A DNA stretch of 64,000 nt from Pseudovibrio japonicus (GTDB lineage Bacteria > Pseudomonadota > Alphaproteobacteria > Rhizobiales > Stappiaceae). A model generated the notes under the pieces. That model was not told where the DNA came from. It saw only the letters and a list, made by a program, of their open reading frames with translations, and searched no databases. The translations under genes and the position numbers were made by a program. Shown one piece after another: positions 1 to 64,000 of this stretch. The first letter of the stretch is position 1, and each line of letters opens with the position of its first letter. The stretch covers positions 124,001 through 188,000 of the forward strand of contig NZ_BMXE01000002.1 in assembly GCF_014651595.1 (NCBI RefSeq). Reading direction: 5' to 3'.

Positions 1-204
1 GATGCCTGATAGGTCGACATCCGGCCAAGCCTCCTCAAGTGCTTGAGCCATGGCCGCCGCAGCTTTACCAGCTCCCAACACGATACAGCGGCCTTTAGGC
101 TTTTCTGGCAGGTTGGGGGCAATTGCGGTGGCAGGGTCTGCCGCCGCGATTGCAGCATTCATCATCTGCCGAAGCAGGTCTTTTGCGTCTTTCTCCCTCA
201 TCAT
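1..204 (-). CDS. glycerate 2-kinase / TtuD-like protein, 5' part only
   Basis: Only the first 68 codons lie in the window; the gene runs off the left edge. The reading frame opens with ATG ATG (204 or 201) five bases after the stop of the upstream dehydrogenase gene, behind a GAGG ribosome-binding site. A glycine-rich IVLGAGK motif sits near residues 41-47, followed by an alanine-rich helix, as at the N terminus of MOFRL-family glycerate kinases (once called hydroxypyruvate reductase, TtuD). In known tartrate operons this enzyme acts directly after tartrate dehydrogenase, which fits the neighbour. With so little sequence the family call is probable rather than certain. Confidence 0.7.
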   Translation of the reverse strand, partial: MMREKDAKDLLRQMMNAAIAAADPATAIAPNLPEKPKGRCIVLGAGKAAAAMAQALEEAWPDVDLSGI

Positions 205-209
205 CCGCC

Positions 210-1283
210 TCAGATATTTTCCTTGCGAATGGCTTCGCAGACAGCGGTGGTGACGTCTTGCGTTGTGGCGTTCCCACCAACGTCCGGGGTCAGAATGCCA
301 TCAGCGCAGACCTTTTCGACCGCACGCATCAACCGAGCGGCGGCATCAGCTTCGCCCAAGTGTTCCAACATTTGCGATGCTGTCCAGAAAGTTGCGACGG
401 GATTAGCAATCCCCTTGCCTGTAATATCGAAGGCGGAACCGTGGATTGGCTCGAACATGGAAGGAAAGCGACGTTCCGGGTCAATGTTGCCGGTGGGCGC
501 GACACCAAGGCTACCAGCCAGCGCACCAGCCAGATCGGACAGGATATCGGCATGCAGATTGGTTGCCACGATGGTATCGAGGCTTTGCGGGCTCTTCACC
601 ATCCGCACTGTCATCGCATCGACCAACATCTTATCCCATGTCACATCAGGGTATTCTTTTGAGACTTCGGCAGCAATCTCATCCCACATCACCATGCCGT
701 GGCGTTGGGCATTGGATTTGGTCACGACTGTGAGTAGCTTACGTGGCCGCGACTGTGCCAGTTTGAAAGCGTAGCGCATGATACGAGTGACGCCTGCACG
801 CGTGAAAATAGCGACCTCGGTACCAACTTCCTCAGGTAACCCCTTGTGGGCACGCCCACCGCAACCAGAATATTCACCTTCGGAGTTTTCGCGTACAATC
901 ACCCAGTCCAGATCGCCTGGACCAACATCCGCTAAGGGCGATTGGATACCCGGCAGGATTTTGGTTGGGCGCACATTGGCATACTGGTCGAATCCCTGAC
1001 AAATCGGCAGTCTCAAGCCCCACAGTGTCACATGGTCGGGTACATCAGGAGCCCCCACTGCGCCGAAGAAAATAGCATCGAAACTTTTCAGCTGTTCCGG
1101 CCCGTCCTCAGGCATTAAGGCTCCGAGTTTCTTGTAGCGTTCTGAACTCCAATCGAAATCGGTCACCTCGAAAGTAAATCCGCCATCGCGACGCGCAAGC
1201 GCCTCCAGTGCCTGTATACCGGCAGCGATGACTTCAGGGCCGATACCGTCGGCGGGGATGGCGGCAATCTTATAAGTTTTCAT
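210..1283 (-). CDS. ttuC: tartrate dehydrogenase/decarboxylase-like (isocitrate/isopropylmalate dehydrogenase family)
   Basis: A 357-residue NAD-dependent beta-decarboxylating dehydrogenase. The N terminus carries ADGIGPEV (near residue 9), the family's nucleotide-binding start. The middle carries the substrate-binding VIVRENSEGEYSG stretch, and the C-terminal half has DILSDLAGALAGSLG. The best match from memory is the tartrate dehydrogenase/D-malate dehydrogenase branch (TtuC/YeaU) rather than LeuB, because the neighbours are a glycerate kinase gene and a divergent LysR gene instead of leucine genes. The start at 1283 (MKTYKIAAIP) is preferred to the upstream in-frame start at 1394, because the family begins here. 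The gene is probably co-transcribed with the glycerate kinase gene. Substrate (tartrate, D-malate or a related acid) is inferred. Confidence 0.85.
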   Translation of the reverse strand: MKTYKIAAIPADGIGPEVIAAGIQALEALARRDGGFTFEVTDFDWSSERYKKLGALMPEDGPEQLKSFDAIFFGAVGAPDVPDHVTLWGLRLPICQGFDQYANVRPTKILPGIQSPLADVGPGDLDWVIVRENSEGEYSGCGGRAHKGLPEEVGTEVAIFTRAGVTRIMRYAFKLAQSRPRKLLTVVTKSNAQRHGMVMWDEIAAEVSKEYPDVTWDKMLVDAMTVRMVKSPQSLDTIVATNLHADILSDLAGALAGSLGVAPTGNIDPERRFPSMFEPIHGSAFDITGKGIANPVATFWTASQMLEHLGEADAAARLMRAVEKVCADGILTPDVGGNATTQDVTTAVCEAIRKENI

Positions 1284-1473
1284 GATTCTGTTCTGATCCT
1301 CATTCGCTCCGAGAAGCCGAATTGGGCGCCAGAGCTGGGTATCAGGCAACCTGGAACTCCTCCCTTGCGACGCCGGGCGGCTATCACAAGACAAACTTAA
1401 CGATCACGTGATCACGCTCAAGATCTCTAGAATTATATAGTATTTCGTGATAATCGCGCCGCAGGAGAGATGA
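1284..1473. promoter_or_regulatory. divergent promoter region between ttuC-like and lysR genes, with a candidate operator
   Basis: This 190-bp gap separates two divergent genes, the usual site of LysR autoregulation and target activation. It contains a perfect 12-bp palindrome, GATCACGTGATC, at 1402-1413, and a further CGTGAT half-site near 1446. An AT-rich TATATAGTAT stretch lies near 1434. No binding data exist; the operator is inferred from position and symmetry. Confidence 0.4.
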
Positions 1474-2388
1474 ATGAATATTATTCAGATCAGATGCTTT
1501 CTGGCCGCGGCAGAAGAATTGCATTTTGGACGCGCGGCTCAGGTCATGAACATGCTGCCAGCATCGCTGAGCCGGCAAATCAGGCTCCTGGAAGAACGGC
1601 TGGAGACAAAGCTTTTCTTGCGCACGACACGCAGTGTCGCGCTGACCGAGGCCGGTAGGGCAATTCTTGGGGACGCACGGTTGTTGGTCGCGCAGGCCGA
1701 TATTCTTGAAGAACGTATCCGTAGCGTCCGGCGCACCGAGACCGCTGTATTGAAAGTCGGCGCCATTGATAGTGCCGCAGCCGGACTGATACCACAGCTC
1801 TTGCAGCTACTTCGGATTGCCCATCCTGAGATCGAAGTGCAACTGATCGAACAGAAAACCATCCACCTTCTGCCGAAGATCGTGGCGGGCAGTATAGACA
1901 TCGCCTTTTGTCGTTCGCCTGATTTCCTTGATCCAAGGATCCATTTTCAGACATTACTCTTCGAGACCGCAATTGTTGCCCTGCCGAACAATCACCCTTT
2001 GGCGGCTAAGTCCGAGCTGACGGTTCAAGAGTTGGCAGACGCACCCTTGATCGTGCCCGCGCGCAGGTCGCGGCCACATTCCTATGATTTAACTACCAAG
2101 TTGTTTACCGACGCCGGGCTCACAGCGCGAATTGTGCAGATCGCTGAGGAGAAGCACACCATTGTAAGCCTTGTCGCAGCAGGCGCCGGGGTGGCTATTA
2201 TGCCTAGCTGGACCTCCCGCATCGCTATCAGGGGTGTCACCTTCGTACCTTTGAAAGTTCCCGAGGGGTCGACTAGATCCAAGCTTATTCTTGGTGTGGC
2301 ATGGGCTCGTGAAACGCGCGATGAGCAGCGCGATGCCTTGCTAGCGGCACTCAATGAGAACCTTCAGGCCTTCGAGGACAACTTTTGA
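1474..2388 (+). CDS. LysR-family transcriptional regulator
   Basis: A 304-residue LysR-type regulator. The N-terminal winged helix-turn-helix (residues about 1-60; MNIIQIRCFLAAAEELHFGR, then SLSRQIRLLEERL) has the family pattern. The remainder is a periplasmic-binding-protein-like effector domain, with VGAIDSAAAGLIP beginning its first lobe. It is divergent from the tartrate dehydrogenase-like gene, so it probably controls that operon and perhaps the downstream permease gene, as TtuA does in tartrate operons. The effector would be the hydroxy-acid substrate; this is inference. The start is preceded by GGAGAG at good spacing. Confidence 0.9.
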   Translation: MNIIQIRCFLAAAEELHFGRAAQVMNMLPASLSRQIRLLEERLETKLFLRTTRSVALTEAGRAILGDARLLVAQADILEERIRSVRRTETAVLKVGAIDSAAAGLIPQLLQLLRIAHPEIEVQLIEQKTIHLLPKIVAGSIDIAFCRSPDFLDPRIHFQTLLFETAIVALPNNHPLAAKSELTVQELADAPLIVPARRSRPHSYDLTTKLFTDAGLTARIVQIAEEKHTIVSLVAAGAGVAIMPSWTSRIAIRGVTFVPLKVPEGSTRSKLILGVAWARETRDEQRDALLAALNENLQAFEDNF

Positions 2389-2723
2389 GTCCGCGCCTTT
2401 TCTAAGCGCAGGCGACCACTCTATTATTCACAAAACGTATATAATCCTAGGCCGATTGAAGGCTGCTTATTTCTTGCCAAGATCCATCGTCAGACGGTGT
2501 CCCAAATCTGGGACGGTCTGGGATGCTTGGGAGGAGCATTTCAGTAAAGTTATTGTCATCTCTATGACGTTTTCGGGCATTACGGCCACAGTCTACTGTG
2601 TTTGCTGCCAACTGCCTGTACTGTTACGCGAACGATCACACACAAGAGATGCTCAGGCCATCGCTCCAGTGGCGCCTTAAGAGAGAAGCGCCTGCTATCG
2701 CTTCCCATACCTGGGAGACATCT
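2389..2723 (+). other. gap between lysR and the SLC13 permease gene, no supported gene
   Basis: Apart from the start-codon alternatives of the permease gene, nothing coding is supported. A 108-codon open frame at 2354-2680 has no recognisable domain and overlaps the end of lysR. A promoter for the permease is likely here but no clear -35/-10 pair could be chosen. Confidence 0.4.
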
Positions 2724-3989
2724 TTGAGCCCGACGACGATTACCCTACTACTTTTGCTCTTTGCTATTGTCATGTTCGTATGGGAGCGAATTCCGCTTGC
2801 CCTGACATCAATGATTGTTTGCATCAGCTTGATCCTGACAGGGGTCCTTGACCCCGCAGAGGGCTTTGCCGGTTTCGTAAATAACAACGTCATCCTATTT
2901 GTTGACATGTTCATCATTGGTGGCGCGCTATTCAGAACTGGAATGGCGAGCGAGATTGGCGGATTGGTGACGCGATTTGCCAAGACTGAACGACAGCTGG
3001 TCGTAGCGATCATGCTGCTCACCGGCTTTATGTCAGGTTTGCTTTCAAATACAGGCACGGCAGCGGTGCTTATCCCGGTGATCATCGGAATTGCGGCGCA
3101 GTCCGGATTTGCACGGTCTAGGCTACTCATGCCGATTGTCTTTGCAGCTGCTATGGGTGGGAACCTGAGCTTGATTGGTGCACCGGGCAACTTGATCGCT
3201 CAGGCGGAACTACAAACACAGGGGTTGGGCTTTAGTTTTTTTGAATATGGCCTTGTTGGCTTGCCGGTGCTGCTTGCAGGAACCCTGTTTGTTGCGACCA
3301 TTGGCTTCAGGTTTTTGCCGGACCATAAGACTTTTGAAATCGCATCGAGCACTTCAGGCAATACACATTCAGATGTGCCCGCATGGAAGAAGAAAGCCTC
3401 ACTTATTGTCCTTATTGTCACCATTCTTGGCATGGTGTTTGAACAACAGATTGGGATTCCGCTCCATATCACTGGCGCAATCGCAGCGATTATGCTGATT
3501 CTCATGGGGGTCATCAGCGAAACTGACGCTTACAAATCAATCGACGCCAACACTATCTTCCTGTTCGGAGGCATACTATCGCTTGCGGCAGCAATGCAGA
3601 AAACTGACGCCGGAGGCGTCATCGCTGCTGGAGTGCTCGGTCTCATAGGCCCGCAAACGCCAATCTTCTTCATTATGCTGATCATATTTCTGCTGGCGGT
3701 GGTTATGACTAACTTCATCTCAAATACAGCAACGACAGCGCTGCTGGTGCCCATCGGGATGTCAATTTCGACTTCGATCGGAGCTGATCCAAGAGCTGTG
3801 TTAATGGCAATCGTAATTGGTGGCTCGCTCGCTTACGCTACGCCGATCGGCATGCCCGCGAATCTCATGGTCCTCGTCCCAGGGGGATACAAGTTTAAGG
3901 ATTATGCGAAGGCGGGGCTGCCACTGATCCTAGTTTCCACGATAGTAAGCATGACCTTACTTCCGATCCTTTTTCCGTTCTATCCGTAG
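2724..3989 (+). CDS. SLC13/DASS-type anion permease
   Basis: An inner-membrane transporter of the divalent anion:Na+ symporter / ArsB-NhaD superfamily, about 421 residues with roughly 11 hydrophobic segments. The two family repeats are visible, with helix-breaking SNTGTAAVLIPV in the first half and ISNTATTALLVPIG in the second; these SNT motifs bind Na+ and substrate in DASS proteins. GAPGNL and GMPANL follow each repeat. The TTG start at 2724 is chosen because GGGAG lies just upstream and homologues begin at the first membrane helix; an ATG at 2598 would add 42 hydrophilic residues. Lying after the LysR gene, it is a candidate tartrate or dicarboxylate importer. Confidence 0.85.
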   Translation: MSPTTITLLLLLFAIVMFVWERIPLALTSMIVCISLILTGVLDPAEGFAGFVNNNVILFVDMFIIGGALFRTGMASEIGGLVTRFAKTERQLVVAIMLLTGFMSGLLSNTGTAAVLIPVIIGIAAQSGFARSRLLMPIVFAAAMGGNLSLIGAPGNLIAQAELQTQGLGFSFFEYGLVGLPVLLAGTLFVATIGFRFLPDHKTFEIASSTSGNTHSDVPAWKKKASLIVLIVTILGMVFEQQIGIPLHITGAIAAIMLILMGVISETDAYKSIDANTIFLFGGILSLAAAMQKTDAGGVIAAGVLGLIGPQTPIFFIMLIIFLLAVVMTNFISNTATTALLVPIGMSISTSIGADPRAVLMAIVIGGSLAYATPIGMPANLMVLVPGGYKFKDYAKAGLPLILVSTIVSMTLLPILFPFYP

Positions 3990-4016
3990 CTTCGCTGCTT
4001 TAGCCGGGACAATCAA

Positions 4017-4047
4017 AGAGGGTGCGAGCGTGTTTGCCGCGCCCTCT
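4017..4047 (+). terminator. putative terminator after the SLC13 permease
   Basis: A hairpin with a 9-bp stem (AGAGGGTGC paired with GCGCCCTCT, one G-T pair) starts 28 bases after the permease stop. Only a short T-run (ATT) follows, so intrinsic termination would be weak. Confidence 0.4.
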
Positions 4048-4362
4048 ATTGGTGAGCTCAGGGATCTCCAGAAAGCGCTTAGGCAGTAGCTGATACAGAA
4101 AGTACTCAACAGTCCCGTTTGCCTGTTCAAGACAAGATCTCGAAGCAGACTATCGAGAGCCTGAGATCGTTAGGCTAACAACCTGAATATCGTTGTAGCA
4201 AATAATAAATAAAACAAAGACAGTGAATTTATTTTTTGAGTACTGATGCATTTTATAAAGAAGATCACTCGACGCATTAGCTGTTTAATTTCTTATCTTA
4301 TGCATAAGTATACTTTAGTATTACAGTAGATAAGTTAGCCACCGCTTGAAATGGAGAGTACA
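4048..4362 (+). other. AT-rich intergenic region upstream of the DUF1254 gene
   Basis: No gene is supported. The right part (about 4195-4340) is strongly AT-rich, with runs such as AATAATAAATAAAAC and TTTATTTTTTGAG, and probably carries the promoter of the next gene. No specific factor site was recognised. Confidence 0.4.
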
Positions 4363-5937
4363 ATGATCAAGCTCGTTCGCACCTCTACTATTTCTGTGCT
4401 TTTTCTTGGTACGCTCCTAGCCCAAAGCGTCTCGGCTGAAGATGCAACACCAGGGTACAATACGAAAATCCCAGAAGGCCTTTTGACGCCGGATAAATAC
4501 AGCACTCGAGCGGGCGATATCGAGTTTTTCGACGGTATTCCCACAGCGCCAACTGCGGAAGCTTTATACAACCACCTTGATTATATTCGCGGCGTTCAAA
4601 CATTCCTAAGCGGCGTTCCCGCAGCATCAATGGAAGCTATTCGCCGTAGTCAGGAAGTTGATGGAAAGACAAATTCCTATCAAGTTCGCATCTTCGATGA
4701 ACTTATGGACAGCAATCCACTTTTCCTCACCGGGAACACCGATACTGTCTATATGAGCGCAGTTCTTAATCTGCAAGAAGATGGCCCTACCGTCATCGAA
4801 ATTCCGCCGGGAACTGGCCCCGGCACAGTGAATGACGCATTCTTCCGCTTTGTTATTGATACGGGCGCTCCAGGTCCAGATGCGGGCAAAGGCGGGAAAT
4901 ATCTGATACTGCCGCCTGATTATGAAGGGGATCTTGATCCGCCTGTGGGAGGCATGGAAGCCGAGGTAGACGGTGAAACCTATTTTGTTGCCAAATCACC
5001 CAGCTGGATAAACTGGTTTATCGCCCGTGGTTTTCTTAAGGATGGCAAGCCAGACTTTTCCAGCAAGCTATTCCGAGATGGCGTAAAGATCTATCCTCTT
5101 GCCCAAAAAGATAACCCTCCTGAGATGGAGTTCTACGACGGATCGACTGTGGCGTATAACACCATCCACGCGACCGACTTTGAATTCTTTAAAGAGCTCT
5201 ACGCTGTCATTGACCGTGAGCCGGTTGAGATGCTCGACCCGGAACTGCGCGGCCTCTTTGCGTCCGTTGGCATTCAAAAAGGCAAGCCATTCAACCCAGA
5301 CTTACGAATGAAAAATATCCTTATCAAAGCAGCTGAGGTCGGCAATGCGACTGCGCGAACACTGCTTTGGTATGAACGCAACCCGGACGACTTCCTCTAT
5401 GACGGAAGTTACTGGAAGATCGGTTTCCCTGGTGGGAACTATGAGTTCCTTAGAGACGACGGTCTAGGCGGGCGTGATCTCGACGCGCGAACCGAGTTTT
5501 TTTACTTTGCAACGGTAAACACCCCTGCAATGACAAAGGAGCTGATCGGTAAAGGATCGCAGTATGCCTGGGGTGCTTTGGACGCTGAAGGCAACTATCT
5601 GGACGGAAGCAACACCTACAAGCTAAATCTTCCAAAGGATGCTCCTGCAGAAAAGTTTGTTTCGATTGTGCTCTATGATCCCCAGACACGCTCGCAACTG
5701 CAAACCAGTCAACCTTTCCCGAGTTACAATAGTGAAAAGCACAAGGATGTGTTTGTCGCCAACGACGATGGTTCTGTAGACCTTTACTTCGGCCCAGAAG
5801 CTCCGGAAGGCAAAGAAAGTAATTGGCTGGAAACAGTTCCGGGCAAAGGATTTTTCGCAATCCTACGCCTCTACAGCCCCACTGAGGGTTGGTTCGAAAA
5901 AACCTGGAGACCTGGTGACATAGAGCGGCTGGAATAG
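4363..5937 (+). CDS. secreted DUF1254/DUF1214 domain protein
   Basis: A 524-residue protein with an N-terminal signal peptide (basic MIKLVRT, hydrophobic core, cleavage after SVSA near residue 26). The body matches the layout of DUF1254 (first half, containing NTDTVYMSAVLNL) followed by DUF1214 (C-terminal part, including FATVNTPAMTKELIGKGSQY and YSPTEGWFEKTWRPGDI). These proteins are common in proteobacteria; their biochemical role is unknown. The ATG at 4363 is chosen over 4351 because GGAGAG lies 4-5 bases upstream of it. The gene stands alone between the permease and the genomic island, so its context gives no firm function. Confidence 0.85.
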   Translation: MIKLVRTSTISVLFLGTLLAQSVSAEDATPGYNTKIPEGLLTPDKYSTRAGDIEFFDGIPTAPTAEALYNHLDYIRGVQTFLSGVPAASMEAIRRSQEVDGKTNSYQVRIFDELMDSNPLFLTGNTDTVYMSAVLNLQEDGPTVIEIPPGTGPGTVNDAFFRFVIDTGAPGPDAGKGGKYLILPPDYEGDLDPPVGGMEAEVDGETYFVAKSPSWINWFIARGFLKDGKPDFSSKLFRDGVKIYPLAQKDNPPEMEFYDGSTVAYNTIHATDFEFFKELYAVIDREPVEMLDPELRGLFASVGIQKGKPFNPDLRMKNILIKAAEVGNATARTLLWYERNPDDFLYDGSYWKIGFPGGNYEFLRDDGLGGRDLDARTEFFYFATVNTPAMTKELIGKGSQYAWGALDAEGNYLDGSNTYKLNLPKDAPAEKFVSIVLYDPQTRSQLQTSQPFPSYNSEKHKDVFVANDDGSVDLYFGPEAPEGKESNWLETVPGKGFFAILRLYSPTEGWFEKTWRPGDIERLE

Positions 5938-6350
5938 CACTGGAAGCAGGAATTTGATCGAGGCAGAAGCTGTCGAACTGTCAGATTGGAAGGCTTTGCA
6001 GTGTCATCCAGATCCCCTCTCGGATAGCGGTGGAGAAGGCATCCGTTCAATTTAGGGAAACAATGGTTTAGGCCAGCAATTGCCTATTACATGATGGAGC
6101 TTTGGCTAACGTCGTTGGCCTTGGAACTATATGTATTTTGCAGATGCCCGAAATCATCGGCTGCGTTATCAGCTAATGCCAGAGAAAAATGGCGGAGAGT
6201 GAGGGATCCAGAACGGTGTAATTATAATTATCATCCAGTATCATAATAACTTTATAATTCAATGCATTACCAAATTGCATTGTCATTTCTCGCAACTAAC
6301 TGTATCATCCAATAACTTTTTTTATGATGGGTTTTATGATGGGTGAATAA
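5938..6350 (+). other. intergenic region holding the left island boundary
   Basis: No gene is supported. It contains the left attachment repeat (6185-6207) and, closer to the integrase, a pair of ATGATGGGT direct repeats (6324-6332 and 6337-6345). The stretch from about 6218 to 6345 is very AT-rich, as expected for an integrase promoter region. Confidence 0.6.
6185..6207. repeat. left attachment site (tRNA-Ser 3'-end duplicate)
   Basis: This 23-bp sequence is identical to 25580-25602. It contains TGGCGGAGAGTGAGGGAT, the complement of the CCA end, discriminator, acceptor strand and part of the T arm of tRNA-Ser. Similarity stops abruptly on the right side (6208 onward), so no complete second tRNA is present. 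Confidence 0.85.
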
Positions 6351-7643
6351 ATGCCTAGAAAAGTTTCCGCCCTTTCCGCGATCGAAATTAAGCGCCTCAC
6401 CCATCATGGAGGGCCATCCAACATGCTGCGCTTTGTTGGCGGTGTGACGGGTTTGGCCTTGCAAATCCTGCCTTCCGGTGGTCGCAGCTGGATCTTGCGC
6501 GTCAAGATCGGCGAAAAGAGAAGAGACATTGGTCTTGGCGGATACCCGGATGTCTCGCTTGCGGAGGCGCGTGATAAAGCCAGAGAGATCCGATCCCTTA
6601 TTGAGCAAGGCATCGACCCCATCCAGCACCGCAAGCGCCAGCGCTCTGCATTAGTTGCCGAGCAAAAACGAGGCCTCACGTTTGCCGTAGCGGTTGAGCG
6701 TTTCATGAAGCGAAAGGCTCCGGAACTGTCAAACGACAAGCACAAGGAGCAATGGTTCAGCACTTTACGTAATTATGCGGTCCCAGAGCTCGGTGATATG
6801 CTTGTTGACGACATCACCACACAAGATGTTTTGCTTGTTCTCAAACCTATCTGGGAAGAGAAGACCGAGACGGCTTCAAGGCTGCGCAGCCGTATCGAGA
6901 TGGTTTTGTCATGGGCACAGGCCAATGGTCACCGCACAGGCGACAACCCTGCGAAATGGGGTGGTAATCTAAAAGAACTGCTGCCATCTCCAGCAAAGAT
7001 CAAGAAGGTAACGCACCGCCCTGCGGTTGCTGTAGCGGATGTACAAGCGTGGTTTGCCTCATTGCGAAAGCGGAGAGACCTGACAGCAAGAGCACTTGAA
7101 CTCCTTATACTTTGTTGCTGCCGATCTATCGAGGTGCGTCTCTCTGTGTGGGAAGAGTTTGACTTCGATAGACGCATATGGACGGTTCCGGCCCAGCGCA
7201 TGAAGACCAGAGTTGAACACCGGATACCGCTCACCAATTATGCGGTCTCTTTGCTTAAGGCAGTACCGCACCACGCGAATAGCCCCTATGTGTTTGCAGC
7301 GCCGCAAGGCCGCGCGCTGCATGACGATGATCTCTCCGGCCTTATGAGGAGTATGCACGCCTCTGAGCTTAAGAGGGGCACGGACGGTTGGCTAGACCCG
7401 AGGTCCGGCCTGCCCGCCGTTCCACATGGGCTCAGATCAACGTTTCGAGACTGGGCGGCCGAGAACAACTACCCAAGAGAGATATCCGAAATGGCGCTCG
7501 CTCACAAAACCGGGAGTGATGTGGAGCGCGCCTATCAGCGCTCTGACCTGCTCGAGCGCCGACGTCAGCAACTCGTTTCCTGGAATGAGTTTTTGCACGC
7601 CCACCCCAGTTCAAGTGTCGTGGAGTTCAGGAGGAGGACATGA
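6351..7643 (+). CDS. int: P4-type tyrosine recombinase (island integrase)
   Basis: A 430-residue site-specific recombinase. Residues about 1-100 form the DUF4102 arm-binding domain typical of P4-like integrases (RSWILRVKIGEKRRDIGLGG, then YPDVSLAEARDKA). The central region is a SAM-like core-binding domain. The catalytic domain shows the Arg in CCCRSIEVR, the RMKTRVEHRIPL strand, the HGLRSTFRDWA motif (HxxR), the His in ALAHKTGSDVERAY and the following Tyr nucleophile in AYQRSD. It starts 144 bp inside the left attachment repeat, so it is the natural enzyme for integration of this island at tRNA-Ser. All catalytic residues seem intact. Confidence 0.95.
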   Translation: MPRKVSALSAIEIKRLTHHGGPSNMLRFVGGVTGLALQILPSGGRSWILRVKIGEKRRDIGLGGYPDVSLAEARDKAREIRSLIEQGIDPIQHRKRQRSALVAEQKRGLTFAVAVERFMKRKAPELSNDKHKEQWFSTLRNYAVPELGDMLVDDITTQDVLLVLKPIWEEKTETASRLRSRIEMVLSWAQANGHRTGDNPAKWGGNLKELLPSPAKIKKVTHRPAVAVADVQAWFASLRKRRDLTARALELLILCCCRSIEVRLSVWEEFDFDRRIWTVPAQRMKTRVEHRIPLTNYAVSLLKAVPHHANSPYVFAAPQGRALHDDDLSGLMRSMHASELKRGTDGWLDPRSGLPAVPHGLRSTFRDWAAENNYPREISEMALAHKTGSDVERAYQRSDLLERRRQQLVSWNEFLHAHPSSSVVEFRRRT

Positions 7644-8453
7644 CCGATGACGATGAATATTCACCACCCAAAATGCTAACCCCTTATGATCTCTACGCGG
7701 AAACGGGAGATGGGAACCCGCTGGCCCCACCCTACCAGGATGAACAGCTTTGGAAGGTGGTCGAACGCCATTTTCCGGAAATCACCAGAAAGACTCTCGT
7801 TTACAAGCAGATCACCGCTGAGGCCGCGGTCGAGGCGACTGATAATGCGATCCGCGACTACTGCGCCTGGGACGCTTCGTGGGACGGACGGTCCTTTCGG
7901 GAAGATGGGCAGCCTCTCATCTTATACGACCACAAGCACAGTGGCTCTGCGTTAATCAAACAAGCAATCCAAGCCATAGATGACCGCGACCTTAAATCTT
8001 GGCGGGAAGCGAAAGCACTGATGCCATACAGCACCAGACGGCTCATAATGGATACTGCTGCGCGTGTTGGCCCAAATATCCGTAGGCTCGGAGATCGTGC
8101 CGTCCTTGCACTTGGTCCTTCTCCATCAAACCTCCAAGCGCACTCAAAAGACTGGCATATCGAGCGAAGCATCCTGAAAGCCGCTCTTAAGCAATCGTCC
8201 AAAGGTGGGCGACCTTCCTATGCCTACAAGGATTATGCCGTGCGAGAATGCGTTCACCTCTGGGAGACGCTCAGTGGCAAGACCGCAATTCAGCCCGCAC
8301 TACAAGCCAGGTAGCTCCGAACGTTCTGGAGGCATGGTGGAATTCGTTTCCGATGCTCTCATGGTCTATGATGACTATGGCATGAAAGGTGCCATATCCA
8401 AGCACTCAGGCTCGTATTTGGCACGCATTCTGAACGTCCCTAAAACCAGCTAG
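7640..8453 (+). pseudogene. island accessory gene with an apparent frameshift (hypothetical protein)
   Basis: The frame opens at 7640 with ATG overlapping the integrase stop (ATGA), so it is coupled to int. It encodes about 218 residues of unrecognised, soluble, alpha-rich sequence and stops early at 8314. Next to the stop, the +1 frame continues in protein-like fashion to 8453 (PHYKPGSS, then GGMVEFVSDALMVYDD and HSGSYLARIL). Removing one C from the CCC at 8294-8296 joins the two as KTAIQPHYKPGSS and gives a protein of about 270 residues. The function is unknown; P4-type integrases are often followed by such a gene. It may be truly broken or reflect a base-calling error in a homopolymer. Confidence 0.65.
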
Positions 8454-8548
8454 AAGAACGCCCCAGAAACTATCCAATGGTTACTGGGGCGGATTTTCAT
8501 AAAACACACGTTCATGGTGACTCCTGTTTGAAACAGCTTGGGGGCACT

Positions 8549-8725
8549 ATGAACGAATACTATCTCTCGGACAAAGAGCTGTCCGCACGCTGGGGCGTTG
8601 CTCGTCCCACCATATGGCGTTGGCATCGGCAAAAGCCGAATTTCCCCAAATGCATCAAGCTGACTGAGGGCTGTTCTCGCTGGCGTCTTTCAGAAATCGA
8701 AGCTTGGGAGGCCTCGCTCAAATAG
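8549..8725 (+). CDS. AlpA-family helix-turn-helix regulator
   Basis: A 58-residue protein of the AlpA/MerR-like excisionase type. YLSDKELSARWGVARPTIWR (residues 4-23) is the helix-turn-helix, followed by the wing PNFPKCIKLTEGCSRW and the terminal helix LSEIEAWEASLK. Small proteins of this kind activate integrase or act as excisionase on P4-like islands. The ATG at 8549, after CTTGGGGGCACT, is preferred over an in-frame start at 8477, because AlpA proteins begin directly with the HTH. Its position close to int supports a role in island mobility or regulation. Confidence 0.85.
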   Translation: MNEYYLSDKELSARWGVARPTIWRWHRQKPNFPKCIKLTEGCSRWRLSEIEAWEASLK

Positions 8726-8729
8726 AGCG

Positions 8730-9060
8730 GGTGAGGTTTCTCACAATTTCACCAAAACATTCAGGACAGTGGTCGGTTACGACGGCAGCGCTGTTCGCGT
8801 GCTTAGCACGTTTTGCTGTACTGTGGGGTACCGCGCACAGCAACCCCGGCTCGAAAGCTCCGAGGGGTGCGGTCACGAGAGCACCAGCTCTCAATTAAAG
8901 TAGGGAGCAACTCTTGGCACTGGTTTTGACCAAGAGACCCGAGGCGGCGTCCCGGCTCCGGCGGACACGACTTCCAAGGGTATAGAGACAAGCTTCGGGC
9001 AAAAAGCTCGGGGCTTGTCGCTCTATACCCGGAAACAACATCCCTCTCCATCGGGCAGCG
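8730..9060. other. hairpin-rich non-coding stretch
   Basis: No convincing gene is present. Several strong inverted repeats occur close together: ACCCCGG paired with CTCCGAGGGGT around 8843-8872; CTCTTGG (8911-8917) with CCAAGAG (8930-8936); and GGGTATAGAG...ACAAGC (8978-8993) with its complement at 9013-9030. Such a cluster could be a structured RNA or the fold-back ends of a lost element. None was recognised as a known RNA family. Confidence 0.5.
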
Positions 9061-9069
9061 AAGCGCAGG

Positions 9070-9730
9070 GTACTGAGGGCCAACAAAGAAAAAAAAACGG
9101 GGCCACAAACTCAGAGTTAGAGAGTCAGTAGGCGGTTCTTTTTTTTGCGGTGGGATTAGACTCTCTGATGACGCGGACTTCGTTGCGTTTGCAGAGTCTA
9201 TCAGCGAGCTCCTTGGCATTCCATCCTCTCCGCGAACTCCCTGCCCTTCATCCTCTCATGAGTCAGCCTTTGAATGCACGACCTTTCCCCGTCAGAGCGA
9301 GAGAGGTTCAGGGCATTCAGAATTAGATAGGCAGTAGGCGCCCCTTCAATCTCTTATTCATATGGCTTGCAAATAAGAGTTTCTGGCTGCACTGAGCTTG
9401 TTGTTTGCAGCAGGGACTGCCAACGGGCTTCCGGCCCCCTCCGCAGCAAGAGTCAGCCTTTGGGGCATGAGGCTCCCATCCCATGTGAGAGAGCTGCAGC
9501 GCGCTTAGAGTCAGAGAGACCAAGGGCGTTTCTGCAACCTCTTCGTCCACATGATTGGGAAACAGAGTCTCCATCTGCACTGAGTTCGTTGTTTGCAGCA
9601 CGGACTCTCTGCAAGCTCCCTGCCCCTCCTCCACCGCAAGAGTCAGCTTTTGGGGGCAGGTGTCTCCCATCCGGTGTGAGTGTGCTTCAGGCATTCAGAG
9701 TTGGAGAGTCTGCAGGGCCTTACGATTTTT
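9070..9730. repeat. degenerate tandem repeat, about 190-bp unit
   Basis: The anchor GAGTCAGC occurs at 9260, 9450 and 9640, spaced exactly 190 bp, and CTGCACTGAG(C/T)T occurs at 9387 and 9575. A weaker partial unit starts near 9105. The units are rich in GAGAGTC/GACTCTC words. Open frames crossing it on either strand follow the repeat and lack protein-like features. The region between AlpA and the restriction remnant therefore seems non-coding. Confidence 0.7.
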
Positions 9731-10002
9731 CTCCCTTTTTCTTTTCCCAACAAATAAAAAAAAGAAGCTCTCCGATTTTTTTGAGTCTGCATTTTGAGAA
9801 AAGACTCTCCAAAACCACCGTTTGCGGGCGTTTTTTTTTGCGCTCAACATTTGTTTTTGCTGCGCAAAATCTATGATTGTTCCCTCCCCTTCGGTTCCTT
9901 GTACAAAGGTTGCTTTGTAGTTAGCTATCTCGAAGATTGTCTCCAACAATTCATTTCATCTGTTACAAATGCTGCGCTCGTCGGCGCGCCCGGAATTCTC
10001 GC
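9731..10002. other. T-rich intergenic region before the hsdM remnant
   Basis: It holds long T and A runs (TTTTTCTTTTCCC, AATAAAAAAAAG, GCGTTTTTTTTTGCGC) and more GACTCTCC words continuing from the repeat. It probably once carried the promoter of the type I restriction operon. No gene is supported. Confidence 0.4.
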
Positions 10003-10483
<481 letters not shown>

Positions 10484-10503
<20 letters not shown>

Positions 10504-11853
10504 AGCCGCCTATCAGCTGGCCCTCAAAGCCCAAAGTAGTGATGATGAGGTAGAGAGCAAAAAGGCTAAGGTAAAGCTGGGCCAATGGGTGCGTCTGCAC
10601 GATTACAACATCTCGCAAAAGGTGCAGGTGATTGTAGAGCACTTCAAAGCCAACGTAATGGGCCTACTGGGCGGGTAAGCCAAGGCAATGGTCGTGACCA
10701 GCTCTCGTAAGGAAGCTGTGCGCTACAAGATGGCCTTCGAAAAGTACATCAAGGAGATGCGTTACGACAAAATTCAGGCAATGGTTGCTTTCTCCGGCGA
10801 GGCGCAGTTCTCCGACAATGACCCCAACAGTGCAGGCCTGATTGGTGAAAAGTTTACAGAGACCAACATGAACCCCGGCCTGAAGGGTCGGGACATGCGC
10901 AAGGCATTTGCGAGCGATGATTATCAGGTCATGATCGTGGCAAACAAATTTCAGACAGGCTTCGACCAACCTAAACTCTGCACCATGTACGTGGACAAGA
11001 AGCTGGCAGGGGTGGAGTGTGTGCAGACGCTCTCACGTCTCAACCGCACCTATCCGGGCAAAGCAGAGTCCGGTACGTTCGTACTCGACTTCTTCAACGA
11101 ACCGGATGATGTGCTGCATGCCTTCCAAGAGTATAACCAGACAGCTACTCTGACAGGTGTTTCCGACCCGGATCTGGTCTTTGAGATTTTTGAGAAGTTG
11201 CGGAACAGCGGCATCTTTCAGTGGAACGAGGTGGAGCAGTTCGCACAGGCCTTCTACCAAAAGAACAAGAGCAACGCCGCCCTCTCCAACATCTGCAAGC
11301 CAGCCGTGGAACGCTGGACCAGTCGCTATCAGTCAGCCGTGAGTGCCTATGCTGCCGCTCACGATGTACTTGAACGAGCTAAGAAGACCGGTGACGCGGT
11401 TCGAGTTGCCAACACGGAGAAAACTTTCAAAGAGAGAAGGATGGGCTTGAGATCTTCAAGAAGGACACCGGTGAAGATGATGCTGCCGAGGGTTTGAAAC
11501 CAGCCAGCGACCTTGGCACGGGCAAATCCAAGGACAAGCAAGAAGAATTTCTCTCCCAGATCATTGCGAAACTAAATGAGCTATTCGATACAGATGATCG
11601 ACTGAACTATGCACACACTGTGACCGACAAAGTTAGAGAAAACACCCGTGTCATGAAGTAGGTTGAAAACAAGTCTCGTGAACAGGCCATGATCGGAGAT
11701 TTCACAGAGGCATTAGAGGAAGCGATCATCGAGAGTGGAGACATTCATCAGAAGCTGATGCTGCAACTCCTTGGTGATCCGCAAAAGGGTGAGTCTTTCG
11801 CGAATATCGTTTTCGATTTGCTCAAGCGTGAACAGGGACGAGCCCTCAGGTAA
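10484..11853 (+). pseudogene. hsdR: hsdR remnant (type I restriction endonuclease, C-terminal half)
   Basis: The fragment begins at [17 protein letters not shown], inside the helicase part of HsdR, joined to hsdM at a short shared GAAGAACT. It keeps the later helicase motifs (MIVANKFQTGFDQPKLC, VQTLSRLNRTYPGK). It has a TAA at 10676 where GGQAKAM is expected (CAA to TAA), a frame change or internal deletion near 11430-11450, and a TAG at 11659 again at an expected Gln. The C-terminal helical region (KPASDLGTGKSKDKQEEFLS, EQAMIGDFTEALEEA) is still readable to a stop at 11853. The N-terminal nuclease domain and hsdS are missing. Confidence 0.85.
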
Positions 11854-12197
11854 CACCCCTCGCCTGCATAGGTTCTTTCCAACACCCTCCCTCCGTGCGG
11901 GAGGCGCAGCGTATTATGTCGACAGATTTTTGCAAATTTTCTCTGCGTTTCCGTTTCTGGAGAACGAGCTCTCACACTAGGAAGAGATCTATTGAGGAAC
12001 ATTGACACTTCTGGTTATAAACGGCGACGTACTACCTATTGGATTTTCAGGCCTCTGGCACACTGGCGTAGACCTTGAGATAGAACTCACCTTACTTGAT
12101 AGTGCGCCAGGCTATCAATCGCAGGTTGGGTTCGAGAGAGCGTACTGAACTATCGAGACAATGCCTCTTCGCTGTTCTGAAGTCATTTCATCAATAC
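11854..12197. other. intergenic region, nothing recognised
   Basis: It separates the hsdR remnant from the convergent end of the polysaccharide operon. No protein-like frame, clear hairpin with T-run or repeat was seen. Confidence 0.4.
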
Positions 12198-13310
12198 TTA
12201 TAGTAAGTTTTTGATTTGTTTGAGATATTCCTCGATACCAACATTCCCATCGAAACGCGTCTCCGCCATCGCGCGAGCGTTGCAGCATAAGATTTGATAC
12301 TGTTCTGGGTTTTCTTCCAAATCCATAATGTAATCTGATGCAGTTTCTAACCAATTGGATTCTTGCACGGCGACGATGTGCCCATTACTTTGATCTGGAA
12401 CTAAATCAGTAGCCGCATCAAACGACGAGATTAAAATTGGCCGTCCAGTTGCGAGAAATTCAATCATACTGCGCGGGATACCCTCCTTATAGCGTGTCAA
12501 GAGGCAACCAACAGTCCTCCCAGATAACAGTGGCTGCACATCCTCAAGCATACCAAGGTATTGAATGTGGCCAGCCGCTTCAGCAGCAGCGATCTTTTCC
12601 GCTGGAAAGCCTCCGTGGCTGACCGGAACGTGATTGCCAGCAAGTAGGAAGTCAATTCTAGGTGCTTTGGATCGTACTGATTTGGCAAGCTCAATATATT
12701 CGCCGATACCCTTTTTCTCTAGAAGCCTGGCGATGCAGATCACCTTCAACGCTCCTTCGGGAGGTTGTACACAAGCAAATTCGGAAAGATTGACGCCGGT
12801 ACCAAATTGCCGAGAGGACAGATCCGCTGGAACTATTTTTGCGTCTTTCCAAGCTTCCAAGTCTGCTTCGTTTTGGAATATGCAATGGTTGACATGAATG
12901 AACGCGATGCGAAAGATCCTTAGTACCAGAAGCGACCAAAAGCCAGAAATTTCGCCAAGAACACCAAGACCTGAGATATTGGCGATCCAACCAAACCGCA
13001 CCAAATGACGTGCCAGCCCAGTATACAGATTGGCTTTAGGGTTGAACGACAGCACTATGTCAGGGCTGTCGCGCTTTAGCCGCCAGATGAAGCGCAGGAG
13101 TACTCCCAGCTCTCGTAGCGGCCGCACCCGTCGGCCATCTAGTGGGAGATACTCAACTTGGGTACCGAGCGCGGAAAGGTGATCAAGATAGTCACGGTTA
13201 CCGCTATAGACCGTAACAGCATAGCCATCGGAGACCAGGCGTCGGATCGTGTCAGCTCTAAAGTTCCAGACATACCAGGAATCGGTTGCAACAATTGCTA
13301 TTTTCGCCAT
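12198..13310 (-). CDS. family 4 (GT-B) glycosyltransferase
   Basis: A 370-residue retaining GT-B glycosyltransferase. The N-terminal Rossmann-like half (MAKIAIVATDSWYVWNFR, then LSFNPKANLYTGL) resembles RfaB/WbnK-type proteins. The C-terminal donor-binding half has VICIARLLEKKGIGEY and the EGIPRSMIEFLATGRPIL region, with the E-x7-E type motif. It is the last gene of an eight-gene leftward operon and its start overlaps the polymerase gene by 13 bp. It probably adds a sugar to the lipid-linked repeat unit on the inner face of the cytoplasmic membrane. Donor and acceptor cannot be read from the sequence. Confidence 0.9.
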   Translation of the reverse strand: MAKIAIVATDSWYVWNFRADTIRRLVSDGYAVTVYSGNRDYLDHLSALGTQVEYLPLDGRRVRPLRELGVLLRFIWRLKRDSPDIVLSFNPKANLYTGLARHLVRFGWIANISGLGVLGEISGFWSLLVLRIFRIAFIHVNHCIFQNEADLEAWKDAKIVPADLSSRQFGTGVNLSEFACVQPPEGALKVICIARLLEKKGIGEYIELAKSVRSKAPRIDFLLAGNHVPVSHGGFPAEKIAAAEAAGHIQYLGMLEDVQPLLSGRTVGCLLTRYKEGIPRSMIEFLATGRPILISSFDAATDLVPDQSNGHIVAVQESNWLETASDYIMDLEENPEQYQILCCNARAMAETRFDGNVGIEEYLKQIKNLL

Positions 13311-14371
13311 GTCATCTGTACTATGTGTTTAGAATTAAGTGCCAAAAGTAAGAAAATAAAGACAGGAACCTTGTGCCTGATCCCAATTCCGGGGGTAAAG
13401 GTGGCTGGAGCGAAGATCAGAAACGACAGAATGACAATTATCAGAAGCAGCGGATTCTTTCGTGATAACCATAATTGGGCAACTGTGAAGGTTGCGCTTA
13501 AGAGAAAAAGTACAAGCGCAAATATCCCAACGCTCGCAGCAATTGGGAAAAGGTAAAGCCAAACAGAATAAGCGACCGCCTTTAGGGAAAAAGGGAAGCC
13601 CATATGTAATAGTGTCTCCGCATAGGAGGTGCCTGCATCTTGGATCGACACCCTGACTTTAGCCTCAATGGCAGATATCGTTGCTTCTTGTGAAATTAGA
13701 GCGCCAGCCTTTCCAATAATGCCATAGAGATCTTCTAGACCAATTTGTTTCCAGATCGCGATAGCCGTCGCGGAAATCCCTGTCCCCAAAAAAATAATAG
13801 GTAGTCCACGCGGTGCTGATAGTAAGTAAACAACGAACGGAGCATTACCCAGATGAGCAATTAAAGCACCAAACATGCTTATAGCTCCCGCATTATAATT
13901 TCGATTTTCCAACGCTATGATCGAAACAGCAAGGAGCAGAACATATGTCCCCTCCGCCATACCATTCCCAACTTGATAGGCGCAGTAAAGAAATAAAAGA
14001 GATACCACTGGTCTACGCCATGAAATGGCAGAAGCACGCGAAAGAAGTAAAAAAATATTCGCTATTGCGAAACCGTAGATTAACCCCCAGCCGGGACCGA
14101 AAATCGAGGCTGGTACACTCCATATTATCTCGTGTAATTTTTCGCCGCAGGGCGGAGTCGAACCAAAACATGCGTTTATTGTTTCGTGGTAGCGAGCCGC
14201 ATCACCAACGGGACCGATAAACACCCCAAACGATGCAGCCAAAGCCACTCCGGCAATAGTCAAGACCGCCAATAGTTCGAAATGCTGTAGCCGTCCGCCT
14301 GTGTGCGAGCAGCGACGGGCTAAAGCAAGAAGCGAACCAACCGCGATGGCAAAAAAACTTAGGCTTTCCAT
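13298..14371 (-). CDS. Wzy/EpsG-like polysaccharide polymerase (membrane protein)
   Basis: A 357-residue polytopic membrane protein with about ten hydrophobic segments and a large loop in the first third (DAARYHETINACFGSTPPC). This is the layout of O-antigen/exopolysaccharide polymerases of the EpsG and Wzy types. The C-terminal GIGIRHKVPVFIFLLLAL resembles the end of that family, where a conserved Arg-rich loop precedes the last helix. It overlaps the pyruvyl-transferase gene upstream and a glycosyltransferase gene downstream. With the flippase encoded three genes upstream it would complete a Wzx/Wzy-type assembly. The family is very divergent, so this call depends on topology and context. 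Confidence 0.7.
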   Translation of the reverse strand: MESLSFFAIAVGSLLALARRCSHTGGRLQHFELLAVLTIAGVALAASFGVFIGPVGDAARYHETINACFGSTPPCGEKLHEIIWSVPASIFGPGWGLIYGFAIANIFLLLSRASAISWRRPVVSLLFLYCAYQVGNGMAEGTYVLLLAVSIIALENRNYNAGAISMFGALIAHLGNAPFVVYLLSAPRGLPIIFLGTGISATAIAIWKQIGLEDLYGIIGKAGALISQEATISAIEAKVRVSIQDAGTSYAETLLHMGFPFSLKAVAYSVWLYLFPIAASVGIFALVLFLLSATFTVAQLWLSRKNPLLLIIVILSFLIFAPATFTPGIGIRHKVPVFIFLLLALNSKHIVQMTWRK

Positions 14372-15414
14372 GCATTCCTCCTAAGCCATTCGAGTGGATC
14401 AACCCTTTCCATCAGTCGCGCTTGATCAACAGGCCCATTGTCGAGCGCGGCGCGCACTGCGCTGCGAATCTGCTTTGGATCAGTGTCTTCGGTAGTAACA
14501 AAAGGCAGGCCCATCCAAAGGCAAAAATCTCGCATCTTTTCGGCGTAGACCAACGGTACCACTGGCACGCCAAGAATGGCGCATGCGCACAACACATGAA
14601 ACCTCTGGGTCACCACGAAAGGCGCTGCAACGAGAGTATCGAGGAAGGGCGCAACACCGCGGTATGGATGCAAGGTTTCGATCCTGAGAACGCGGAGCTC
14701 ATCAGTGCCGAGATCACCGCGGTCATCTGCAGACAAACCTTCAAGCGCATGACCTTCTGCCAGTAATTCGCCCACGATCACCAACTCAGCCTCCGTGTTG
14801 CGCCGGAAGTTTCGGAAGTTAATCAAACCCGGCGCACTGGGTAATGGCGGATGCGCAGCCCGCTGCTCGGCTAACTGATCGAGCTTGAGTGCGCGGCGTG
14901 CAAACTCGGAAAAGATCGGATCACAGCAGAGGACGGCATCGCGTCCAGTGAGCTCTTCGAAGGCGATGACCCCCTCAGCTTCTCGCAATGCGTAAACGCT
15001 GTTGGTCTTGCGTGCAAGGAGCCGCCATAAACGCCGGGCAAAGGGCTTCGAAAGCGGGCCGAAGCCTGTGCCACAGACCAAAATGCGCCGTCCAAACAGT
15101 CGCGACAGAGCAAAAGTAATAGCTAGATGCGCACCGCCGCTGCGAGAACTGTTATCGTTAAACTGACCGCCTCCGCCGATCACCACGAAATCAACCCCTG
15201 CTATGACACGCGCCTTCCCGACTACGTCGGTGCGGTGAACGTCGATCTCTCCAGCCTCCGCACCTGCACGTCGAATGTCTCCACCGATTGTCACCGAGCA
15301 ACCGAGCGCGATGAGCTGTTCGCGGAACAGACTCCAAAGCAGGTCGTCACCAAAATTCCCAATACCGTAAGTGGCTTCGAGGAAAACCTTTTTCACTGCC
15401 GTCTCTCCGTTCAA
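14359..15414 (-). CDS. polysaccharide pyruvyl transferase family protein
   Basis: A 351-residue protein. The N terminus has the family's EATYGIGNFGDDLLWSLF motif (near residues 13-30), and later VIGGGGQFNDNSS and GTGFGPLSK. The C-terminal half has the GT-B-like THE/THRFH signature equivalent as VVTQRFHVLCACAILGVPVV. Enzymes of this family (CsaB, WcaK, ExoV) transfer pyruvate from phosphoenolpyruvate to sugars as a ketal, adding negative charge. Some members instead act as glycosyltransferase-like proteins, so the exact reaction is inferred. It overlaps both neighbours in the operon (4 bp with the acyltransferase gene). Confidence 0.85.
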   Translation of the reverse strand: MNGETAVKKVFLEATYGIGNFGDDLLWSLFREQLIALGCSVTIGGDIRRAGAEAGEIDVHRTDVVGKARVIAGVDFVVIGGGGQFNDNSSRSGGAHLAITFALSRLFGRRILVCGTGFGPLSKPFARRLWRLLARKTNSVYALREAEGVIAFEELTGRDAVLCCDPIFSEFARRALKLDQLAEQRAAHPPLPSAPGLINFRNFRRNTEAELVIVGELLAEGHALEGLSADDRGDLGTDELRVLRIETLHPYRGVAPFLDTLVAAPFVVTQRFHVLCACAILGVPVVPLVYAEKMRDFCLWMGLPFVTTEDTDPKQIRSAVRAALDNGPVDQARLMERVDPLEWLRRNAWKA

Positions 15415-15938
15415 TCTTGCCGCCCAGCTAATAGAAATGCGCCCCGCGCGAGGCCATCGTGCTTTGCAGCGAGTTGTATCTTACTAAGCGTTTTGACGAC
15501 CTTTGCAGGGTTCCCGAGCAGGATCGACCCAGCGGGAAAGGTCCCACGCACCACCGAGCCAGCACCTACAAGGCAATGATCACCAAGCTCGGTGCCAGGC
15601 AACAAAATCACGCTGTCGCCGAGCCAACAACCTTTGCCCACAGCGACGTTTTTTTTTGAGATCGTTTCATTCGAATAAGGTATGGTTGCAGTGCCGAAGA
15701 AATCGTGGTTTGAAGTGTAGATTGTAAGGTTTGGTCCGGCGATACTACCTTCATCAATGGTAATCCCGCCGAGCGCAAAGAGGCGCGCGCTGGGACCGAT
15801 ATAGACGTGGTCACCAATCTCAAGCCGATTTAGCCAGGACCATGCATTAAGCGATACAATGCGGCTTGTCGTACTGATCTTCCCTCCCTTACGGCGGATT
15901 GCCAACCGTGGCCATCGGCCTATTAATGCTCGAATCAT
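15411..15938 (-). CDS. hexapeptide-repeat acyltransferase (WbbJ/LbetaH type)
   Basis: A 175-residue left-handed beta-helix acetyltransferase. Imperfect hexapeptide repeats run from about residue 38 (IGDHVYIGPSARLF) to 150 (LGDHCLVGAGSVVRG). They include the catalytic-loop His in YTSNHDFFG and the C-terminal LLGNPAKVVK found in sugar O-acetyltransferases. The ATG at 15938 is chosen over the longer frame to 16211, because it overlaps the flippase stop as TGATG and the extra residues lack family character. It likely O-acetylates a sugar of the repeat unit using acetyl-CoA. Confidence 0.88.
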   Translation of the reverse strand: MIRALIGRWPRLAIRRKGGKISTTSRIVSLNAWSWLNRLEIGDHVYIGPSARLFALGGITIDEGSIAGPNLTIYTSNHDFFGTATIPYSNETISKKNVAVGKGCWLGDSVILLPGTELGDHCLVGAGSVVRGTFPAGSILLGNPAKVVKTLSKIQLAAKHDGLARGAFLLAGRQD

Positions 15939-17107
15939 CACCGCATCCTTGCTTTTAGCACCAAAAGAAAAGCATTCTGAGTTAGCACACCCAAGCCGTA
16001 GACCACCAGTAGGTTTGCAGGCCCGATTGCTCCCGCCAAGGTCAATCCTGAAACCGCCATCAACTTGACCAGTACCATCAGTGCGAGCGACCCCACGATA
16101 GGGCGGATCCGGCCTACGGAATAGAACCAGTTGGCAAGCGGTCCGAAGGCGGCCGAGGCGGCGAAAATCGCAGCGGCGGCGGCAGCCAGTAACCAGATTT
16201 CGCGTGCCCAAAGCACGGGCCAGAGCAACCCGGCAGACGCGAAGCCCACTGCAAATACCGCGCTCAAAAATAAGGTTTGGATCTGGACTTTCCGGAATAT
16301 CTGACGGTATCTATCGGAAGTGGTGGAATGCGAATAAAGTTCGCGCAGGTTGTTGACTAAAATGAAGTTCGTCGCGATACCGCAGACCGACGCCAGTTGC
16401 AAGGCAACCTTGTAGCTGGCGAGCGTTTCGGGATCTGCTAGCCGGCTCATCGCAAAAATTTCGAACTGCGTCGCCAGCACCATTAACATCCCGAGCAAGA
16501 CGAAGGCCCAGGGAGACGACGGCCTGTTTGCAGGAGCGTTGCCGGAGGTTGCTGATACAACGGCGGGTATGGTGTTTTGCGCGAATCCAGCCAAGCCAAT
16601 TGCTGCGAAGATGATAATCAGCCCAGTTAATCCGAATGACCATAGCAAACCGGCATCGCTGGGTCCCGCTGCCAAAAATAGCAGAACGACGAGCACAAGT
16701 AGAACGAGCGGGCGCAAAGTAAATTCGAGTGCAACAGCCAAGCTGTTACGATGATTGGCGCGCAGCTGGGCTGCCTGTACCTTTAGAAGCAAGTGACCGA
16801 TCCCGAGAACCGGCACGACGACCAACACCCAAAGGCTCTGGCCTAACACCAGCACCAAAACAACAGAAGTCAACCAAAGCACAACGACACCTGCTATTCC
16901 GGCGCCGAAGCCGCCCGCACGCCCGCTCAGCCTCTCTCGTAAATGAAAATGTTCGGTATAAGGATTGAGTGGTGCTGTAGCGAATTGCATATAGGCGGCG
17001 AGCACCGCGTACTGAGCGGTATAGGCGGGCGGGAAACCGGCGAGATAGGCAAGTAGGACCAACGTTGACGCTGGCCCCATTACTCGACCAACTAGAGCGA
17101 CTATCAC
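15938..17107 (-). CDS. Wzx-like polysaccharide flippase
   Basis: A 389-residue integral membrane protein with about 10-12 hydrophobic helices, as in the MATE/MOP superfamily of oligosaccharide flippases. The N terminus (VGRVMGPASTLVLLAYLAGF) and the loop FEIFAMSRLADPETLASYKV, near the middle, are characteristic. It would move the undecaprenyl-linked repeat unit across the inner membrane. It overlaps the upstream glycosyltransferase gene by 4 bp and the acyltransferase gene by 1 bp. Its presence together with a Wzy-like protein points to a Wzx/Wzy route rather than an ABC or synthase route. Confidence 0.85.
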   Translation of the reverse strand: MIVALVGRVMGPASTLVLLAYLAGFPPAYTAQYAVLAAYMQFATAPLNPYTEHFHLRERLSGRAGGFGAGIAGVVVLWLTSVVLVLVLGQSLWVLVVVPVLGIGHLLLKVQAAQLRANHRNSLAVALEFTLRPLVLLVLVVLLFLAAGPSDAGLLWSFGLTGLIIIFAAIGLAGFAQNTIPAVVSATSGNAPANRPSSPWAFVLLGMLMVLATQFEIFAMSRLADPETLASYKVALQLASVCGIATNFILVNNLRELYSHSTTSDRYRQIFRKVQIQTLFLSAVFAVGFASAGLLWPVLWAREIWLLAAAAAAIFAASAAFGPLANWFYSVGRIRPIVGSLALMVLVKLMAVSGLTLAGAIGPANLLVVYGLGVLTQNAFLLVLKARMR

Positions 17108-18141
17108 AGATACATCCCCAGAATCCGGGTGACAAAAGCGTCGGCGTCGAATGTGTCTCGCAGTTCAGCGATTTCAGCAATGGAAGGCGTAGAGGTAGAC
17201 ATCACAGCCGCAATCGTCTGAGCAGCAGTTGCTGGGTTATCAGGGTCGACAAACGATACTCCGCCACCAACTGCAGCGACCTCACGGAATGGTGGGATTG
17301 GCGCGGCAAAGGCTGGCAATCCTGCTGCCAGTGCCTCAATCAAACCGATGCCCAGCCCCTCCGCCGATGAAGTAGCAAGGAAAGCGTCATAGTTTTGGTA
17401 AAGCTGCAAGACGTCATTATGGGCGACCTGTCCAAGGAAACGCAATGCAGTTCCAAGCCCGACCGTCTCTGCCTTAGCCTCCAACGCCTCACGTTCTGGG
17501 CCCTCACCCACGATATCAAGTGTCGCATCGAAACCCTCGCGTTCCCGCAGTGCAGCCAAAATGTCGATCTGGGCAGCTACACGTTTCACCGAAACTAAAC
17601 GGTTGACCGAAAGCAATCTTAACCGGTTGCCAGTCTCTCCGAAGGCGCCGTCACGTCTCAAAGGTAAGATAACCGGGTTAGTCACGACCTCGCCGCGTGC
17701 TATACCCCAAGAGGATCTACCTGCTTCAGATACGAAGACGATCTCCTTACAAGGATTCCATCGTGCACGAAACAGCCGGCGCGCCCAGGGATTAGCGCTC
17801 TCAGCAGATCCGTGGACATGGCAAATCACCTGACGCCCGGAGATGAGTGGGAATATTGGTAGGAACTTTACATAAACATTGACGTTGTAAAGGTGCACGG
17901 TAGTCGCTGCTTGAAGCATGCACCAAGCTTTGCCGACTTCATTCGGCATAACGACACATGCTCCTGCAGCCTCCATTTCACCTCTGATCTCAGGCACAAT
18001 GGCATTTCGCGTTCCAAGAAACAATATCGATGCTTGTCCGCCCGCCTCACGAACGCCCCGCAATAGGTGCAATAAAACCTGCTCTCCACCACCGTTAACG
18101 AGTTTATTGGTGAGATAGACTACGTTCATCCAATTTCTCAA
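17104..18141 (-). CDS. family 4 (GT-B) glycosyltransferase
   Basis: A 345-residue GT-B enzyme. The N-terminal half begins MNVVYLTNKLVNGGGEQVLL, the acceptor-side glycine loop. The C-terminal half contains LLSVNRLVSVKRVAAQIDIL (donor domain start) and the nucleotide-sugar motif SSAEGLGIGLIEALAAGLPA (E-x7-E). The start may be the second Met (18129), which fits the family better. Its start overlaps the end of the next glycosyltransferase gene upstream by 38 bp. Sugar specificity is not readable. Confidence 0.9.
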   Translation of the reverse strand: MRNWMNVVYLTNKLVNGGGEQVLLHLLRGVREAGGQASILFLGTRNAIVPEIRGEMEAAGACVVMPNEVGKAWCMLQAATTVHLYNVNVYVKFLPIFPLISGRQVICHVHGSAESANPWARRLFRARWNPCKEIVFVSEAGRSSWGIARGEVVTNPVILPLRRDGAFGETGNRLRLLSVNRLVSVKRVAAQIDILAALREREGFDATLDIVGEGPEREALEAKAETVGLGTALRFLGQVAHNDVLQLYQNYDAFLATSSAEGLGIGLIEALAAGLPAFAAPIPPFREVAAVGGGVSFVDPDNPATAAQTIAAVMSTSTPSIAEIAELRDTFDADAFVTRILGMYL

Positions 18142-19177
18142 CTAGTTGCTCAGCAATAGCATCCCATGAAAACGCAACCAAATGTTCTTGTCTGATTTTT
18201 GCGCAATCAAAGCCAATCATAGCTAGCTTGCCAAGCGCAGCTTCGAGAGATGCCGACGAGAGTTCTTCAAGAAAAAGCCCGTTATCGCCCTCGCGGATAC
18301 GCTCTCTAAACCCAGGGATATCGCTCGCGATAACAGGCGTGCCAACTGAGAGCGCCTGATGCAGAACACCGCTTTCACTGACTTTATCGTAGGGCAGCAC
18401 AACAGCGGCGGCGTTTGCAATCAAGTGTTCGAGATCCGCATCAGTCAGGAAGCCGTCGAAATAGCGCCCAGCGGTCGCGATCTGCTCGCTGGAAAAGCTG
18501 CTTTGGTTACGCCCCGCCACTACCAGCGTCATTCCAATTTTCTTGAAAAGAGACGCGTTCGCGATGAGGTAATCAATATTCTTATCGTCCCGCACATAAC
18601 CGGGAGCGATCACATAATCACCTAGGGTCTTTACTGCTTCAACGATATCAGCTGACGCTGGATTGCCTTGCTTCGTTGGGGCATATTCCCCATGTGGAAT
18701 TATCGCAACGCGTTCTCGTAGGTTGGCGGGTACCAACTCAAGTTCAGCCTCGGTATGCAGTACAACCATATCGAAACCGCGCCAAAGTCGCCATTTAATT
18801 GCATTATAAATGCGGTTGGGGAAATGCGTTGCAACGTTATGCGGAGTGAGTACCGTTCTCCATCCTAGGCGACTCGCGATATAGAGCAGTATTAACGTAA
18901 TTAAATTTATACCCTGATAGTGGATAATAGTGCTCTTTTTTCCGAACAACGCCCGCGCGACCGACAGTAATGTGCGCGGTGAACGGCGTCCTTTTGGCAA
19001 CTCCATCATTTCAATATTGTCGCCGAGAAGTTGCATCAATGCGGCCTGCCCTGCCACAGACAAGCGCATTCTGTCAGTAGCTGCAAGCGCATTGGCCAAA
19101 CGCGCTGTATAACGCTGCAAACCTCGACTATCAGATACACAGATCAAGCGGTAGTCGACAACATTCGTTTTAGACAC
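18104..19177 (-). CDS. family 4 (GT-B) glycosyltransferase
   Basis: A 357-residue GT-B enzyme with a GTG start after AGAGGAACGCGA. The acceptor half contains STIIHYQGINLITLILLY and TVLTPHNVATHFP. The donor half has VIAPGYVRDDKNIDYLI, then VVLPYDKVSESGVLHQALSV where the usual E-x7-E region lies, and GTPVIASDIPGFRE. It overlaps the sulfotransferase gene upstream by 34 bp. It is one of three family 4 transferases in this operon, suggesting a repeat unit of at least three or four sugars. Confidence 0.9.
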   Translation of the reverse strand: MSKTNVVDYRLICVSDSRGLQRYTARLANALAATDRMRLSVAGQAALMQLLGDNIEMMELPKGRRSPRTLLSVARALFGKKSTIIHYQGINLITLILLYIASRLGWRTVLTPHNVATHFPNRIYNAIKWRLWRGFDMVVLHTEAELELVPANLRERVAIIPHGEYAPTKQGNPASADIVEAVKTLGDYVIAPGYVRDDKNIDYLIANASLFKKIGMTLVVAGRNQSSFSSEQIATAGRYFDGFLTDADLEHLIANAAAVVLPYDKVSESGVLHQALSVGTPVIASDIPGFRERIREGDNGLFLEELSSASLEAALGKLAMIGFDCAKIRQEHLVAFSWDAIAEQLVEKLDERSLSHQ

Positions 19178-19890
19178 TCGCGTTCCTCTAAACTAATTTC
19201 GACTTTGTTGCCGCCGTAATAAATCCTGTTTTTAATTACCGACTTCAGAGTCAATGGCACAAGACGATTGAGTCTTAGCGCTATAAGCCACTGCCACAAG
19301 TAAGAGGCAATTCGGGCAAGCACGACGCTGCGAGGTGCCATTCGTTGGTTGGACTGCTGAAACCCCGCATCTTTCGCTGAAATTCCTAAACCTTTAAGAG
19401 TAGCAGCGAAATCAGACCCACTTGTAATCTGAACCGTATAGAATTGATCCACAGCGTCGCGCCACCCAGCGGAATGATCTTCGTATCGGCTCGCTTCGAC
19501 GACCTCAGGATATGCTGAAACTGCATCTATAGGATTTGAAACCCGCCCCTTAGCTTTATGGTGCAGGTAATGGGATACCGTCCTTTCCAACGGATCGCGA
19601 CGTGTGTGGATCACTTTCAGGTCGTAGCGCGTCCCTAGTTCGACTAAGGCTTCACGTGCAAAATCACTCACAAAGTAAGTAGGTTCAACAATGTATGCTT
19701 CTCCATTAGCCAAAATTTGAGATTTGATCCGCGTTTCTTCCGCCCGCATATCCCTTCGCCGTGAGAGGTTAAACATCTCTTTCTGCTTCGGCGTTTTTGT
19801 GAACGGAAGTAGATCAAAGATAGTTGTCGTTCCGGTTTTTTCCGGTCCAACGAACACAAAAACTTTTGGGAGTTCTTCCCGCATTTCCAT
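19144..19890 (-). CDS. PAPS-dependent sulfotransferase
   Basis: A 248-residue P-loop sulfotransferase. FVGPEKTGTTTIFDLLPF (near residues 12-29) is the 5'-phosphosulfate-binding loop. VIHTRRDPLERTVSHYLHH is the 3'-phosphate-binding motif, with Arg and Ser at the expected spacing. This is the bacterial carbohydrate-sulfotransferase pattern. It is the first gene of the eight-gene polysaccharide operon, and its PAPS donor would be made by the upstream CysD/CysNC. The acceptor is inferred to be the polysaccharide or its lipid-linked repeat unit. No signal peptide or membrane anchor is seen, so it should act in the cytoplasm. Confidence 0.88.
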   Translation of the reverse strand: MEMREELPKVFVFVGPEKTGTTTIFDLLPFTKTPKQKEMFNLSRRRDMRAEETRIKSQILANGEAYIVEPTYFVSDFAREALVELGTRYDLKVIHTRRDPLERTVSHYLHHKAKGRVSNPIDAVSAYPEVVEASRYEDHSAGWRDAVDQFYTVQITSGSDFAATLKGLGISAKDAGFQQSNQRMAPRSVVLARIASYLWQWLIALRLNRLVPLTLKSVIKNRIYYGGNKVEISLEERECLKRMLSTTA

Positions 19891-20741
19891 TAACCTGATT
19901 AGCTAAAATTAACTTCTCGAAATACCATTTAAAATAAATTGATAACAGGGATGCACCAGCAATGCGCCCTCTTTAGCTGTGGACTTTGATCGGATAGTTC
20001 TGTTTTTCGCCTAAAGCGTTTTTTGTTTATGTTTGTTTACGTGAGATGTGTATTGTATCAGTTCACCCATCTAAGCAGCCCCAGCTTTCTATCTTTTGAT
20101 GATTTAAACGGAATGGCATAGACTCATTTTCGTAACATTACTCGTATGAAGCGCTCGGCCTTTGCATTTGTTTTGCGCGTGTAGGGTCCGATGAGAAAGT
20201 GCTTGAGCTGCAGCGATCGCGGTACTTTCCGAAACAGTTTTGCAATGCAGTCGGAACTATTGTCCGTCATCAACCGCCGCACTGAGAGGCCCTACTAGTG
20301 GAACCGGCACAAGGCGCGGGCGATAAAGGCTGCAGTGAAATAAGGGGCTTCGCTGGTCACAACGTCCGTATAAGTAAGACAGGTAACATCATCGATTGCC
20401 ACATGCAGATAGTCCCAACTAAGTCTTTTGGAACGTCCCCTGCGCATTCCCAATACATAGCACATCAGGAGCTCACTCAATCCAATGGCCTGCTGCCAGT
20501 ACATTGCGCACGCAGGCTAAATCTATCCAGATCGAAGCCGCATTCTGAGCTGTAATAATCTTTACGACTCAACCTTCTCAGGTAAGTAGAGAGCGGTGCT
20601 GGCATGCTTGAGTCTCCTCAAATAAAGGAAAAATAAATCAACGCATTTGGGAAACAGTAAGATTCAAACTTCAAGCAAAAGGCCTTAGTAAACAGGGGAA
20701 GCCAAGCTGCCCCTGCTATATGTAGGTACCCGATAATTACT
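19891..20741. other. gap between sulfotransferase and cysNC with IS debris
   Basis: This 850-bp gap contains the IS481-like remnant described separately. The right part (20590-20740) and the AT-rich left part (19895-20100) hold nothing recognised beyond a possible promoter for the sulfotransferase operon. Confidence 0.5.
20110..20480 (-). pseudogene. IS481-family transposase remnant
   Basis: On the minus strand, fragments of the DDE/rve catalytic domain can be read in two frames. RGRSKRLSWDYLHVAIDDVT carries the first Asp. After a stop and frame change, RLMTDNSSDC follows, then HFLIGPYTRKTNAKAERFI carries the TKTNGKAERF-type motif and final Glu. The N-terminal helix-turn-helix part is missing and several stops interrupt the frame. 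No terminal inverted repeats were found. Confidence 0.75.
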
Positions 20742-22643
20742 TTAAATCACACCATCGCTTTGTAGGCGGTGAAGGATCTCGTCAGCCAACTGCTCTGGAG
20801 TCTTGTCCTGAGTACTGACACGCATTTCTGGATTTGCCGGAGCCTCATATGGGCTATCAAGACCGGTGAAGTTTTTGATTTCGCCCGCCTTCGCTTTGGC
20901 ATAAAGCCCTTTAGGGTCGCGTTCAGCACAAGTCTCAAACGGAGTGTCTACATGGACCTCGTAAAATTCACCGTCTTCAACGAGCTCTCGTGCCATATCG
21001 CGCTCGGAGTGGAACGGCGAAATGAACGAAACTAGCGTAATGAGACCAGCATCGACAAACAGCTTGGTAGTTTCAGCAACTCGGCGGATATTCTCGACAC
21101 GGTCGGCTTCGGTGAAGCCAAGGTCGCGGTTAAGACCATGTCGTATGTTGTCGCCGTCTAGGACGTAAGTTTTCTTTCCGAGATCATAGAGCTTCTTTTC
21201 CAAGGCATTAGCAATTGTCGATTTTCCTGAACCAGATAGGCCGGTAAACCAAAGCACCGCTGGCTTCTGGTTAAGAAGCTCTCCGCGGGCAGCCTTGTTA
21301 ATATCCAGTGCCTGCCGGTGCACATTGATGGCACGTCTGAGGCCAAACCACACTAAACCTGCCGCTGCTGTTTCATTAGTCATGCGGTCGATGAGGATGA
21401 AGCTACCGGTTTCGCGATTAACTTCGTATGGATCGAAGGCGATGGGCTGCGACAGGGAGATGTTGCAGAACGCAATCTCGTTAAGGTCGAGCTGCTTGCC
21501 TGCCAGATGCTCCAGTGAACTGACGTCGATCTTATGCTTAATTTCGGTGACAGTTGCATTCACCGTCTTGCCGCCGATTTTCAACAGATACGGGCGCCCG
21601 GGATAAAGTGAGTTTTCCGACATCCAGATGAGATGGCTGGCGAACTGATCAGAGACCTCAGGCCGGTTGCAACTGGTCGCCAGGACATCTCCTCGGGAAA
21701 TATCTACTTCGTCCTTAAGCGTTAGTGTAATCGCCTGCCCTGGTATAGCTTCCTCCAAATCACCATCATACGTCACCAGCCGATCAACAATGGAGGTTTT
21801 GCCGGAACTGGAAACAACTACCTTATCTCCCACACGTACGGTACCACCACTCACCGTGCCCGAATATCCACGGAAGGTATGATCGGGACGGTTGACCCAC
21901 TGTACAGGGAGGCGGAAAGGAGTTTCGGCATTGACATGAGCGGTTTCCACGTCCTCTAAGTGGCCTAATAGTGTTGGGCCACCAAACCAGTTAAGGTTAT
22001 CACTCTTGCCGCAGACATTATCGCCAAAACGGGCTGAGAGCGGGATCGCAATGGAAGTCTCGAAGGCAAACGAAGCTGCAAACTGCTCGAAATCCTTTCT
22101 GATCTCGTTAAAGCGATCTTGGCTATAATCCACCAAATCGATCTTATTGACCGCCAGAACCACATGACGCACCCCCAGGAGAGATGCAATAAAAGCATGA
22201 CGGCGGGTCTGGGTGATGATGCCTTTGCGGGCATCGACCAAGAGCACCGCGAGGTCAGCAGTAGAGGCGCCAGTCGCCATGTTGCGAGTATATTGCTCAT
22301 GGCCAGGGGTGTCGGCGACAATAAACTTGCGTTTGTCGGTAGCAAAGAAGCGGTAGGCCACATCAATGGTGATGCCTTGCTCGCGCTCAGCCTCAAGTCC
22401 ATCGACTAGCAAGGCTAAATCAATGTCCTCACCGACAGTGCCGTGCTTCTTGCTGTCCTTTGCCAATGCCGAAAGCTGATCCTCGAAGATCAACTTGGTA
22501 TCATAAAGTAGGCGACCAATGAGGGTGGACTTGCCATCATCAACACTGCCACAAGTCAAAAAGCGCAATAGCCCTTTGTTCTCTTGACCAGAAATGTATT
22601 CGGCAAACGCTGTCTCTTTGGAGAAATCTTCACGCTTGTTCAT
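20742..22643 (-). CDS. cysNC: bifunctional sulfate adenylyltransferase subunit 1 / adenylylsulfate kinase
   Basis: A 633-residue CysN-CysC fusion. Residues about 20-440 are the EF-Tu-like GTPase CysN, with P-loop CGSVDDGKST, ADTPGHEQYTRNMATG and NKIDL. Residues about 455-633 are the APS kinase CysC, with FTGLSGSGKST, VLDGDNIRHGLNRDLGF and FISPF. With CysD it makes APS from ATP and sulfate, and then PAPS. The fused form is typical of rhizobial NodQ and of pathways that need PAPS for sulfation. The gene starts directly after the cysD stop with no gap, so it is co-translated. Its neighbourhood (sulfotransferase downstream, PAP phosphatase upstream) supports PAPS supply for polysaccharide sulfation. 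Confidence 0.95.
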   Translation of the reverse strand: MNKREDFSKETAFAEYISGQENKGLLRFLTCGSVDDGKSTLIGRLLYDTKLIFEDQLSALAKDSKKHGTVGEDIDLALLVDGLEAEREQGITIDVAYRFFATDKRKFIVADTPGHEQYTRNMATGASTADLAVLLVDARKGIITQTRRHAFIASLLGVRHVVLAVNKIDLVDYSQDRFNEIRKDFEQFAASFAFETSIAIPLSARFGDNVCGKSDNLNWFGGPTLLGHLEDVETAHVNAETPFRLPVQWVNRPDHTFRGYSGTVSGGTVRVGDKVVVSSSGKTSIVDRLVTYDGDLEEAIPGQAITLTLKDEVDISRGDVLATSCNRPEVSDQFASHLIWMSENSLYPGRPYLLKIGGKTVNATVTEIKHKIDVSSLEHLAGKQLDLNEIAFCNISLSQPIAFDPYEVNRETGSFILIDRMTNETAAAGLVWFGLRRAINVHRQALDINKAARGELLNQKPAVLWFTGLSGSGKSTIANALEKKLYDLGKKTYVLDGDNIRHGLNRDLGFTEADRVENIRRVAETTKLFVDAGLITLVSFISPFHSERDMARELVEDGEFYEVHVDTPFETCAERDPKGLYAKAKAGEIKNFTGLDSPYEAPANPEMRVSTQDKTPEQLADEILHRLQSDGVI

Positions 22644-23552
22644 TTAGAAATACCCCTCGCGCTTCTTTTTCTCCATGGAGGCTGAATCATCGTGGTCAAT
22701 CAGGCGTCCTTGCCGTTCCGAAGTTCGGGCAATCAACATCTCGCGCACCACTTCCGGCAGGCTGTCAGCGCTGGATTCAATGGCACCGGTAAGTGGATAG
22801 CAGCCCAATGTACGGAAACGAACCAATTTTTCTTGCACCTGTTCATCGGGCTGCAGTGGCAAACGTTCATCATCAACCATTATTAATGTGCCACCACGTT
22901 CCACAACAGGTCGTTTGGCCGCCAGATAGAGCGGTACAATGTCGATTTCTTCGGCCAAGATGTATTGCCAAATATCTAGCTCAGTCCAATTGGAAAGCGG
23001 GAAGGCACGAATGGATTCGCCTTGCGACACACGGGCATTATAAAGGGACCATAATTCGGGGCGCTGGTTCTTCGGATCCCACGCATGGGATGAGTTGCGA
23101 AACGAGAACACACGCTCCTTGGCGCGGGATTTCTCCTCATCACGCCGCGCACCACCAAATGCTGCATCGAAGCCATATTTATCGAGCGCTTCTTTCAGCG
23201 CCTCGGTTTTCATAATATGAGTGTAATTGGAAGAACCATGATCGAACGGATTGATATTTCGCTCAACGCCAACCTGATTCGTGTGCACGATTAGTTCAAG
23301 CCCGTGTTTTTTGATAGTTTCGTTGCGGAAGCTGATCATTTCCTTGAACTTCCATGTGGTATCCACATGGAGAAGAGGAAACGGCGGTTTGGCGGGGTAA
23401 AAGGCTTTAAGGGCCAAATGCAGCATCACAGCTGAATCTTTACCTATGGAATACAGCATAACCGGGTTGCGGAACTCGGCTGCAACTTCGCGAATAATCT
23501 GAATACTTTCGTTTTCTAATCGCTTTAAGTGCGATAGCTGATCAGTCCCCAT
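22644..23552 (-). CDS. cysD: sulfate adenylyltransferase subunit 2
   Basis: A 302-residue ATP sulfurylase catalytic subunit, the same length as E. coli CysD. It has the PP-loop [17 protein letters not shown] near residue 40, the family [16 protein letters not shown] motif, and an arginine-rich C-terminal [13 protein letters not shown]-like region. The ATG at 23552 is chosen because GGAG precedes it at good spacing and family proteins start with [13 protein letters not shown]; the longer frame adds 12 residues. It forms the ATP sulfurylase complex with the CysN domain encoded directly downstream. Confidence 0.95.
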
Positions 23553-23618
23553 TCGGGTCTCCAACTCAATATCTATCTTAACTATCAATTCAGCTGCTGC
23601 TAATTGAAATTCTTAAGT

Positions 23619-24428
23619 CTACCAGTTTGAGCTTAGACCATACTGGGAAATCATACTCTCATCGCCGACAACCATAAAGTGGGGGTTTGCGTAGTCACTA
23701 TCGGAAACTTGGTTCTGCTTGCCGTATGCAAGCGGGGCACCGCCTTCGACTATAACCTTGCCACCTGCTGCCAAAACAACTGCATGGCCTGCAGCTGTAT
23801 CCCACTCCATGGTTCGGCCAAGGCGAGGGTAGAGATCAGCTTTGCCTTCTGCTACGCGGCAAAACTTCAAGGAAGAGCCTGCTGAGACCATTTTTGCTCC
23901 GTCGCATCGGTCGACGATTTTTTGTGTGGCCTGGCTCATATGGGACCGACTACCGAAGACAATTACAGCCTTGGGCGCTGGTCGGCACGAGATTGGATGT
24001 GCAGGTCCGATCGCATCATTTGTTACCTCTGCCATGAAAGCACCTTCTCCTTTTGCGCCCCAGTAGATTTTTCTGAGCGCTGGAGCATAAACCACACCGT
24101 ACACAGGTGCCCCATTTTCAATTAAGGCGATGTTGACGGTGAACTCACCATTGCGATTAATGAACTCCCGAGTGCCATCAAGCGGATCAACGAGGATAAA
24201 TCTGTCGCCAATCACTGGAATGCGCCCCGCAGCAACTTCCTCTTCAGCGATAACGGGTATTTCAGGGAAAGCTTCAGATAAGTTCTGTAGAATAACTTTC
24301 TCTGCTGCCTCGTCTGCACGGGTAACCGGAGAGCCGTCATCTTTTTCCATGGTAGCAAATTCTGTTTCGTAGATTCGCAAAATCTCGCAGCCAGCCGCAT
24401 GCGCAGAGTTCTTAAAAATATTTAGCAT
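23619..24428 (-). CDS. cysQ: 3'(2'),5'-bisphosphate nucleotidase CysQ
   Basis: A 269-residue enzyme of the inositol-monophosphatase fold. Metal-binding motifs are visible: VIAEEE, LVDPLDGTREF (DPxDGT) and MEWDTAAGHAVVLAAGG (WDxAAG). It degrades PAP, the inhibitory by-product of PAPS-dependent sulfation, to AMP. The ATG at 24428 is chosen over a GTG at 24449, giving the start usual in the family. It is the first gene of the cysQ-cysD-cysNC group, so supply of PAPS and removal of PAP are linked. Confidence 0.93.
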   Translation of the reverse strand: MLNIFKNSAHAAGCEILRIYETEFATMEKDDGSPVTRADEAAEKVILQNLSEAFPEIPVIAEEEVAAGRIPVIGDRFILVDPLDGTREFINRNGEFTVNIALIENGAPVYGVVYAPALRKIYWGAKGEGAFMAEVTNDAIGPAHPISCRPAPKAVIVFGSRSHMSQATQKIVDRCDGAKMVSAGSSLKFCRVAEGKADLYPRLGRTMEWDTAAGHAVVLAAGGKVIVEGGAPLAYGKQNQVSDSDYANPHFMVVGDESMISQYGLSSNW

Positions 24429-24449
24429 GAGTTTTCTTTTGAGAGCCAC

Positions 24450-25579
24450 ATTGGATTTGGCAAAGAGAGGTACATCTCGCCCCGATAAAATGCAACGTAT
24501 TTCGAACCAGCCTCTTAGGCAAAAAGGCCCTTCTCGACTTATGTATATAGAACCTTATTTTTGATTTATTCTACTGACTACGAGTTATTCCCAGATTTGG
24601 TGTATGAGTATTTTCTTAAGCAGTTTTTTTGATCGGGAGTTGGTTGTTCAATCCGGTCATTGAAATTGATGATTTTGCCAAGATTAGCAAATCTGGGTTG
24701 TTTTCTCCTGCCCCTTTGTACGCATTAGGTCGGTTTGAACATCATTTGAAAGTTACGTTGCAAAGTTCATTCGGCTCTCAACTCTCGCCTTTTAGGTTAC
24801 AAACGGTTCGCTTTGAATTCGCGGTTTGAGGTTTGTTGAGTTGATCATGCCCCCTTTGAACGCTCGGTGGTGTGCTACTCACCATTAATGAGGGCCATTC
24901 CAGCGACAAAAACTGCCTTACATTGGCTGTTGATGGAACGCGGACACTTGAAATAATTAAGTACTCACATGCCAGAAAGTGCTTCACATGTCTTCCTAAG
25001 AGCTGGGTCATCAAGCCCACATTAACCTAGATTAGCAGTTACCACAGGCTTGGCAAAGACTGGGAGAAACTGACCAACGTCTCCACAGCACAGGCAATAA
25101 CTGCTCACATCAGAACACCAACGAGGAGAATTGCAAAATTTTGCGATCTTTGAAAGACTTGTGTATCAGACTCTACCGGGCTGAGACAGAGATCTTTCAC
25201 TGAGTAAGTAAGCAACGAATATGTGTTTCTAGAGCGTTTGGCTCTCTACACGATCGGCAAGTTTCCTTCAAACGCCTTCCAACAAAAGGATGACTTGCTC
25301 ACCTCAACCCAATATGTTCATAGCCACCCCCTCATCATTTAAATCCATTCAGAGGTAACAGATCACAAGGGAGATGAACCATGCCCTCAATCGTTAGGTC
25401 AAGTTCATGGGCATTTACGAGTGTTGCTGTGATAAACAAGAACTTCGTTACGCGAAGTGTGTATGACCACTTACCTGCGTCGGTGAATTAGTAATCAAGA
25501 ACTTTTCAGATGATGGGTGATATGATGGGTTAGCAATAGACCTAATAGTTTTATAATATCAATTCAATAAGTTATGAAT
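24450..25579. other. right-end island region, mostly non-coding
   Basis: About 1.1 kb between cysQ and the right attachment repeat. It contains a short IS5-like transposase tail (25037-25153) and a pair of ATGATGGGT repeats near the boundary (25510-25518, 25522-25530). The remaining open frames (for example 24778-25020 on the minus strand) have no recognisable protein character. Confidence 0.5.
25037..25153 (+). pseudogene. possible IS5-family transposase C-terminal fragment
   Basis: One frame reads YHRLGKDWEKL, then TAQAITAHIRTPTRRIAKF, ending at a TGA. This resembles the C-terminal end of IS5-group transposases (the RRLGKDWE...AHIR..TRRLAR pattern). Upstream in the same frame there is a stop codon and no transposase core, so only a relic remains. 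The match is from memory and short. Confidence 0.5.
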
Positions 25580-25602
25580 AAAAATGGCGGAGAGTGAGGG
25601 AT
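25580..25602. repeat. right attachment site (within tRNA-Ser 3' end)
   Basis: Identical over 23 bp to 6185-6207. It covers the CCA end, acceptor strand and the start of the T arm of the intact tRNA-Ser gene plus five flanking A residues, so integration leaves the tRNA functional. Confidence 0.85.
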
Positions 25603-25674
25603 TCGAACCCTCGGAACGCTTGCGCGCTCAACGGTTTTCGAGACCGCCCCGTTCGACCACTCCGGCAACTCTCC
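25585..25674 (-). tRNA. tRNA-Ser(CGA)
   Basis: A 90-nt class II tRNA with a long variable arm. The acceptor stem GGAGAGT pairs with ACTCTCC, followed by discriminator G and an encoded CCA. The anticodon loop is CTCGAAA, giving anticodon CGA (reads UCG). The T arm contains GGTTCGAATCC. It serves as the integration target of the island on its left. Confidence 0.95.
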
Positions 25675-25785
25675 CGCTTATGCCTCGTGTTGAGGCTTGC
25701 GGGACCATATAAAGAAGCTTTCGTTTGGGCAAGCCCTGCAGTCTCTATGCCGCAGATAACTCACAGCTGACACGGCGGTTGGCAA

Positions 25786-25815
25786 CAAAAAACGCAGTGG
25801 CTGGCCCACTGCGTT
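25786..25815 (-). terminator. intrinsic terminator of the chemoreceptor gene
   Basis: On the minus strand a 9-bp stem (ACGCAGTGG with CCACTGCGT, loop GCCAG) is followed by six T residues. It lies 25 bases past the stop codon. Confidence 0.85.
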
Positions 25816-25839
25816 GAATTCAATACTCATTTTAGAAGT

Positions 25840-27834
25840 CTAAGCTGCCTGAACGTCTTCGAGGAAGGCTTTGATAGAGCGGTTAAACTGATCGGCCTCA
25901 CCAGAGATATTGTCAGCCTGATTGTTGATGTCTTCCGCCGTTTTAGTGGAGTTCTCAATCGTGTTGGCGACCTCAACCATTTCGGTCTCACCGATACGAG
26001 ACTGATCAGAGGCATCGGTTACAGACCGGGCAATCTCGGAGACTGTTACAGACTGCTGTTCCACTGCTGCGGCCACTGCGGATGAACTGGTAGACAGCTT
26101 TTCCATCATGCTGGCCACATTTTCAATGGAACCAACAGCGTCCGTGGATACCTGTTGGATCGCGTGGATCTGCTGTGAGATCTCTTCTGTTGCAGTGGCT
26201 GTCTGATTTGCCAGATGCTTCACTTCAGAAGCCACAACGGCAAACCCTTTACCCATTTCGCCTGCACGGGCAGCCTCGATTGTGGCATTCAACGCAAGAA
26301 GGTTGGTTTGGTCTGCGATATCCTTGATGAGGTTGACGACCTGTCCAATGCGAGAAGCAGAGGATGCTAATTCCTGAATTGTTTTGGATGTGTTGACGAC
26401 AAGATTGCCAACTTCATCGGCAACCTCTTTGGAGTTTACCGCTTCAGAGGCCACTTCCCTGATAGAGAGAGACATTTCCTCACTGGCGGATGCAACCGTT
26501 GCCACAGAGGTCGAGGCATGGCTGACAGCTTCGCCTGCCTTTACAGCCTTGTCGGAAACACTTTCTACTGTGACATTTAATGCGAAGGATGCGTCATGCA
26601 GTGACTGGATCGCAGAATTAAACCCATCACCTGCTGCGGTTGCAGCCTTTTCGAACTCTCGTACCAGAACAGCAACTTTTTGCTCACGTTCCTCACGGAG
26701 CTTGTTGTCTTTGTCGCGCTCTTCGTTCAACTGGTTTCGTTCAATGGCATTGGCGCGGAACACTTCCAGAATCTTCGCCATTTTGGCGAACTCGTCCCGG
26801 CCTTTTGTACCCTCGATATTGATTGAAACATCACCATTTGCCAGAATGCTCATCGCTTTGTGCAGATTTGCAAGCGGGCGTGAGATACGCCATGCGATAT
26901 AGCCGGCAATCATCAGCCCGATAAAGCCCATGGCGGCTGCCTGCAACAGGAAACGCTGCATGCTCGCTGCAGAGGCTGCACTGTGAAGAGCTTTCGCCTT
27001 GGCCTGACCTGCTGCGCCAATGTCATTGAGTTGCTGAGCGGCTGGGATCATTTCGTCCAGTTGCTCCAGAGCGAAAACCATCTCCTCCTGAATATCGGCA
27101 TTCAGGACTTCAATTTGTTGCAGCGTATCAGTGTAGGTTGCCCAAAGCTTTTTCACGGCTTCAGAAGTCTCTTTTGGCATCTTGGCAGATTGAATAACCA
27201 TACCAAATTGCTCGATGCGGCTCTTGAATGTGCTCTTTTCAGTTTCATAGCCATCAACACCGATGGTCCATTCCATGGCCTGAAGGTCTTTGAGCAAACC
27301 GGCGACGCGCTGGGTGTCCTTGCTGACGTTCGCCTTCCGCCGCGCTTTGTTGATTTCAATCTGCATGGAGGAGCTTGCGCGCTGAAGAACCGAAATGAGG
27401 CCGCCGTCCGAGCTGGTTCCACGCTCTAGGGTCGCTTCGACCACCGCACCAAAGGTCTCTGAGAAACCGTAGGCGTATCCTTCCAAGTTATCGTAGAGCT
27501 CATCTTCTATGCCTGGAACCTGTAAGGCCCGTGTTTCTTCAACCAGGACAACGACGCGCTCACGCTCCGTTGCTGCAACTTCTGCGGCCTTCGCATCTGG
27601 ATGCAGCAGGAACTCGCCACCAATTGCGCGCATACGGTCCGTCGCCGAGCTGATTGCGAGCGCATTTTGCATCAACTGATTATGGGTCTGCGTGTTCTTC
27701 TGAAACTCAGCGTTGTGGCTGTTCATTTGTAAGAGAAAAATCAGAGCTCCGCTCAACACGAGTATCGGCAACAACCCAAGGGCTGTAACTCTCGTTACGA
27801 CGGAATAGATCCAGGCGAACTTTGGAATGCGCAT
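25840..27834 (-). CDS. methyl-accepting chemotaxis protein
   Basis: A 664-residue chemoreceptor. The first membrane helix is at about residues 15-36, followed by a roughly 250-residue periplasmic helical sensor region and a second membrane helix near 295-315. A HAMP domain follows (WRISRPLANLHKAMSILANG), then a long cytoplasmic signalling domain. The hairpin tip, with its CheA/CheW-binding core, reads LLALNATIEAARAGEMGKGF and VVASEVKHLA. No C-terminal pentapeptide for CheR/CheB docking is present. It lies just outside the island, beyond tRNA-Ser, and stands alone. The ligand is unknown. Confidence 0.95.
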   Translation of the reverse strand: MRIPKFAWIYSVVTRVTALGLLPILVLSGALIFLLQMNSHNAEFQKNTQTHNQLMQNALAISSATDRMRAIGGEFLLHPDAKAAEVAATERERVVVLVEETRALQVPGIEDELYDNLEGYAYGFSETFGAVVEATLERGTSSDGGLISVLQRASSSMQIEINKARRKANVSKDTQRVAGLLKDLQAMEWTIGVDGYETEKSTFKSRIEQFGMVIQSAKMPKETSEAVKKLWATYTDTLQQIEVLNADIQEEMVFALEQLDEMIPAAQQLNDIGAAGQAKAKALHSAASAASMQRFLLQAAAMGFIGLMIAGYIAWRISRPLANLHKAMSILANGDVSINIEGTKGRDEFAKMAKILEVFRANAIERNQLNEERDKDNKLREEREQKVAVLVREFEKAATAAGDGFNSAIQSLHDASFALNVTVESVSDKAVKAGEAVSHASTSVATVASASEEMSLSIREVASEAVNSKEVADEVGNLVVNTSKTIQELASSASRIGQVVNLIKDIADQTNLLALNATIEAARAGEMGKGFAVVASEVKHLANQTATATEEISQQIHAIQQVSTDAVGSIENVASMMEKLSTSSSAVAAAVEQQSVTVSEIARSVTDASDQSRIGETEMVEVANTIENSTKTAEDINNQADNISGEADQFNRSIKAFLEDVQAA

Positions 27835-27837
27835 TTT

Positions 27838-28490
27838 ATGCCCCCCGCACGCGTGCGGTTTTAATCAACTGATGACAATAATCGCGGTTTGTCACATGCA
27901 GTCCACTTTGGCGCCTGCCGTCCCCAAGCACCTGCATGGAACATGCACAAATCACATTGGCATAATGTTGGCTGGCGAAGGTTTATCGATCCTTAAACCT
28001 GTCATAAAATACGGCTTAAAACCCCGCTACATAAGTATTTCAACGTACCAATTGGATCGTATTCCTAAGCCTTGTGTCGCGATGGCAGCAAGAATCACTT
28101 CAGCAGATGAGCAGGCATTCAAAAGTGAACCTCATCATCATGATAGAATCTGGCTACACACCCTCTCTCTTAACGCAGCAATTAGACCAATACTTTTGTA
28201 TAAGTAACGAGGTTCAAAAGCATTGCAGCGAATATACGAGTAATCGATGAGATGCTGAGTTATAGGTCCATGAAAGGGACAAGTTCTCGTAAACAATGTG
28301 ACGCAAGACTACTACACCTTTTACAATCATTCTCCTCGAATACTATGGATATATTACGCTGATTACACACAGTGACCAAAGACGCGATATTGTTCGCACC
28401 TACAATTTAGGCTAGGTTACTTTACCGATGCGGCATCACTAACTTTTTACGGCCAAATAAAGCTAAGAAACGGCCATGAAAGGACATGAA
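27838..28490. other. intergenic region, no gene recognised
   Basis: About 650 bp between the divergent chemoreceptor and SH3-domain genes. A 126-codon frame at 27827-28207 has no domain or protein-like composition. Promoters for both flanking genes are expected here. No strong repeat or hairpin was noted. Confidence 0.4.
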
Positions 28491-28862
28491 ATGCCTAAGT
28501 TGACACATCTACTGTGCGCCCTGTTTGCCGCAGGAGCCTTCATTTTAACTCCCGTCTCGTCACAGGCTCTTGTCAAGATCATGACGGAAGCAAATACCTC
28601 TGATCAGTACTGGCTCAACATGCGTATGGGCCCCTCTACTGACTACGATGTGATTAGGGTTTTAGAGCCTGATTCCATTATAATGGTCAGATCCTGTCAA
28701 AGCGACTGGAGATGGTGCCTCGTGTCGTACCATGGTATCCAAGGATACGTGAGTGCACGATACATTCATAGAAATGGAATCGACGTAAACACAGGTACTT
28801 ATGCTGATATGATACCTATCAATGATTCTGTAGAGTATCATGAGGCGTACTACCTGCGCTAA
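28491..28862 (+). CDS. secreted bacterial SH3-domain protein
   Basis: A 123-residue protein with a signal peptide (MPKLTHLLCALFAAGAFILT, cleavage probably after SSQA). A single bacterial SH3 domain follows: LNMRMGPSTDYDVIRVL is the typical opening strand and RT-loop equivalent, and GIQGYVSARYIH is the closing strand. Such domains bind peptidoglycan or mediate envelope contacts. Two cysteines (CQSDWRWC) could form a disulfide in the periplasm. The ATG at 28491 is preferred because AAGGA lies just upstream. It has no functional neighbour. Confidence 0.85.
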   Translation: MPKLTHLLCALFAAGAFILTPVSSQALVKIMTEANTSDQYWLNMRMGPSTDYDVIRVLEPDSIIMVRSCQSDWRWCLVSYHGIQGYVSARYIHRNGIDVNTGTYADMIPINDSVEYHEAYYLR

Positions 28863-29383
28863 TGACTGATAGTTTCTGAGCCGTTCGATGCGAAGTTGGA
28901 CGGCTCAGAAAGCTGAGCAATACTCTCCTGTTTCTTTTGGCCACGCATACCAACATCTGAGTTCAATCTACTTATTCTTCTGCTACATGGATAATTGCTT
29001 GGTTGCCTGGCTTTTGCGATACCCACCTGAGCTTTTCCTCGACTTTGGCGCATTCAGCTCAACGGCCACCTAATCTACTGAAAATGGCTTCGACTTCATC
29101 TACGCAGCCCCACAATCTCGCCATGCGCATTTCTGATAATATGATGAGATTCTGCGTTGACATTCCAGAATGTCTGCGTATATTCCAGCAGCTCAAAAAA
29201 TTGCGGGATACCCGCTTTTCCGCGCTGTCCGAGGCAAGACATCGAAACCGCCTTCTGGTTTTTCCAGAGTTTGCGGTCGACTTCCCAAAAACGGGACGTT
29301 CCTAGAGCATAAAGGAAACGGTCGCCAAAGTTCGCAGGTTACTGCGACGCCAAAGGGTGCGCTAAGATAAGAAGGACATGCGC
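28863..29383 (+). other. upstream region of rplU
   Basis: About 520 bp with no supported gene. It should contain the rplU-rpmA promoter and leader. No ribosomal-protein autoregulatory structure could be assigned by eye. Confidence 0.4.
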
Positions 29384-29959
29384 ATGTTCGCAGTCATTAA
29401 AACAGGTGGCAAACAGTACACTGTTGCTGCTGACGATCTTCTGAAGATCGAAAAAGTTTCTGCCGAAGCTGGTGAGACCGTCGTATTTGACGAAGTTCTG
29501 ATGGTTGGTTCCGATGCGGATACCACTATCGGTGCACCAACTGTTGAAGGCGCTTCTGTAACTGCAGAAGTTGTTGAGCAGGGTCGTGATCGCAAGATCA
29601 TCATCTTCAAAAAGCGTCGTCGTCAGAACTCACGTCGCCGCAACGGTCACCGTCAGGCTTTCACAACCGTGAAAATCACTGACATCCTGACCGGTGGTGC
29701 GAAGCCAGCTAAAAAAGCTGCGGCTCCTAAGAAAGCTGCTGCTGCACCAGCTGCTGAAGGTTCCGACGATCTGAAAAAATTGCAGGGTCTTGGCCCAGCA
29801 ATTGAGAAAAAGCTGAATGCTGCAGGTATCTCTACCTACGCACAGATTGCAGCTCTTTCTGCTGAAGACATCGCCCGCGTTGAAGAAGAGCAAGGCATCA
29901 AAGGCCGCTTCGAACGCGATAACTGGGTTGAACAGGCTAAGGAACTGGCAGCGAAGTAA
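29384..29959 (+). CDS. rplU: 50S ribosomal protein L21 with C-terminal helical extension
   Basis: Residues 1-102 are ribosomal protein L21 ([20 protein letters not shown] through the basic [19 protein letters not shown]-binding loop and FTTVKITDI). An Ala/Lys-rich linker ([14 protein letters not shown]) then leads to about 60 residues resembling a helix-hairpin-helix fold ([20 protein letters not shown]). E. coli L21 lacks this extension; it is common in Rhizobiales. The ATG at 29384 is chosen because GAAGGA lies 7-8 bases upstream, whereas the earlier ATG at 29378 would be too close. It is followed 46 bp later by rpmA, the standard pair of the large subunit. Confidence 0.96.
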
Positions 29960-30005
29960 TTCGCGCAAGTTACTGTCCTAGAGATTAAACGAGGAGTACT
30001 TCGTT

Positions 30006-30275
30006 ATGGCTCATAAAAAAGCTGGCGGTTCATCCCGCAACGGTCGCGACTCAGCTGGTCGTCGCCTTGGTATCAAAAAGTTCGGCGGTGAAGCTGTAAT
30101 TCCTGGCAACATTATTGCACGTCAGCGTGGCACTAAGTGGCATCCTGGCGCAGGCGTTGGCATGGGTAAAGATCACACCATTTTTGCGACCGTTGAAGGC
30201 AAAGTTGCATTCGAAGAGAAACGCAACGGCCGAACATTTATCAACGTGATGCCGGTGGCGCTAGCCGCCGAGTAA
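30006..30275 (+). CDS. rpmA: 50S ribosomal protein L27
   Basis: An 89-residue L27, the usual length. It begins [20 protein letters not shown], the N-terminal tail that reaches the peptidyl-transferase centre, with no leader peptide as found in Firmicutes. [20 protein letters not shown] follows. AACGAGGAG lies 6-10 bases before the start. It is co-transcribed with rplU and ends before a strong terminator. Confidence 0.98.
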
Positions 30276-30362
30276 CGCTGACGTGATATTCCAAATCGTC
30301 GGCGTCTCATCAGACCCCGACGGATTTAGGAAAATCCGGTCAAGATCATTAAGATCAGGATA

Positions 30363-30395
30363 AGGGGAAGATGGGACGCCATCCTCCCCTTTTTC
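30363..30395 (+). terminator. intrinsic terminator after rpmA
   Basis: The stem AGGGG-AA-GATGG pairs with CCATC-CT-CCCCT across the loop GACG and is followed by TTTTC. A second hairpin at 30297-30323 (CGTCGG...CCGACGG) precedes it. The terminator overlaps the earliest possible start of the next gene, arguing for the later start used here. Confidence 0.8.
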
Positions 30396-30436
30396 TTTGC
30401 CCTGTGGGGACGGGCAGCAAGACCGGAGTAAAGACC

Positions 30437-31042
30437 ATGGTAGTTGAATACGAAGAGATCCCAGAAGAAAGCAGTTGCTTTGCGGCCGGGTCGCCGCAGG
30501 ACACCGCGCGTCTCGTCATCGACCGAGCGCGCAAGGATGATGTGGCCGACATCCTGTTTTTGGCCAACAACCGTCGGATCGCTGAGAAGCTGACGAACAT
30601 GCCGCATCCCTTTACGCGTGAAGACGCTAAAGCGCTGGTGAAACGGTGTGAAGTTCAGTTCCCTAATCAGGCGACGTTCGCGATCCGCATGATGAACACT
30701 GGCCGCATTATTGGCGCTATCGGGTTCAATCCGCTTACTGAGGACTTTGGTGCAGTGCATCTGGGTTACTGGGTGGGCGAGCCATTCTGGAACCAGGGAT
30801 ATGCGACAGAAGCTGTTCAGTCTGTTATTGAATTCGCGTTCTCCAACGGCGTTAAGGAGCTCTCCGCTTCTTGCCGTGTGAGCAACCCTGCCTCGCACCG
30901 TGTTCTGACGAAGTGCGGCTTCAAGCAGGACGGAACGACAAAGCTGCATTCTCTCGGCGCAAAGGCCGTGGTGGATGCGACACGCTTTACACTAACCCGC
31001 GCCCAATGGATCGCAAATATGCGATGGGGTTACGCTGGTTAA
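30437..31042 (+). CDS. GNAT acetyltransferase, RimJ/RimL type (array member 1)
   Basis: A 201-residue GNAT protein. RARKDDVADILFLANNRRI opens the fold, and the acetyl-CoA loop lies in GYWVGEPFWNQGYATEA (motif A, Q-x-G-x-A form). ASCRVSNPASHRVLTKCGF is motif B. The start at 30437 has GGAG nine bases upstream; the longer frame to 30371 would overlap the terminator. One such gene between rpmA and obgE is common in related bacteria, so this may be the ancestral member; it is also the most different from the others. The substrate is unknown. Candidates are protein N termini, antibiotics or amino acids. Confidence 0.88.
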   Translation: MVVEYEEIPEESSCFAAGSPQDTARLVIDRARKDDVADILFLANNRRIAEKLTNMPHPFTREDAKALVKRCEVQFPNQATFAIRMMNTGRIIGAIGFNPLTEDFGAVHLGYWVGEPFWNQGYATEAVQSVIEFAFSNGVKELSASCRVSNPASHRVLTKCGFKQDGTTKLHSLGAKAVVDATRFTLTRAQWIANMRWGYAG

Positions 31043-31272
31043 GTGATGCCAGATGAGCAGGTTGCAATTATTGCGACCTGCATTTGGCAGCGTGATTGTT
31101 GTTTGGCTGTATCTGCCTGTCATCAACCACAGAAACCAGCGATCGCGTATGTGATCCTAATGCATTCTTCCTGTCTGCATTTGGGCATCGGGGCGTGCTG
31201 CGTTTCTCCCTCACTTATCCATTTCAACTAGCAACTAGAGAACTATGCGTTTGATTTACAAGGTCTTTTATA

Positions 31273-31863
31273 ATGTTGACTACAACTATAGATACCCAAA
31301 GTCTGCGACTGCGCCCATTCCAATCTAACGATCTTGCCCGGTTTTGGGAGATCGGGCATTCCAGCTACGAAGTTGCACGCTGGCTCACCGGCTTGACGTG
31401 GCCTCCAGTAATGACGGAAGCCAAAGCCTTTATTGAACAAGCTAGCGCGGCAAATCCGAAAACGGACTCCTTTCCGTTTGCAATCGACCATAACGGCCAA
31501 TTGATTGGCGGTGTCGAAGTTCAAAAACCCGGTGATCTCAATGAGTTCCCGGAGCTACCAACCATCAGCTACTGGCTGAGCGAAGCTGCTCAGGGTCATG
31601 GCTACATGATTGAAGCATGTGTTGCTGCGCTGCATTGGGGCTTTGCGCGCGCCGCATGTGACTCGTTCGCCGCTCGTGTATTTGCGACGAACTATTCGTC
31701 TCAAAAACTTCTGAAGAAGCTAGGCTTTGAGGCTGCTGGCGTTTGCCTTCGGTACTCGAAACCTCTGCAACAAGACGTTGAGAATATCATCATGCATCTG
31801 CCGCGGGATCGGTTTGAAGCATTGCACGGTGATGCCGATATAATGATGGGAGGTGCTGTCTAA
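31273..31863 (+). CDS. GNAT acetyltransferase, RimJ/RimL type (array member 2)
   Basis: A 196-residue GNAT protein starting with TIDTQSLRLRPFQSNDLARF. Motif A is YWLSEAAQGHGYMIEACVAA, with the QGHGY acetyl-CoA loop, and motif B is ATNYSSQKLLKKLGFEAAGV. The stop overlaps the next start as TAATG. Its last third is almost identical in DNA to that of member 3, while the first two thirds are clearly diverged. It is the first gene of the tightly packed part of the array. Confidence 0.9.
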   Translation: MLTTTIDTQSLRLRPFQSNDLARFWEIGHSSYEVARWLTGLTWPPVMTEAKAFIEQASAANPKTDSFPFAIDHNGQLIGGVEVQKPGDLNEFPELPTISYWLSEAAQGHGYMIEACVAALHWGFARAACDSFAARVFATNYSSQKLLKKLGFEAAGVCLRYSKPLQQDVENIIMHLPRDRFEALHGDADIMMGGAV

Positions 31864-32453
31864 TGTTTCCTATTGTCATATCAACTAAACGCTTAAAGCT
31901 TCGCCCCTCTCAAGAGAGCGATTTTGACCGTGCATGGCCCAACTTTGCTCAGAATTTCGAAATTGTTCGTTGGCTTACAGACATGCCGTGGCCACCCAAC
32001 AAAGAAGCGACTTATGCATCATTCGTATCTGCTTTATCCATCAACCCTGAAGAAGGGCCATACCCGTTTGCGATTGAATATGATGGTCAACTGATTGGGT
32101 GCGTTGAGATCCAAAAGCGAGGCGATCTCGATGAGTTTCCTGATGTGCCATCCATCGGATACTGGATGATTGAGGATGCTCAGGGACACGGTTTCATGTT
32201 GGAGGCATGTGTCGCCGCCCTACATTGGGGCTTTGCGAAAGAAACTTGCTATGCCTTCGCCACACGGGTCATGCAAGACAACCACGCCTCTTTGAACCTA
32301 TTGAAAAAACTAGGCTTTGAGGCTGCTGGCGTTTGCCTTCGGTACTCGAAACCTCTGCAACAAGACGTAGTGAACATCATCATGCATCTGCCGCGGGATC
32401 GGTTTGAGGCACTACATGGTGATGCGGACATTAAAATGGGAGCAGCCTTATGA
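31863..32453 (+). CDS. GNAT acetyltransferase, RimJ/RimL type (array member 3)
   Basis: A 196-residue GNAT protein, closest sibling of member 2 (same length, shared FPFAI/YPFAI and C-terminal RYSKPLQQDV blocks). Motif A is GYWMIEDAQGHGFMLEACVA and motif B is QDNHASLNLLKKLGFEAAGV. It is coupled to member 2 by TAATG and to member 4 by ATGA. Sequence similarity points to tandem duplication followed by divergence, with the 3' ends later homogenised. Confidence 0.9.
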   Translation: MFPIVISTKRLKLRPSQESDFDRAWPNFAQNFEIVRWLTDMPWPPNKEATYASFVSALSINPEEGPYPFAIEYDGQLIGCVEIQKRGDLDEFPDVPSIGYWMIEDAQGHGFMLEACVAALHWGFAKETCYAFATRVMQDNHASLNLLKKLGFEAAGVCLRYSKPLQQDVVNIIMHLPRDRFEALHGDADIKMGAAL

Positions 32454-33016
32454 CGACTTTTCCTCGCTTGAGAACAGCCAGCCTGACACTGCGGGAGTGG
32501 AAAGAAACGGATGCGCTTCGCGTTCAGAAAATCTTGAACAATCAAAATGTTACACGCATGTTGTCCGGCTCTCCGTATCCCTACACCCTCGCACATGCTG
32601 AGGTCTTTCTGCAAAACCGTGTACCCGATGATCTTGGTCGGGCCATACATTGGGCTATTGAACTCCAGGGCGAGGTGGTTGGCGGCATTGGAGCTCGTCC
32701 GCTCCATGAAACACCCATTATGGGATGGTGGCTTAGCGAAGACCATTGGCGAAAAGGCATTATGTATGAAGCCGCTAGGGAAGCGCTGAGCTACCTACTG
32801 CTTGAGCGCGAGCTACCAAAAGTATTCGCAGATGCCTTTAGTGATAACACTGGCTCTTTGAGGCTGGTCCGTAAACTTGGCTTTGTCCATACTGGGAAGA
32901 ATGAGGGCAGCAGTCGGGCACGCCCTGACGGCAATTACCCAACAGAAGAGTTCCTCATATCCCCTCTTGATTTTATCGAAGCCCAGCAGGCCAGAGAGCA
33001 GGAGTTGGCCCAATGA
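32450..33016 (+). CDS. GNAT acetyltransferase, RimJ/RimL type (array member 4)
   Basis: A 188-residue GNAT protein with the family start PRLRTASLTLREWKETDALR. Motif A is GWWLSEDHWRKGIMYEAARE and motif B is SDNTGSLRLVRKLGFVHTGK. It overlaps member 3 and member 5 by ATGA, implying coupled translation. It keeps the acetyl-CoA loop (W-R-K-G), so it seems functional. Confidence 0.9.
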   Translation: MTTFPRLRTASLTLREWKETDALRVQKILNNQNVTRMLSGSPYPYTLAHAEVFLQNRVPDDLGRAIHWAIELQGEVVGGIGARPLHETPIMGWWLSEDHWRKGIMYEAAREALSYLLLERELPKVFADAFSDNTGSLRLVRKLGFVHTGKNEGSSRARPDGNYPTEEFLISPLDFIEAQQAREQELAQ

Positions 33017-33573
33017 TCTTTCCGGAATTACAAACCAACCGGTTGATTTTAAGAGCAATTCAGCCAGACGACTATACTCGGCTTAGGTTCCTGTTCTCCG
33101 ACTTTGATGTGGCACGGATGACCGCCAGTTTTCCGCATCCAATCACCGACGACTGGGCTAGGGAGTTCGTTACTCGCAGTCATTCCAATGACCTGAAAAC
33201 GGATGTGGTTTGGGCGATTGATAATGGAACCGGGTTTATCGGGTCTATTGGAGCACACGGGATTGGTGAATCTGCTTCACTTGGTTACGCGCTCGGCAAG
33301 TACTATTGGCGCCGGGGTTACATGACCGAGGCGATCGGAGCCGTTGTAAATTATCTGAATACAGAGCGTTGCGTTGAAAACGTCGATGCTTGCGTTTTTT
33401 TGGATAATTTTGCGTCGTTACGTGTTCTTTCGAAGAATGGCTTCGTTCCAACTTCTGTTGGCACCCACGCCTGTGCTTCGAGAGGCGCCGATGATCTCGA
33501 CGTGCAAAACTTCGAACTCAAACTGGCTCAGCCCGTAGAGCAACCACAACTTGCAGTCGCGGGGATAAGATAG
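33013..33573 (+). CDS. GNAT acetyltransferase, RimJ/RimL type (array member 5)
   Basis: A 186-residue GNAT protein beginning PELQTNRLILRAIQPDDYTR. Motif A is GYALGKYYWRRGYMTEAIGA and motif B is LDNFASLRVLSKNGFVPTSV. It overlaps member 4 by ATGA and is one base from member 6. No frame damage is seen. Confidence 0.9.
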   Translation: MIFPELQTNRLILRAIQPDDYTRLRFLFSDFDVARMTASFPHPITDDWAREFVTRSHSNDLKTDVVWAIDNGTGFIGSIGAHGIGESASLGYALGKYYWRRGYMTEAIGAVVNYLNTERCVENVDACVFLDNFASLRVLSKNGFVPTSVGTHACASRGADDLDVQNFELKLAQPVEQPQLAVAGIR

Positions 33574-33574
33574 G

Positions 33575-34132
33575 ATGACTTTTCCCGAGTTAAAAACAGA
33601 CCGTCTGCGATTGCGTATGATCGAACATGGTGATCTGGATCGGCTCGTACAGCTGGCAAACTCTTATGAGGTGGCGGGCATGCTTTCTGGTATGCCCTAC
33701 CCATTCACCGAAGAGTACGGTCAGTTCTATATCAATCGCGGTCGGAACAATGATCCAGACAAGGTGGTGTTGTGGGCGGTTGATGATGGTAGCGGTCTGA
33801 TCGGCTGTATCTGGGCGCGCTTTGAAGATGACCAAGGCTGGACCGGATACTGGCTGGGTGAGGCTTACTGGGGACGCGGTTATATGACTGAGGCCCTTCG
33901 GACAGTGCTGCGTTTTGGGTTTGAAAAGCGGTCTATCGTCAGTTTTGAAGCTGGTGTCTTTAGGGACAATCCTGCTTCCGCCCGATTGCTCGATAAAATG
34001 GGCTTTAGCGAAGTTGGTGAAGAAACAATCCCCTCCAACGGACGGGGTGGTACGATGGTTCCTCATGTTCGGCTTGCATTGCCCAAAGCCGAGTTTGTAG
34101 ACCTTGCCAAAGCAGAAGGTTGCCCGCCATGA
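33575..34132 (+). CDS. GNAT acetyltransferase, RimJ/RimL type (array member 6)
   Basis: A 185-residue GNAT protein starting FPELKTDRLRLRMIEHGDLD. Motif A is GYWLGEAYWGRGYMTEALRT and motif B is RDNPASARLLDKMGFSEVGE. It overlaps member 7 by ATGA. The shared MLSGMPYPFT near residue 35 recurs in several members and marks the common substrate-side loop. Confidence 0.9.
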   Translation: MTFPELKTDRLRLRMIEHGDLDRLVQLANSYEVAGMLSGMPYPFTEEYGQFYINRGRNNDPDKVVLWAVDDGSGLIGCIWARFEDDQGWTGYWLGEAYWGRGYMTEALRTVLRFGFEKRSIVSFEAGVFRDNPASARLLDKMGFSEVGEETIPSNGRGGTMVPHVRLALPKAEFVDLAKAEGCPP

Positions 34133-34689
34133 CGATCCAAATGACCTTTCCCGTTTTGCGCAGTGAGCGGCTTGTACTGAGGGAGATGCGGGACGGGGAC
34201 CTTGAAAAACTCTGTGCCTATTTGGGGGACTTTGAGGTCTCCAAATCACTAAGCACTCAACCGTTCCCGTTTTCAGAAACGGACGGGCGGGCATACATCA
34301 AGCAGGCCCTTGAGAATGACACAGCCGAGAATGTGACGTGGACAATCGAGCTTGATGGCCAGCTCTGCGGTACTTTCAAAGTCAAAGACCTGCAAGGGGC
34401 TGTTTATATCGGGTACTGGCTTGGGCAAGAGCACTGGGGCAGTGGCCTAATGAGCGAAGCTTTGAGAGCGGTTCTTTTTTACCTCTTTGAAGACCGGCAG
34501 ATATCTGTGGTGCATGGTGGAGTGTTTAAGGAGAATCCGGCCTCTTTGAATGTATTGACCAAGCTTGGCTTCACGGTCACCGGCGAAGGCACACGCGTTT
34601 GCCGTGCGCGAGACAATATTCAACTGGAGGAGTTTCAGCTTCAGTTGACCCGCGCTGACTTTCTTCGGCTGAACCGCCAAGACAATTGA
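34129..34689 (+). CDS. GNAT acetyltransferase, RimJ/RimL type (array member 7)
   Basis: A 186-residue GNAT protein. The ATG at 34129 overlaps the upstream stop as ATGA and has AGAAGG eight bases before it; a TTG at 34120 is less likely. It starts FPVLRSERLVLREMRDGDLE. Motif A is GYWLGQEHWGSGLMSEALRA and motif B is KENPASLNVLTKLGFTVTGE. It is the last member of the six-gene overlapping run. Confidence 0.9.
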   Translation: MTIQMTFPVLRSERLVLREMRDGDLEKLCAYLGDFEVSKSLSTQPFPFSETDGRAYIKQALENDTAENVTWTIELDGQLCGTFKVKDLQGAVYIGYWLGQEHWGSGLMSEALRAVLFYLFEDRQISVVHGGVFKENPASLNVLTKLGFTVTGEGTRVCRARDNIQLEEFQLQLTRADFLRLNRQDN

Positions 34690-34704
34690 TTAAGAGTATT
34701 CAAG

Positions 34705-35250
34705 ATGTTTCCTGAATTGAAAACCAAAAGTCTAACTCTGCGCCAGTTCAAGCACACGGATCTGGAACCGCTATGCTCGCACATCAATAATTTCGCGGTC
34801 AGTAAAATGCTTGCCGAAGTTCCCCACCCCTACACCAAAGAGGACGGGGCATGGTGGATTGACTTTTGCCAGAAGACGCCTCTTTCCGAAAAGATTGCGT
34901 GGGTGATTGAAACGCCCGCCGGTTTCTCGGGCGCGATCACACTGATGAAGCTCAATAGTGACAAACCAATACTGGGGTACTGGCTTGCGGAGCATCTGTG
35001 GGGCAAGGGCTACGTGAGTGAGGCGGCGGAGGCTGTGGTCAGCTATGGCTTCAAAACGCTTGGCCTTCCAGTGATTTATTCATCAGCCCTTGAGGAGAAT
35101 ACCGCCAGCTTGCGCATTCTTGGCAAGCTCGGTTTTCGAAAGCCCGTCAAAGGCTTTGCGACGCCACGGTCCCGCGGCGGTGAGAGTCTTGCAGATATCT
35201 CTGTAAGCTTGACGCAGGAGCAATGGGCGACCCGGCTTGCGGAGGCTTGA
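34705..35250 (+). CDS. GNAT acetyltransferase, RimJ/RimL type (array member 8)
   Basis: A 181-residue GNAT protein, 15 bp after member 7. It starts MFPELKTKSLTLRQFKHTDL. Motif A is GYWLAEHLWGKGYVSEAAEA and motif B is EENTASLRILGKLGFRKPVK. It groups with members 9 and 10 by its length, the shared DGAWW/DGEWW motif near residue 50 and the C-terminal ending (TQEQWATRLAEA). Confidence 0.9.
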   Translation: MFPELKTKSLTLRQFKHTDLEPLCSHINNFAVSKMLAEVPHPYTKEDGAWWIDFCQKTPLSEKIAWVIETPAGFSGAITLMKLNSDKPILGYWLAEHLWGKGYVSEAAEAVVSYGFKTLGLPVIYSSALEENTASLRILGKLGFRKPVKGFATPRSRGGESLADISVSLTQEQWATRLAEA

Positions 35251-35337
35251 CCGCAGGTCTTTCGGAGGATCTATTATTTTCCGGAGTGTTTGTGATCTGA
35301 GGCAAGGCACTCCAAAACCAATGGAATTGGACTAACA

Positions 35338-35886
35338 ATGTTTCCTAAGCTCACTACAAATCGTCTCGTGCTGCGCGAGTTTCAGCAGGATGATCTGGAA
35401 CCAATCTGCACTCACATCAACAACTATGACGTGAGTAAAATGCTGACCGTGGTTCCCTACCCTTACTCCAAAGCAGATGGCGAATGGTGGCTAAACCACA
35501 TTTTTGAAACGCCGCTAAGTGAAGCGACCAACTGGGCGATTGAATCTGAAGGTGTCTTCGCAGGCGCCATTGGCATCCGTATCCCGGAAGATGGGCACCC
35601 ACGCATTGGATATTGGCTGGGAGAGCCGTTCTGGGGCAAAGGTTATATGAGTGAGGCGGCAGAAGCGGTGGTCAATTACTGCTTCGAGACACTGGGGGCC
35701 ACCAAGGTGACGTCTGGCGCATTTGAGGAAAATGACGGTTCGCTAAATGTGCTGGCGAAAAACGGGTTCCAGACAGTGGGCTCCCGGCCAGAGAAAAGCC
35801 GCGCTCGCAAGGAGCAAGATGTCACTTTGATTGAAGTGGAGCTGACCCGCGACCTGTGGGAAGCCATGCGCGCAGTGGCTGTTTGA
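35338..35886 (+). CDS. GNAT acetyltransferase, RimJ/RimL type (array member 9)
   Basis: A 182-residue GNAT protein. It starts MFPKLTTNRLVLREFQQDDL. Motif A is GYWLGEPFWGKGYMSEAAEA and motif B is EENDGSLNVLAKNGFQTVGS. It is the last member before a shared terminator and the opposing cold-shock gene. It is close to member 8 in the whole N-terminal half (LEPICTHINNYDVSKML against LEPLCSHINNFAVSKML). Confidence 0.9.
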   Translation: MFPKLTTNRLVLREFQQDDLEPICTHINNYDVSKMLTVVPYPYSKADGEWWLNHIFETPLSEATNWAIESEGVFAGAIGIRIPEDGHPRIGYWLGEPFWGKGYMSEAAEAVVNYCFETLGATKVTSGAFEENDGSLNVLAKNGFQTVGSRPEKSRARKEQDVTLIEVELTRDLWEAMRAVAV

Positions 35887-35900
35887 GAATTTTGGACAAA

Positions 35901-35928
35901 AAAAAGAGCGCATCGCTGCGCTCTTTTT
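35901..35928. terminator. bidirectional terminator between GNAT 9 and cold-shock gene
   Basis: A 12-bp stem, AAAAAGAGCGCA with TGCGCTCTTTTT, around loop TCGC. The A and T runs in the stem let it serve both converging genes. Confidence 0.9.
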
Positions 35929-35945
35929 CACTGAAACAGCTCGAA

Positions 35946-36152
35946 TTAAACGGTTTCGAGGTTTACAGCGCTCTGACGGCCATCACGACCAGCTTCCAGT
36001 TCGTAAGTTACTTCCTGGCCATCAGCCAGAGTAGACAGACCGGAGCGCTCTACTGCAGAGATGTGAACAAATACGTCTTTGCTTCCATCTTCAGGTGCAA
36101 TAAAACCGAAACCTTTAGTGCTGTTAAACCATTTCACGGTGCCTTTAGCCAT
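35946..36152 (-). CDS. CspA-family cold-shock protein
   Basis: A 68-residue single cold-shock domain. [20 protein letters not shown] holds RNP1 (KGFGFI) and [13 protein letters not shown] holds RNP2 (VFVHI). The protein binds single-stranded RNA/DNA and acts as an RNA chaperone. It lies opposite to the GNAT genes, between array members 9 and 10. About 190 bp of untranslated DNA upstream may form the long leader usual for cold-shock mRNAs. Confidence 0.96.
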
Positions 36153-37024
36153 CGTGATATCTCCTAGTTAGTGTGCCGCTGCAACATGCAGATAGCTGTG
36201 GGTTGCGTCAAAGCGAAATCGAATGCTCTGACGCCTAAAAAGGAGACAGGGTGTCGATAGTCTTAACGTAAGGACGGAATTCCACATTATCGCGCATAAG
36301 TAAAGGCGCAGCATCCTATTAGAGTGCTGTAGAACGCTTTTTTTTTATTTCCCTGTGGTTTTCCTGAGTCAATTACTAACTTATTCCGTCATCTTTGCAC
36401 AAAACCTGCCAAATTTACGGAAGATGCTATTGCCTATAGTGATTTTCAATTGTGCGGGAATTCGGGCAAAAGCCGCAGTTAAATAATCCTCACTGCGTGA
36501 AAAAATTTCCAAGAATAGGCTCGAAGCGCTTGCAATCAGGTGCGGACCGAGATAGTGACCGCCTCCAAGCTTTTAAAGTTCCTTTCGGATTTTGAAACCT
36601 CCAAGATGCTGTGGCCTGCTGTCCCATCTTCTTTTTTGAAGAGAGATGCAGGTTTCTGTCACCTTCAATCCTCGGTCGCTCTGTGTTTTTCGGGAGATTG
36701 ATGATGGGTCTTGCTCCTCTGTTCTGGCTGGCGCGATCGTTTGTGCGCACCCGCGACTTTCAGCAGATGGCAGGATGGGGTTTTTGAGCAAGGTTGCGGC
36801 AACAGCCTTTTTGCTCCCTCGACCATCGGTGATTCTGGCGCCGCTTGTGCGGCGGCTCAGAGCATTGTGAGTTTCAAGAGATCCCGGAACAAGAAAGCGT
36901 GGTTTAGATAGCACCCAGCGCGTTGCAGACATTAGGACTGGCGGGCTTGACGCTATCTTCGTGTTTAAGAAAAGAGCGCTGGCAACATCGGGCAAGCGTT
37001 CCAAGAAGATAAGAAGAGTTTGTC
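36153..37024. other. intergenic region between csp and GNAT 10
   Basis: About 870 bp. The first 190 bp or so probably hold the cold-shock promoter and leader. The rest (36350-37020) has open frames on both strands, but none resembles a GNAT or any known domain. A relic of further array members was looked for and not seen. The promoter for member 10 must lie here. Confidence 0.4.
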
Positions 37025-37570
37025 ATGTTCCCGGAGCTGCATTCCGAGCGCTTGATCCTACGTGATTTCCGCGAAACTGATTTCGATATTCATAACGAGT
37101 CGCTAAATGATTTCGATGTGAGCAAGATGCTGACCGTGGTGCCGCATCCTTACACCAAGGATGATGGTGCGTGGTGGTTTGACCATTGCCGTACGACAGC
37201 GCACAGCGAAGAAATCAACTGGGTGATCGACAATGGTGAAGGGCTGGTCGGCGTGATCGGCATTCGCAATATTTCGACAACCCCGCATCTGGGCTACTGG
37301 CTGGCGAAAACTCATTGGGGTAAAGGCTATGCCAGTGAAGCGACCAATCTGGTTTGCGATTTTGTGTTCAACCAGCTGAATGCAGTTGCGATGAACACCG
37401 GTCTGTTCACCATCAACCCGTCGTCCTTAAACGTGCTTCAGAAGAACGGTTTTGTGGTAACGGGCGAGACCAAAGAGAAGAACCGTGCGCGCGGTGACAT
37501 CGAGATGGATTACACAACGGTGACACTGACCCGTGACCGTTGGGCTTCGATGCAAGCGCTGGCGGCCTGA
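37025..37570 (+). CDS. GNAT acetyltransferase, RimJ/RimL type (array member 10)
   Basis: A 181-residue GNAT protein. It starts MFPELHSERLILRDFRETDF. Motif A is GYWLAKTHWGKGYASEATNL and motif B is TINPSSLNVLQKNGFVVTGE. It belongs with members 8 and 9 (VSKMLTVVPHPYTKDDGAWW block). It lies directly upstream of obgE, where many alphaproteobacteria carry a single GNAT gene. Confidence 0.9.
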   Translation: MFPELHSERLILRDFRETDFDIHNESLNDFDVSKMLTVVPHPYTKDDGAWWFDHCRTTAHSEEINWVIDNGEGLVGVIGIRNISTTPHLGYWLAKTHWGKGYASEATNLVCDFVFNQLNAVAMNTGLFTINPSSLNVLQKNGFVVTGETKEKNRARGDIEMDYTTVTLTRDRWASMQALAA

Positions 37571-37745
37571 TCTTTTACGTTTCTAAAGCGGTTTCCTGTA
37601 GTTTGCTTTAGAGACGTACATTGCGTATTTTGCTTTTGAAAAGGCTTGCGGATTGGCGTTCGTGAGCCTTTTGGCCGTTCGTGGCCGCGCTAAACCAATA
37701 AAATAAGCCAGAAATGCGGTTCCGCCCTTGGCGAGAGCGCCATAG

Positions 37746-38842
<1,097 letters not shown>

Positions 38843-38843
<1 letters not shown>

Positions 38844-39973
38844 TGAACCGAAGTCTGAGCAACTATCAGCGCATTACTGTGAAGATCGGCTCTGCCCTTT
38901 TGGTAGAGAATGGCCGGTTGAAGCGTGAATGGCTGGAATCTTTGGCGGATGATTTGCAGGCTCTTTCTCAAGTGGGGAAAGAAGTGCTGGTCGTCTCCTC
39001 CGGTTCTATTGCTCTGGGCCGCTCGGTTCTTGGTCTGCCTGCTGGCCCGCTGAAGCTGGAGCAGGCGCAAGCCGCCGCTTCTGTGGGTCAGGTTGCGCTT
39101 GCTCAGGCTTACTCTGAGATTCTCGGTGCCCGTGGTTTGACAGCGGGTCAGATTCTGTTGACCCTTGGCGATACGGAGGAGCGCCGCCGTTACCTTAACG
39201 CGCGTGAGACGATCAGTACGCTGCTCAAGATGGGCGCTGTGCCGATCATTAACGAAAATGACAGCGTGGCGACCAACGAAATCCGTTATGGCGACAATGA
39301 TCGTTTGGGCGCGCGCGTGGCGACTATGGCGAGTGCAGATCTTCTGGTGCTGCTTTCTGATGTGGACGGGCTTTATACCGCCGCGCCGCAGAAAGACCCG
39401 AATGCGATCTTCCTGCCTGAGGTTCCTCAGGTGACGCAGGAGATTGAGGCGATGGCCGGTGCGCCGGGTACAGCCTTCTCATCCGGTGGCATGAAGACCA
39501 AGATTGACGCAGCCAAAATTGCGCAGAGCGCCGGCACCACCATGATCATCTCCAGCGGCAAGACCATGAACCCTCTGGATGCGATTGAGAATGGGGCACG
39601 GGCAACGTGGTTCCCTGCTCCCTCCTCTCCGTCCCGCGCTCGCAAGACGTGGATCAGCGGTCACCTGAAGCCGCACGGCACCATTCATCTAGATGCAGGC
39701 GCACTGAGAGCTGTGAAAGCGGGCAAGAGCCTGCTGCCTGCCGGTGTCACCAAGGTGGAAGGCACCTTCTCACGCGGGGATGCGGTACGGATTGTGGACA
39801 CGGACGGTCATGATGTGGGCCGTGGCATTGTTGCCTATGATTATGGCGAGGCTTCTCTCATTATCGGTCGCAACAGCAAGGAAATTGAAGCTATTGTGGG
39901 CTATCCGGGACGCGCGGAGATGATCCATACGGATGATCTTGTCCTCTCTACATCTGATTTGGACATTTCATAG
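38843..39973 (+). CDS. proB: glutamate 5-kinase
   Basis: A 376-residue enzyme for the first step of proline synthesis. The amino-acid-kinase domain (residues about 8-255) has [22 protein letters not shown] and the glutamate-binding [14 protein letters not shown]. It is followed by a PUA domain from about residue 280 ([20 protein letters not shown]). The ATG at 38843 overlaps the obgE stop, and the upstream alternative at 38831 lies inside obgE. It works with ProA, encoded next. Confidence 0.97.
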
Positions 39974-40024
39974 ATACTGTTTAGGTTGACCCGTTCAACC
40001 AGTGATGACTCAAGGGTTTTGCAG

Positions 40025-41320
40025 ATGCTAAATACTTCTGAAGTGGCAAATGCGGACAATTCCAATGTTCGCGACCTGATGGCAACCATTGGCAGGAAAG
40101 CACGTACTGCGGCACGTCGTCTTGCCATTGCCCCCACGAGCCAGAAGAACAAGGGTCTGGAAGCGATGGCAGCTGCTGTTCGCGCTGCTACCTCTGACAT
40201 CCTCAAGGCAAATGCGGTTGATCTGGAGCACATGCAAGCCAATGGTCAGCTTGCTTCCTTCATTGATCGCGGAACACTGACTGAAGAACGCATTGAAGCC
40301 ATTGCCGGCGCACTTGAAGATATCGCCAAACTGGATGATCCTGTTGGTTCCTCAGTTGCTGAGTGGACACGCCCGAACGGACTGCAGATCTCCCGCATTC
40401 GGACCCCACTCGGTGTGATCGGTGTGATTTATGAGAGCCGTCCGAACGTAACCGCAGACGCAGGCGCTCTGTGCCTAAAGGCTGGTAATGCGGTTATCCT
40501 GCGCGGCGGTTCTGACACGATCAACTCCAATCTAGCCATTTATAAAGCTCTGCAGGCCGGCCTTGCTGAAGCGGGACTGCCTGTTGACGCAATCCAGATC
40601 GTACCAACCAAGGATCGCGCTGCTGTTGGCGAGATGCTTAAAGGGCTGGATGGCAACCTTGATGTGATCATTCCCCGTGGCGGTAAGAGCCTTGTTGCCC
40701 GCGTTCAGGAAGAAGCCCGCGTCCCTGTTTTCGCGCATCTGGAAGGTCTGGTTCATATCTTCATCGACAAAAAGGCTGATCTGGATAAGGCAATTGATAT
40801 TGTCGTCAACTCCAAGATGCGCCGGACCGGCATTTGCGGTGCAGCTGAAACCTTGCTGGTTGATGAAGCTGTGGCGGCTACACTTCTGCCTCCGATTATT
40901 GCTGCTCTTCAGGAAAAGCAGTGCCAGATTCGCGGTGATGAAGATGTGCTGATGCTGTGCCCTACAGCTGTTGCGGCCACCGACGAGGATTGGTCCACCG
41001 AATATCTGGATGCCATTATCTCGGTAAGAATTGTTGGCGGGCTGGACGATGCAATCGAGCATATCGGCACCCACGGCTCCAATCACACCGATTGTATTGT
41101 CACCGAAGATCCAATTGCGGCGCGCAAATTCCTTGCAGAAGTGGACTCAGCTATTGTTCTTCACAATGCATCCACACAGTTTGCTGATGGCGGCGAGTTT
41201 GGAATGGGCGCTGAAATCGGCATCGCAACGGGCCGTATGCATGCCCGTGGTCCGGTTGGTGTGGAGCAGCTGACCAGCTTTAAATATGTGGTGCGCGGGA
41301 ATGGCCAAACACGTCCATGA
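40025..41320 (+). CDS. proA: glutamate-5-semialdehyde dehydrogenase (gamma-glutamyl phosphate reductase)
   Basis: A 431-residue aldehyde-dehydrogenase-fold enzyme for the second step of proline synthesis. [20 protein letters not shown] and [10 protein letters not shown] are family motifs, and the catalytic cysteine is in [14 protein letters not shown]. The ATG at 40025 follows AAGGG and is preferred over a TTG at 39986. It ends with ATGA overlapping nadD. ProB and ProA normally act as a complex to protect the labile phosphate intermediate. Confidence 0.97.
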
Positions 41321-41982
41321 CCAAGACTGATCTGCAAGCCTTGGATAGCCACAGCAAGTCTGGCGATACGCATCTGGATTGGATGCGCCTGCCCTATGCT
41401 GCCCCGGGCAATCGCATCGGTTTGTTTGGCGGGTCCTTTAATCCCCCGCATACCGGCCATCTTTTGGTGGCCAAGACGGCTTTGCGGCGTTTGAACCTGC
41501 ATCAAATCTGGTGGCTGGTGACACCCGGAAACCCGCTTAAGTCTCTTAGCAACCTCGCGCCTCTTGAGGAGCGGGTTGCCGCAACAAAAGCGTTGGCTCA
41601 CCACCCTCAGATGAAGGTGACTGCCTTTGAAAAGGTGCTTGGCACCTCTTACACGGCAAGCACATTGCAGCAGTTAAGATTGCGCCGCCCGCACCTTAAT
41701 TTTGTCTGGGTCATGGGCGCAGACAATCTCTCCAATTTTCACCATTGGCAAAACTGGCAGAGCATTATAGAAGGGGTGCCGGTGGCAATTGTTGACCGGC
41801 CCAAAGCGACCCTTTCGTCGCTTTCCGCTCAAGTTTGCCAACGGTATGCATTTGCTCAACTAAAAGAAAAAAGTGCAGACCAACTGCCTGAGCGCAAAGC
41901 CCCGTGCTGGACCATTTTACGCGGTCCGCTGGATGAAACCTCTTCCACATCACTGAGGAAAAGAGGACACGGTCCAGGGTAA
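41317..41982 (+). CDS. nadD: nicotinate-nucleotide adenylyltransferase
   Basis: A 221-residue enzyme that adenylates nicotinate mononucleotide in NAD synthesis. [20 protein letters not shown] (near residues 37-56) contains the nucleotidyltransferase GGxFxPxHxGH motif. [17 protein letters not shown] and the terminal [10 protein letters not shown] (SxTxxR-type loop) complete the family pattern. The N-terminal 30 residues are an extension usual in Rhizobiales. It is coupled to proA by ATGA. Confidence 0.95.
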
Positions 41983-42132
41983 CTTTACGCTTTTTGCGGA
42001 AACTAGTGTCTTGAAAATGCCATAGGGACCTGAGTATTCTTCTTGACGGAAGGCTTGAGTTTGTGCATTTCAGGCTTTTCATTCGGTAGAATACTGCTTT
42101 CTCTAACCATGGCGAGGGCTCTTAAGCTGACC

Positions 42133-42540
42133 ATGACAACACAACATGAAGGGACGGACAACATCGCTCCTCTTCAATCGCACGATCCCACCAATGAGGC
42201 GGACGTGCTTGCACTGATCCTCAACAGCTTGGAAGATTCCAAGGCTGAGGATATCGTATCACTCGATCTTTCCGGAAAGTCTGCTCTGGCTGATCACATG
42301 GTTGTGGCTTCTGGCCGCTCTCATCGCCATGTGGGGGCTGTTGCTGACCAACTGCTCCGGACCCTAAAGGATGCTGGCTACGGTAACGCCCGCGTTGAGG
42401 GTATGCCGCACTGTGACTGGGTGCTCGTTGATATCGGTGACGCAATCATTCACATTTTCCGCCCAGAAGTCCGCTCTTTCTACAACATAGAAAAGATGTG
42501 GTCTGCGGATAGCTCTGCACCGACGCAGTTCATCGGATAA
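42133..42540 (+). CDS. rsfS: ribosomal silencing factor RsfS
   Basis: A 135-residue RsfS/Iojap protein. The core is KAEDIVSLDLSGKSALADHM, VVASGRSHRHVGAVADQLLR and DWVLVDIGDAIIHIFRPEVR, with YNIEKMW at the end. It binds L14 on the 50S subunit and blocks subunit joining in stationary phase. In-frame starts at 42109 and 42043 also exist; 42133 is chosen from the family N terminus, but no strong ribosome-binding site settles it. It follows nadD and precedes rlmH, the standard order. Confidence 0.93.
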   Translation: MTTQHEGTDNIAPLQSHDPTNEADVLALILNSLEDSKAEDIVSLDLSGKSALADHMVVASGRSHRHVGAVADQLLRTLKDAGYGNARVEGMPHCDWVLVDIGDAIIHIFRPEVRSFYNIEKMWSADSSAPTQFIG

Positions 42541-42669
42541 TATCAGTGCTTCTTTGAGGCACTGATTACTGCAGTATCCAGCTCTCTGTCCGTTGCAGGA
42601 GACAGAGTGTCTGGGCAATTGCCGCTGATGCAGGTGTTGTTTCATCTGCACGCGACCTTTTGCGGGCAA

Positions 42670-42785
42670 ATACGGTTTAGAGCATGTTGCGTTCTCTCTT
42701 GTTTGCGCTTCACACTCTAAGTCCATGCTTTCATGCGTATATTTCCCTGAAAATGGCTGAACTTTTCAGGAAGACGCCTGAACTT
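42670..42785. repeat. dispersed palindromic repeat copy between rsfS and rlmH
   Basis: It contains AGAGCATGTTGCGTT, GCGCTTCACACTCTAAGTC and CCCTGAAAATGGCTGAAC in the same order as the copy at 61051-61160 (AGAGCATGTCACGTT, CGCTTCAGGCTCTAAGTC, CCGAAAACCGTTTCCC). The pattern resembles the short intergenic repeats widespread in Rhizobiales genomes. Confidence 0.55.
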
Positions 42786-42796
42786 CGGGGACCCCA

Positions 42797-43279
42797 ATGA
42801 AAATTACGATTGCCTGCGTCGGCAAAATGAAAGCCGGCGCGGAAAAGGACATGTATGAACGCTATTTGGACCGGGCCCGCAAAGCTGGCCGTTCCGTTGG
42901 CATCACCTCAGTATCCGTTGTCGAATTTTCAGAGAGCCGGGCGTCCCGCACGCAAGATAGAAAAGAGGAAGAGGCGCAGCTTTTGCTCAATGCGCTTCCT
43001 TCGGGTGCGGTCCTGATCGCACTGGATGAACATGGCAAAGCGCTTTCCAGCGAAGTGTTTGCCAAAAAGGTCGGCAACTGGGCCGATCAGGGTATTTCTG
43101 ACGTAGTTCTGGCCATCGGCGGGGCTGACGGACATGGACAGGCCCTGCTGCAACGCGCCGACCTCAAGCTCGCTCTGGGCTCCATGACATGGCCCCACCA
43201 GCTGGTCCGCATCATGTGCAGCGAACAAATCTACCGCTCGATCACAATTCTGACAGGCCATCCGTATCACCGCGCGTGA
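42797..43279 (+). CDS. rlmH: 23S rRNA pseudouridine-1915 N3-methyltransferase
   Basis: A 160-residue SPOUT-class methyltransferase. The SAM-binding knot is visible as LAIGGADGHG and LALGSMTWPHQLVRIMCSEQ, with the conserved C-terminal YRSITILTGHPYHRA. It modifies helix 69 of 23S rRNA in the assembled ribosome. It usually follows rsfS, as here. Confidence 0.97.
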   Translation: MKITIACVGKMKAGAEKDMYERYLDRARKAGRSVGITSVSVVEFSESRASRTQDRKEEEAQLLLNALPSGAVLIALDEHGKALSSEVFAKKVGNWADQGISDVVLAIGGADGHGQALLQRADLKLALGSMTWPHQLVRIMCSEQIYRSITILTGHPYHRA

Positions 43280-43566
43280 TTGCCGTGGGTGTTGGTTTTC
43301 CTTCGCTTTCACGTCCATCGGTCAAGTCCCAGACGCTGGCTATCATCCATATGGACGTGCTCAAATGAGTATTCCGGATATTGATGTTTTTGCCGGAAGT
43401 CGGTAAGCCTGCAGCGTGGTTGACACTTCCTTAACGCCGTCTGGAGCATTATCCTCAACGTTAATTTTGAGGCTGTGTGTCTACTTTTTTATGCCAAGTT
43501 TGGTCTGCGTCACCATTTTTGTAAGAAAGTCAGCGTTTTGTTCCGCGCTGCGCTTTAGGAGTTCAG

Positions 43567-44943
43567 TTGTTGCGTTTTAGGGGAAACCTGATCCTCCGAG
43601 TGATAACAAGCCTTGCCTTGTTTCTTGCGGCTACTGTTGTACTGCCGCTGCAAGGTACTGCACAAAAGCTCACGAACATCTCAGTTAAAGTTGAAGATGG
43701 CGCGATTGACCCCGAAGATCCGGCGGCAGTTGCTTTGCGCCAGAAGCAGGAGCGTGAGCAAGAACTTCGCGAGCTGAACGAGAACATTTCCATCTCCAAG
43801 GAAAAACGCGAAGAAATTCAGCGTTCTATTCGTGCACTGGAGCGGGATGGAGAGAGCCTGAGTGGTGAATTGATCCGCACTGGCGAGCGTATGAAGAAGC
43901 TTGAGAACCAGCTGGAAGCCACTGAAGCGCGTTTGGGGCGGCACAGAAAAAACGAGCAATCTGTTCGTGCGTCATTGAATGAACGTAAAGATGTTTTAGC
44001 TGAAGTTCTCAGCGCGTTACAACGGATTGGTCACCGTCCGCCACCTGCCATGGTCGTGCGTCCGCAGGATGCTCTTGGCGCGGTGCGCAGTGCGATCTTG
44101 CTGAACTCAATCATGCCTGAAGTGCGGATTGAGGCGCAGGCACTGGCAAGTGATCTTGATGAATTGGCCAGGCTTCGATCAAAAATTGAGGCCGAACGCA
44201 ACCGGGTTCGAAGTGGTGCAATACAGATGGCGGAAGAGCGTCATCGTGTTGAATTGCTTTTAGAAAAGAAGAAGGCAGCACGGAGGGAAAGCCTTGCAGC
44301 GCTGGAAGCCGAGAAGGCTCGCGCCAGGGAACTTGCCGAAAAGGCAACCTCTTTGAAAGAGTTGCTTGCTAACCTTGAGAGAGAAGTGGAAAGCAGCCGG
44401 CGTGCAGCGGAAGCGGCACGACTTGCGGACATTGAACGGCAAAACCGGATCGCTTCGGGTGATCCATTTGCTGATCCAAGCCGACTAAAACCGGCGGTCG
44501 CTTTTCGGGATACGCGCGGGCTTCTGCCTGAGCCTGTCTCCGGAACGCTTTTGCAAGACTATGGAGTTGCTGATGGATTTGGTAACGTAACAACTGGCCA
44601 ATCCATTGCGACACGCCCGAATGCCCAGGTCACCTCCCCCACTGATGGATGGGTGGTGTATGCAGGGGATTTCCGCTCTTACGGGCAGATGGTAATTGTT
44701 AATGCAGGCGGCGGATACCATGTGCTCTTATCCGGTCTGGATGATGTGATGGTGGAGTTAGGGCAGTTTATTCTTGCTGGAGAGCCAATTGCTAAAATGG
44801 GTGAAACGCGCCTCGCAAGCGCAAATAACCTTAATTTTAGTTTGGACCAGCCGGTTTTATATGTAGAATTCAGGAAAGACGGCACTGCAATCGACCCCAA
44901 CCCATGGTGGTCACGCGCCGAAAACGAGAAGGTTCGCGGATGA
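43567..44943 (+). CDS. EnvC-like murein hydrolase activator (degenerate M23/LytM)
   Basis: A 458-residue periplasmic protein. The signal peptide lies in residues about 1-35 (LRVITSLALFLAATVVLPLQ). A long coiled coil follows (about 50-290; many E/K/R heptads). A C-terminal LytM domain (about 330-450) contains TSPTDGWVVYAGDFRSYGQM and HVLLSGLDDVMVELGQ. The zinc-binding HxH and DxxxH residues of active M23 peptidases are not seen, as in EnvC, which activates amidases rather than cutting itself. The TTG start at 43567 follows GGAG. Its stop overlaps ctpA, the conserved order in alphaproteobacteria. Confidence 0.9.
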   Translation: MLRFRGNLILRVITSLALFLAATVVLPLQGTAQKLTNISVKVEDGAIDPEDPAAVALRQKQEREQELRELNENISISKEKREEIQRSIRALERDGESLSGELIRTGERMKKLENQLEATEARLGRHRKNEQSVRASLNERKDVLAEVLSALQRIGHRPPPAMVVRPQDALGAVRSAILLNSIMPEVRIEAQALASDLDELARLRSKIEAERNRVRSGAIQMAEERHRVELLLEKKKAARRESLAALEAEKARARELAEKATSLKELLANLEREVESSRRAAEAARLADIERQNRIASGDPFADPSRLKPAVAFRDTRGLLPEPVSGTLLQDYGVADGFGNVTTGQSIATRPNAQVTSPTDGWVVYAGDFRSYGQMVIVNAGGGYHVLLSGLDDVMVELGQFILAGEPIAKMGETRLASANNLNFSLDQPVLYVEFRKDGTAIDPNPWWSRAENEKVRG

Positions 44944-46274
44944 TACGGAAAGCATCGCTTTTGCTGGTTGGCGTGGTCATGGGGGCTACGGCAGTCGTAA
45001 CATACTCTCAAGCTCCGTTCAGATTTACCGAGCGCGCGTCAGCAGCATCTGCTGATACGTACAATCAGCTCAATCTGTTTGGTGACGTGTTTGAGCGTGT
45101 ACGCTCGGATTACGTTGAGGAGCCAGCTGACTCCGAGCTAATCGAGACAGCTATCAACGGCATGCTCACAAGTCTTGATCCGCACTCCAGCTATCTGCCG
45201 CCCAAGAGCTTCCGCGATATGCAAGTGCAGACTCGCGGTGAGTTTGGTGGCCTTGGCATTGAAGTGACTATGGAAGACGGCCTTGTGAAGGTTGTTGCTC
45301 CGATCGATGACACTCCGGCATTCAATGCAGGCGTACAGGCTGGTGATCTGATTACCCATCTTGATGGGGAACAGGTGATGGGTCTTACCCTGAACGAGGC
45401 TGTCGAGAAAATGCGCGGACTGGTGAATACCGACATCACCATCACTGTGCGCCGCGAAGGGCTTAATGAGCCAACCGACATCACCATTACCCGTGATGTG
45501 ATCCGCATTCGCTCTGTTCGCTGGAACCAGGAAGACGATATCGGTTACATCCGCATCACCCAGTTTAACGAACAGACCTTTGACGGGCTGGAAACGGCTG
45601 TTGAAGAGCTGACCGACGAGATCGGCGAAGACAACCTGAAGGGCTTTGTGCTGGATCTGCGTAACAACCCGGGTGGTTTGCTGGATCAGGCAATTGCTGT
45701 TTCTGACGCGTTCCTGAACCGTGGCGAAATCGTATCCACCCGTGGCCGGAATGCTGAAGAAACCCAGCGCTACAACGCTCGCAATGGTGACCTGACTGAA
45801 GGTGCTCCAGTGATCGTTCTGGTGAATGGTGGTTCAGCGTCTGCCTCCGAGATTGTGGCCGGTGCGCTGCAGGATCACCGTCGTGCGACTATTCTTGGCA
45901 CGCGGTCCTTCGGTAAGGGTTCTGTTCAGACCATCATTCCGCTTGGTGCAAATGGTGCGATTCGCCTGACAACAGCACGCTACTACACGCCTTCCGGCAA
46001 CTCCATTCAGGCAAAGGGTATCCATCCAGATATCGTCTCCCTGCAGGAACTTCCAGAAGAGCTGAAGGGCCGAGCTGAAACCAAAGGCGAAGCTGGTCTG
46101 CGTGGTCACCTTGAGGCCGAAGAAGGCGATGAGGGCTCTGGCAGTCAGGCTTATGTGCCACAGGACAAAGCCGAAGATGTGCAGCTGAACCTGGCAATGG
46201 ACCTGCTGCGCGGCGAAAAGACTGATACAGCCTTCCCACCAAGTGCAGAGGGCGCTGTAAACGCATCTAAGTAA
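44940..46274 (+). CDS. ctpA: C-terminal processing protease (S41 family)
   Basis: A 444-residue periplasmic serine protease. A signal/anchor sequence (MIRKASLLLVGVVMGATAVV) is followed by a PDZ domain (about 90-170; GEFGGLGIEVTMEDGLVKVV). The S41 core carries the catalytic Ser in GGSASASEIVAGAL and Lys in RSFGKGSVQTI. The ATG at 44940 overlaps the upstream stop (ATGA) with AGAAGG before it; the longer frame from 44904 lies inside envC. CtpA trims C termini of envelope proteins. Confidence 0.96.
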   Translation: MIRKASLLLVGVVMGATAVVTYSQAPFRFTERASAASADTYNQLNLFGDVFERVRSDYVEEPADSELIETAINGMLTSLDPHSSYLPPKSFRDMQVQTRGEFGGLGIEVTMEDGLVKVVAPIDDTPAFNAGVQAGDLITHLDGEQVMGLTLNEAVEKMRGLVNTDITITVRREGLNEPTDITITRDVIRIRSVRWNQEDDIGYIRITQFNEQTFDGLETAVEELTDEIGEDNLKGFVLDLRNNPGGLLDQAIAVSDAFLNRGEIVSTRGRNAEETQRYNARNGDLTEGAPVIVLVNGGSASASEIVAGALQDHRRATILGTRSFGKGSVQTIIPLGANGAIRLTTARYYTPSGNSIQAKGIHPDIVSLQELPEELKGRAETKGEAGLRGHLEAEEGDEGSGSQAYVPQDKAEDVQLNLAMDLLRGEKTDTAFPPSAEGAVNASK

Positions 46275-46324
46275 ACGACAGCGCCGCGCGGTTTTTCCGG
46301 ACCGCTCGGCGCTAACCATTTATT

Positions 46325-46385
46325 TGCAAGCATGTTCTTCCGCGAAAATCGGTAGCCTCCTACCGGGGATATGCTATAAAGTGGT
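46325..46385. repeat. partial dispersed repeat copy after ctpA
   Basis: CGCGAAAATCGGTAGCC followed by CTACCGGGGATATGCTATAA matches the right half of the repeats at 61119-61275 (CCGAAAACCG...GGGGATACGCTGTAA). It forms an imperfect hairpin. Confidence 0.45.
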
Positions 46386-46449
46386 AATGAGCGCCGCGCT
46401 AAACCTTCGTTTGGCGCGGCGGTTCTTTGTGACGAAGGTGGGGGCACCA

Positions 46450-47691
46450 ATGGTTAGGAGCGATTTGACGGCTCCGCTTGGAATGAACAAGCGTCGGGGC
46501 ATCGGGCGATTACCGCTCGGCCTGATTGGTGTCGCCATCATGACCGTTATTTTCACCACCGGTTTCATCTGGATCAGCATTGTTGACGACCCCAATGGCG
46601 GCGAGCCTATGGCAACCATCAAGCTGTCCAGTGCGCTTGACGGTGTCGGGCCAAGTGATATCGAGATTGTTGATCTACCAGACGGGTCTCAACCCAGCGT
46701 CATCGCAGCAGAGCAGCTCGACGCCAGCGGCACGTGGCAAGAGAACGATGTTGGGCAAAACAGCGGCGATGGGGTTTCCCGTCCACGTAGCACAGCTTTG
46801 GAAAATCCGGCAAGTGGGCCAACCCCGCTGGTCGAGCTTGTGCGGAGTGGTGATCTAACGGGGCTGGATGGTGGCTTTTCCAGCGAGTCGCTTTCGACGG
46901 AGCCTGTTGAGCAGCTTCTTGAGCCAAACAAGTTTGGGGCACTCCCAATGATCTCAGCGGAAGGCGTTCGGCCACTTGATGCCTACGCCCGCCGTCCTAA
47001 TCCTGCGACACTGACACAAGCGCGGATTGCCATCCTGATCAACGGGATCGGACTCAACTCCGACATGACGATGAAGGCGATTGAAGACCTTCCTTCCGAT
47101 ATCTCGTTGGGTCTGTCACCCTATGGGGATGACATCAACAGCTGGATGAAATCTGCACGTCTGTCCGGGCATGAAGTGCTGCTGCAGGCGCCGATGGAGC
47201 CCTTTGATTATCCTGATAATGACGCGGGGCCGCAGAGCCTGCTGATCAATCTGGACGAAAAGCAGAATGACGAGCGCCTCTCATGGATCATGGGACAGAC
47301 CAGCAATTATGTTGGGCTGGTGAATTTCATGGGCGACCGCTTCACCTCAAACGAGACCCACATGCGCGAGCTTCTCAGCAAGGTTCGGGACCGTGGTCTG
47401 ATGTATGTTGATGACGGGTCTTCCCCACGCTCCAAAGCAGGAAAAATTGCCGGAACGCAGGCGGTGCCCTTTGTGCAGGCTGATCTGGTTCTGGACCGGG
47501 ACCTGAACGCCCAAGCCATTGGCACACAGTTGCTGGAACTGGAAACAATCGCGCGTCAACGGGGCATTGCGGTTGCGACGGCGACGGCTTTCCCTGTTAC
47601 ACTGGATGCTCTGGAAACCTGGTCCCAGCGGTTGGAAGAACGTGGCCTCTCCCTCGTCCCAATCAGCTCGGCCATCAAGTCCTCACGCTAA
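46450..47691 (+). CDS. divergent polysaccharide deacetylase family protein
   Basis: A 413-residue membrane-anchored protein. A single membrane helix lies near residues 22-44 (LPLGLIGVAIMTVIFTTGFI), then a low-complexity linker of about 150 residues. A C-terminal domain of the divergent polysaccharide deacetylase group (YibQ-like) follows, with ARIAILINGIGLNSDMTMKA, SLGLSPYGDD and GLMYVDDGSS. The start at 46450 follows AAGGTGGGGG and is preferred over 46324, which would cross a repeat. The usual place between ctpA and rppH is kept. Enzymatic activity is not established for this group. Confidence 0.85.
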   Translation: MVRSDLTAPLGMNKRRGIGRLPLGLIGVAIMTVIFTTGFIWISIVDDPNGGEPMATIKLSSALDGVGPSDIEIVDLPDGSQPSVIAAEQLDASGTWQENDVGQNSGDGVSRPRSTALENPASGPTPLVELVRSGDLTGLDGGFSSESLSTEPVEQLLEPNKFGALPMISAEGVRPLDAYARRPNPATLTQARIAILINGIGLNSDMTMKAIEDLPSDISLGLSPYGDDINSWMKSARLSGHEVLLQAPMEPFDYPDNDAGPQSLLINLDEKQNDERLSWIMGQTSNYVGLVNFMGDRFTSNETHMRELLSKVRDRGLMYVDDGSSPRSKAGKIAGTQAVPFVQADLVLDRDLNAQAIGTQLLELETIARQRGIAVATATAFPVTLDALETWSQRLEERGLSLVPISSAIKSSR

Positions 47692-47713
47692 ACCTTTCTC
47701 TATTGGACTAAAC

Positions 47714-48214
47714 ATGACTGATTACAGCGCCCTCCCCTTTCGTCCTTGCGTCGGCATTATGCTTATCAATCGGGATGGGCTTGTCTGGGCTGGCAAGCGT
47801 TACGGTGACAAGCAGCCAATTCCTGAAGAATTTGCCTGGCAGATGCCGCAGGGAGGTCTGGATAAGGGCGAAGACCCTTTAGAAGCAGCCAAGCGGGAGC
47901 TTTTTGAAGAAACCTCGGTGAAGTCCATCAGTTTACTGGCAGAAGCGCCTGACTGGTTCTCCTACGATTTTCCCGAGGAGATTCAGCGTCAGGTTCGCAA
48001 GGCGAAGTACCGCGGGCAGACCCAGCGTTGGTTTGCCTTCCGCTTTGAGGGTGATGACAGCGAGATCAATATTCTGACCCCACCAGATGGGCACGCCCAG
48101 GAATTTTCTGAGTGGCGCTGGGAGAAAGCAGAGAACCTTGCCGGTCTGGTTATTCCGTTCAAACATCAGGTTTATCTTGATGTGGTCGAGGCGTTTTCCG
48201 AGTTTACGGCTTGA
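47714..48214 (+). CDS. rppH: RNA pyrophosphohydrolase (Nudix)
   Basis: A 166-residue RppH. PFRPCVGIMLINRDGLVWAG and the Nudix box GGLDKGEDPLEAAKRELFEE are present, and the C-terminal half has QRWFAFRFEGDDSEINI. It removes pyrophosphate from mRNA 5' ends to start decay. The Nudix box ends EETSV, where the usual residue after EET is Gly; the catalytic glutamates are kept. The start at 47714 gives the family N terminus; an upstream frame inside the preceding gene is rejected. Confidence 0.96.
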   Translation: MTDYSALPFRPCVGIMLINRDGLVWAGKRYGDKQPIPEEFAWQMPQGGLDKGEDPLEAAKRELFEETSVKSISLLAEAPDWFSYDFPEEIQRQVRKAKYRGQTQRWFAFRFEGDDSEINILTPPDGHAQEFSEWRWEKAENLAGLVIPFKHQVYLDVVEAFSEFTA

Positions 48215-48323
48215 TCCGGTATTAGCTCTGCGTGCCTATTTGGCGGAGGCGGAGTTGCCGTCTAGCGCTCTCCTCTCATTGCCACAGCAGCATTTCGAAT
48301 AGGCACTGACCGAAATTCAGGCT

Positions 48324-48641
48324 TTATGTAAAGAACCTTTTGCGGGCTTCCTGCTCAATGGCGTAGCGGAGTTGCAGGTCTGCCAGCTTCGCCATTTCCT
48401 GTTTCCAGTCGGCGGTTCCTTCAGCGGCCTTAACGGCGAGCCGCTGCACCTCTATTTCTTTCTTTAGCTCAATCTCGCGAGGCACTGCTCCTGCGGCGGC
48501 CATGATTCTCATGCCTGCTGCTGTATCCAGTGGACCGGGCGCGCGCTCTGGTAGCGGTTTGCCTTCGCCTTCAAGGTTTTCCAACTGCCCTTCCGCCTGT
48601 GCTTTCATGATCTGTCGCTCAGCAAGATTTTTAAAGCTCAT
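48324..48641 (-). CDS. DUF1992 (DnaJ-like C28 conserved domain) protein
   Basis: A 105-residue soluble protein. AERQIMKAQAEGQLENLEGE, GKPLPERAPG and AAGAVPREIELKKEIE match the conserved domain found in DNAJC28 and bacterial YhdN-like proteins. Its function is unknown. It lies opposite to rppH and is divergent from the MarR-family gene. Confidence 0.85.
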   Translation of the reverse strand: MSFKNLAERQIMKAQAEGQLENLEGEGKPLPERAPGPLDTAAGMRIMAAAGAVPREIELKKEIEVQRLAVKAAEGTADWKQEMAKLADLQLRYAIEQEARKRFFT

Positions 48642-48756
48642 GACCTGTGCTCATTTTCCTTTGAGATCCTCTGAAAAGCTGTAGGGTAGGAGTAAGAGGA
48701 AATCCGGCACTTGTCAATTTAATTGACAATAAGTGCAATTAAAGTAAATAAATCAA

Positions 48757-49209
48757 ATGCCTAAAAAACCTAATTCCAAAGCCGAACTGCTCTATGCGGG
48801 TATTCAGATGACACGCCCATTGCTTCGTACGATCAGCAATCGGGTTGAGGCTGATCTTGAAGGGACCGGCCTGACTGTCGGCCAACGTGCTGTACTGGAA
48901 GCCGCACTCAACCTAGAGCAGGCAACAGCGCCTCAACTTACTAACTTCCTGCAGCTGAAACGTCAGTTCGTGGCCAAGATTCTCAAAGAATTGCTCGACA
49001 AAGAACAAGTGGAGCAAGTGAGCAATCCACGGCACAAACGGTCCGTGTTTTACCGTCTGACACCTCCAGGCAAAGCGCTGATTGAAAAGGTGCGCAAGGC
49101 TGAGATGAACCGTCTGGAAGAGTTCGTGAAGGAGTTTTCTGATGAAGAGGTGGAAACCTATTATCGCATGCAGTACGTGTTGAACGACGCTTTGGCAAAG
49201 AGGTCTTAA
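48757..49209 (+). CDS. MarR-family transcriptional regulator
   Basis: A 150-residue winged-helix regulator. The helical N terminus (LLYAGIQMTRPLLRTISNRV) forms the dimer interface. LTNFLQLKRQFVAKILKELL is the recognition-helix region and NPRHKRSVFYRLTPPGKALI the wing. AT-rich DNA with repeated TTAATTGACAAT words (about 48717-48735) lies upstream and could include its own operator. Ligand and targets are unknown; the downstream hisC gene is 57 bp away and may be co-transcribed. Confidence 0.88.
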   Translation: MPKKPNSKAELLYAGIQMTRPLLRTISNRVEADLEGTGLTVGQRAVLEAALNLEQATAPQLTNFLQLKRQFVAKILKELLDKEQVEQVSNPRHKRSVFYRLTPPGKALIEKVRKAEMNRLEEFVKEFSDEEVETYYRMQYVLNDALAKRS

Positions 49210-49266
49210 GACTTGCTGGCTTGAAGGTGCGTTGTTGATGGTTGTATGCTGGGATTGGATTGAAAT

Positions 49267-50328
49267 ATGAGCAGGTTCTGGAGCCCGATTGTCCAAAAAC
49301 TGGAACCTTATACGCCGGGCGAACAGCCCAAACGCCCACCGGTCATCAAGCTAAACACCAACGAGAACCCGTGGGGGCCGTCTCCGCGTGTATTAAAGGC
49401 AATCGTCTCGGCCTCAGACGAGGCGCTACGCCTTTATCCGGATCCGACTGCCACAGATCTTAGGGAGGGAATTGCTTCTTCCCTGAATCTTACGAGCGAC
49501 CATATCTTTGCAGGCAATGGCAGCGATGAAGTGCTGGCCCATGCGTTCCATGCCTTTTTCAGCGGCAAGGATGCTGTCCTGTTTCCAGAAATCACCTACG
49601 CCTTCTACCCAACCTATTGTAAGCTTTACTCTATCAAACACCAGCTCATTCCGCTGGATGACAACTTTCACCTCAATCCCGATGATTTTCGCAGGGCTTG
49701 TGGTGGTATTGTGCTTGCAAACCCAAACGCACCGACCGGACTGGCGATGCCGCTGGACGACATTGAAGCAATCCTCAAAGCAAACCCCAATGTGGTCGTT
49801 TTGGTTGATGAGGCTTATATTGATTTTGGCGGCGCAAGTGCCGTGCAGCTGGTGCCGGACTACGATAATCTGCTGGTCGTTCAGACCTTCTCAAAGTCTC
49901 GCAGCCTTGCGGGTGTGCGGGTCGGCTTTGCTGTCGCCCAACCTCATTTGATTGAGGGCCTACAGAGGGTCAAGGACAGCTTCAACTCCTACCCACTTGG
50001 ACGGCTTTCCCTTGCTGCGGGGCTTGCAGCGTGGGAAGACACAGAGTGGTTTGAAAAGACGCGCGATATGATTATTGCCGATCGCGAGAAACTCTCAGCC
50101 AGCCTGCGGGCACTGGATTTTACGGTGCTGCCCTCTTCTGCAAACTTTATTTTTGTCTCTCACGAGAGCATTCCGGCAGAACATTTGCATTCAGAGCTGC
50201 GAAAACGCGGCATTCTGGTGCGCCACTTTCCGGCCAAACGGATCGACAACTGGCTGCGCATTTCCATCGGCACCACACAGGAGTGCGAGGCATTGGTGAA
50301 AGCGCTGGAGGTAATGATCGCGAGATAA
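49267..50328 (+). CDS. hisC: histidinol-phosphate aminotransferase (class I/II, PLP)
   Basis: A 353-residue PLP aminotransferase. The family start LNTNENPWGPSPRVLKAI, GNGSDEVLAH, NPNAPTG, VLVDEAYIDF and the PLP lysine in TFSKSRSLAGVRVGFA are all visible. Length and motifs fit HisC, which converts imidazole acetol phosphate in histidine synthesis; some paralogues act on aromatic amino acids. No other his genes are near, so the exact substrate is inferred. Confidence 0.92.
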   Translation: MSRFWSPIVQKLEPYTPGEQPKRPPVIKLNTNENPWGPSPRVLKAIVSASDEALRLYPDPTATDLREGIASSLNLTSDHIFAGNGSDEVLAHAFHAFFSGKDAVLFPEITYAFYPTYCKLYSIKHQLIPLDDNFHLNPDDFRRACGGIVLANPNAPTGLAMPLDDIEAILKANPNVVVLVDEAYIDFGGASAVQLVPDYDNLLVVQTFSKSRSLAGVRVGFAVAQPHLIEGLQRVKDSFNSYPLGRLSLAAGLAAWEDTEWFEKTRDMIIADREKLSASLRALDFTVLPSSANFIFVSHESIPAEHLHSELRKRGILVRHFPAKRIDNWLRISIGTTQECEALVKALEVMIAR

Positions 50329-50394
50329 TTAGCGGCAGCCAAACAGGTGTCGCGATACCTCTTCTGTTAAAACTTCACGTCCTCCGAAAAACTC

Positions 50395-51696
50395 TCAAAC
50401 CGATGCACCATAGGAAGATGTTTCCTGCTCCCATTCGGCTTTCACCAGTTCGCTTTGTTCGTTGGTGAGTGAGGCTGATTTATGTGTTTCGAAGTCGGCA
50501 GCGGAGACGAGTTGGGCTGTGGCCCAGACGGCTGTTGCGCGGACGGTTTCGTCTTCGTCTTGCAGGTGCTCTAGAACAATCGGAATGAGATTTTCTTCGC
50601 CACTGTTTCCGGCTGCGATGAGGCAGTTGCGGATGAAGCGGTTGCGACCAATTCGTTTGACTGGCGAGCCTGAGAAGAACTTGCGGAAGGTTGGATCATC
50701 CAACTGCAACAGGTCGGAAAGGGCAGGTTCCATGAGGTCTTCGCGGGCCTGCAGCTTCGCTTCGCTGGCAGACTGGGCGAACTTGTTCCATGGGCAAACG
50801 GAAAGGCAATCATCGCAGCCATAAATGCGATTACCGATGGGCTTGCGGAACTCCAGCGGGATTGGGCCATGGTGTTCGATGGTCAGGTAAGAGATGCAGC
50901 GGTTGGCGTCGACCTGATAGGGCGCAGGGAAGGCCGAGGTTGGGCAGATTGTGAGGCAACGGGTGCAGTTGCCGCAGTGGTCCACTTCCGACTCATCCAG
51001 CGGTAAATCCAGCGTTGAGAAGATTGAGCCTAGGAAGAACCATGAACCCAGTTCCCTAGACACAATGTTGGAGTGCTTGCCCTGCCAACCGAGCCCAGCC
51101 GAATGAGCCAGAGGCTTTTCCATAACCGGGGCGGTGTCCACAAACACCTTTACGTCACCGCCACCTTTGGAAACCAACAGACTGGCCAGTTCCTTCAGCT
51201 TGCCCTTCATGATGTCATGGTAATCGCGGTTGCGGGCGTAGACGGAGATATGGGCCTTATCCGGTTTGTTCCGCATTTCCATAGGGTCAACGTCCGGACC
51301 GTAGTTCATCGCCAGCATTATGATTGAGCGGGCTTCTGGCCAGAGCTCCAGCGGGCTGGAGCGTCTGACTTCGGTTTCCGGCATCCACTCCATCGTGGCG
51401 TGGTAGCCTTGTTCGATGAAGTGGTGCAGGCGTTCTGGCGCAAGCGGGATCGCATCTGCGGTGGTGATGCGGATGTCATCGAACCCGATTGCGCGCGCAC
51501 GTTTTATGAGGTCTGCTTTTACACGTGCAGCCTGCTTTTCTGTCAGCTGTGTGTCTGAATGGGGTTTTAGAAGTCGAGATCCGCGTAGGTCTTCGCTGCT
51601 GGCATGCCGAGCATCTTGTCCGCCAGAATTGGGCGGAAGCTCGGACGAGATTTCATCCGTGCGTACCAGCTCTTTACGTTTTCGTCCTCGGACCAT
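50395..51696 (-). CDS. queG: epoxyqueuosine reductase
   Basis: A cobalamin- and iron-sulfur-dependent enzyme for the last step of queuosine synthesis in tRNA. Two 4Fe-4S motifs are clear: CGNCTRCLTICPTSAF and CDDCLSVCPWNKF. The catalytic region WQGKHSNIVSRELGSWFFLG and a C-terminal HEAT-like repeat (LEHLQDEDETVRATAVWATA) complete it. The ATG at 51696 is the only canonical in-frame start before the conserved core, but it overlaps the glutathione transferase gene by 130 bp and the extra 50 residues look non-homologous. A CTG at 51546 (giving TEKQAARVKADL) may be the real start. Confidence 0.92.
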   Translation of the reverse strand: MVRGRKRKELVRTDEISSELPPNSGGQDARHASSEDLRGSRLLKPHSDTQLTEKQAARVKADLIKRARAIGFDDIRITTADAIPLAPERLHHFIEQGYHATMEWMPETEVRRSSPLELWPEARSIIMLAMNYGPDVDPMEMRNKPDKAHISVYARNRDYHDIMKGKLKELASLLVSKGGGDVKVFVDTAPVMEKPLAHSAGLGWQGKHSNIVSRELGSWFFLGSIFSTLDLPLDESEVDHCGNCTRCLTICPTSAFPAPYQVDANRCISYLTIEHHGPIPLEFRKPIGNRIYGCDDCLSVCPWNKFAQSASEAKLQAREDLMEPALSDLLQLDDPTFRKFFSGSPVKRIGRNRFIRNCLIAAGNSGEENLIPIVLEHLQDEDETVRATAVWATAQLVSAADFETHKSASLTNEQSELVKAEWEQETSSYGASV

Positions 51697-52259
51697 GGAA
51701 CTTCACCAAGATAGTCTGCACAGGAGAGAAGACTTGCTGCGGCCAGATCAGCGAAGGTAAGCCGATCTCCCGCCAACCACTTTCGTGTGGCTGCAAGGTA
51801 TCCGATGTAGCGCATGTGGCTTACCATATTGATCCGAGCGACCCGAAGGCTGCTGGAGTCAGGCTGTCCGCCACCTTGGCTATCCGGCATCTCCTGTTTG
51901 AAAATGCGTTCTTGCACAATGTAGCCAATAACCTCAGCGAGGAATTTTTGCAAAAACCAAGCGACGAGACGACGTGTTTCTGCACGGGCTTCAGGATGAT
52001 CCGGGAGTAATCGGTTATTTGGAATCGCATATCCACGAGTTTCATCCAAATATTCCATGATAACGGTGGCACCGCACACAGCAGGGCCATCATTCTCCTT
52101 CAGAACGGGAAGCGTTCCTGCGGGGTTCATCATTAAGAAATCATGACGACGTGCCCAAGGGTACTCCGTCTGACATTCGAACGGAGTTCCATATTCTCCT
52201 AGCGCCAGACGTACAAAGCGCGATTCAGGAGAGAAAGGGTGATGATAGAGCTTGAGCAT
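51567..52259 (-). CDS. glutathione S-transferase family protein
   Basis: A 230-residue protein. The thioredoxin-like N-terminal domain (MLKLYHHPFSPESRFVRLAL) includes the glutathione-binding NPAGTLPVLKEND and the following AVCGATVIMEYLDE. An all-helical C-terminal domain follows, with LTFADLAAASLLSCADYLGE (N-capping box). A single GST gene upstream of queG is the usual arrangement in Rhizobiales. The substrate is unknown. Confidence 0.92.
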   Translation of the reverse strand: MLKLYHHPFSPESRFVRLALGEYGTPFECQTEYPWARRHDFLMMNPAGTLPVLKENDGPAVCGATVIMEYLDETRGYAIPNNRLLPDHPEARAETRRLVAWFLQKFLAEVIGYIVQERIFKQEMPDSQGGGQPDSSSLRVARINMVSHMRYIGYLAATRKWLAGDRLTFADLAAASLLSCADYLGEVPWSEDENVKSWYARMKSRPSFRPILADKMLGMPAAKTYADLDF

Positions 52260-52407
52260 TGTTCTGATTTATGAGCAAACCTGTAACCAAAAGGTTGCTA
52301 TATAAATGTAATTTGTCTCAAAAGAGTCTTGGGGCCGTAAACCATACGAAAACACGGGGACAACCTCGCCATAAACGACTGGGGAAATTCGTGGAGACCA
52401 ACGTTTA

Positions 52408-53217
52408 ATGACAACTGAAAGTATTGTCGGCGCTCTTGTGCTCGGCATTATTGAGGGACTAACGGAATTTATTCCAGTTTCCTCAACTGGGCATCTGCTG
52501 CTGATCGGGCATTTCATCGGGTTTAAAAGTGAAGGACGCGCCTTTGAGGTGATGATCCAACTTGGGGCGATTGCCGCGATCCTGAGTGTTTACTTCGCAC
52601 GCCTTACACGGATTGCGCGTGCATTGCCTACAAGTGCTAAAGCACGGCATTTCACTATCGGGGTTTTGCTTGCCTTCCTGCCTGCTGCAGCTATTGGTGC
52701 GCTGTCCTATGAATTCATCAAGGCAGTGTTGTTCGAAACCCCCGTCCTCGTCTGCGTGACGCTGATTTTTGGCGGCATCATCATGCTGCTGGTTGACAAA
52801 ATGCCGTTAGAGGCACGCTACACGAGTGTGGAAGAATACCCGATGTCGCTGTACATCAAGATCGGCTTTGCACAATGCATGGCAATGATCCCGGGTGTGT
52901 CACGCAGTGGAGCTACGATTGTATCGGCTTTGCTGATGGGCACAGACAAACGCTCAGCGGCGGAGTTTTCCTTCTTCCTTGCCATGCCCACAATGGTTGG
53001 GGCATTTGTGTTTGATTTTATGAAGAACAAGGATGCACTGGGCCAGGATGAGTGGACCCTGATTATCATCGGGCTGATTTCTTCGTTCATTGCTGGCGTT
53101 TTTGTAGTGCGCACTTTGCTGGATTATGTCTCCAGGCATGGGTTTGCCCTGTTTGGCTGGTGGCGCATCATCGTCGGTGGGATTGGGCTGCTGGGTCTCA
53201 TCCTCACACAGAGCTGA
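52408..53217 (+). CDS. uppP: undecaprenyl-diphosphatase
   Basis: A 269-residue membrane enzyme of the BacA type with about eight helices. The two active-site motifs are present: [20 protein letters not shown] (near residue 17) and [16 protein letters not shown]. It recycles undecaprenyl pyrophosphate to the phosphate carrier for peptidoglycan and surface polysaccharide. It would also serve the Wzx/Wzy pathway proposed for the island. It is divergent from the GST gene. Confidence 0.96.
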
Positions 53218-53243
53218 TCCGGCACTGTCTGGATTATCAATCA

Positions 53244-53270
53244 AGCGTCGCAAAACTGCGGCGCTTTTTT
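53244..53270 (+). terminator. intrinsic terminator of uppP
   Basis: Stem AGCG(T)CGCA with TGCG(G)CGCT around AAAC, followed by TTTTTT, 27 bases after the uppP stop. Confidence 0.85.
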
Positions 53271-53283
53271 ATTGTAATCAGAT

Positions 53284-53307
53284 AAAAAACCCCGCCAGAA
53301 GCAGGGT
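53284..53307 (-). terminator. intrinsic terminator of the NDUFA9-like gene
   Basis: On the minus strand ACCCTGC pairs with GCGGGGT around TTCTG, followed by T residues. It converges with the uppP terminator. Confidence 0.75.
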
Positions 53308-53323
53308 CTTGTCTGCTGAAGCT

Positions 53324-54310
53324 CTAAGATTTTGCTGGCCGTTTTGCATCGTATTGGCCATGGGGGCGGAACTTGTCGAGATATGTTGGCAGGATTGCCT
53401 CCATGGAGTGCGGCTCAATTCCAAGCCCCTCAAAGGTCCGTTTGTCTGACTGAGCGTCCTTGCTCACCACATTGTCGTTCTTGAGCATGTTGACCTGATC
53501 GACGGTCAGCATTGGTTTTGGCATCATCTGCATAAACCTTGCCTGCATGCGTGCAATTGGGAACGGCAGGTTGATGAGAAAGCGCTTGCGATGGGTGATC
53601 TTCATCATCAGCTGCAAACACTCTTTGAAGGTGGCAACCTCAGGTCCGCCAAGCTCATAGATTTTGCCAGCTTCCACCTTATTCTCGGCAGCGTTTGCGA
53701 TTGCGAGCGCAACATCGCCGACGTAAACGGGCTGGAATTTCGTATGCCCACCGCCAATCAGAGGGAGTGTTGGGAACATCTGCGCCATACCACCGAAGCG
53801 GTTGAAGAAGTCGTCTTCTGGGCCGAACACAATGGATGGGCGGAAAATGACGGCATTTGGCATGGCATCCAGAACAGCCTTTTCACCAGCAGCTTTTGTT
53901 TTTGCATAAACAGCCGGACTGTTTTCATCTGCACCGATCGCAGAGATGTGCACCAGGGTATCGATGCCCTGCTCTTTACAGACTTCAGCGACTGTCGCCG
54001 GGCCCTTGGCCTGAACACTGTCAAACTTCTGGGCACCGCTCTCGTAAAGAATACCCACAAGGTTGATGACTGCGCACGCACCTTCCATAGCGCGTTCGAC
54101 AGATTTTTTGTTTCGCACGCTTGCAGCCACAGGCATGATTTGCCCAACAGCTCCAAGTGGCTGCAAGTGTTCTGCAAGTTCAGGATGGCGAACAGCAGCA
54201 CGGACGCTATATCCACGCTCTGCTAAGATCCTGATGACGTGACGACCAATAAATCCTGATCCGCCGAAAACGGTGATAAGTTTCCCGTTAAGCGCTTGCG
54301 CCATTTTCAT
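53324..54310 (-). CDS. complex I NDUFA9-family NAD(P)-binding protein
   Basis: A 328-residue short-chain-dehydrogenase-like protein (extended SDR, atypical group). The Rossmann start is ITVFGGSGFIGRHVIRILAE, then CAVINLVGILYE, a YAKTKAAGEKAV motif with Tyr and Lys, and RPSIVFGPEDDFFNRF. Bacterial homologues of NDUFA9 may help quinone or complex I function, but this is not certain. It has no obvious operon partner. Confidence 0.9.
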   Translation of the reverse strand: MKMAQALNGKLITVFGGSGFIGRHVIRILAERGYSVRAAVRHPELAEHLQPLGAVGQIMPVAASVRNKKSVERAMEGACAVINLVGILYESGAQKFDSVQAKGPATVAEVCKEQGIDTLVHISAIGADENSPAVYAKTKAAGEKAVLDAMPNAVIFRPSIVFGPEDDFFNRFGGMAQMFPTLPLIGGGHTKFQPVYVGDVALAIANAAENKVEAGKIYELGGPEVATFKECLQLMMKITHRKRFLINLPFPIARMQARFMQMMPKPMLTVDQVNMLKNDNVVSKDAQSDKRTFEGLGIEPHSMEAILPTYLDKFRPHGQYDAKRPAKS

Positions 54311-54540
54311 CCACCTTTGCCAAGTTTTTTCGGGTAGCCGTATTAGTGCGCATAACCCTCAAAAAAGCTATAATTCATGGGATGTTAATAGGCCCAAGTT
54401 TTAGGGTTGTGAAGGCTCTCTGTGGAGAAATTAAAAGTCTTTGCAAATGTGTGATTGACAATCCCAGCCCAGATCACTAGAACCCAGCCTCACAGAGCGG
54501 CGCTGCCAAGCAGCAACCCTCTGAAAGAAAAAGATGATAT

Positions 54541-54627
54541 GCCCAGATGGCGGAATTGGTAGACGCGCTAGCTTCAGGTGCTAGTGCCCGCAAGGGCGTG
54601 GAGGTTCGAGTCCTCTTCTGGGCACCA
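54541..54627 (+). tRNA. tRNA-Leu(CAG)
   Basis: An 87-nt class II tRNA with an encoded CCA. The acceptor GCCCAGA pairs with TCTGGGC. The anticodon loop TTCAGGT gives anticodon CAG (reads CUG). The variable arm TGCCCGCAAGGGCG and T arm GGTTCGAGTCC are intact. Confidence 0.97.
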
Positions 54628-54737
54628 TCTTTTCTTCACAAAGCTCTCCCAAAAAATTAAGAGTAACTTGACCGTTTGGTGTAGAAGAGACAAAACACGT
54701 CTCATCACCCAATGGCGCTTATTCTTCGAGAGCAACA

Positions 54738-55358
54738 ATGACCATCAGATATCACAAGAACGATCTTCCAGACCTTTCCAACTACGCTTCAGCTGAGGCT
54801 GTTGCGGTAGACACCGAAACTTTGGGTCTGAATCCACACCGGGATCGGTTGTGCGTGGTGCAGCTTTCTGCTGGCGACGGTTCTGCCGATGTGGTCCAGA
54901 TTGAGCGTGGGCAGCTGGTCGCCCCCAATCTGCAAACGCTATTTGAAGACCCGAGCAAGCCGAAAATTTTTCACTTTGCCCGCTTTGATGTTGCCATATT
55001 GAAGGAGTATTTGGACATTTCCGTTACTCCGGTGTGGTGCACAAAGATTGCTTCAAAGCTCGTGCGCACCTACACGGATCGACACGGATTGAAAGATCTT
55101 TGCCGAGAGTTAATTGGCGTTGACCTTTCCAAGCAGCAGCAGAGCTCCGATTGGGCCGCTGAAAAGCTGACAGATGCTCAGCTGGCCTACGCTGCATCAG
55201 ATGTTCTGCATCTGCACAAGCTCAAAGCACGCCTTGAATTCATGTTAGAGCGTGAAGAGCGCACCGAAATTGCGCAAAGGTGCTTCGAATTTCTGCCGAC
55301 ACGTGCACAATTGGACCTTGCCGGATGGCCTGAGAACGATATTTTCGCACATTCTTAA
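54738..55358 (+). CDS. RNase D-like 3'-5' exonuclease
   Basis: A 206-residue DEDDy exonuclease domain without the HRDC domains of full-length RNase D. The motifs are AVDTETLGLN (DxE), FHFARFDVAIL and AYAASDVLHLHKL (YxxxD). It would trim 3' ends of tRNA or other RNAs; the tRNA-Leu gene next door is probably coincidental. The short form is common in alphaproteobacteria and is often placed just before the lpt-rpoN block. Confidence 0.92.
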   Translation: MTIRYHKNDLPDLSNYASAEAVAVDTETLGLNPHRDRLCVVQLSAGDGSADVVQIERGQLVAPNLQTLFEDPSKPKIFHFARFDVAILKEYLDISVTPVWCTKIASKLVRTYTDRHGLKDLCRELIGVDLSKQQQSSDWAAEKLTDAQLAYAASDVLHLHKLKARLEFMLEREERTEIAQRCFEFLPTRAQLDLAGWPENDIFAHS

Positions 55359-55612
55359 GCGAAACTTTGAGTTTTCTACCAGTATTTGCGGTTTATTGTG
55401 CTTCAGCAATTGGATTTTGTTGAAGCACACCCATTTAGGCAGCTAGTGTGTACTTACCGCTTCCTTTCAGGTGCTACCTGAAATCTGCGTATCCACGGAA
55501 GCGCTTTGTGCCTGTAGAATACTGGTCACTCCTTGTGAGAGAAGAGACCGGAAATGGCAACCGGATAGCGATTCGCTATGAGCGTCGCTTCCAGAATGTT
55601 CCAGGATAACGA

Positions 55613-56275
55613 ATGACTACAATGGAGAACATGCCCAGGGAGTTTGCGGAGCACCCGCAAACGCGACTTGATAAGGCGCGCAAGTCTGCTCGCCGCCACT
55701 CAATACTCGTGCGTCTCCTTCGCTTCACACTCCCGGTCTTGGGCGTGCTGATTGCGCTCGGTGTGATTGGTATGGTCGTTCTCCAGAACCTTCTTTCAGG
55801 ACTGAGCATTGGGGATATCAGCCTGACGACTGAAGGTCTGGTCATGTCTAACCCGCACCTTTCGGGCAATGACGGTGATCGCTCCTACAGCGTGCAGGCG
55901 GACCGGGCCATTCAGCGCATTACAAATCCACAAGTCATTGACCTAGAGAATATTGTGGCCGCAATCACGACAGCTCCGGGGGAAACTCTGAATGTCACGT
56001 CCCGAAACGGCACGTTTGATACGGAGATGGAAACCCTGAAACTGACAAATGGGATTACGGCTTCCCACAGCAAAGGTTATAGAGCAGAGTTTGAGTATCT
56101 CGATATCAATATGAAAACAGGTACAATGCTGACCAATGATGCGGTTGATGTCACTTCCGATGGTGGCTATATCGATGCTGGATCTATGGAATTTGATCAG
56201 AGAAACAATGTTTTGAATTTTCGTCAGGGCGTGAAGATGAAGCTCTTGCCCTGGGCACTGGAGAACGGTCAATGA
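55613..56275 (+). CDS. lptC: LPS export protein LptC
   Basis: A 220-residue bitopic inner-membrane protein. One membrane helix lies near residues 34-60 (RFTLPVLGVLIALGVIGMVV). A periplasmic beta-jellyroll domain follows (TLNVTSRNGTFDTEMETLKL, GGYIDAGSMEFDQRNNVLNF). It passes LPS from the LptB2FG transporter to LptA. Its stop overlaps lptA by ATGA. Confidence 0.93.
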   Translation: MTTMENMPREFAEHPQTRLDKARKSARRHSILVRLLRFTLPVLGVLIALGVIGMVVLQNLLSGLSIGDISLTTEGLVMSNPHLSGNDGDRSYSVQADRAIQRITNPQVIDLENIVAAITTAPGETLNVTSRNGTFDTEMETLKLTNGITASHSKGYRAEFEYLDINMKTGTMLTNDAVDVTSDGGYIDAGSMEFDQRNNVLNFRQGVKMKLLPWALENGQ

Positions 56276-56841
56276 TTAATCGGATAAGGATACTCTCTCT
56301 TTCTTGTCTTTTGGCGCTCGGGCTGGCAGGCACTGCTCATGCGCAAACGTTCTCCGATTCTTTTGCCGGATTTGGTTCTGACAGCGATGAGCCTATCGAA
56401 ATTGAAGCGACAAACCTCCAGGTACGAGATGAAGACAAAAGCGCGATCTTCTCTGGAAACGTTGTCGTCATTCAAGGCGATGCGAAACTAGAAACCGAGC
56501 GCCTGATCGTATTTTACGAAGGCTCCATGGCCAATGGAACTGCGGATGGCGAACCGGTTCAGCAGTCCATTTCCCGCCTTGAAGCAAAAGGCAACGTTCT
56601 GATTTCCTCCAGAGATCAGGTTGCAACTGGTGACGATGCCAGCTTTGATATGAATGAGCAACTTGTTGTGATGACCGGTGAGCGTGTTGTGTTGAGTCAG
56701 GGCCCAAATGTTATTGTAGGCAATCGTCTTGTGATTAATCTGGAGACTGGCAGAGCGAATTTGGATTCCAGTGCACCTGGCAGTAACACGGGTCGCGTAC
56801 GGATGCTTTTGCAGCCAAACAGCCTTGAAAATGAGAACTAA
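56272..56841 (+). CDS. lptA: LPS transport periplasmic protein LptA
   Basis: A 189-residue OstA-like protein with a signal peptide (LSLSCLLALGLAGTAHAQTF). Its jellyroll domain holds IEIEATNLQVRDEDKSAIFS, GNVVVIQGDAKLETERLIVF and MTGERVVLSQGPNVIVGNRL. It forms the bridge carrying LPS across the periplasm. It overlaps lptC and is followed by lptB. Confidence 0.95.
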   Translation: MINRIRILSLSCLLALGLAGTAHAQTFSDSFAGFGSDSDEPIEIEATNLQVRDEDKSAIFSGNVVVIQGDAKLETERLIVFYEGSMANGTADGEPVQQSISRLEAKGNVLISSRDQVATGDDASFDMNEQLVVMTGERVVLSQGPNVIVGNRLVINLETGRANLDSSAPGSNTGRVRMLLQPNSLENEN

Positions 56842-56859
56842 ACAAAATAGGCGACGCCA

Positions 56860-57654
56860 TTGAGTGCACACCCAATTGATCCTCAGATCCCGGCACATCA
56901 TCCAGAAAACATCAAGCACGCTGCTCCGTCAGAAGCGGTGTTGGAAGTTGATAGTATCGGCAAGAGTTATGGACGACGTCAGGTCGTCAAGCACGTTAGC
57001 CTGAATGTCAGGCGTGGTGAAGCCGTTGGTCTCTTAGGGCCAAACGGAGCTGGTAAGACCACCTGCTTTTACATGATCACCGGACTTATCCGCCCGGATC
57101 ATGGCGCAATTCGTCTCGACAACTTCGATATGACGCAGTTGCCCATGTACCGTCGTGCGCGTCTGGGCGTTGGTTATCTTCCTCAGGAAGCTTCTATCTT
57201 CCGCGGCCTTTCCGTTGAAGACAACATCCGCGCCGTGCTGGAAGTGGTGGAGCCGAACAAAAAACGCCGTGAGGAGGATCTGAATTCTCTTCTGGCCGAG
57301 TTCGGAGTGACCCACCTTCGCAAATCACCAAGTATTGCGCTCAGTGGTGGTGAACGCCGCCGTGTTGAGATTGCACGTGCGCTGGCAACGCGCCCATCTT
57401 TCATGCTGCTTGATGAACCATTTGCAGGTATTGACCCGATTGCAGTGGGCGATATTCAACAGCTTGTACGCCATCTGACCCAGCGGGGCATTGGCGTTCT
57501 GATTACCGACCACAACGTTCGCGAAACACTGGGGCTGATTGACCGCGCTTATATTATTGCGGCTGGTGAAGTGTTGACGGAAGGCAAGCCGCATCAGATT
57601 GTTGCTGATCCGGATGTACGGCGCTTGTATCTCGGGGAACAGTTCACTCTTTGA
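56860..57654 (+). CDS. lptB: LPS export ABC transporter ATP-binding protein
   Basis: A 264-residue ATPase. Walker A is LLGPNGAGKTTCFYMI, the Q-loop LPQEASIFRGLS, the signature SGGERRRVEIARAL and Walker B MLLDEPFAGIDP. It powers LPS extraction from the inner membrane with LptF and LptG, encoded elsewhere. A 25-residue N-terminal extension precedes the ABC core. It lies between lptA and rpoN, the standard proteobacterial order. Confidence 0.97.
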   Translation: MSAHPIDPQIPAHHPENIKHAAPSEAVLEVDSIGKSYGRRQVVKHVSLNVRRGEAVGLLGPNGAGKTTCFYMITGLIRPDHGAIRLDNFDMTQLPMYRRARLGVGYLPQEASIFRGLSVEDNIRAVLEVVEPNKKRREEDLNSLLAEFGVTHLRKSPSIALSGGERRRVEIARALATRPSFMLLDEPFAGIDPIAVGDIQQLVRHLTQRGIGVLITDHNVRETLGLIDRAYIIAAGEVLTEGKPHQIVADPDVRRLYLGEQFTL

Positions 57655-57684
57655 TTTTCAACCTATGCCGAATTGCGTAGAAGG

Positions 57685-57708
57685 GTGTTGCAAGCTAGCT
57701 TGCAGCAC
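57685..57708 (+). promoter_or_regulatory. hairpin in the rpoN leader
   Basis: GTGTTGCAAGC pairs with GCTTGCAGCAC (one mismatch) around TA, ending three bases before the rpoN ribosome-binding site GGAGG. It may act as a weak attenuator or influence rpoN translation; no T-run follows. Confidence 0.35.
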
Positions 57709-57728
57709 TTGGAGGATGAAATAACTCT

Positions 57729-59267
57729 ATGGCAATCGGTCCCAAACTAGAATTTCGGCAAAGCCAGCAGCTTGTCATGACGCCGCAGCTGATGCAGGCG
57801 ATCAAACTGCTGCAACTGTCGAATGTGGACCTGATTGCACACGTCAACAACGAGCTGGAAAGCAATCCGTTTCTGGAACGCGATGAAAGCCCGGATGGGG
57901 CTGGACCAGCCGCTGATACCTCCACCACAGAGAACACTGCTGAAACCAGCGACAGCGCCGCAGACGCTCAGGAAGGGGACTGGCTCAAGAATGAGCTGGA
58001 GACGACTCCTGAAGCAATTTCAGGCAATCTGGATTCCGAGCTATCCAACGTCTTTCCCGATGATAATGGCGAGAGCCCTTCCGTTGATCCCATTCAGCAG
58101 AAGGCTGACAACTGGCAAGCGCCCAGTCACACGACCTCTGCAGCCAGTTCGGACTACAATCTGGAAGCCTTTGTTGCCGCAGAGGTTTCACTGAGCGAGC
58201 ACTTGCAGGAGCAGCTTGGGTTTGCTGTTACCAGTTCTGCCGACACTCTGATTGCGCACCAACTCATCGACTGCCTTGATGAGAACGGCTACTTGCGCAT
58301 CGACAGCACCGAGATGGCGAACCGACTTGGTGTATCCGAGCAGGAGCTAGAACGAATTATTCGTGCGTTGCAGGGCCTTGATCCGGTCGGGGTGTTTGCG
58401 CGGGATTTGTCCGAGTGCCTTAAACTGCAGCTGGTAGAGAAGGATCGCTTTGATCCTGCCATGCAGACTCTGGTCGAGAATATCGAATTACTGGCCCTGC
58501 GTGACCTAGCGAAGCTCAAACGCCTTTGTAAGGTGGATGACGAAGATTTGAAGGACATGATCCTTGAGATCAAAGAGCTCAATCCAAAGCCCGGTGCAGC
58601 CTTTAACACCGAGGTTACGCAGCCGGTCGTTCCTGACGCGTTTGTACATCCGTCTTCTGACGGGGGCTGGACAGTGGAGCTTAACACAGAGAGCCTGCCG
58701 AAGGTTCTGGTGAACCAGAGCTACTACTCCGAGATCTCTCAGGGCTCCAAGAATGATAAGGAGCTGGCCTACTTCACCGACAGTTTGCAAACTGCGAACT
58801 GGCTCATCAGGAGTCTTGACCAGCGGGCGCGGACGATTCTGAAGGTGTCCTCAGAGATTGTGCGGCAGCAGGACGGTTTCCTCACCTATGGTGTCCAGCA
58901 TTTGCGGCCGATGAATCTGCGTGTGGTTGCAGATGCTATTGGCATGCATGAATCAACCGTCAGCCGCGTCACCTCCAACAAATACATTGCCACGCCACGC
59001 GGAATTTTTGAGCTGAAATACTTCTTTTCTGCCGCAATTGCATCTTCTGAAGGTGGTGAATCGCACTCTGCGGAATCAGTCCGATATCGGATCAAACAGT
59101 TGATTGACGCGGAAGATCCAAAGAAGATTCTCTCGGATGACGCTCTTGTAAAAATTCTAAAGAATGATGGTGTGGATATAGCGCGACGAACTGTAGCTAA
59201 GTATCGGGAAGCATTAAAGATTTCCAGCTCGGTTCAGCGCCGGAGAGAAAAGAACAATCCCACCTAA
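57729..59267 (+). CDS. rpoN: RNA polymerase sigma-54 factor
   Basis: A 512-residue sigma-54. Region I (MAIGPKLEFRQSQQLVMTPQ, then LLQLSNVDLIAHVNNELESN) contacts activators. An acidic region II follows (about 50-150). The core-binding region contains IIRALQGLDPVGVFARDLSE. The helix-turn-helix (AIGMHESTVSRVTSNKYIA) and the RpoN box ARRTVAKYRE near the C terminus bind the -24/-12 promoter. GGAGG precedes the start. Confidence 0.97.
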   Translation: MAIGPKLEFRQSQQLVMTPQLMQAIKLLQLSNVDLIAHVNNELESNPFLERDESPDGAGPAADTSTTENTAETSDSAADAQEGDWLKNELETTPEAISGNLDSELSNVFPDDNGESPSVDPIQQKADNWQAPSHTTSAASSDYNLEAFVAAEVSLSEHLQEQLGFAVTSSADTLIAHQLIDCLDENGYLRIDSTEMANRLGVSEQELERIIRALQGLDPVGVFARDLSECLKLQLVEKDRFDPAMQTLVENIELLALRDLAKLKRLCKVDDEDLKDMILEIKELNPKPGAAFNTEVTQPVVPDAFVHPSSDGGWTVELNTESLPKVLVNQSYYSEISQGSKNDKELAYFTDSLQTANWLIRSLDQRARTILKVSSEIVRQQDGFLTYGVQHLRPMNLRVVADAIGMHESTVSRVTSNKYIATPRGIFELKYFFSAAIASSEGGESHSAESVRYRIKQLIDAEDPKKILSDDALVKILKNDGVDIARRTVAKYREALKISSSVQRRREKNNPT

Positions 59268-59486
59268 ACCCCTGATATTTCTGATAATTTTAAAGAGAGA
59301 TAATAGGCGTCTGATCGGTTAATATCCTCTATAGGATGTTTCTCTCTTCTCAAAGATTTTTTCAGGAACTCGAAAACAGTAGCACTTTAAACTCAGCTGG
59401 TCCAAACTACATGTGTTGAAGGGTTCTTTTTCTCTTTAGCTAAAGAACCTTACAGCGAACAAGTCGACACAACATAAGAGGTTCCC

Positions 59487-60077
59487 ATGACAATTAGAAT
59501 TTCGGGGAGGAACGTGGACATTGGTGATGCTACCAGAACTCACGTTGAAGACCGGATTTCCGATGCACTGGATAAATATTACCCAGGCGCATACACGGGT
59601 CATGTGACAATCGCGCGCGAAGGCTCCGGCTTCCGTTCCGACTGCACAGTCCACCTCAGTACAGGTGTGGTGCTTCAGGTTTCGGGTGATAGCCAGGACC
59701 CGCGCCAGAGTTTCGACAAAGCTGCCGAACGCATTGAGAAAAGGCTAAGGCGCTATAACAGAAAGTTAAACGACCACCATACAAATGGTACCCCTGCAGA
59801 ATGGCAGACATTCGGTGCGACATCGTATGTTCTTGCTGACCCTGAGCAGGAAGAAGAGGTACCAGCCGACTACAACCCACTTGTGGTTGCAGAGACGGAA
59901 GCAAAAGTGAAGACACTGACTGTTGGTATGGCAGTTATGGAGCTAGATTTGAGTGAAGCTCCCGTTGTAGTGTTCCGCAACGCTGGTAATGGTGAGGTAA
60001 ATGTCGTATTCCGTCGTGAAGACGGAAACGTTGGCTGGATCGATCCTAATCTTGCCAACGGGGCTGCCCCTAACTAA
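59487..60077 (+). CDS. hpf: long-form ribosome hibernation promoting factor
   Basis: A 196-residue protein. The N-terminal S30AE domain (1-110; MTIRISGRNVDIGDATRTHV, KAAERIEKRLRRYNRKLNDH) binds the decoding centre. The C-terminal dimerisation domain (about 135-190; VKTLTVGMAVMELDLSEAPV) marks the long form, which makes 100S dimers alone. Its place between rpoN and ptsN is conserved. Confidence 0.95.
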   Translation: MTIRISGRNVDIGDATRTHVEDRISDALDKYYPGAYTGHVTIAREGSGFRSDCTVHLSTGVVLQVSGDSQDPRQSFDKAAERIEKRLRRYNRKLNDHHTNGTPAEWQTFGATSYVLADPEQEEEVPADYNPLVVAETEAKVKTLTVGMAVMELDLSEAPVVVFRNAGNGEVNVVFRREDGNVGWIDPNLANGAAPN

Positions 60078-60101
60078 TAACCACGGTCATAACGACCCTG
60101 C

Positions 60102-60127
60102 ACAAAGCCGGTTTTCACCGGCTTTGT
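60102..60127 (+). terminator. hairpin between hpf and ptsN
   Basis: A perfect 10-bp stem, ACAAAGCCGG with CCGGCTTTGT, loop TTTTCA, followed by ATTTTG. It ends only seven bases before the first ptsN start codon, so it could partly terminate hpf transcription or shield ptsN translation. Confidence 0.65.
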
Positions 60128-60134
60128 ATTTTGC

Positions 60135-60620
60135 ATGAACACGGATCAAGGAATGGATCTGAACGAACTTCTTCGTCCCGAAGCTGTCATTGCCAATCTC
60201 AAGGCAAACAGTAAAAAACAAGCCCTGCAGGAACTTGCAGAACGGGCCTCTGAGATTTGCGGGGAAACTGAGCGCGATATCTTTGATACGCTGCTGCAAC
60301 GCGAACGTCTCGGCTCTACCGGTGTCGGTAACGGCATTGCAATTCCGCATGGTAAGATCGTGAACCTGGATGGGTTACACGGCCTGTTTGCGCGACTGGA
60401 CAAACCTATCGAGTTCGACAGCTTGGATGACCAGCCTGTTGATCTGATCTTCGTATTGCTTGCGCCTGAGGGCGCTGGTGCTGACCACTTGAAAGCTCTG
60501 GCTCGTGTAGCACGGCTTTTGAGGGATGCTGATGTTGCAAGCAAGTTGCGCGCAACAACAGATGCAGATGCAATTTATTCTATTCTGACACACCCTCAGG
60601 CATCGCCAAACGCAGCCTGA
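60135..60620 (+). CDS. ptsN: nitrogen PTS EIIA component
   Basis: A 161-residue EIIA-Ntr protein. The phosphorylated His lies in GNGIAIPHGKIVNL (near residue 74). SLDDQPVDLIFVLLAPEGAG and HLKALARVARLLRD are family blocks. It regulates K+ uptake and nitrogen/carbon signalling in the PTS-Ntr system. An ATG at 60153 (MDLNELLRPEAV) would give the more usual N terminus, but AAGGA lies too close to it. Confidence 0.95.
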   Translation: MNTDQGMDLNELLRPEAVIANLKANSKKQALQELAERASEICGETERDIFDTLLQRERLGSTGVGNGIAIPHGKIVNLDGLHGLFARLDKPIEFDSLDDQPVDLIFVLLAPEGAGADHLKALARVARLLRDADVASKLRATTDADAIYSILTHPQASPNAA

Positions 60621-60642
60621 AGCACGCTCAGATACAAACTAG

Positions 60643-60681
60643 AAAAGCCTGGATTGGACATACACCAATCCAGGCTTTTTT
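60643..60681 (+). terminator. intrinsic terminator of ptsN
   Basis: AAAAGCCTGGATTGG pairs with CCAATCCAGGCTTTTTT around a short loop, with the T-run as part of the stem end. It closes the lpt-rpoN-hpf-ptsN block. Confidence 0.92.
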
Positions 60682-60771
60682 GTTGCTTCGTTAGCCGGGT
60701 TTAACCAGCGGCTATGCGCGCAGGGGCGAAACCGTTTCTGAATTACCCGTTCCGGCAAGTCAGCACATGAT

Positions 60772-61032
60772 TTAGTGGACGCTCAGAGCTTCCAAATCGT
60801 TCTCTATTGCGTTTGCAATCGCAGCATTGCGGGTGTCTGTCAGAACCAGCGGCGTGCCATCAGCGGCCAAAAGCGCCCATGCCGGTAAATCCGCATCCTG
60901 CAATTCTGCATCCGGGAACATTTTCTTCAGATCTTTTGGAGAAATACGCCTGACATAGGCAACTTCACCAGCTCCAAGTTCTTCAAAATTCTCGTACGGG
61001 TCGTCGGCCAGCACAGAGGGGGCGTGAGTCAT
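60772..61032 (-). CDS. DUF1150 family protein
   Basis: An 86-residue acidic protein. YVRRISPKDLKKMFPDAELQ and ALLAADGTPLVLTDTRNAA match DUF1150, a small family almost confined to alphaproteobacteria and usually next to hsp20, as here. AAGGAG precedes the ATG. The function is unknown; a link to heat-shock control has been supposed from its neighbour only. Confidence 0.88.
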   Translation of the reverse strand: MTHAPSVLADDPYENFEELGAGEVAYVRRISPKDLKKMFPDAELQDADLPAWALLAADGTPLVLTDTRNAAIANAIENDLEALSVH

Positions 61033-61050
61033 CGCCTTCTCCTTGGAAGT

Positions 61051-61275
61051 TACTAGAGCATGTCACGTTACGTTCATGCACGCTTCAGGCTCTAAGTCTC
61101 TGTTCTTTATTACGTATCCTTAATCCGAAAACCGTTTCCCATTTATCGGGGATACGCTGTAATATCACGCGCACCCTTTCCCGAAAACCGAATTCTACTT
61201 TCCGGCGATACACTGTAATCTTCCGCGTATTCTAATCCGAAAACCGGTTCCCACCTTTTGGGGACACGCCTTAAT
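61051..61275. repeat. tandem dispersed-repeat cluster between DUF1150 and hsp20
   Basis: After AGAGCATGTCACGTT and GGCTCTAAGTC, three degenerate copies of a 60-70-bp unit follow, each with CCGAAAACCG(G/A/T) followed by TTTCCGG/TTTGGGGA and (A/G)TACGC-like words (near 61125, 61192 and 61238). It resembles the intergenic repeats common in Rhizobiales. It is non-coding. Confidence 0.65.
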
Positions 61276-61312
61276 ACTCAGATCAGCGCGTAGGGAGGAT
61301 TACTTCTTTCCC

Positions 61313-61741
61313 TCAATCTCCCGCCGAAATCTCTATACGGCGAACGATACGCTCTGGCTCGGGACGAGCAAGATCAATAGACAACAGACCATCTCGTAGG
61401 TCTGCCCCCAAAATCTCAATGCCCTCTGCCAGCACAAATGCTCGTTGGAACTGGCGCGCAGCTATTCCTCGGTGAAGATATTGGCGCGTTTTGTCTTCTT
61501 GTTGGCGACCACGGATCACCAGTTGGCTTTCTTCGACAGAAACATCCAATTGGTCACGTGTGAAGCCAGCAACCGCAAGTGTAATGCGGATGACCTCACC
61601 TTTCTCATCAGTGGCAGCGAGGCGCTCAATATTGTAGGGCGGGTAGCCATCATTAGCTGCCTTGCTCACCCTATCCAATACGCGCTCGATATCATCGAAG
61701 CCCAACATAAATGGGCTCGAAAACGCAGATACTCGCGTCAT
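61313..61741 (-). CDS. small heat-shock protein (Hsp20/alpha-crystallin)
   Basis: A 142-residue class A type small heat-shock protein. The N terminus is FSSPFMLGFDDIERVLDRVS, as in IbpA and rhizobial HspA-type proteins. The alpha-crystallin domain (about 35-130) has YNIERLAATD and GIAARQFQRAFVLAEGIEIL. The C-terminal I-x-I-like motif is weak (RRIEISAGD). It holds unfolding proteins during stress. A ROSE-like hairpin in the leader suggests heat-controlled translation. Confidence 0.95.
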   Translation of the reverse strand: MTRVSAFSSPFMLGFDDIERVLDRVSKAANDGYPPYNIERLAATDEKGEVIRITLAVAGFTRDQLDVSVEESQLVIRGRQQEDKTRQYLHRGIAARQFQRAFVLAEGIEILGADLRDGLLSIDLARPEPERIVRRIEISAGD

Positions 61742-61790
61742 AATCCAAGTCCTTCTTAAAGCGACCCAGCTCCAGACCCTGATTAGGCAT
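61742..61790 (-). promoter_or_regulatory. candidate ROSE-like RNA thermometer in the hsp20 leader
   Basis: On the minus strand the Shine-Dalgarno AAGGAC (61749-61754) can pair with GUC-G-CUU (61759-61765), leaving a bulged G and a UAAG loop. A UYGCU-type anti-SD with a bulged G opposite the SD is the hallmark of ROSE elements, which control rhizobial hsp20 genes. The start codon is seven bases downstream. The upstream GGUCUGGAGCUGG stretch could form the extra ROSE hairpins. This is inference from base pairing by eye. Confidence 0.5.
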
Positions 61791-62097
61791 CCGGTGTGAG
61801 GGCATCTCGCCCTCGGTCTTGCCTCTGGAATATGGCGGTTAGCGACGAAGGTTTCAAGTTAACTTAATGATACTCAATTATTTCTGCCGGGTGCTGCCGG
61901 TTTTCTCAGCCCTGATACAAGCTAAGATGGTGAACCGGCAGGGTATTCAATAGCGGTTCTTTGGAGTTGTTGATTTCCCGCCTCTCCCCTCTCCTCAACC
62001 GACGTGCGGCGTCTGCCGAGAATGACAGGTTTACGTGCGTTTCCAAAAACCCTAGGGTTTGCCATAGGGAAAGAGGCCTCGCGCAATTCATTGGGGG
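61791..62097. other. intergenic region between hsp20 and the MAPEG gene
   Basis: About 300 bp with divergent promoters expected. No gene and no clear heat-shock sigma site could be assigned. A motif such as TTGAAGTTAACTT-like AT-rich sequence near 61850-61870 is unremarkable. Confidence 0.35.
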
Positions 62098-62673
62098 ATG
62101 ACGTGCATGGACCATGCAGAGGTGAATAACTCACGGGCAGCCTTACTGGTGAAAGTCTATCCGTTTGGGCTGATTGCAATCAGCTTGCTTATCAACGTTT
62201 TTGTCTTTGGTATCCAACCACTCGTCATCGCGCTTCCTGCACCGGAGATCATTGACGCTTTGATCGTTGCTGCAGTGCTGTTGATAGGTAACCACAGCTG
62301 GTTGATGACGGTCACAGAGCTCACACGCGGGAGATATGGTCTGGCGACAACGCCGGAAGAGTGGGAAGCCAAGGGTGGCCGGCCACAGTCCATAGAACAG
62401 GACGCTCAGGATGCGTTGGAGCGGCGCCACAATGCACATCGTAACACTACTGAAAATACGGTTTATTTCGTTCTGCTCGCCGCAGTGATAGCTGTTGTCT
62501 CGCCCGTGGCGCTTATGGCGCAGGTTTGGATTGTTGGCTTTGCTGTTGCCCGTCTTGGCTACACCTACAGCTATCTGTCTGCCCAGACCGGGCTGCGAGG
62601 CTTGTTCATGAGCCTGACCCTGCTTAGCCTTTATGGGATGGCGAGCTATCTTGCGGTGGCGATGTTTGTTTGA
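62098..62673 (+). CDS. MAPEG-family membrane protein
   Basis: A 191-residue protein with four hydrophobic segments. The family motif is RRHNAHRNTTENTVYFVLLA (near residue 108), followed by VGFAVARLGYTYSYLSAQTG, as in MAPEG (glutathione- or eicosanoid-related) proteins. An insertion before the motif (TRGRYGLATTPEEWEAKGGR) is longer than in typical members. The substrate is unknown. A start at the second Met (62107) is also possible. Confidence 0.8.
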   Translation: MTCMDHAEVNNSRAALLVKVYPFGLIAISLLINVFVFGIQPLVIALPAPEIIDALIVAAVLLIGNHSWLMTVTELTRGRYGLATTPEEWEAKGGRPQSIEQDAQDALERRHNAHRNTTENTVYFVLLAAVIAVVSPVALMAQVWIVGFAVARLGYTYSYLSAQTGLRGLFMSLTLLSLYGMASYLAVAMFV

Positions 62674-62724
62674 GAACGGGCGAAATCAGCTGCAGCTCAT
62701 TCGAAGATATCCAATACACCTTAA

Positions 62725-62754
62725 GAGGGCGCGAAACCGATGTCGCGCGCCCTC
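62725..62754. terminator. hairpin between MAPEG and fasciclin genes
   Basis: GAGGGCGCG pairs with CGCGCCCTC between the two converging genes. No T-run follows on either strand, so it is at most a weak or Rho-assisted terminator. Confidence 0.4.
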
Positions 62755-62789
62755 ACACAAAGTTCTTTAGGTGCAACTGCGTGCCTCAG

Positions 62790-63278
62790 TTAGTTTGAGG
62801 GTAGCAATACCGTGTCGACCACGTGAATCACTCCATTATCGGCTGGAATGTCGGCACTGATCACGTTTGCATTGTCCACGGTCACGCCGGAGGAAGTTTT
62901 GGCGATAGACAGTGTTTTGTCACCAGACCCTTTGATCGTTCTCACTTTAATCGCGCGACCCGGTAGGTCTGTGGACTCAAGCTTCCTTGGCAGCACATGA
63001 TAACTAAGAACTGCAATTAGCTGTTCCTTGTTCTCGGGCTTCAGGAGCATTTCGACTGTGCCATCTGGAAGAGCAGCGAAGGCTTCATCTGTTGGAGCGA
63101 AGACAGTGAGACTCTCTCCCTGTGCTAAGGCGCCATCCAGACCGGCAGCCTGAGCAGCTGCAATCAGGGTGTTAAACTGCCCTGCCTCTTGAGCCACATC
63201 TACAATAGTTCCTGCATTTGCATTCACAGAACCAGCAAGAACCAATGAACTTACAAGTGAAATCATAGATAAACGCAT
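62790..63278 (-). CDS. secreted fasciclin (FAS1) domain protein
   Basis: A 162-residue protein with a signal peptide (MISLVSSLVLAGSVNANAGT, cleavage after NANA). One FAS1 domain follows: SLTVFAPTDEAFAALPDGTV is the H1 box, YHVLPRKL the central motif and NGVIHVVDTVLLPSN the H2 box at the C terminus. Such proteins mediate adhesion or matrix contact. AGGAGG precedes the ATG. No operon partner is seen. Confidence 0.93.
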   Translation of the reverse strand: MRLSMISLVSSLVLAGSVNANAGTIVDVAQEAGQFNTLIAAAQAAGLDGALAQGESLTVFAPTDEAFAALPDGTVEMLLKPENKEQLIAVLSYHVLPRKLESTDLPGRAIKVRTIKGSGDKTLSIAKTSSGVTVDNANVISADIPADNGVIHVVDTVLLPSN

Positions 63279-63399
63279 AAGAGCCTCCTCTTTCCACCCG
63301 CCTAGGCGATGGAATTACATAGATTCAATGCGTGACAACTTGCCACACACAAAGCCTTATACTCATCAGTGCTGAATGTGGATCACCTAGTTCTGAATT

Positions 63400-64000
63400 T
63401 TATTTGGTCTGCTCAAACGCACGCAGCGCTTGTTCTCTAGATTCTTTCAGGTCCACGAGTGGTAGAGGATAGGTTTGACCCAATGTGATGCCCACGTCTT
63501 GCAATATATGCTTGGGAGCTTCCCATGGTTTGAAGAGAAACTTGTCAGGCAGCCCCTTTAGCTCCGGGAGGTAGTCGCGGGTATAGTCGCCGTGAGCATC
63601 AAATTTTTCGCCCTGAAGGACGGGGTTGAAGATGCGAAAATACGGAGCAGCATCTGCACCACAGCCGGCGATCCATTGCCAGCTGGCGGCGTTGTTGGCC
63701 AGATCCGCATCGACGAGACAATCCCAGAACCACGCCTCCCCCAAGCGCCAGTCCAGCAGCAAGTTTTTGACGAGGAACGAGCCGACAATCATGCGCAGGC
63801 GGTTGTGCATGTAGCCGGTTTGCCAGAGTTCTCGCATGCCTGCATCCACGATCGGAATTCCGGTTTTCCCTTTTTGCCAGGCCTCCAGGCGTTGTTCCTC
63901 CTCAGCCCATGGGAAGCTGTCGAATTTGGAATTCAAGTTGACCTTGGGCAAGGTTGGATTGTGAAAGAGCAGCGAATAGGAGAATTCGCGCCAGCCCAAT
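63400..64000 (-). CDS. phrB: deoxyribodipyrimidine photolyase, C-terminal part
   Basis: Only the last 200 codons are present; the gene runs off the right edge. They form the FAD-binding domain of class I CPD photolyases. GWREFSYSLLFHNP, TGIPIVDAGMRELWQTGYMH, NRLRMIVGSFLVKNLLLDWR and DADLANNAASWQWIAGCG include the FAD contacts and the tryptophans of the electron chain. The enzyme repairs cyclobutane pyrimidine dimers with blue light. Confidence 0.95.
   Translation of the reverse strand, partial: LGWREFSYSLLFHNPTLPKVNLNSKFDSFPWAEEEQRLEAWQKGKTGIPIVDAGMRELWQTGYMHNRLRMIVGSFLVKNLLLDWRLGEAWFWDCLVDADLANNAASWQWIAGCGADAAPYFRIFNPVLQGEKFDAHGDYTRDYLPELKGLPDKFLFKPWEAPKHILQDVGITLGQTYPLPLVDLKESREQALRAFEQTK

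Follow-up and report, generated by a model that had tools for sequence, protein, structure and literature searches.

Why should a bacterium carry ten genes for acetyltransferases of the GNAT superfamily between rpmA and obgE, in a ribosomal neighbourhood? The question is raised by a window of 64,000 nucleotides, the whole stretch of DNA that was analysed, from Pseudovibrio japonicus (Stappiaceae). The answer has two parts. The locus is very probably a Pseudovibrio birth-and-death expansion by tandem duplication. The whole explanation that we prefer, function included, is of RimL-fold amine acetyltransferases expanded by birth and death and kept as different enzymes; this is advanced tentatively, at somewhat under even confidence.

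Organization of the rpmA-obgE locus

Upstream, the array is bordered by rplU (bL21; 29378..29959; PF00829, 138.8 bits) and by rpmA (bL27; 30006..30275), an open reading frame that served as synteny reference. Downstream it is bordered by the open reading frame of obgE (37797..38843), which has a single match in each of 41 genomes. All three lie on the + strand. The name rpmA follows from the sequence and place of the gene, and it and the names obgE, proB, mnmE, rho and others are taken from established knowledge. A Pfam profile search combined with an open reading frame check finds ten intact genes of PF13302 (Acetyltransf_3, GNAT) on the + strand of this interval, the number that an initial annotation had given. 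Each begins with ATG and is free of in-frame stops, and all score above the Pfam gathering score of 25.4 bits (86.7-107.5 bits). A pseudogene array is rejected.

In the tree considered below, gene 1 (30437..31042; 106.8 bits) is of type A, while gene 2 (31273..31863; 88.4 bits) and gene 3 (31863..32453; 87.4 bits), an extra copy, are of type B. Type C comprises genes 4 (32450..33016; 89.5 bits), 5 (33013..33573; 97.2 bits), 6 (33575..34132; 86.7 bits), 7 (34129..34689, with a Pfam-call start of 34132; 94.8 bits), 8 (34705..35250; 101.5 bits), 9 (35338..35886; 107.5 bits) and 10 (37025..37570; 94.5 bits), the last adjoining obgE. The intergenic spacings from gene 1 to gene 10 are +230, −1, −4, −4, +1, −4, +15, +87 and +1138 bases, negative values being overlaps. 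Tight packing is confined to the six genes 2-7, reported earlier as overlapping or one base apart: the spacings among them are −1, −4 or +1 base. Since these genes overlap, genes 2-7 (perhaps 2-8) are probably co-transcribed. Scans of the sequence gave 2 promoter-like sites (6.0 expected) and 6 terminator-like sites (10.1 expected), none of them above chance.

The array is interrupted between genes 9 and 10 by csp (35946..36152), a gene absent from the initial annotation that lies on the − strand and encodes a 68-aa cold-shock domain protein (PF00313, 88.4 bits). The Rfam model of the cspA thermoregulator matches over 35898-36320 with 56 bits (E 3.2e-12), under its gathering score of 78. One further weak Rfam match, of an animal microRNA model in proB, is taken as chance.

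All ten genes possess the acetyl-CoA pyrophosphate loop, W/Q-x-x-G-x-x-x-E-A, and the motif N-x-x-S; the loop had been described as kept throughout, and no loss of it is seen. The catalytic Asn/Ser pair does not vary among the copies. The fold likewise places the proteins in the GNAT superfamily: the AlphaFold model of gene 9 (pLDDT 96.7) finds GNAT structures as its best matches, and that of gene 1, a weak model (pLDDT 64.2), served for the fold only.

Expansion within Pseudovibrio

Three ancestral types emerge from tree and synteny: A, represented by gene 1, B, by genes 2-3, and C, by genes 4-10. Each of the 25 family genomes has a single copy of type A, and in other genera this type occupies the same place in 72 named loci. 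Relatives had been expected to carry one or two GNAT genes here; the count of intact copies is in fact 0-4 in the other genera examined, against 3-11 in Pseudovibrio genomes, and no examined genome outside Pseudovibrio has more than four. This synteny census takes in 40 of the 41 genomes, G027 being omitted (its contig ends near obgE). The type C sequences of Pseudovibrio (91 rows) form one clade with SH-aLRT support of 99, in a tree that omits 17 partial GNAT matches of 225, and the copies lie side by side. Tree and synteny thus agree on the lineage-specific, stepwise tandem duplication that had been proposed; an ancient conserved ten-gene locus is rejected. As for the proposed subgroups, 8-9-10 is supported and genes 2 and 3 both fall within type B, but an exclusive sisterhood of these two is without tree support. 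Gene 3 is seen in this genome only, and by sliding identity its 3' end is nearly identical to that of gene 2.

Orthologues are under purifying selection. Neither of the outcomes that were to refute the initial annotation, the same array conserved across distant orders or loss of acetyl-CoA binding in most members, is seen among the genomes examined, and restriction to a narrow lineage is supported. Paralogues are strongly diverged, most being 20-49% identical, and fixed differences separate the orthologue groups. The most constrained copy is gene 10, on a par with obgE and proB at an NG86 dN/dS of 0.037-0.062, values that are approximate because several synonymous distances exceed 1 or are not computable. 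W1 shows low synonymous divergence. In broad codon bins no dN/dS comes near 1 and the highest is 0.25, so there is no signal of an arms race in these bins. The N-terminal regions had been said to differ; a faster-evolving N-terminal half is clear for type B and not elsewhere.

In Stappiaceae this interval usually contains at most the types A, B and C. In the very probable history of the locus, type C underwent several tandem copyings in Pseudovibrio, most of them earlier than the split between species of the long-array clade, and this genome additionally gained its second B. The copies then diverged and have been retained by purifying selection as distinct enzymes.

A second array between rho and mnmE

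A second GNAT array, also absent from the initial annotation, lies on the same contig about 371 kb away, between rho and mnmE, with seven intact copies and one broken. Two or more intact copies at this place were seen in no genomes but those of the Pseudovibrio clade whose rpmA-obgE arrays are long; genomes outside that clade have one each, or none in one case. A separate gene, of the PA3944 type considered below, has very probably multiplied here in the long-array clade. The joint growth of the two loci is the property of one clade and not an independent replication.

PA3944 of Pseudomonas aeruginosa is a polymyxin/colistin acetyltransferase (6EDD, 7KPS), and we know of no array in that species. 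The rho-mnmE type is homologous to it (E 6.4e-47, one copy tested), the seven copies being 39-47% identical to PA3944. Of 44 rows, all keep its residues S148 and N145 and 43 keep E102, so both homology and the Ser148/Glu102/Asn145 set place the second array in the PA3944 family. As PA3944-type enzymes these copies may perhaps acetylate polymyxins. The window copies have the fold, the Asn and the Ser in common with PA3944 but only 18-21% identity, and they fall outside its family: an equivalent of Glu102 is found in none of the ten, which have H, T, S, I, S, W, Y, I, R and H at that position.

In the whole genome there are 33 PF13302 genes, against 16 in the equal-sized G011, and the TetR control gives 32 against 28. 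A first look at 199 genomes of the order, with the best 19 candidates per genome scored, gave 35 PF13302 candidates here and at most 29 elsewhere, figures for candidates that do not allow a comparison of true counts. Larger genomes in the clade gain other families too, TetR matches ranging across the genus from 18 to 61 (in six genomes, counted among the first 150 candidates), an observation that speaks against our preferred explanation.

Possible functions and competing explanations

Under the preferred explanation each copy would transfer acetyl from acetyl-CoA to an amine-bearing acceptor of its own. The acceptors would for the most part be small molecules or peptides, among them antimicrobials of marine host-associated communities, and the copies perhaps inactivate them; type A, and perhaps gene 10, would keep an older housekeeping role. 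The explanation draws on gene content, tree, synteny, purifying selection, the catalytic Asn/Ser pair and the second array, all directly observed. Diversification of substrates, suggested at the outset, is plausible in that orthologues are conserved and paralogues differ, but a test of the acceptor site was negative. With the docking residues of PA3944 (PMC8072286, section 25) mapped onto the copies, the rho-mnmE copies show no excess variation at the site (P about 0.11). In the window copies variation at the 12 motif-anchored sites is lower than at the remaining positions (P 0.004), and the five high-contact sites show no excess (P 0.49).

The strongest competitor, still an unlikely one, is that these are N-terminal (or lysine) acetyltransferases of proteins, diversified for different ribosomal or other targets. 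It accounts for the ribosomal neighbourhood between rpmA and obgE, and it gains from the wide conservation of type A at this place and from the constraint on gene 10. The fold is equal to that of RimL and RimJ, although this is little guide to substrate, as in structure alignments with the gene 9 model many families are tied, and RimL, RimJ and MccE fit it as well as antibiotic-modifying enzymes do. The label 'RimJ/RimL-type' holds for domain and fold but not further, because no window copy reaches a curated NCBIfam cut-off: the best score is 37.5 bits (gene 1) for the RimL equivalog NF007539, whose cut-off is 184 bits, and 33.3 bits (gene 7) for the RimJ equivalog NF008072, whose cut-off is 190. 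In RimL the catalytic Ser and general-base Glu are S141 and E160, the same spacing as in MccE. In MccE, the microcin C self-immunity acetyltransferase, they are S553 and E572 (PMC4964394). None of the ten window genes has a Glu 19 residues past the catalytic Ser, judged by spacing and not by superposition; genes 1-10 have S, S, S, S, C, S, C, P, S and N there. MccE shares fold and catalytic Ser with the window proteins and is the nearest PDB sequence to gene 1 (3r95, E 9.6e-10), but identity in structure alignments is 17-18%, and an equivalent of E572 is missing by spacing. A copy number of 3-11 within one genus is also unlike that of ribosomal protein genes, and the second array is PA3944-type in a different neighbourhood.

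Mostly neutral birth and death, in which duplicates of overlapping function persist for a while without selection for variety, is improbable. It would explain the broken copies, which occur in the second array here and between rpmA and obgE in G003, G005, G006 and G011, the variation in copy number between close species and the negative acceptor-site tests. Against it, most window copies have orthologues under purifying selection in the long-array clade, and at 20-49% identity the paralogues must have been retained for long; moreover, PF13302 is doubled relative to G011 and TetR is not.

A bolder extension of the preferred explanation, which we consider improbable, sees in the two unlinked, co-expanding banks of acetyltransferases an evolving repertoire of chemical resistance. 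The PA3944-type copies would act on polycationic lipopeptides and type C on other amine antibiotics, e.g. peptide-nucleotide or glycopeptide ones, with new specificities arising as genes duplicate in tandem and adjacent copies exchange parts. Neither array comes near the BlmB/TlmB (bleomycin family) cut-off of 625 bits, the top scores being 31.2 bits for the window genes and 33.5 for the rho-mnmE copies. The Streptomyces enzyme has a longer chain, of 297 residues.

Two further ideas are rejected as very improbable: gene dosage, many copies raising the amount of one enzyme, fits the operon-like packing and the ribosomal neighbourhood but not the low identity and fixed differences, and a series of GNAT toxins has the fold alone in its favour; known toxin-antitoxin GNATs come with partner genes, for which genes 2-7 leave no room, and PADLOC matched none of the ten.

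The initial annotation knew of no system of this design, which was too strong, since a lineage-specific GNAT expansion has been described in Deinococcus, with function unknown and stress or resistance proposed (PMC1978522, in the part available). There too many paralogous GNATs were gained in one lineage. Pseudovibrio differs in its tandem arrangement, in its ribosomal neighbourhood and in having two unlinked loci that grew together; the available part of that paper describes no arrays in Deinococcus. No description of the present array was recognised from titles and abstract openings in a search mostly of papers free of subscription, and the available parts of three Pseudovibrio papers (PMC5959193, PMC3806328, PMC11796379) do not mention it; the words 'acetyltransferase' and 'GNAT' are absent from the main text of the first. 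This hints that the array is unpublished.

One fold, expanded in tandem at two unlinked loci into copies so diverged and yet kept, offers a ready panel for the study of substrate change in the RimL fold, and the second array links that panel to PA3944, the only well-studied polymyxin-acetylating GNAT met here. Should the copies turn out to inactivate antimicrobials, resistance by acetylation would be present in symbiont genomes and would escape resistance-gene models, because no window copy reaches any curated cut-off. Many genera of the order also have, next to rpmA and obgE, the conserved type A gene, an uncharacterised companion of ribosome genes.

Organization and copy number between rpmA and obgE

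In the window, rplU, rpmA, ten GNAT genes (numbered 1 to 10 from the rpmA side) and obgE all lie on the + strand. Each of the ten is an intact ORF with an ATG start that passes the PF13302 cut-off, and all ten keep the acetyl-CoA loop and the N-x-x-S motif. Neighbours among genes 2 to 7 share 1 or 4 bases or are parted by a one-base gap, with 15 bases between genes 7 and 8 and 87 bases between genes 8 and 9; because of the close spacing, genes 2 to 8 look like a single operon. A cold-shock gene of 68 aa (36152-35946, - strand) sits between genes 9 and 10 and is covered by a cspA-thermoregulator-like match scoring below the Rfam gathering score. Gene 10 and obgE may form a separate predicted transcription unit. 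A promoter scan gave no signal above chance for either unit. At locus L041 of another Pseudovibrio (G015), TetR-, OsmC- and CAAX-protease-like ORFs (the latter two named by eye), absent from the corresponding place in the window, lie between the cold-shock gene and the gene 9 copy.

All 41 genomes have a single obgE match, and the region upstream of it was compared in 40 (G027 excluded). Intact GNAT genes number 10 in the window and 11, 11, 11, 10, 10, 9, 9, 7, at least 7 (a lower bound, at a contig end), 6, 6, 4, 4, 4 and 3 in the other Pseudovibrio, so some arrays are longer than the window's. One extra broken copy occurs in each of G003, G005, G006 and G011. The nine other genomes of the family, Stappiaceae (Hyphomicrobiales), hold 2-4 intact copies, and 15 genomes of other families hold 0-4, these including two with no rpmA found near obgE and one interrupted by a contig end.

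When named genomes were scanned with an alignment built from gene 1 and its relatives, the best eight loci were all from Pseudovibrio (59-95% identity), followed by Stappia, Roseibium/Labrenzia, Pannonibacter and other genera. The 72 named non-Pseudovibrio loci carry 1-4 GNAT genes each, at least one in every case because the query that picked them up was of the gene 1 type. Outside Pseudovibrio, four copies each at L119, L126, L128, L129 and L131 (Roseibium/Labrenzia) and L066 (G029) suggest small separate expansions.

Descent and selection of the copies

A tree built from 208 complete rows, after exclusion of 17 partial matches, assigns the genes to three ancestral types. Type A (gene 1) is present as one copy in 25/25 family genomes. 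Type B (genes 2 and 3) is present in 21/25, with two copies only in the window genome. Type C (genes 4-10) occurs once in seven of the eight carriers from other genera of the family and twice in G016. All 91 Pseudovibrio type C rows form a single clade (SH-aLRT 99), so the type C expansion occurred within the Pseudovibrio lineage. Copies from G011 or G013 fall in several type C groups, so the expansion started before the clade of ten Pseudovibrio genomes with long arrays. Genes 8, 9 and 10 and their orthologues make one group (SH-aLRT 96). As 66 of the 202 inner branches of this quick tree are weak forks, drawn open, we claim no exact order of duplication.

Assigned orthologues gave NG86 dN/dS of 0.037-0.224 where computable, the lowest being gene 10 (0.037-0.062), with obgE and proB near 0.03-0.08; by region, every bin was at or below 0.25. 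The window's paralogues are 20-49% identical, except genes 2 and 3 (61%). These two are 35-62% identical over their first 240 bases and 88-97% near 450-550. The gradient recurs among type B orthologues and is compatible with either 3'-end gene conversion or rapid evolution of the N-terminal half. Between species, dS of gene 1 (30437-31042) is 0.22-0.30 against 0.54-0.79 for obgE/proB in the same three pairs (NG86), suggesting constraint on the gene 1 DNA or recent exchange.

A second array between rho and mnmE

The window's genome has 33 PF13302 matches, among them eight consecutive genes on the contig of the first array, ~371 kb away from it, flanked by rho and a thioesterase-like gene on one side and yyaL-mnmE-mnmG on the other. 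They are homologous to the Pseudomonas polymyxin acetyltransferase PA3944 and form one clade apart from the rpmA-obgE genes (SH-aLRT 100), being 51-79% identical to each other. Seven are intact; the third (6700-7340 of the fetched locus L031) carries a TAG and a TGA stop but is otherwise complete, a recent loss.

Elsewhere in the long-array clade, intact copies at this site number four each in G010, G006, G004, G002 and G015, two each in G003, G007 and G005, and at least one in G009 (contig end). Six other Pseudovibrio have one each, as do four of five other Stappiaceae, the fifth having none. In a species tree built on six other genes, the ten long-array genomes group together (support 100/100), so both arrays expanded in the same clade, and their joint growth is one pattern on one branch rather than independent repeats. 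Genomes of this clade contain 19-36 PF13302 matches in total, compared with 11-16 for the six remaining Pseudovibrio and 11-17 for other Stappiaceae. TetR served as a control: the window's genome and G011, which are equal in size, have 32 and 28 TetR matches but 33 and 16 PF13302 matches, respectively, although the clade's larger genomes have up to 61 TetR matches.

Lineage-specific GNAT expansion is known: PMC1978522, for example, gives 22 and 33 proteins of COG0454/COG1670 in Deinococcus against 7 in Thermus. What seems new is that two tandem arrays, both in housekeeping neighbourhoods, have grown within one clade; the extracts of openly licensed literature searched, Pseudovibrio papers included, yielded no description of the paired arrays.

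Possible function and other features of the window

By homology, each enzyme would most likely bind acetyl-CoA where beta4 and beta5 splay apart and pass the acetyl group to an amine acceptor, with the conserved Ser and Asn probably taking part as in PA3944. The persistence of many diverged copies, the parallel growth of the PA3944-type locus and the presence of broken copies suggest that gene turnover is driven by changing acceptors, our best guess for these being antimicrobials or other xenobiotic amines. Two serious rivals are that the copies are protein N-terminal acetyltransferases and that their turnover is near-neutral. For type A, kept beside rpmA and obgE across many genera, a housekeeping target is more likely.

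Ribosomal protein L21 (gene at 29378-29959) is extended at its C-terminus, and the extension matches the helix-hairpin-helix model HHH_5 with 29.9 bits. A phage-type integrase gene that looks intact is followed by separate type I restriction pieces, an HsdM N-terminal domain and an HsdR domain 3 piece (6351-7643 and 9937-11497), which seem to be left over from a system now broken. A polysaccharide gene block (12198-19890, - strand) includes glycosyltransferase-like ORFs, a polysaccharide pyruvyl transferase (PF04230) and a weak, below-cut-off sulfotransferase match at 19147-19890.
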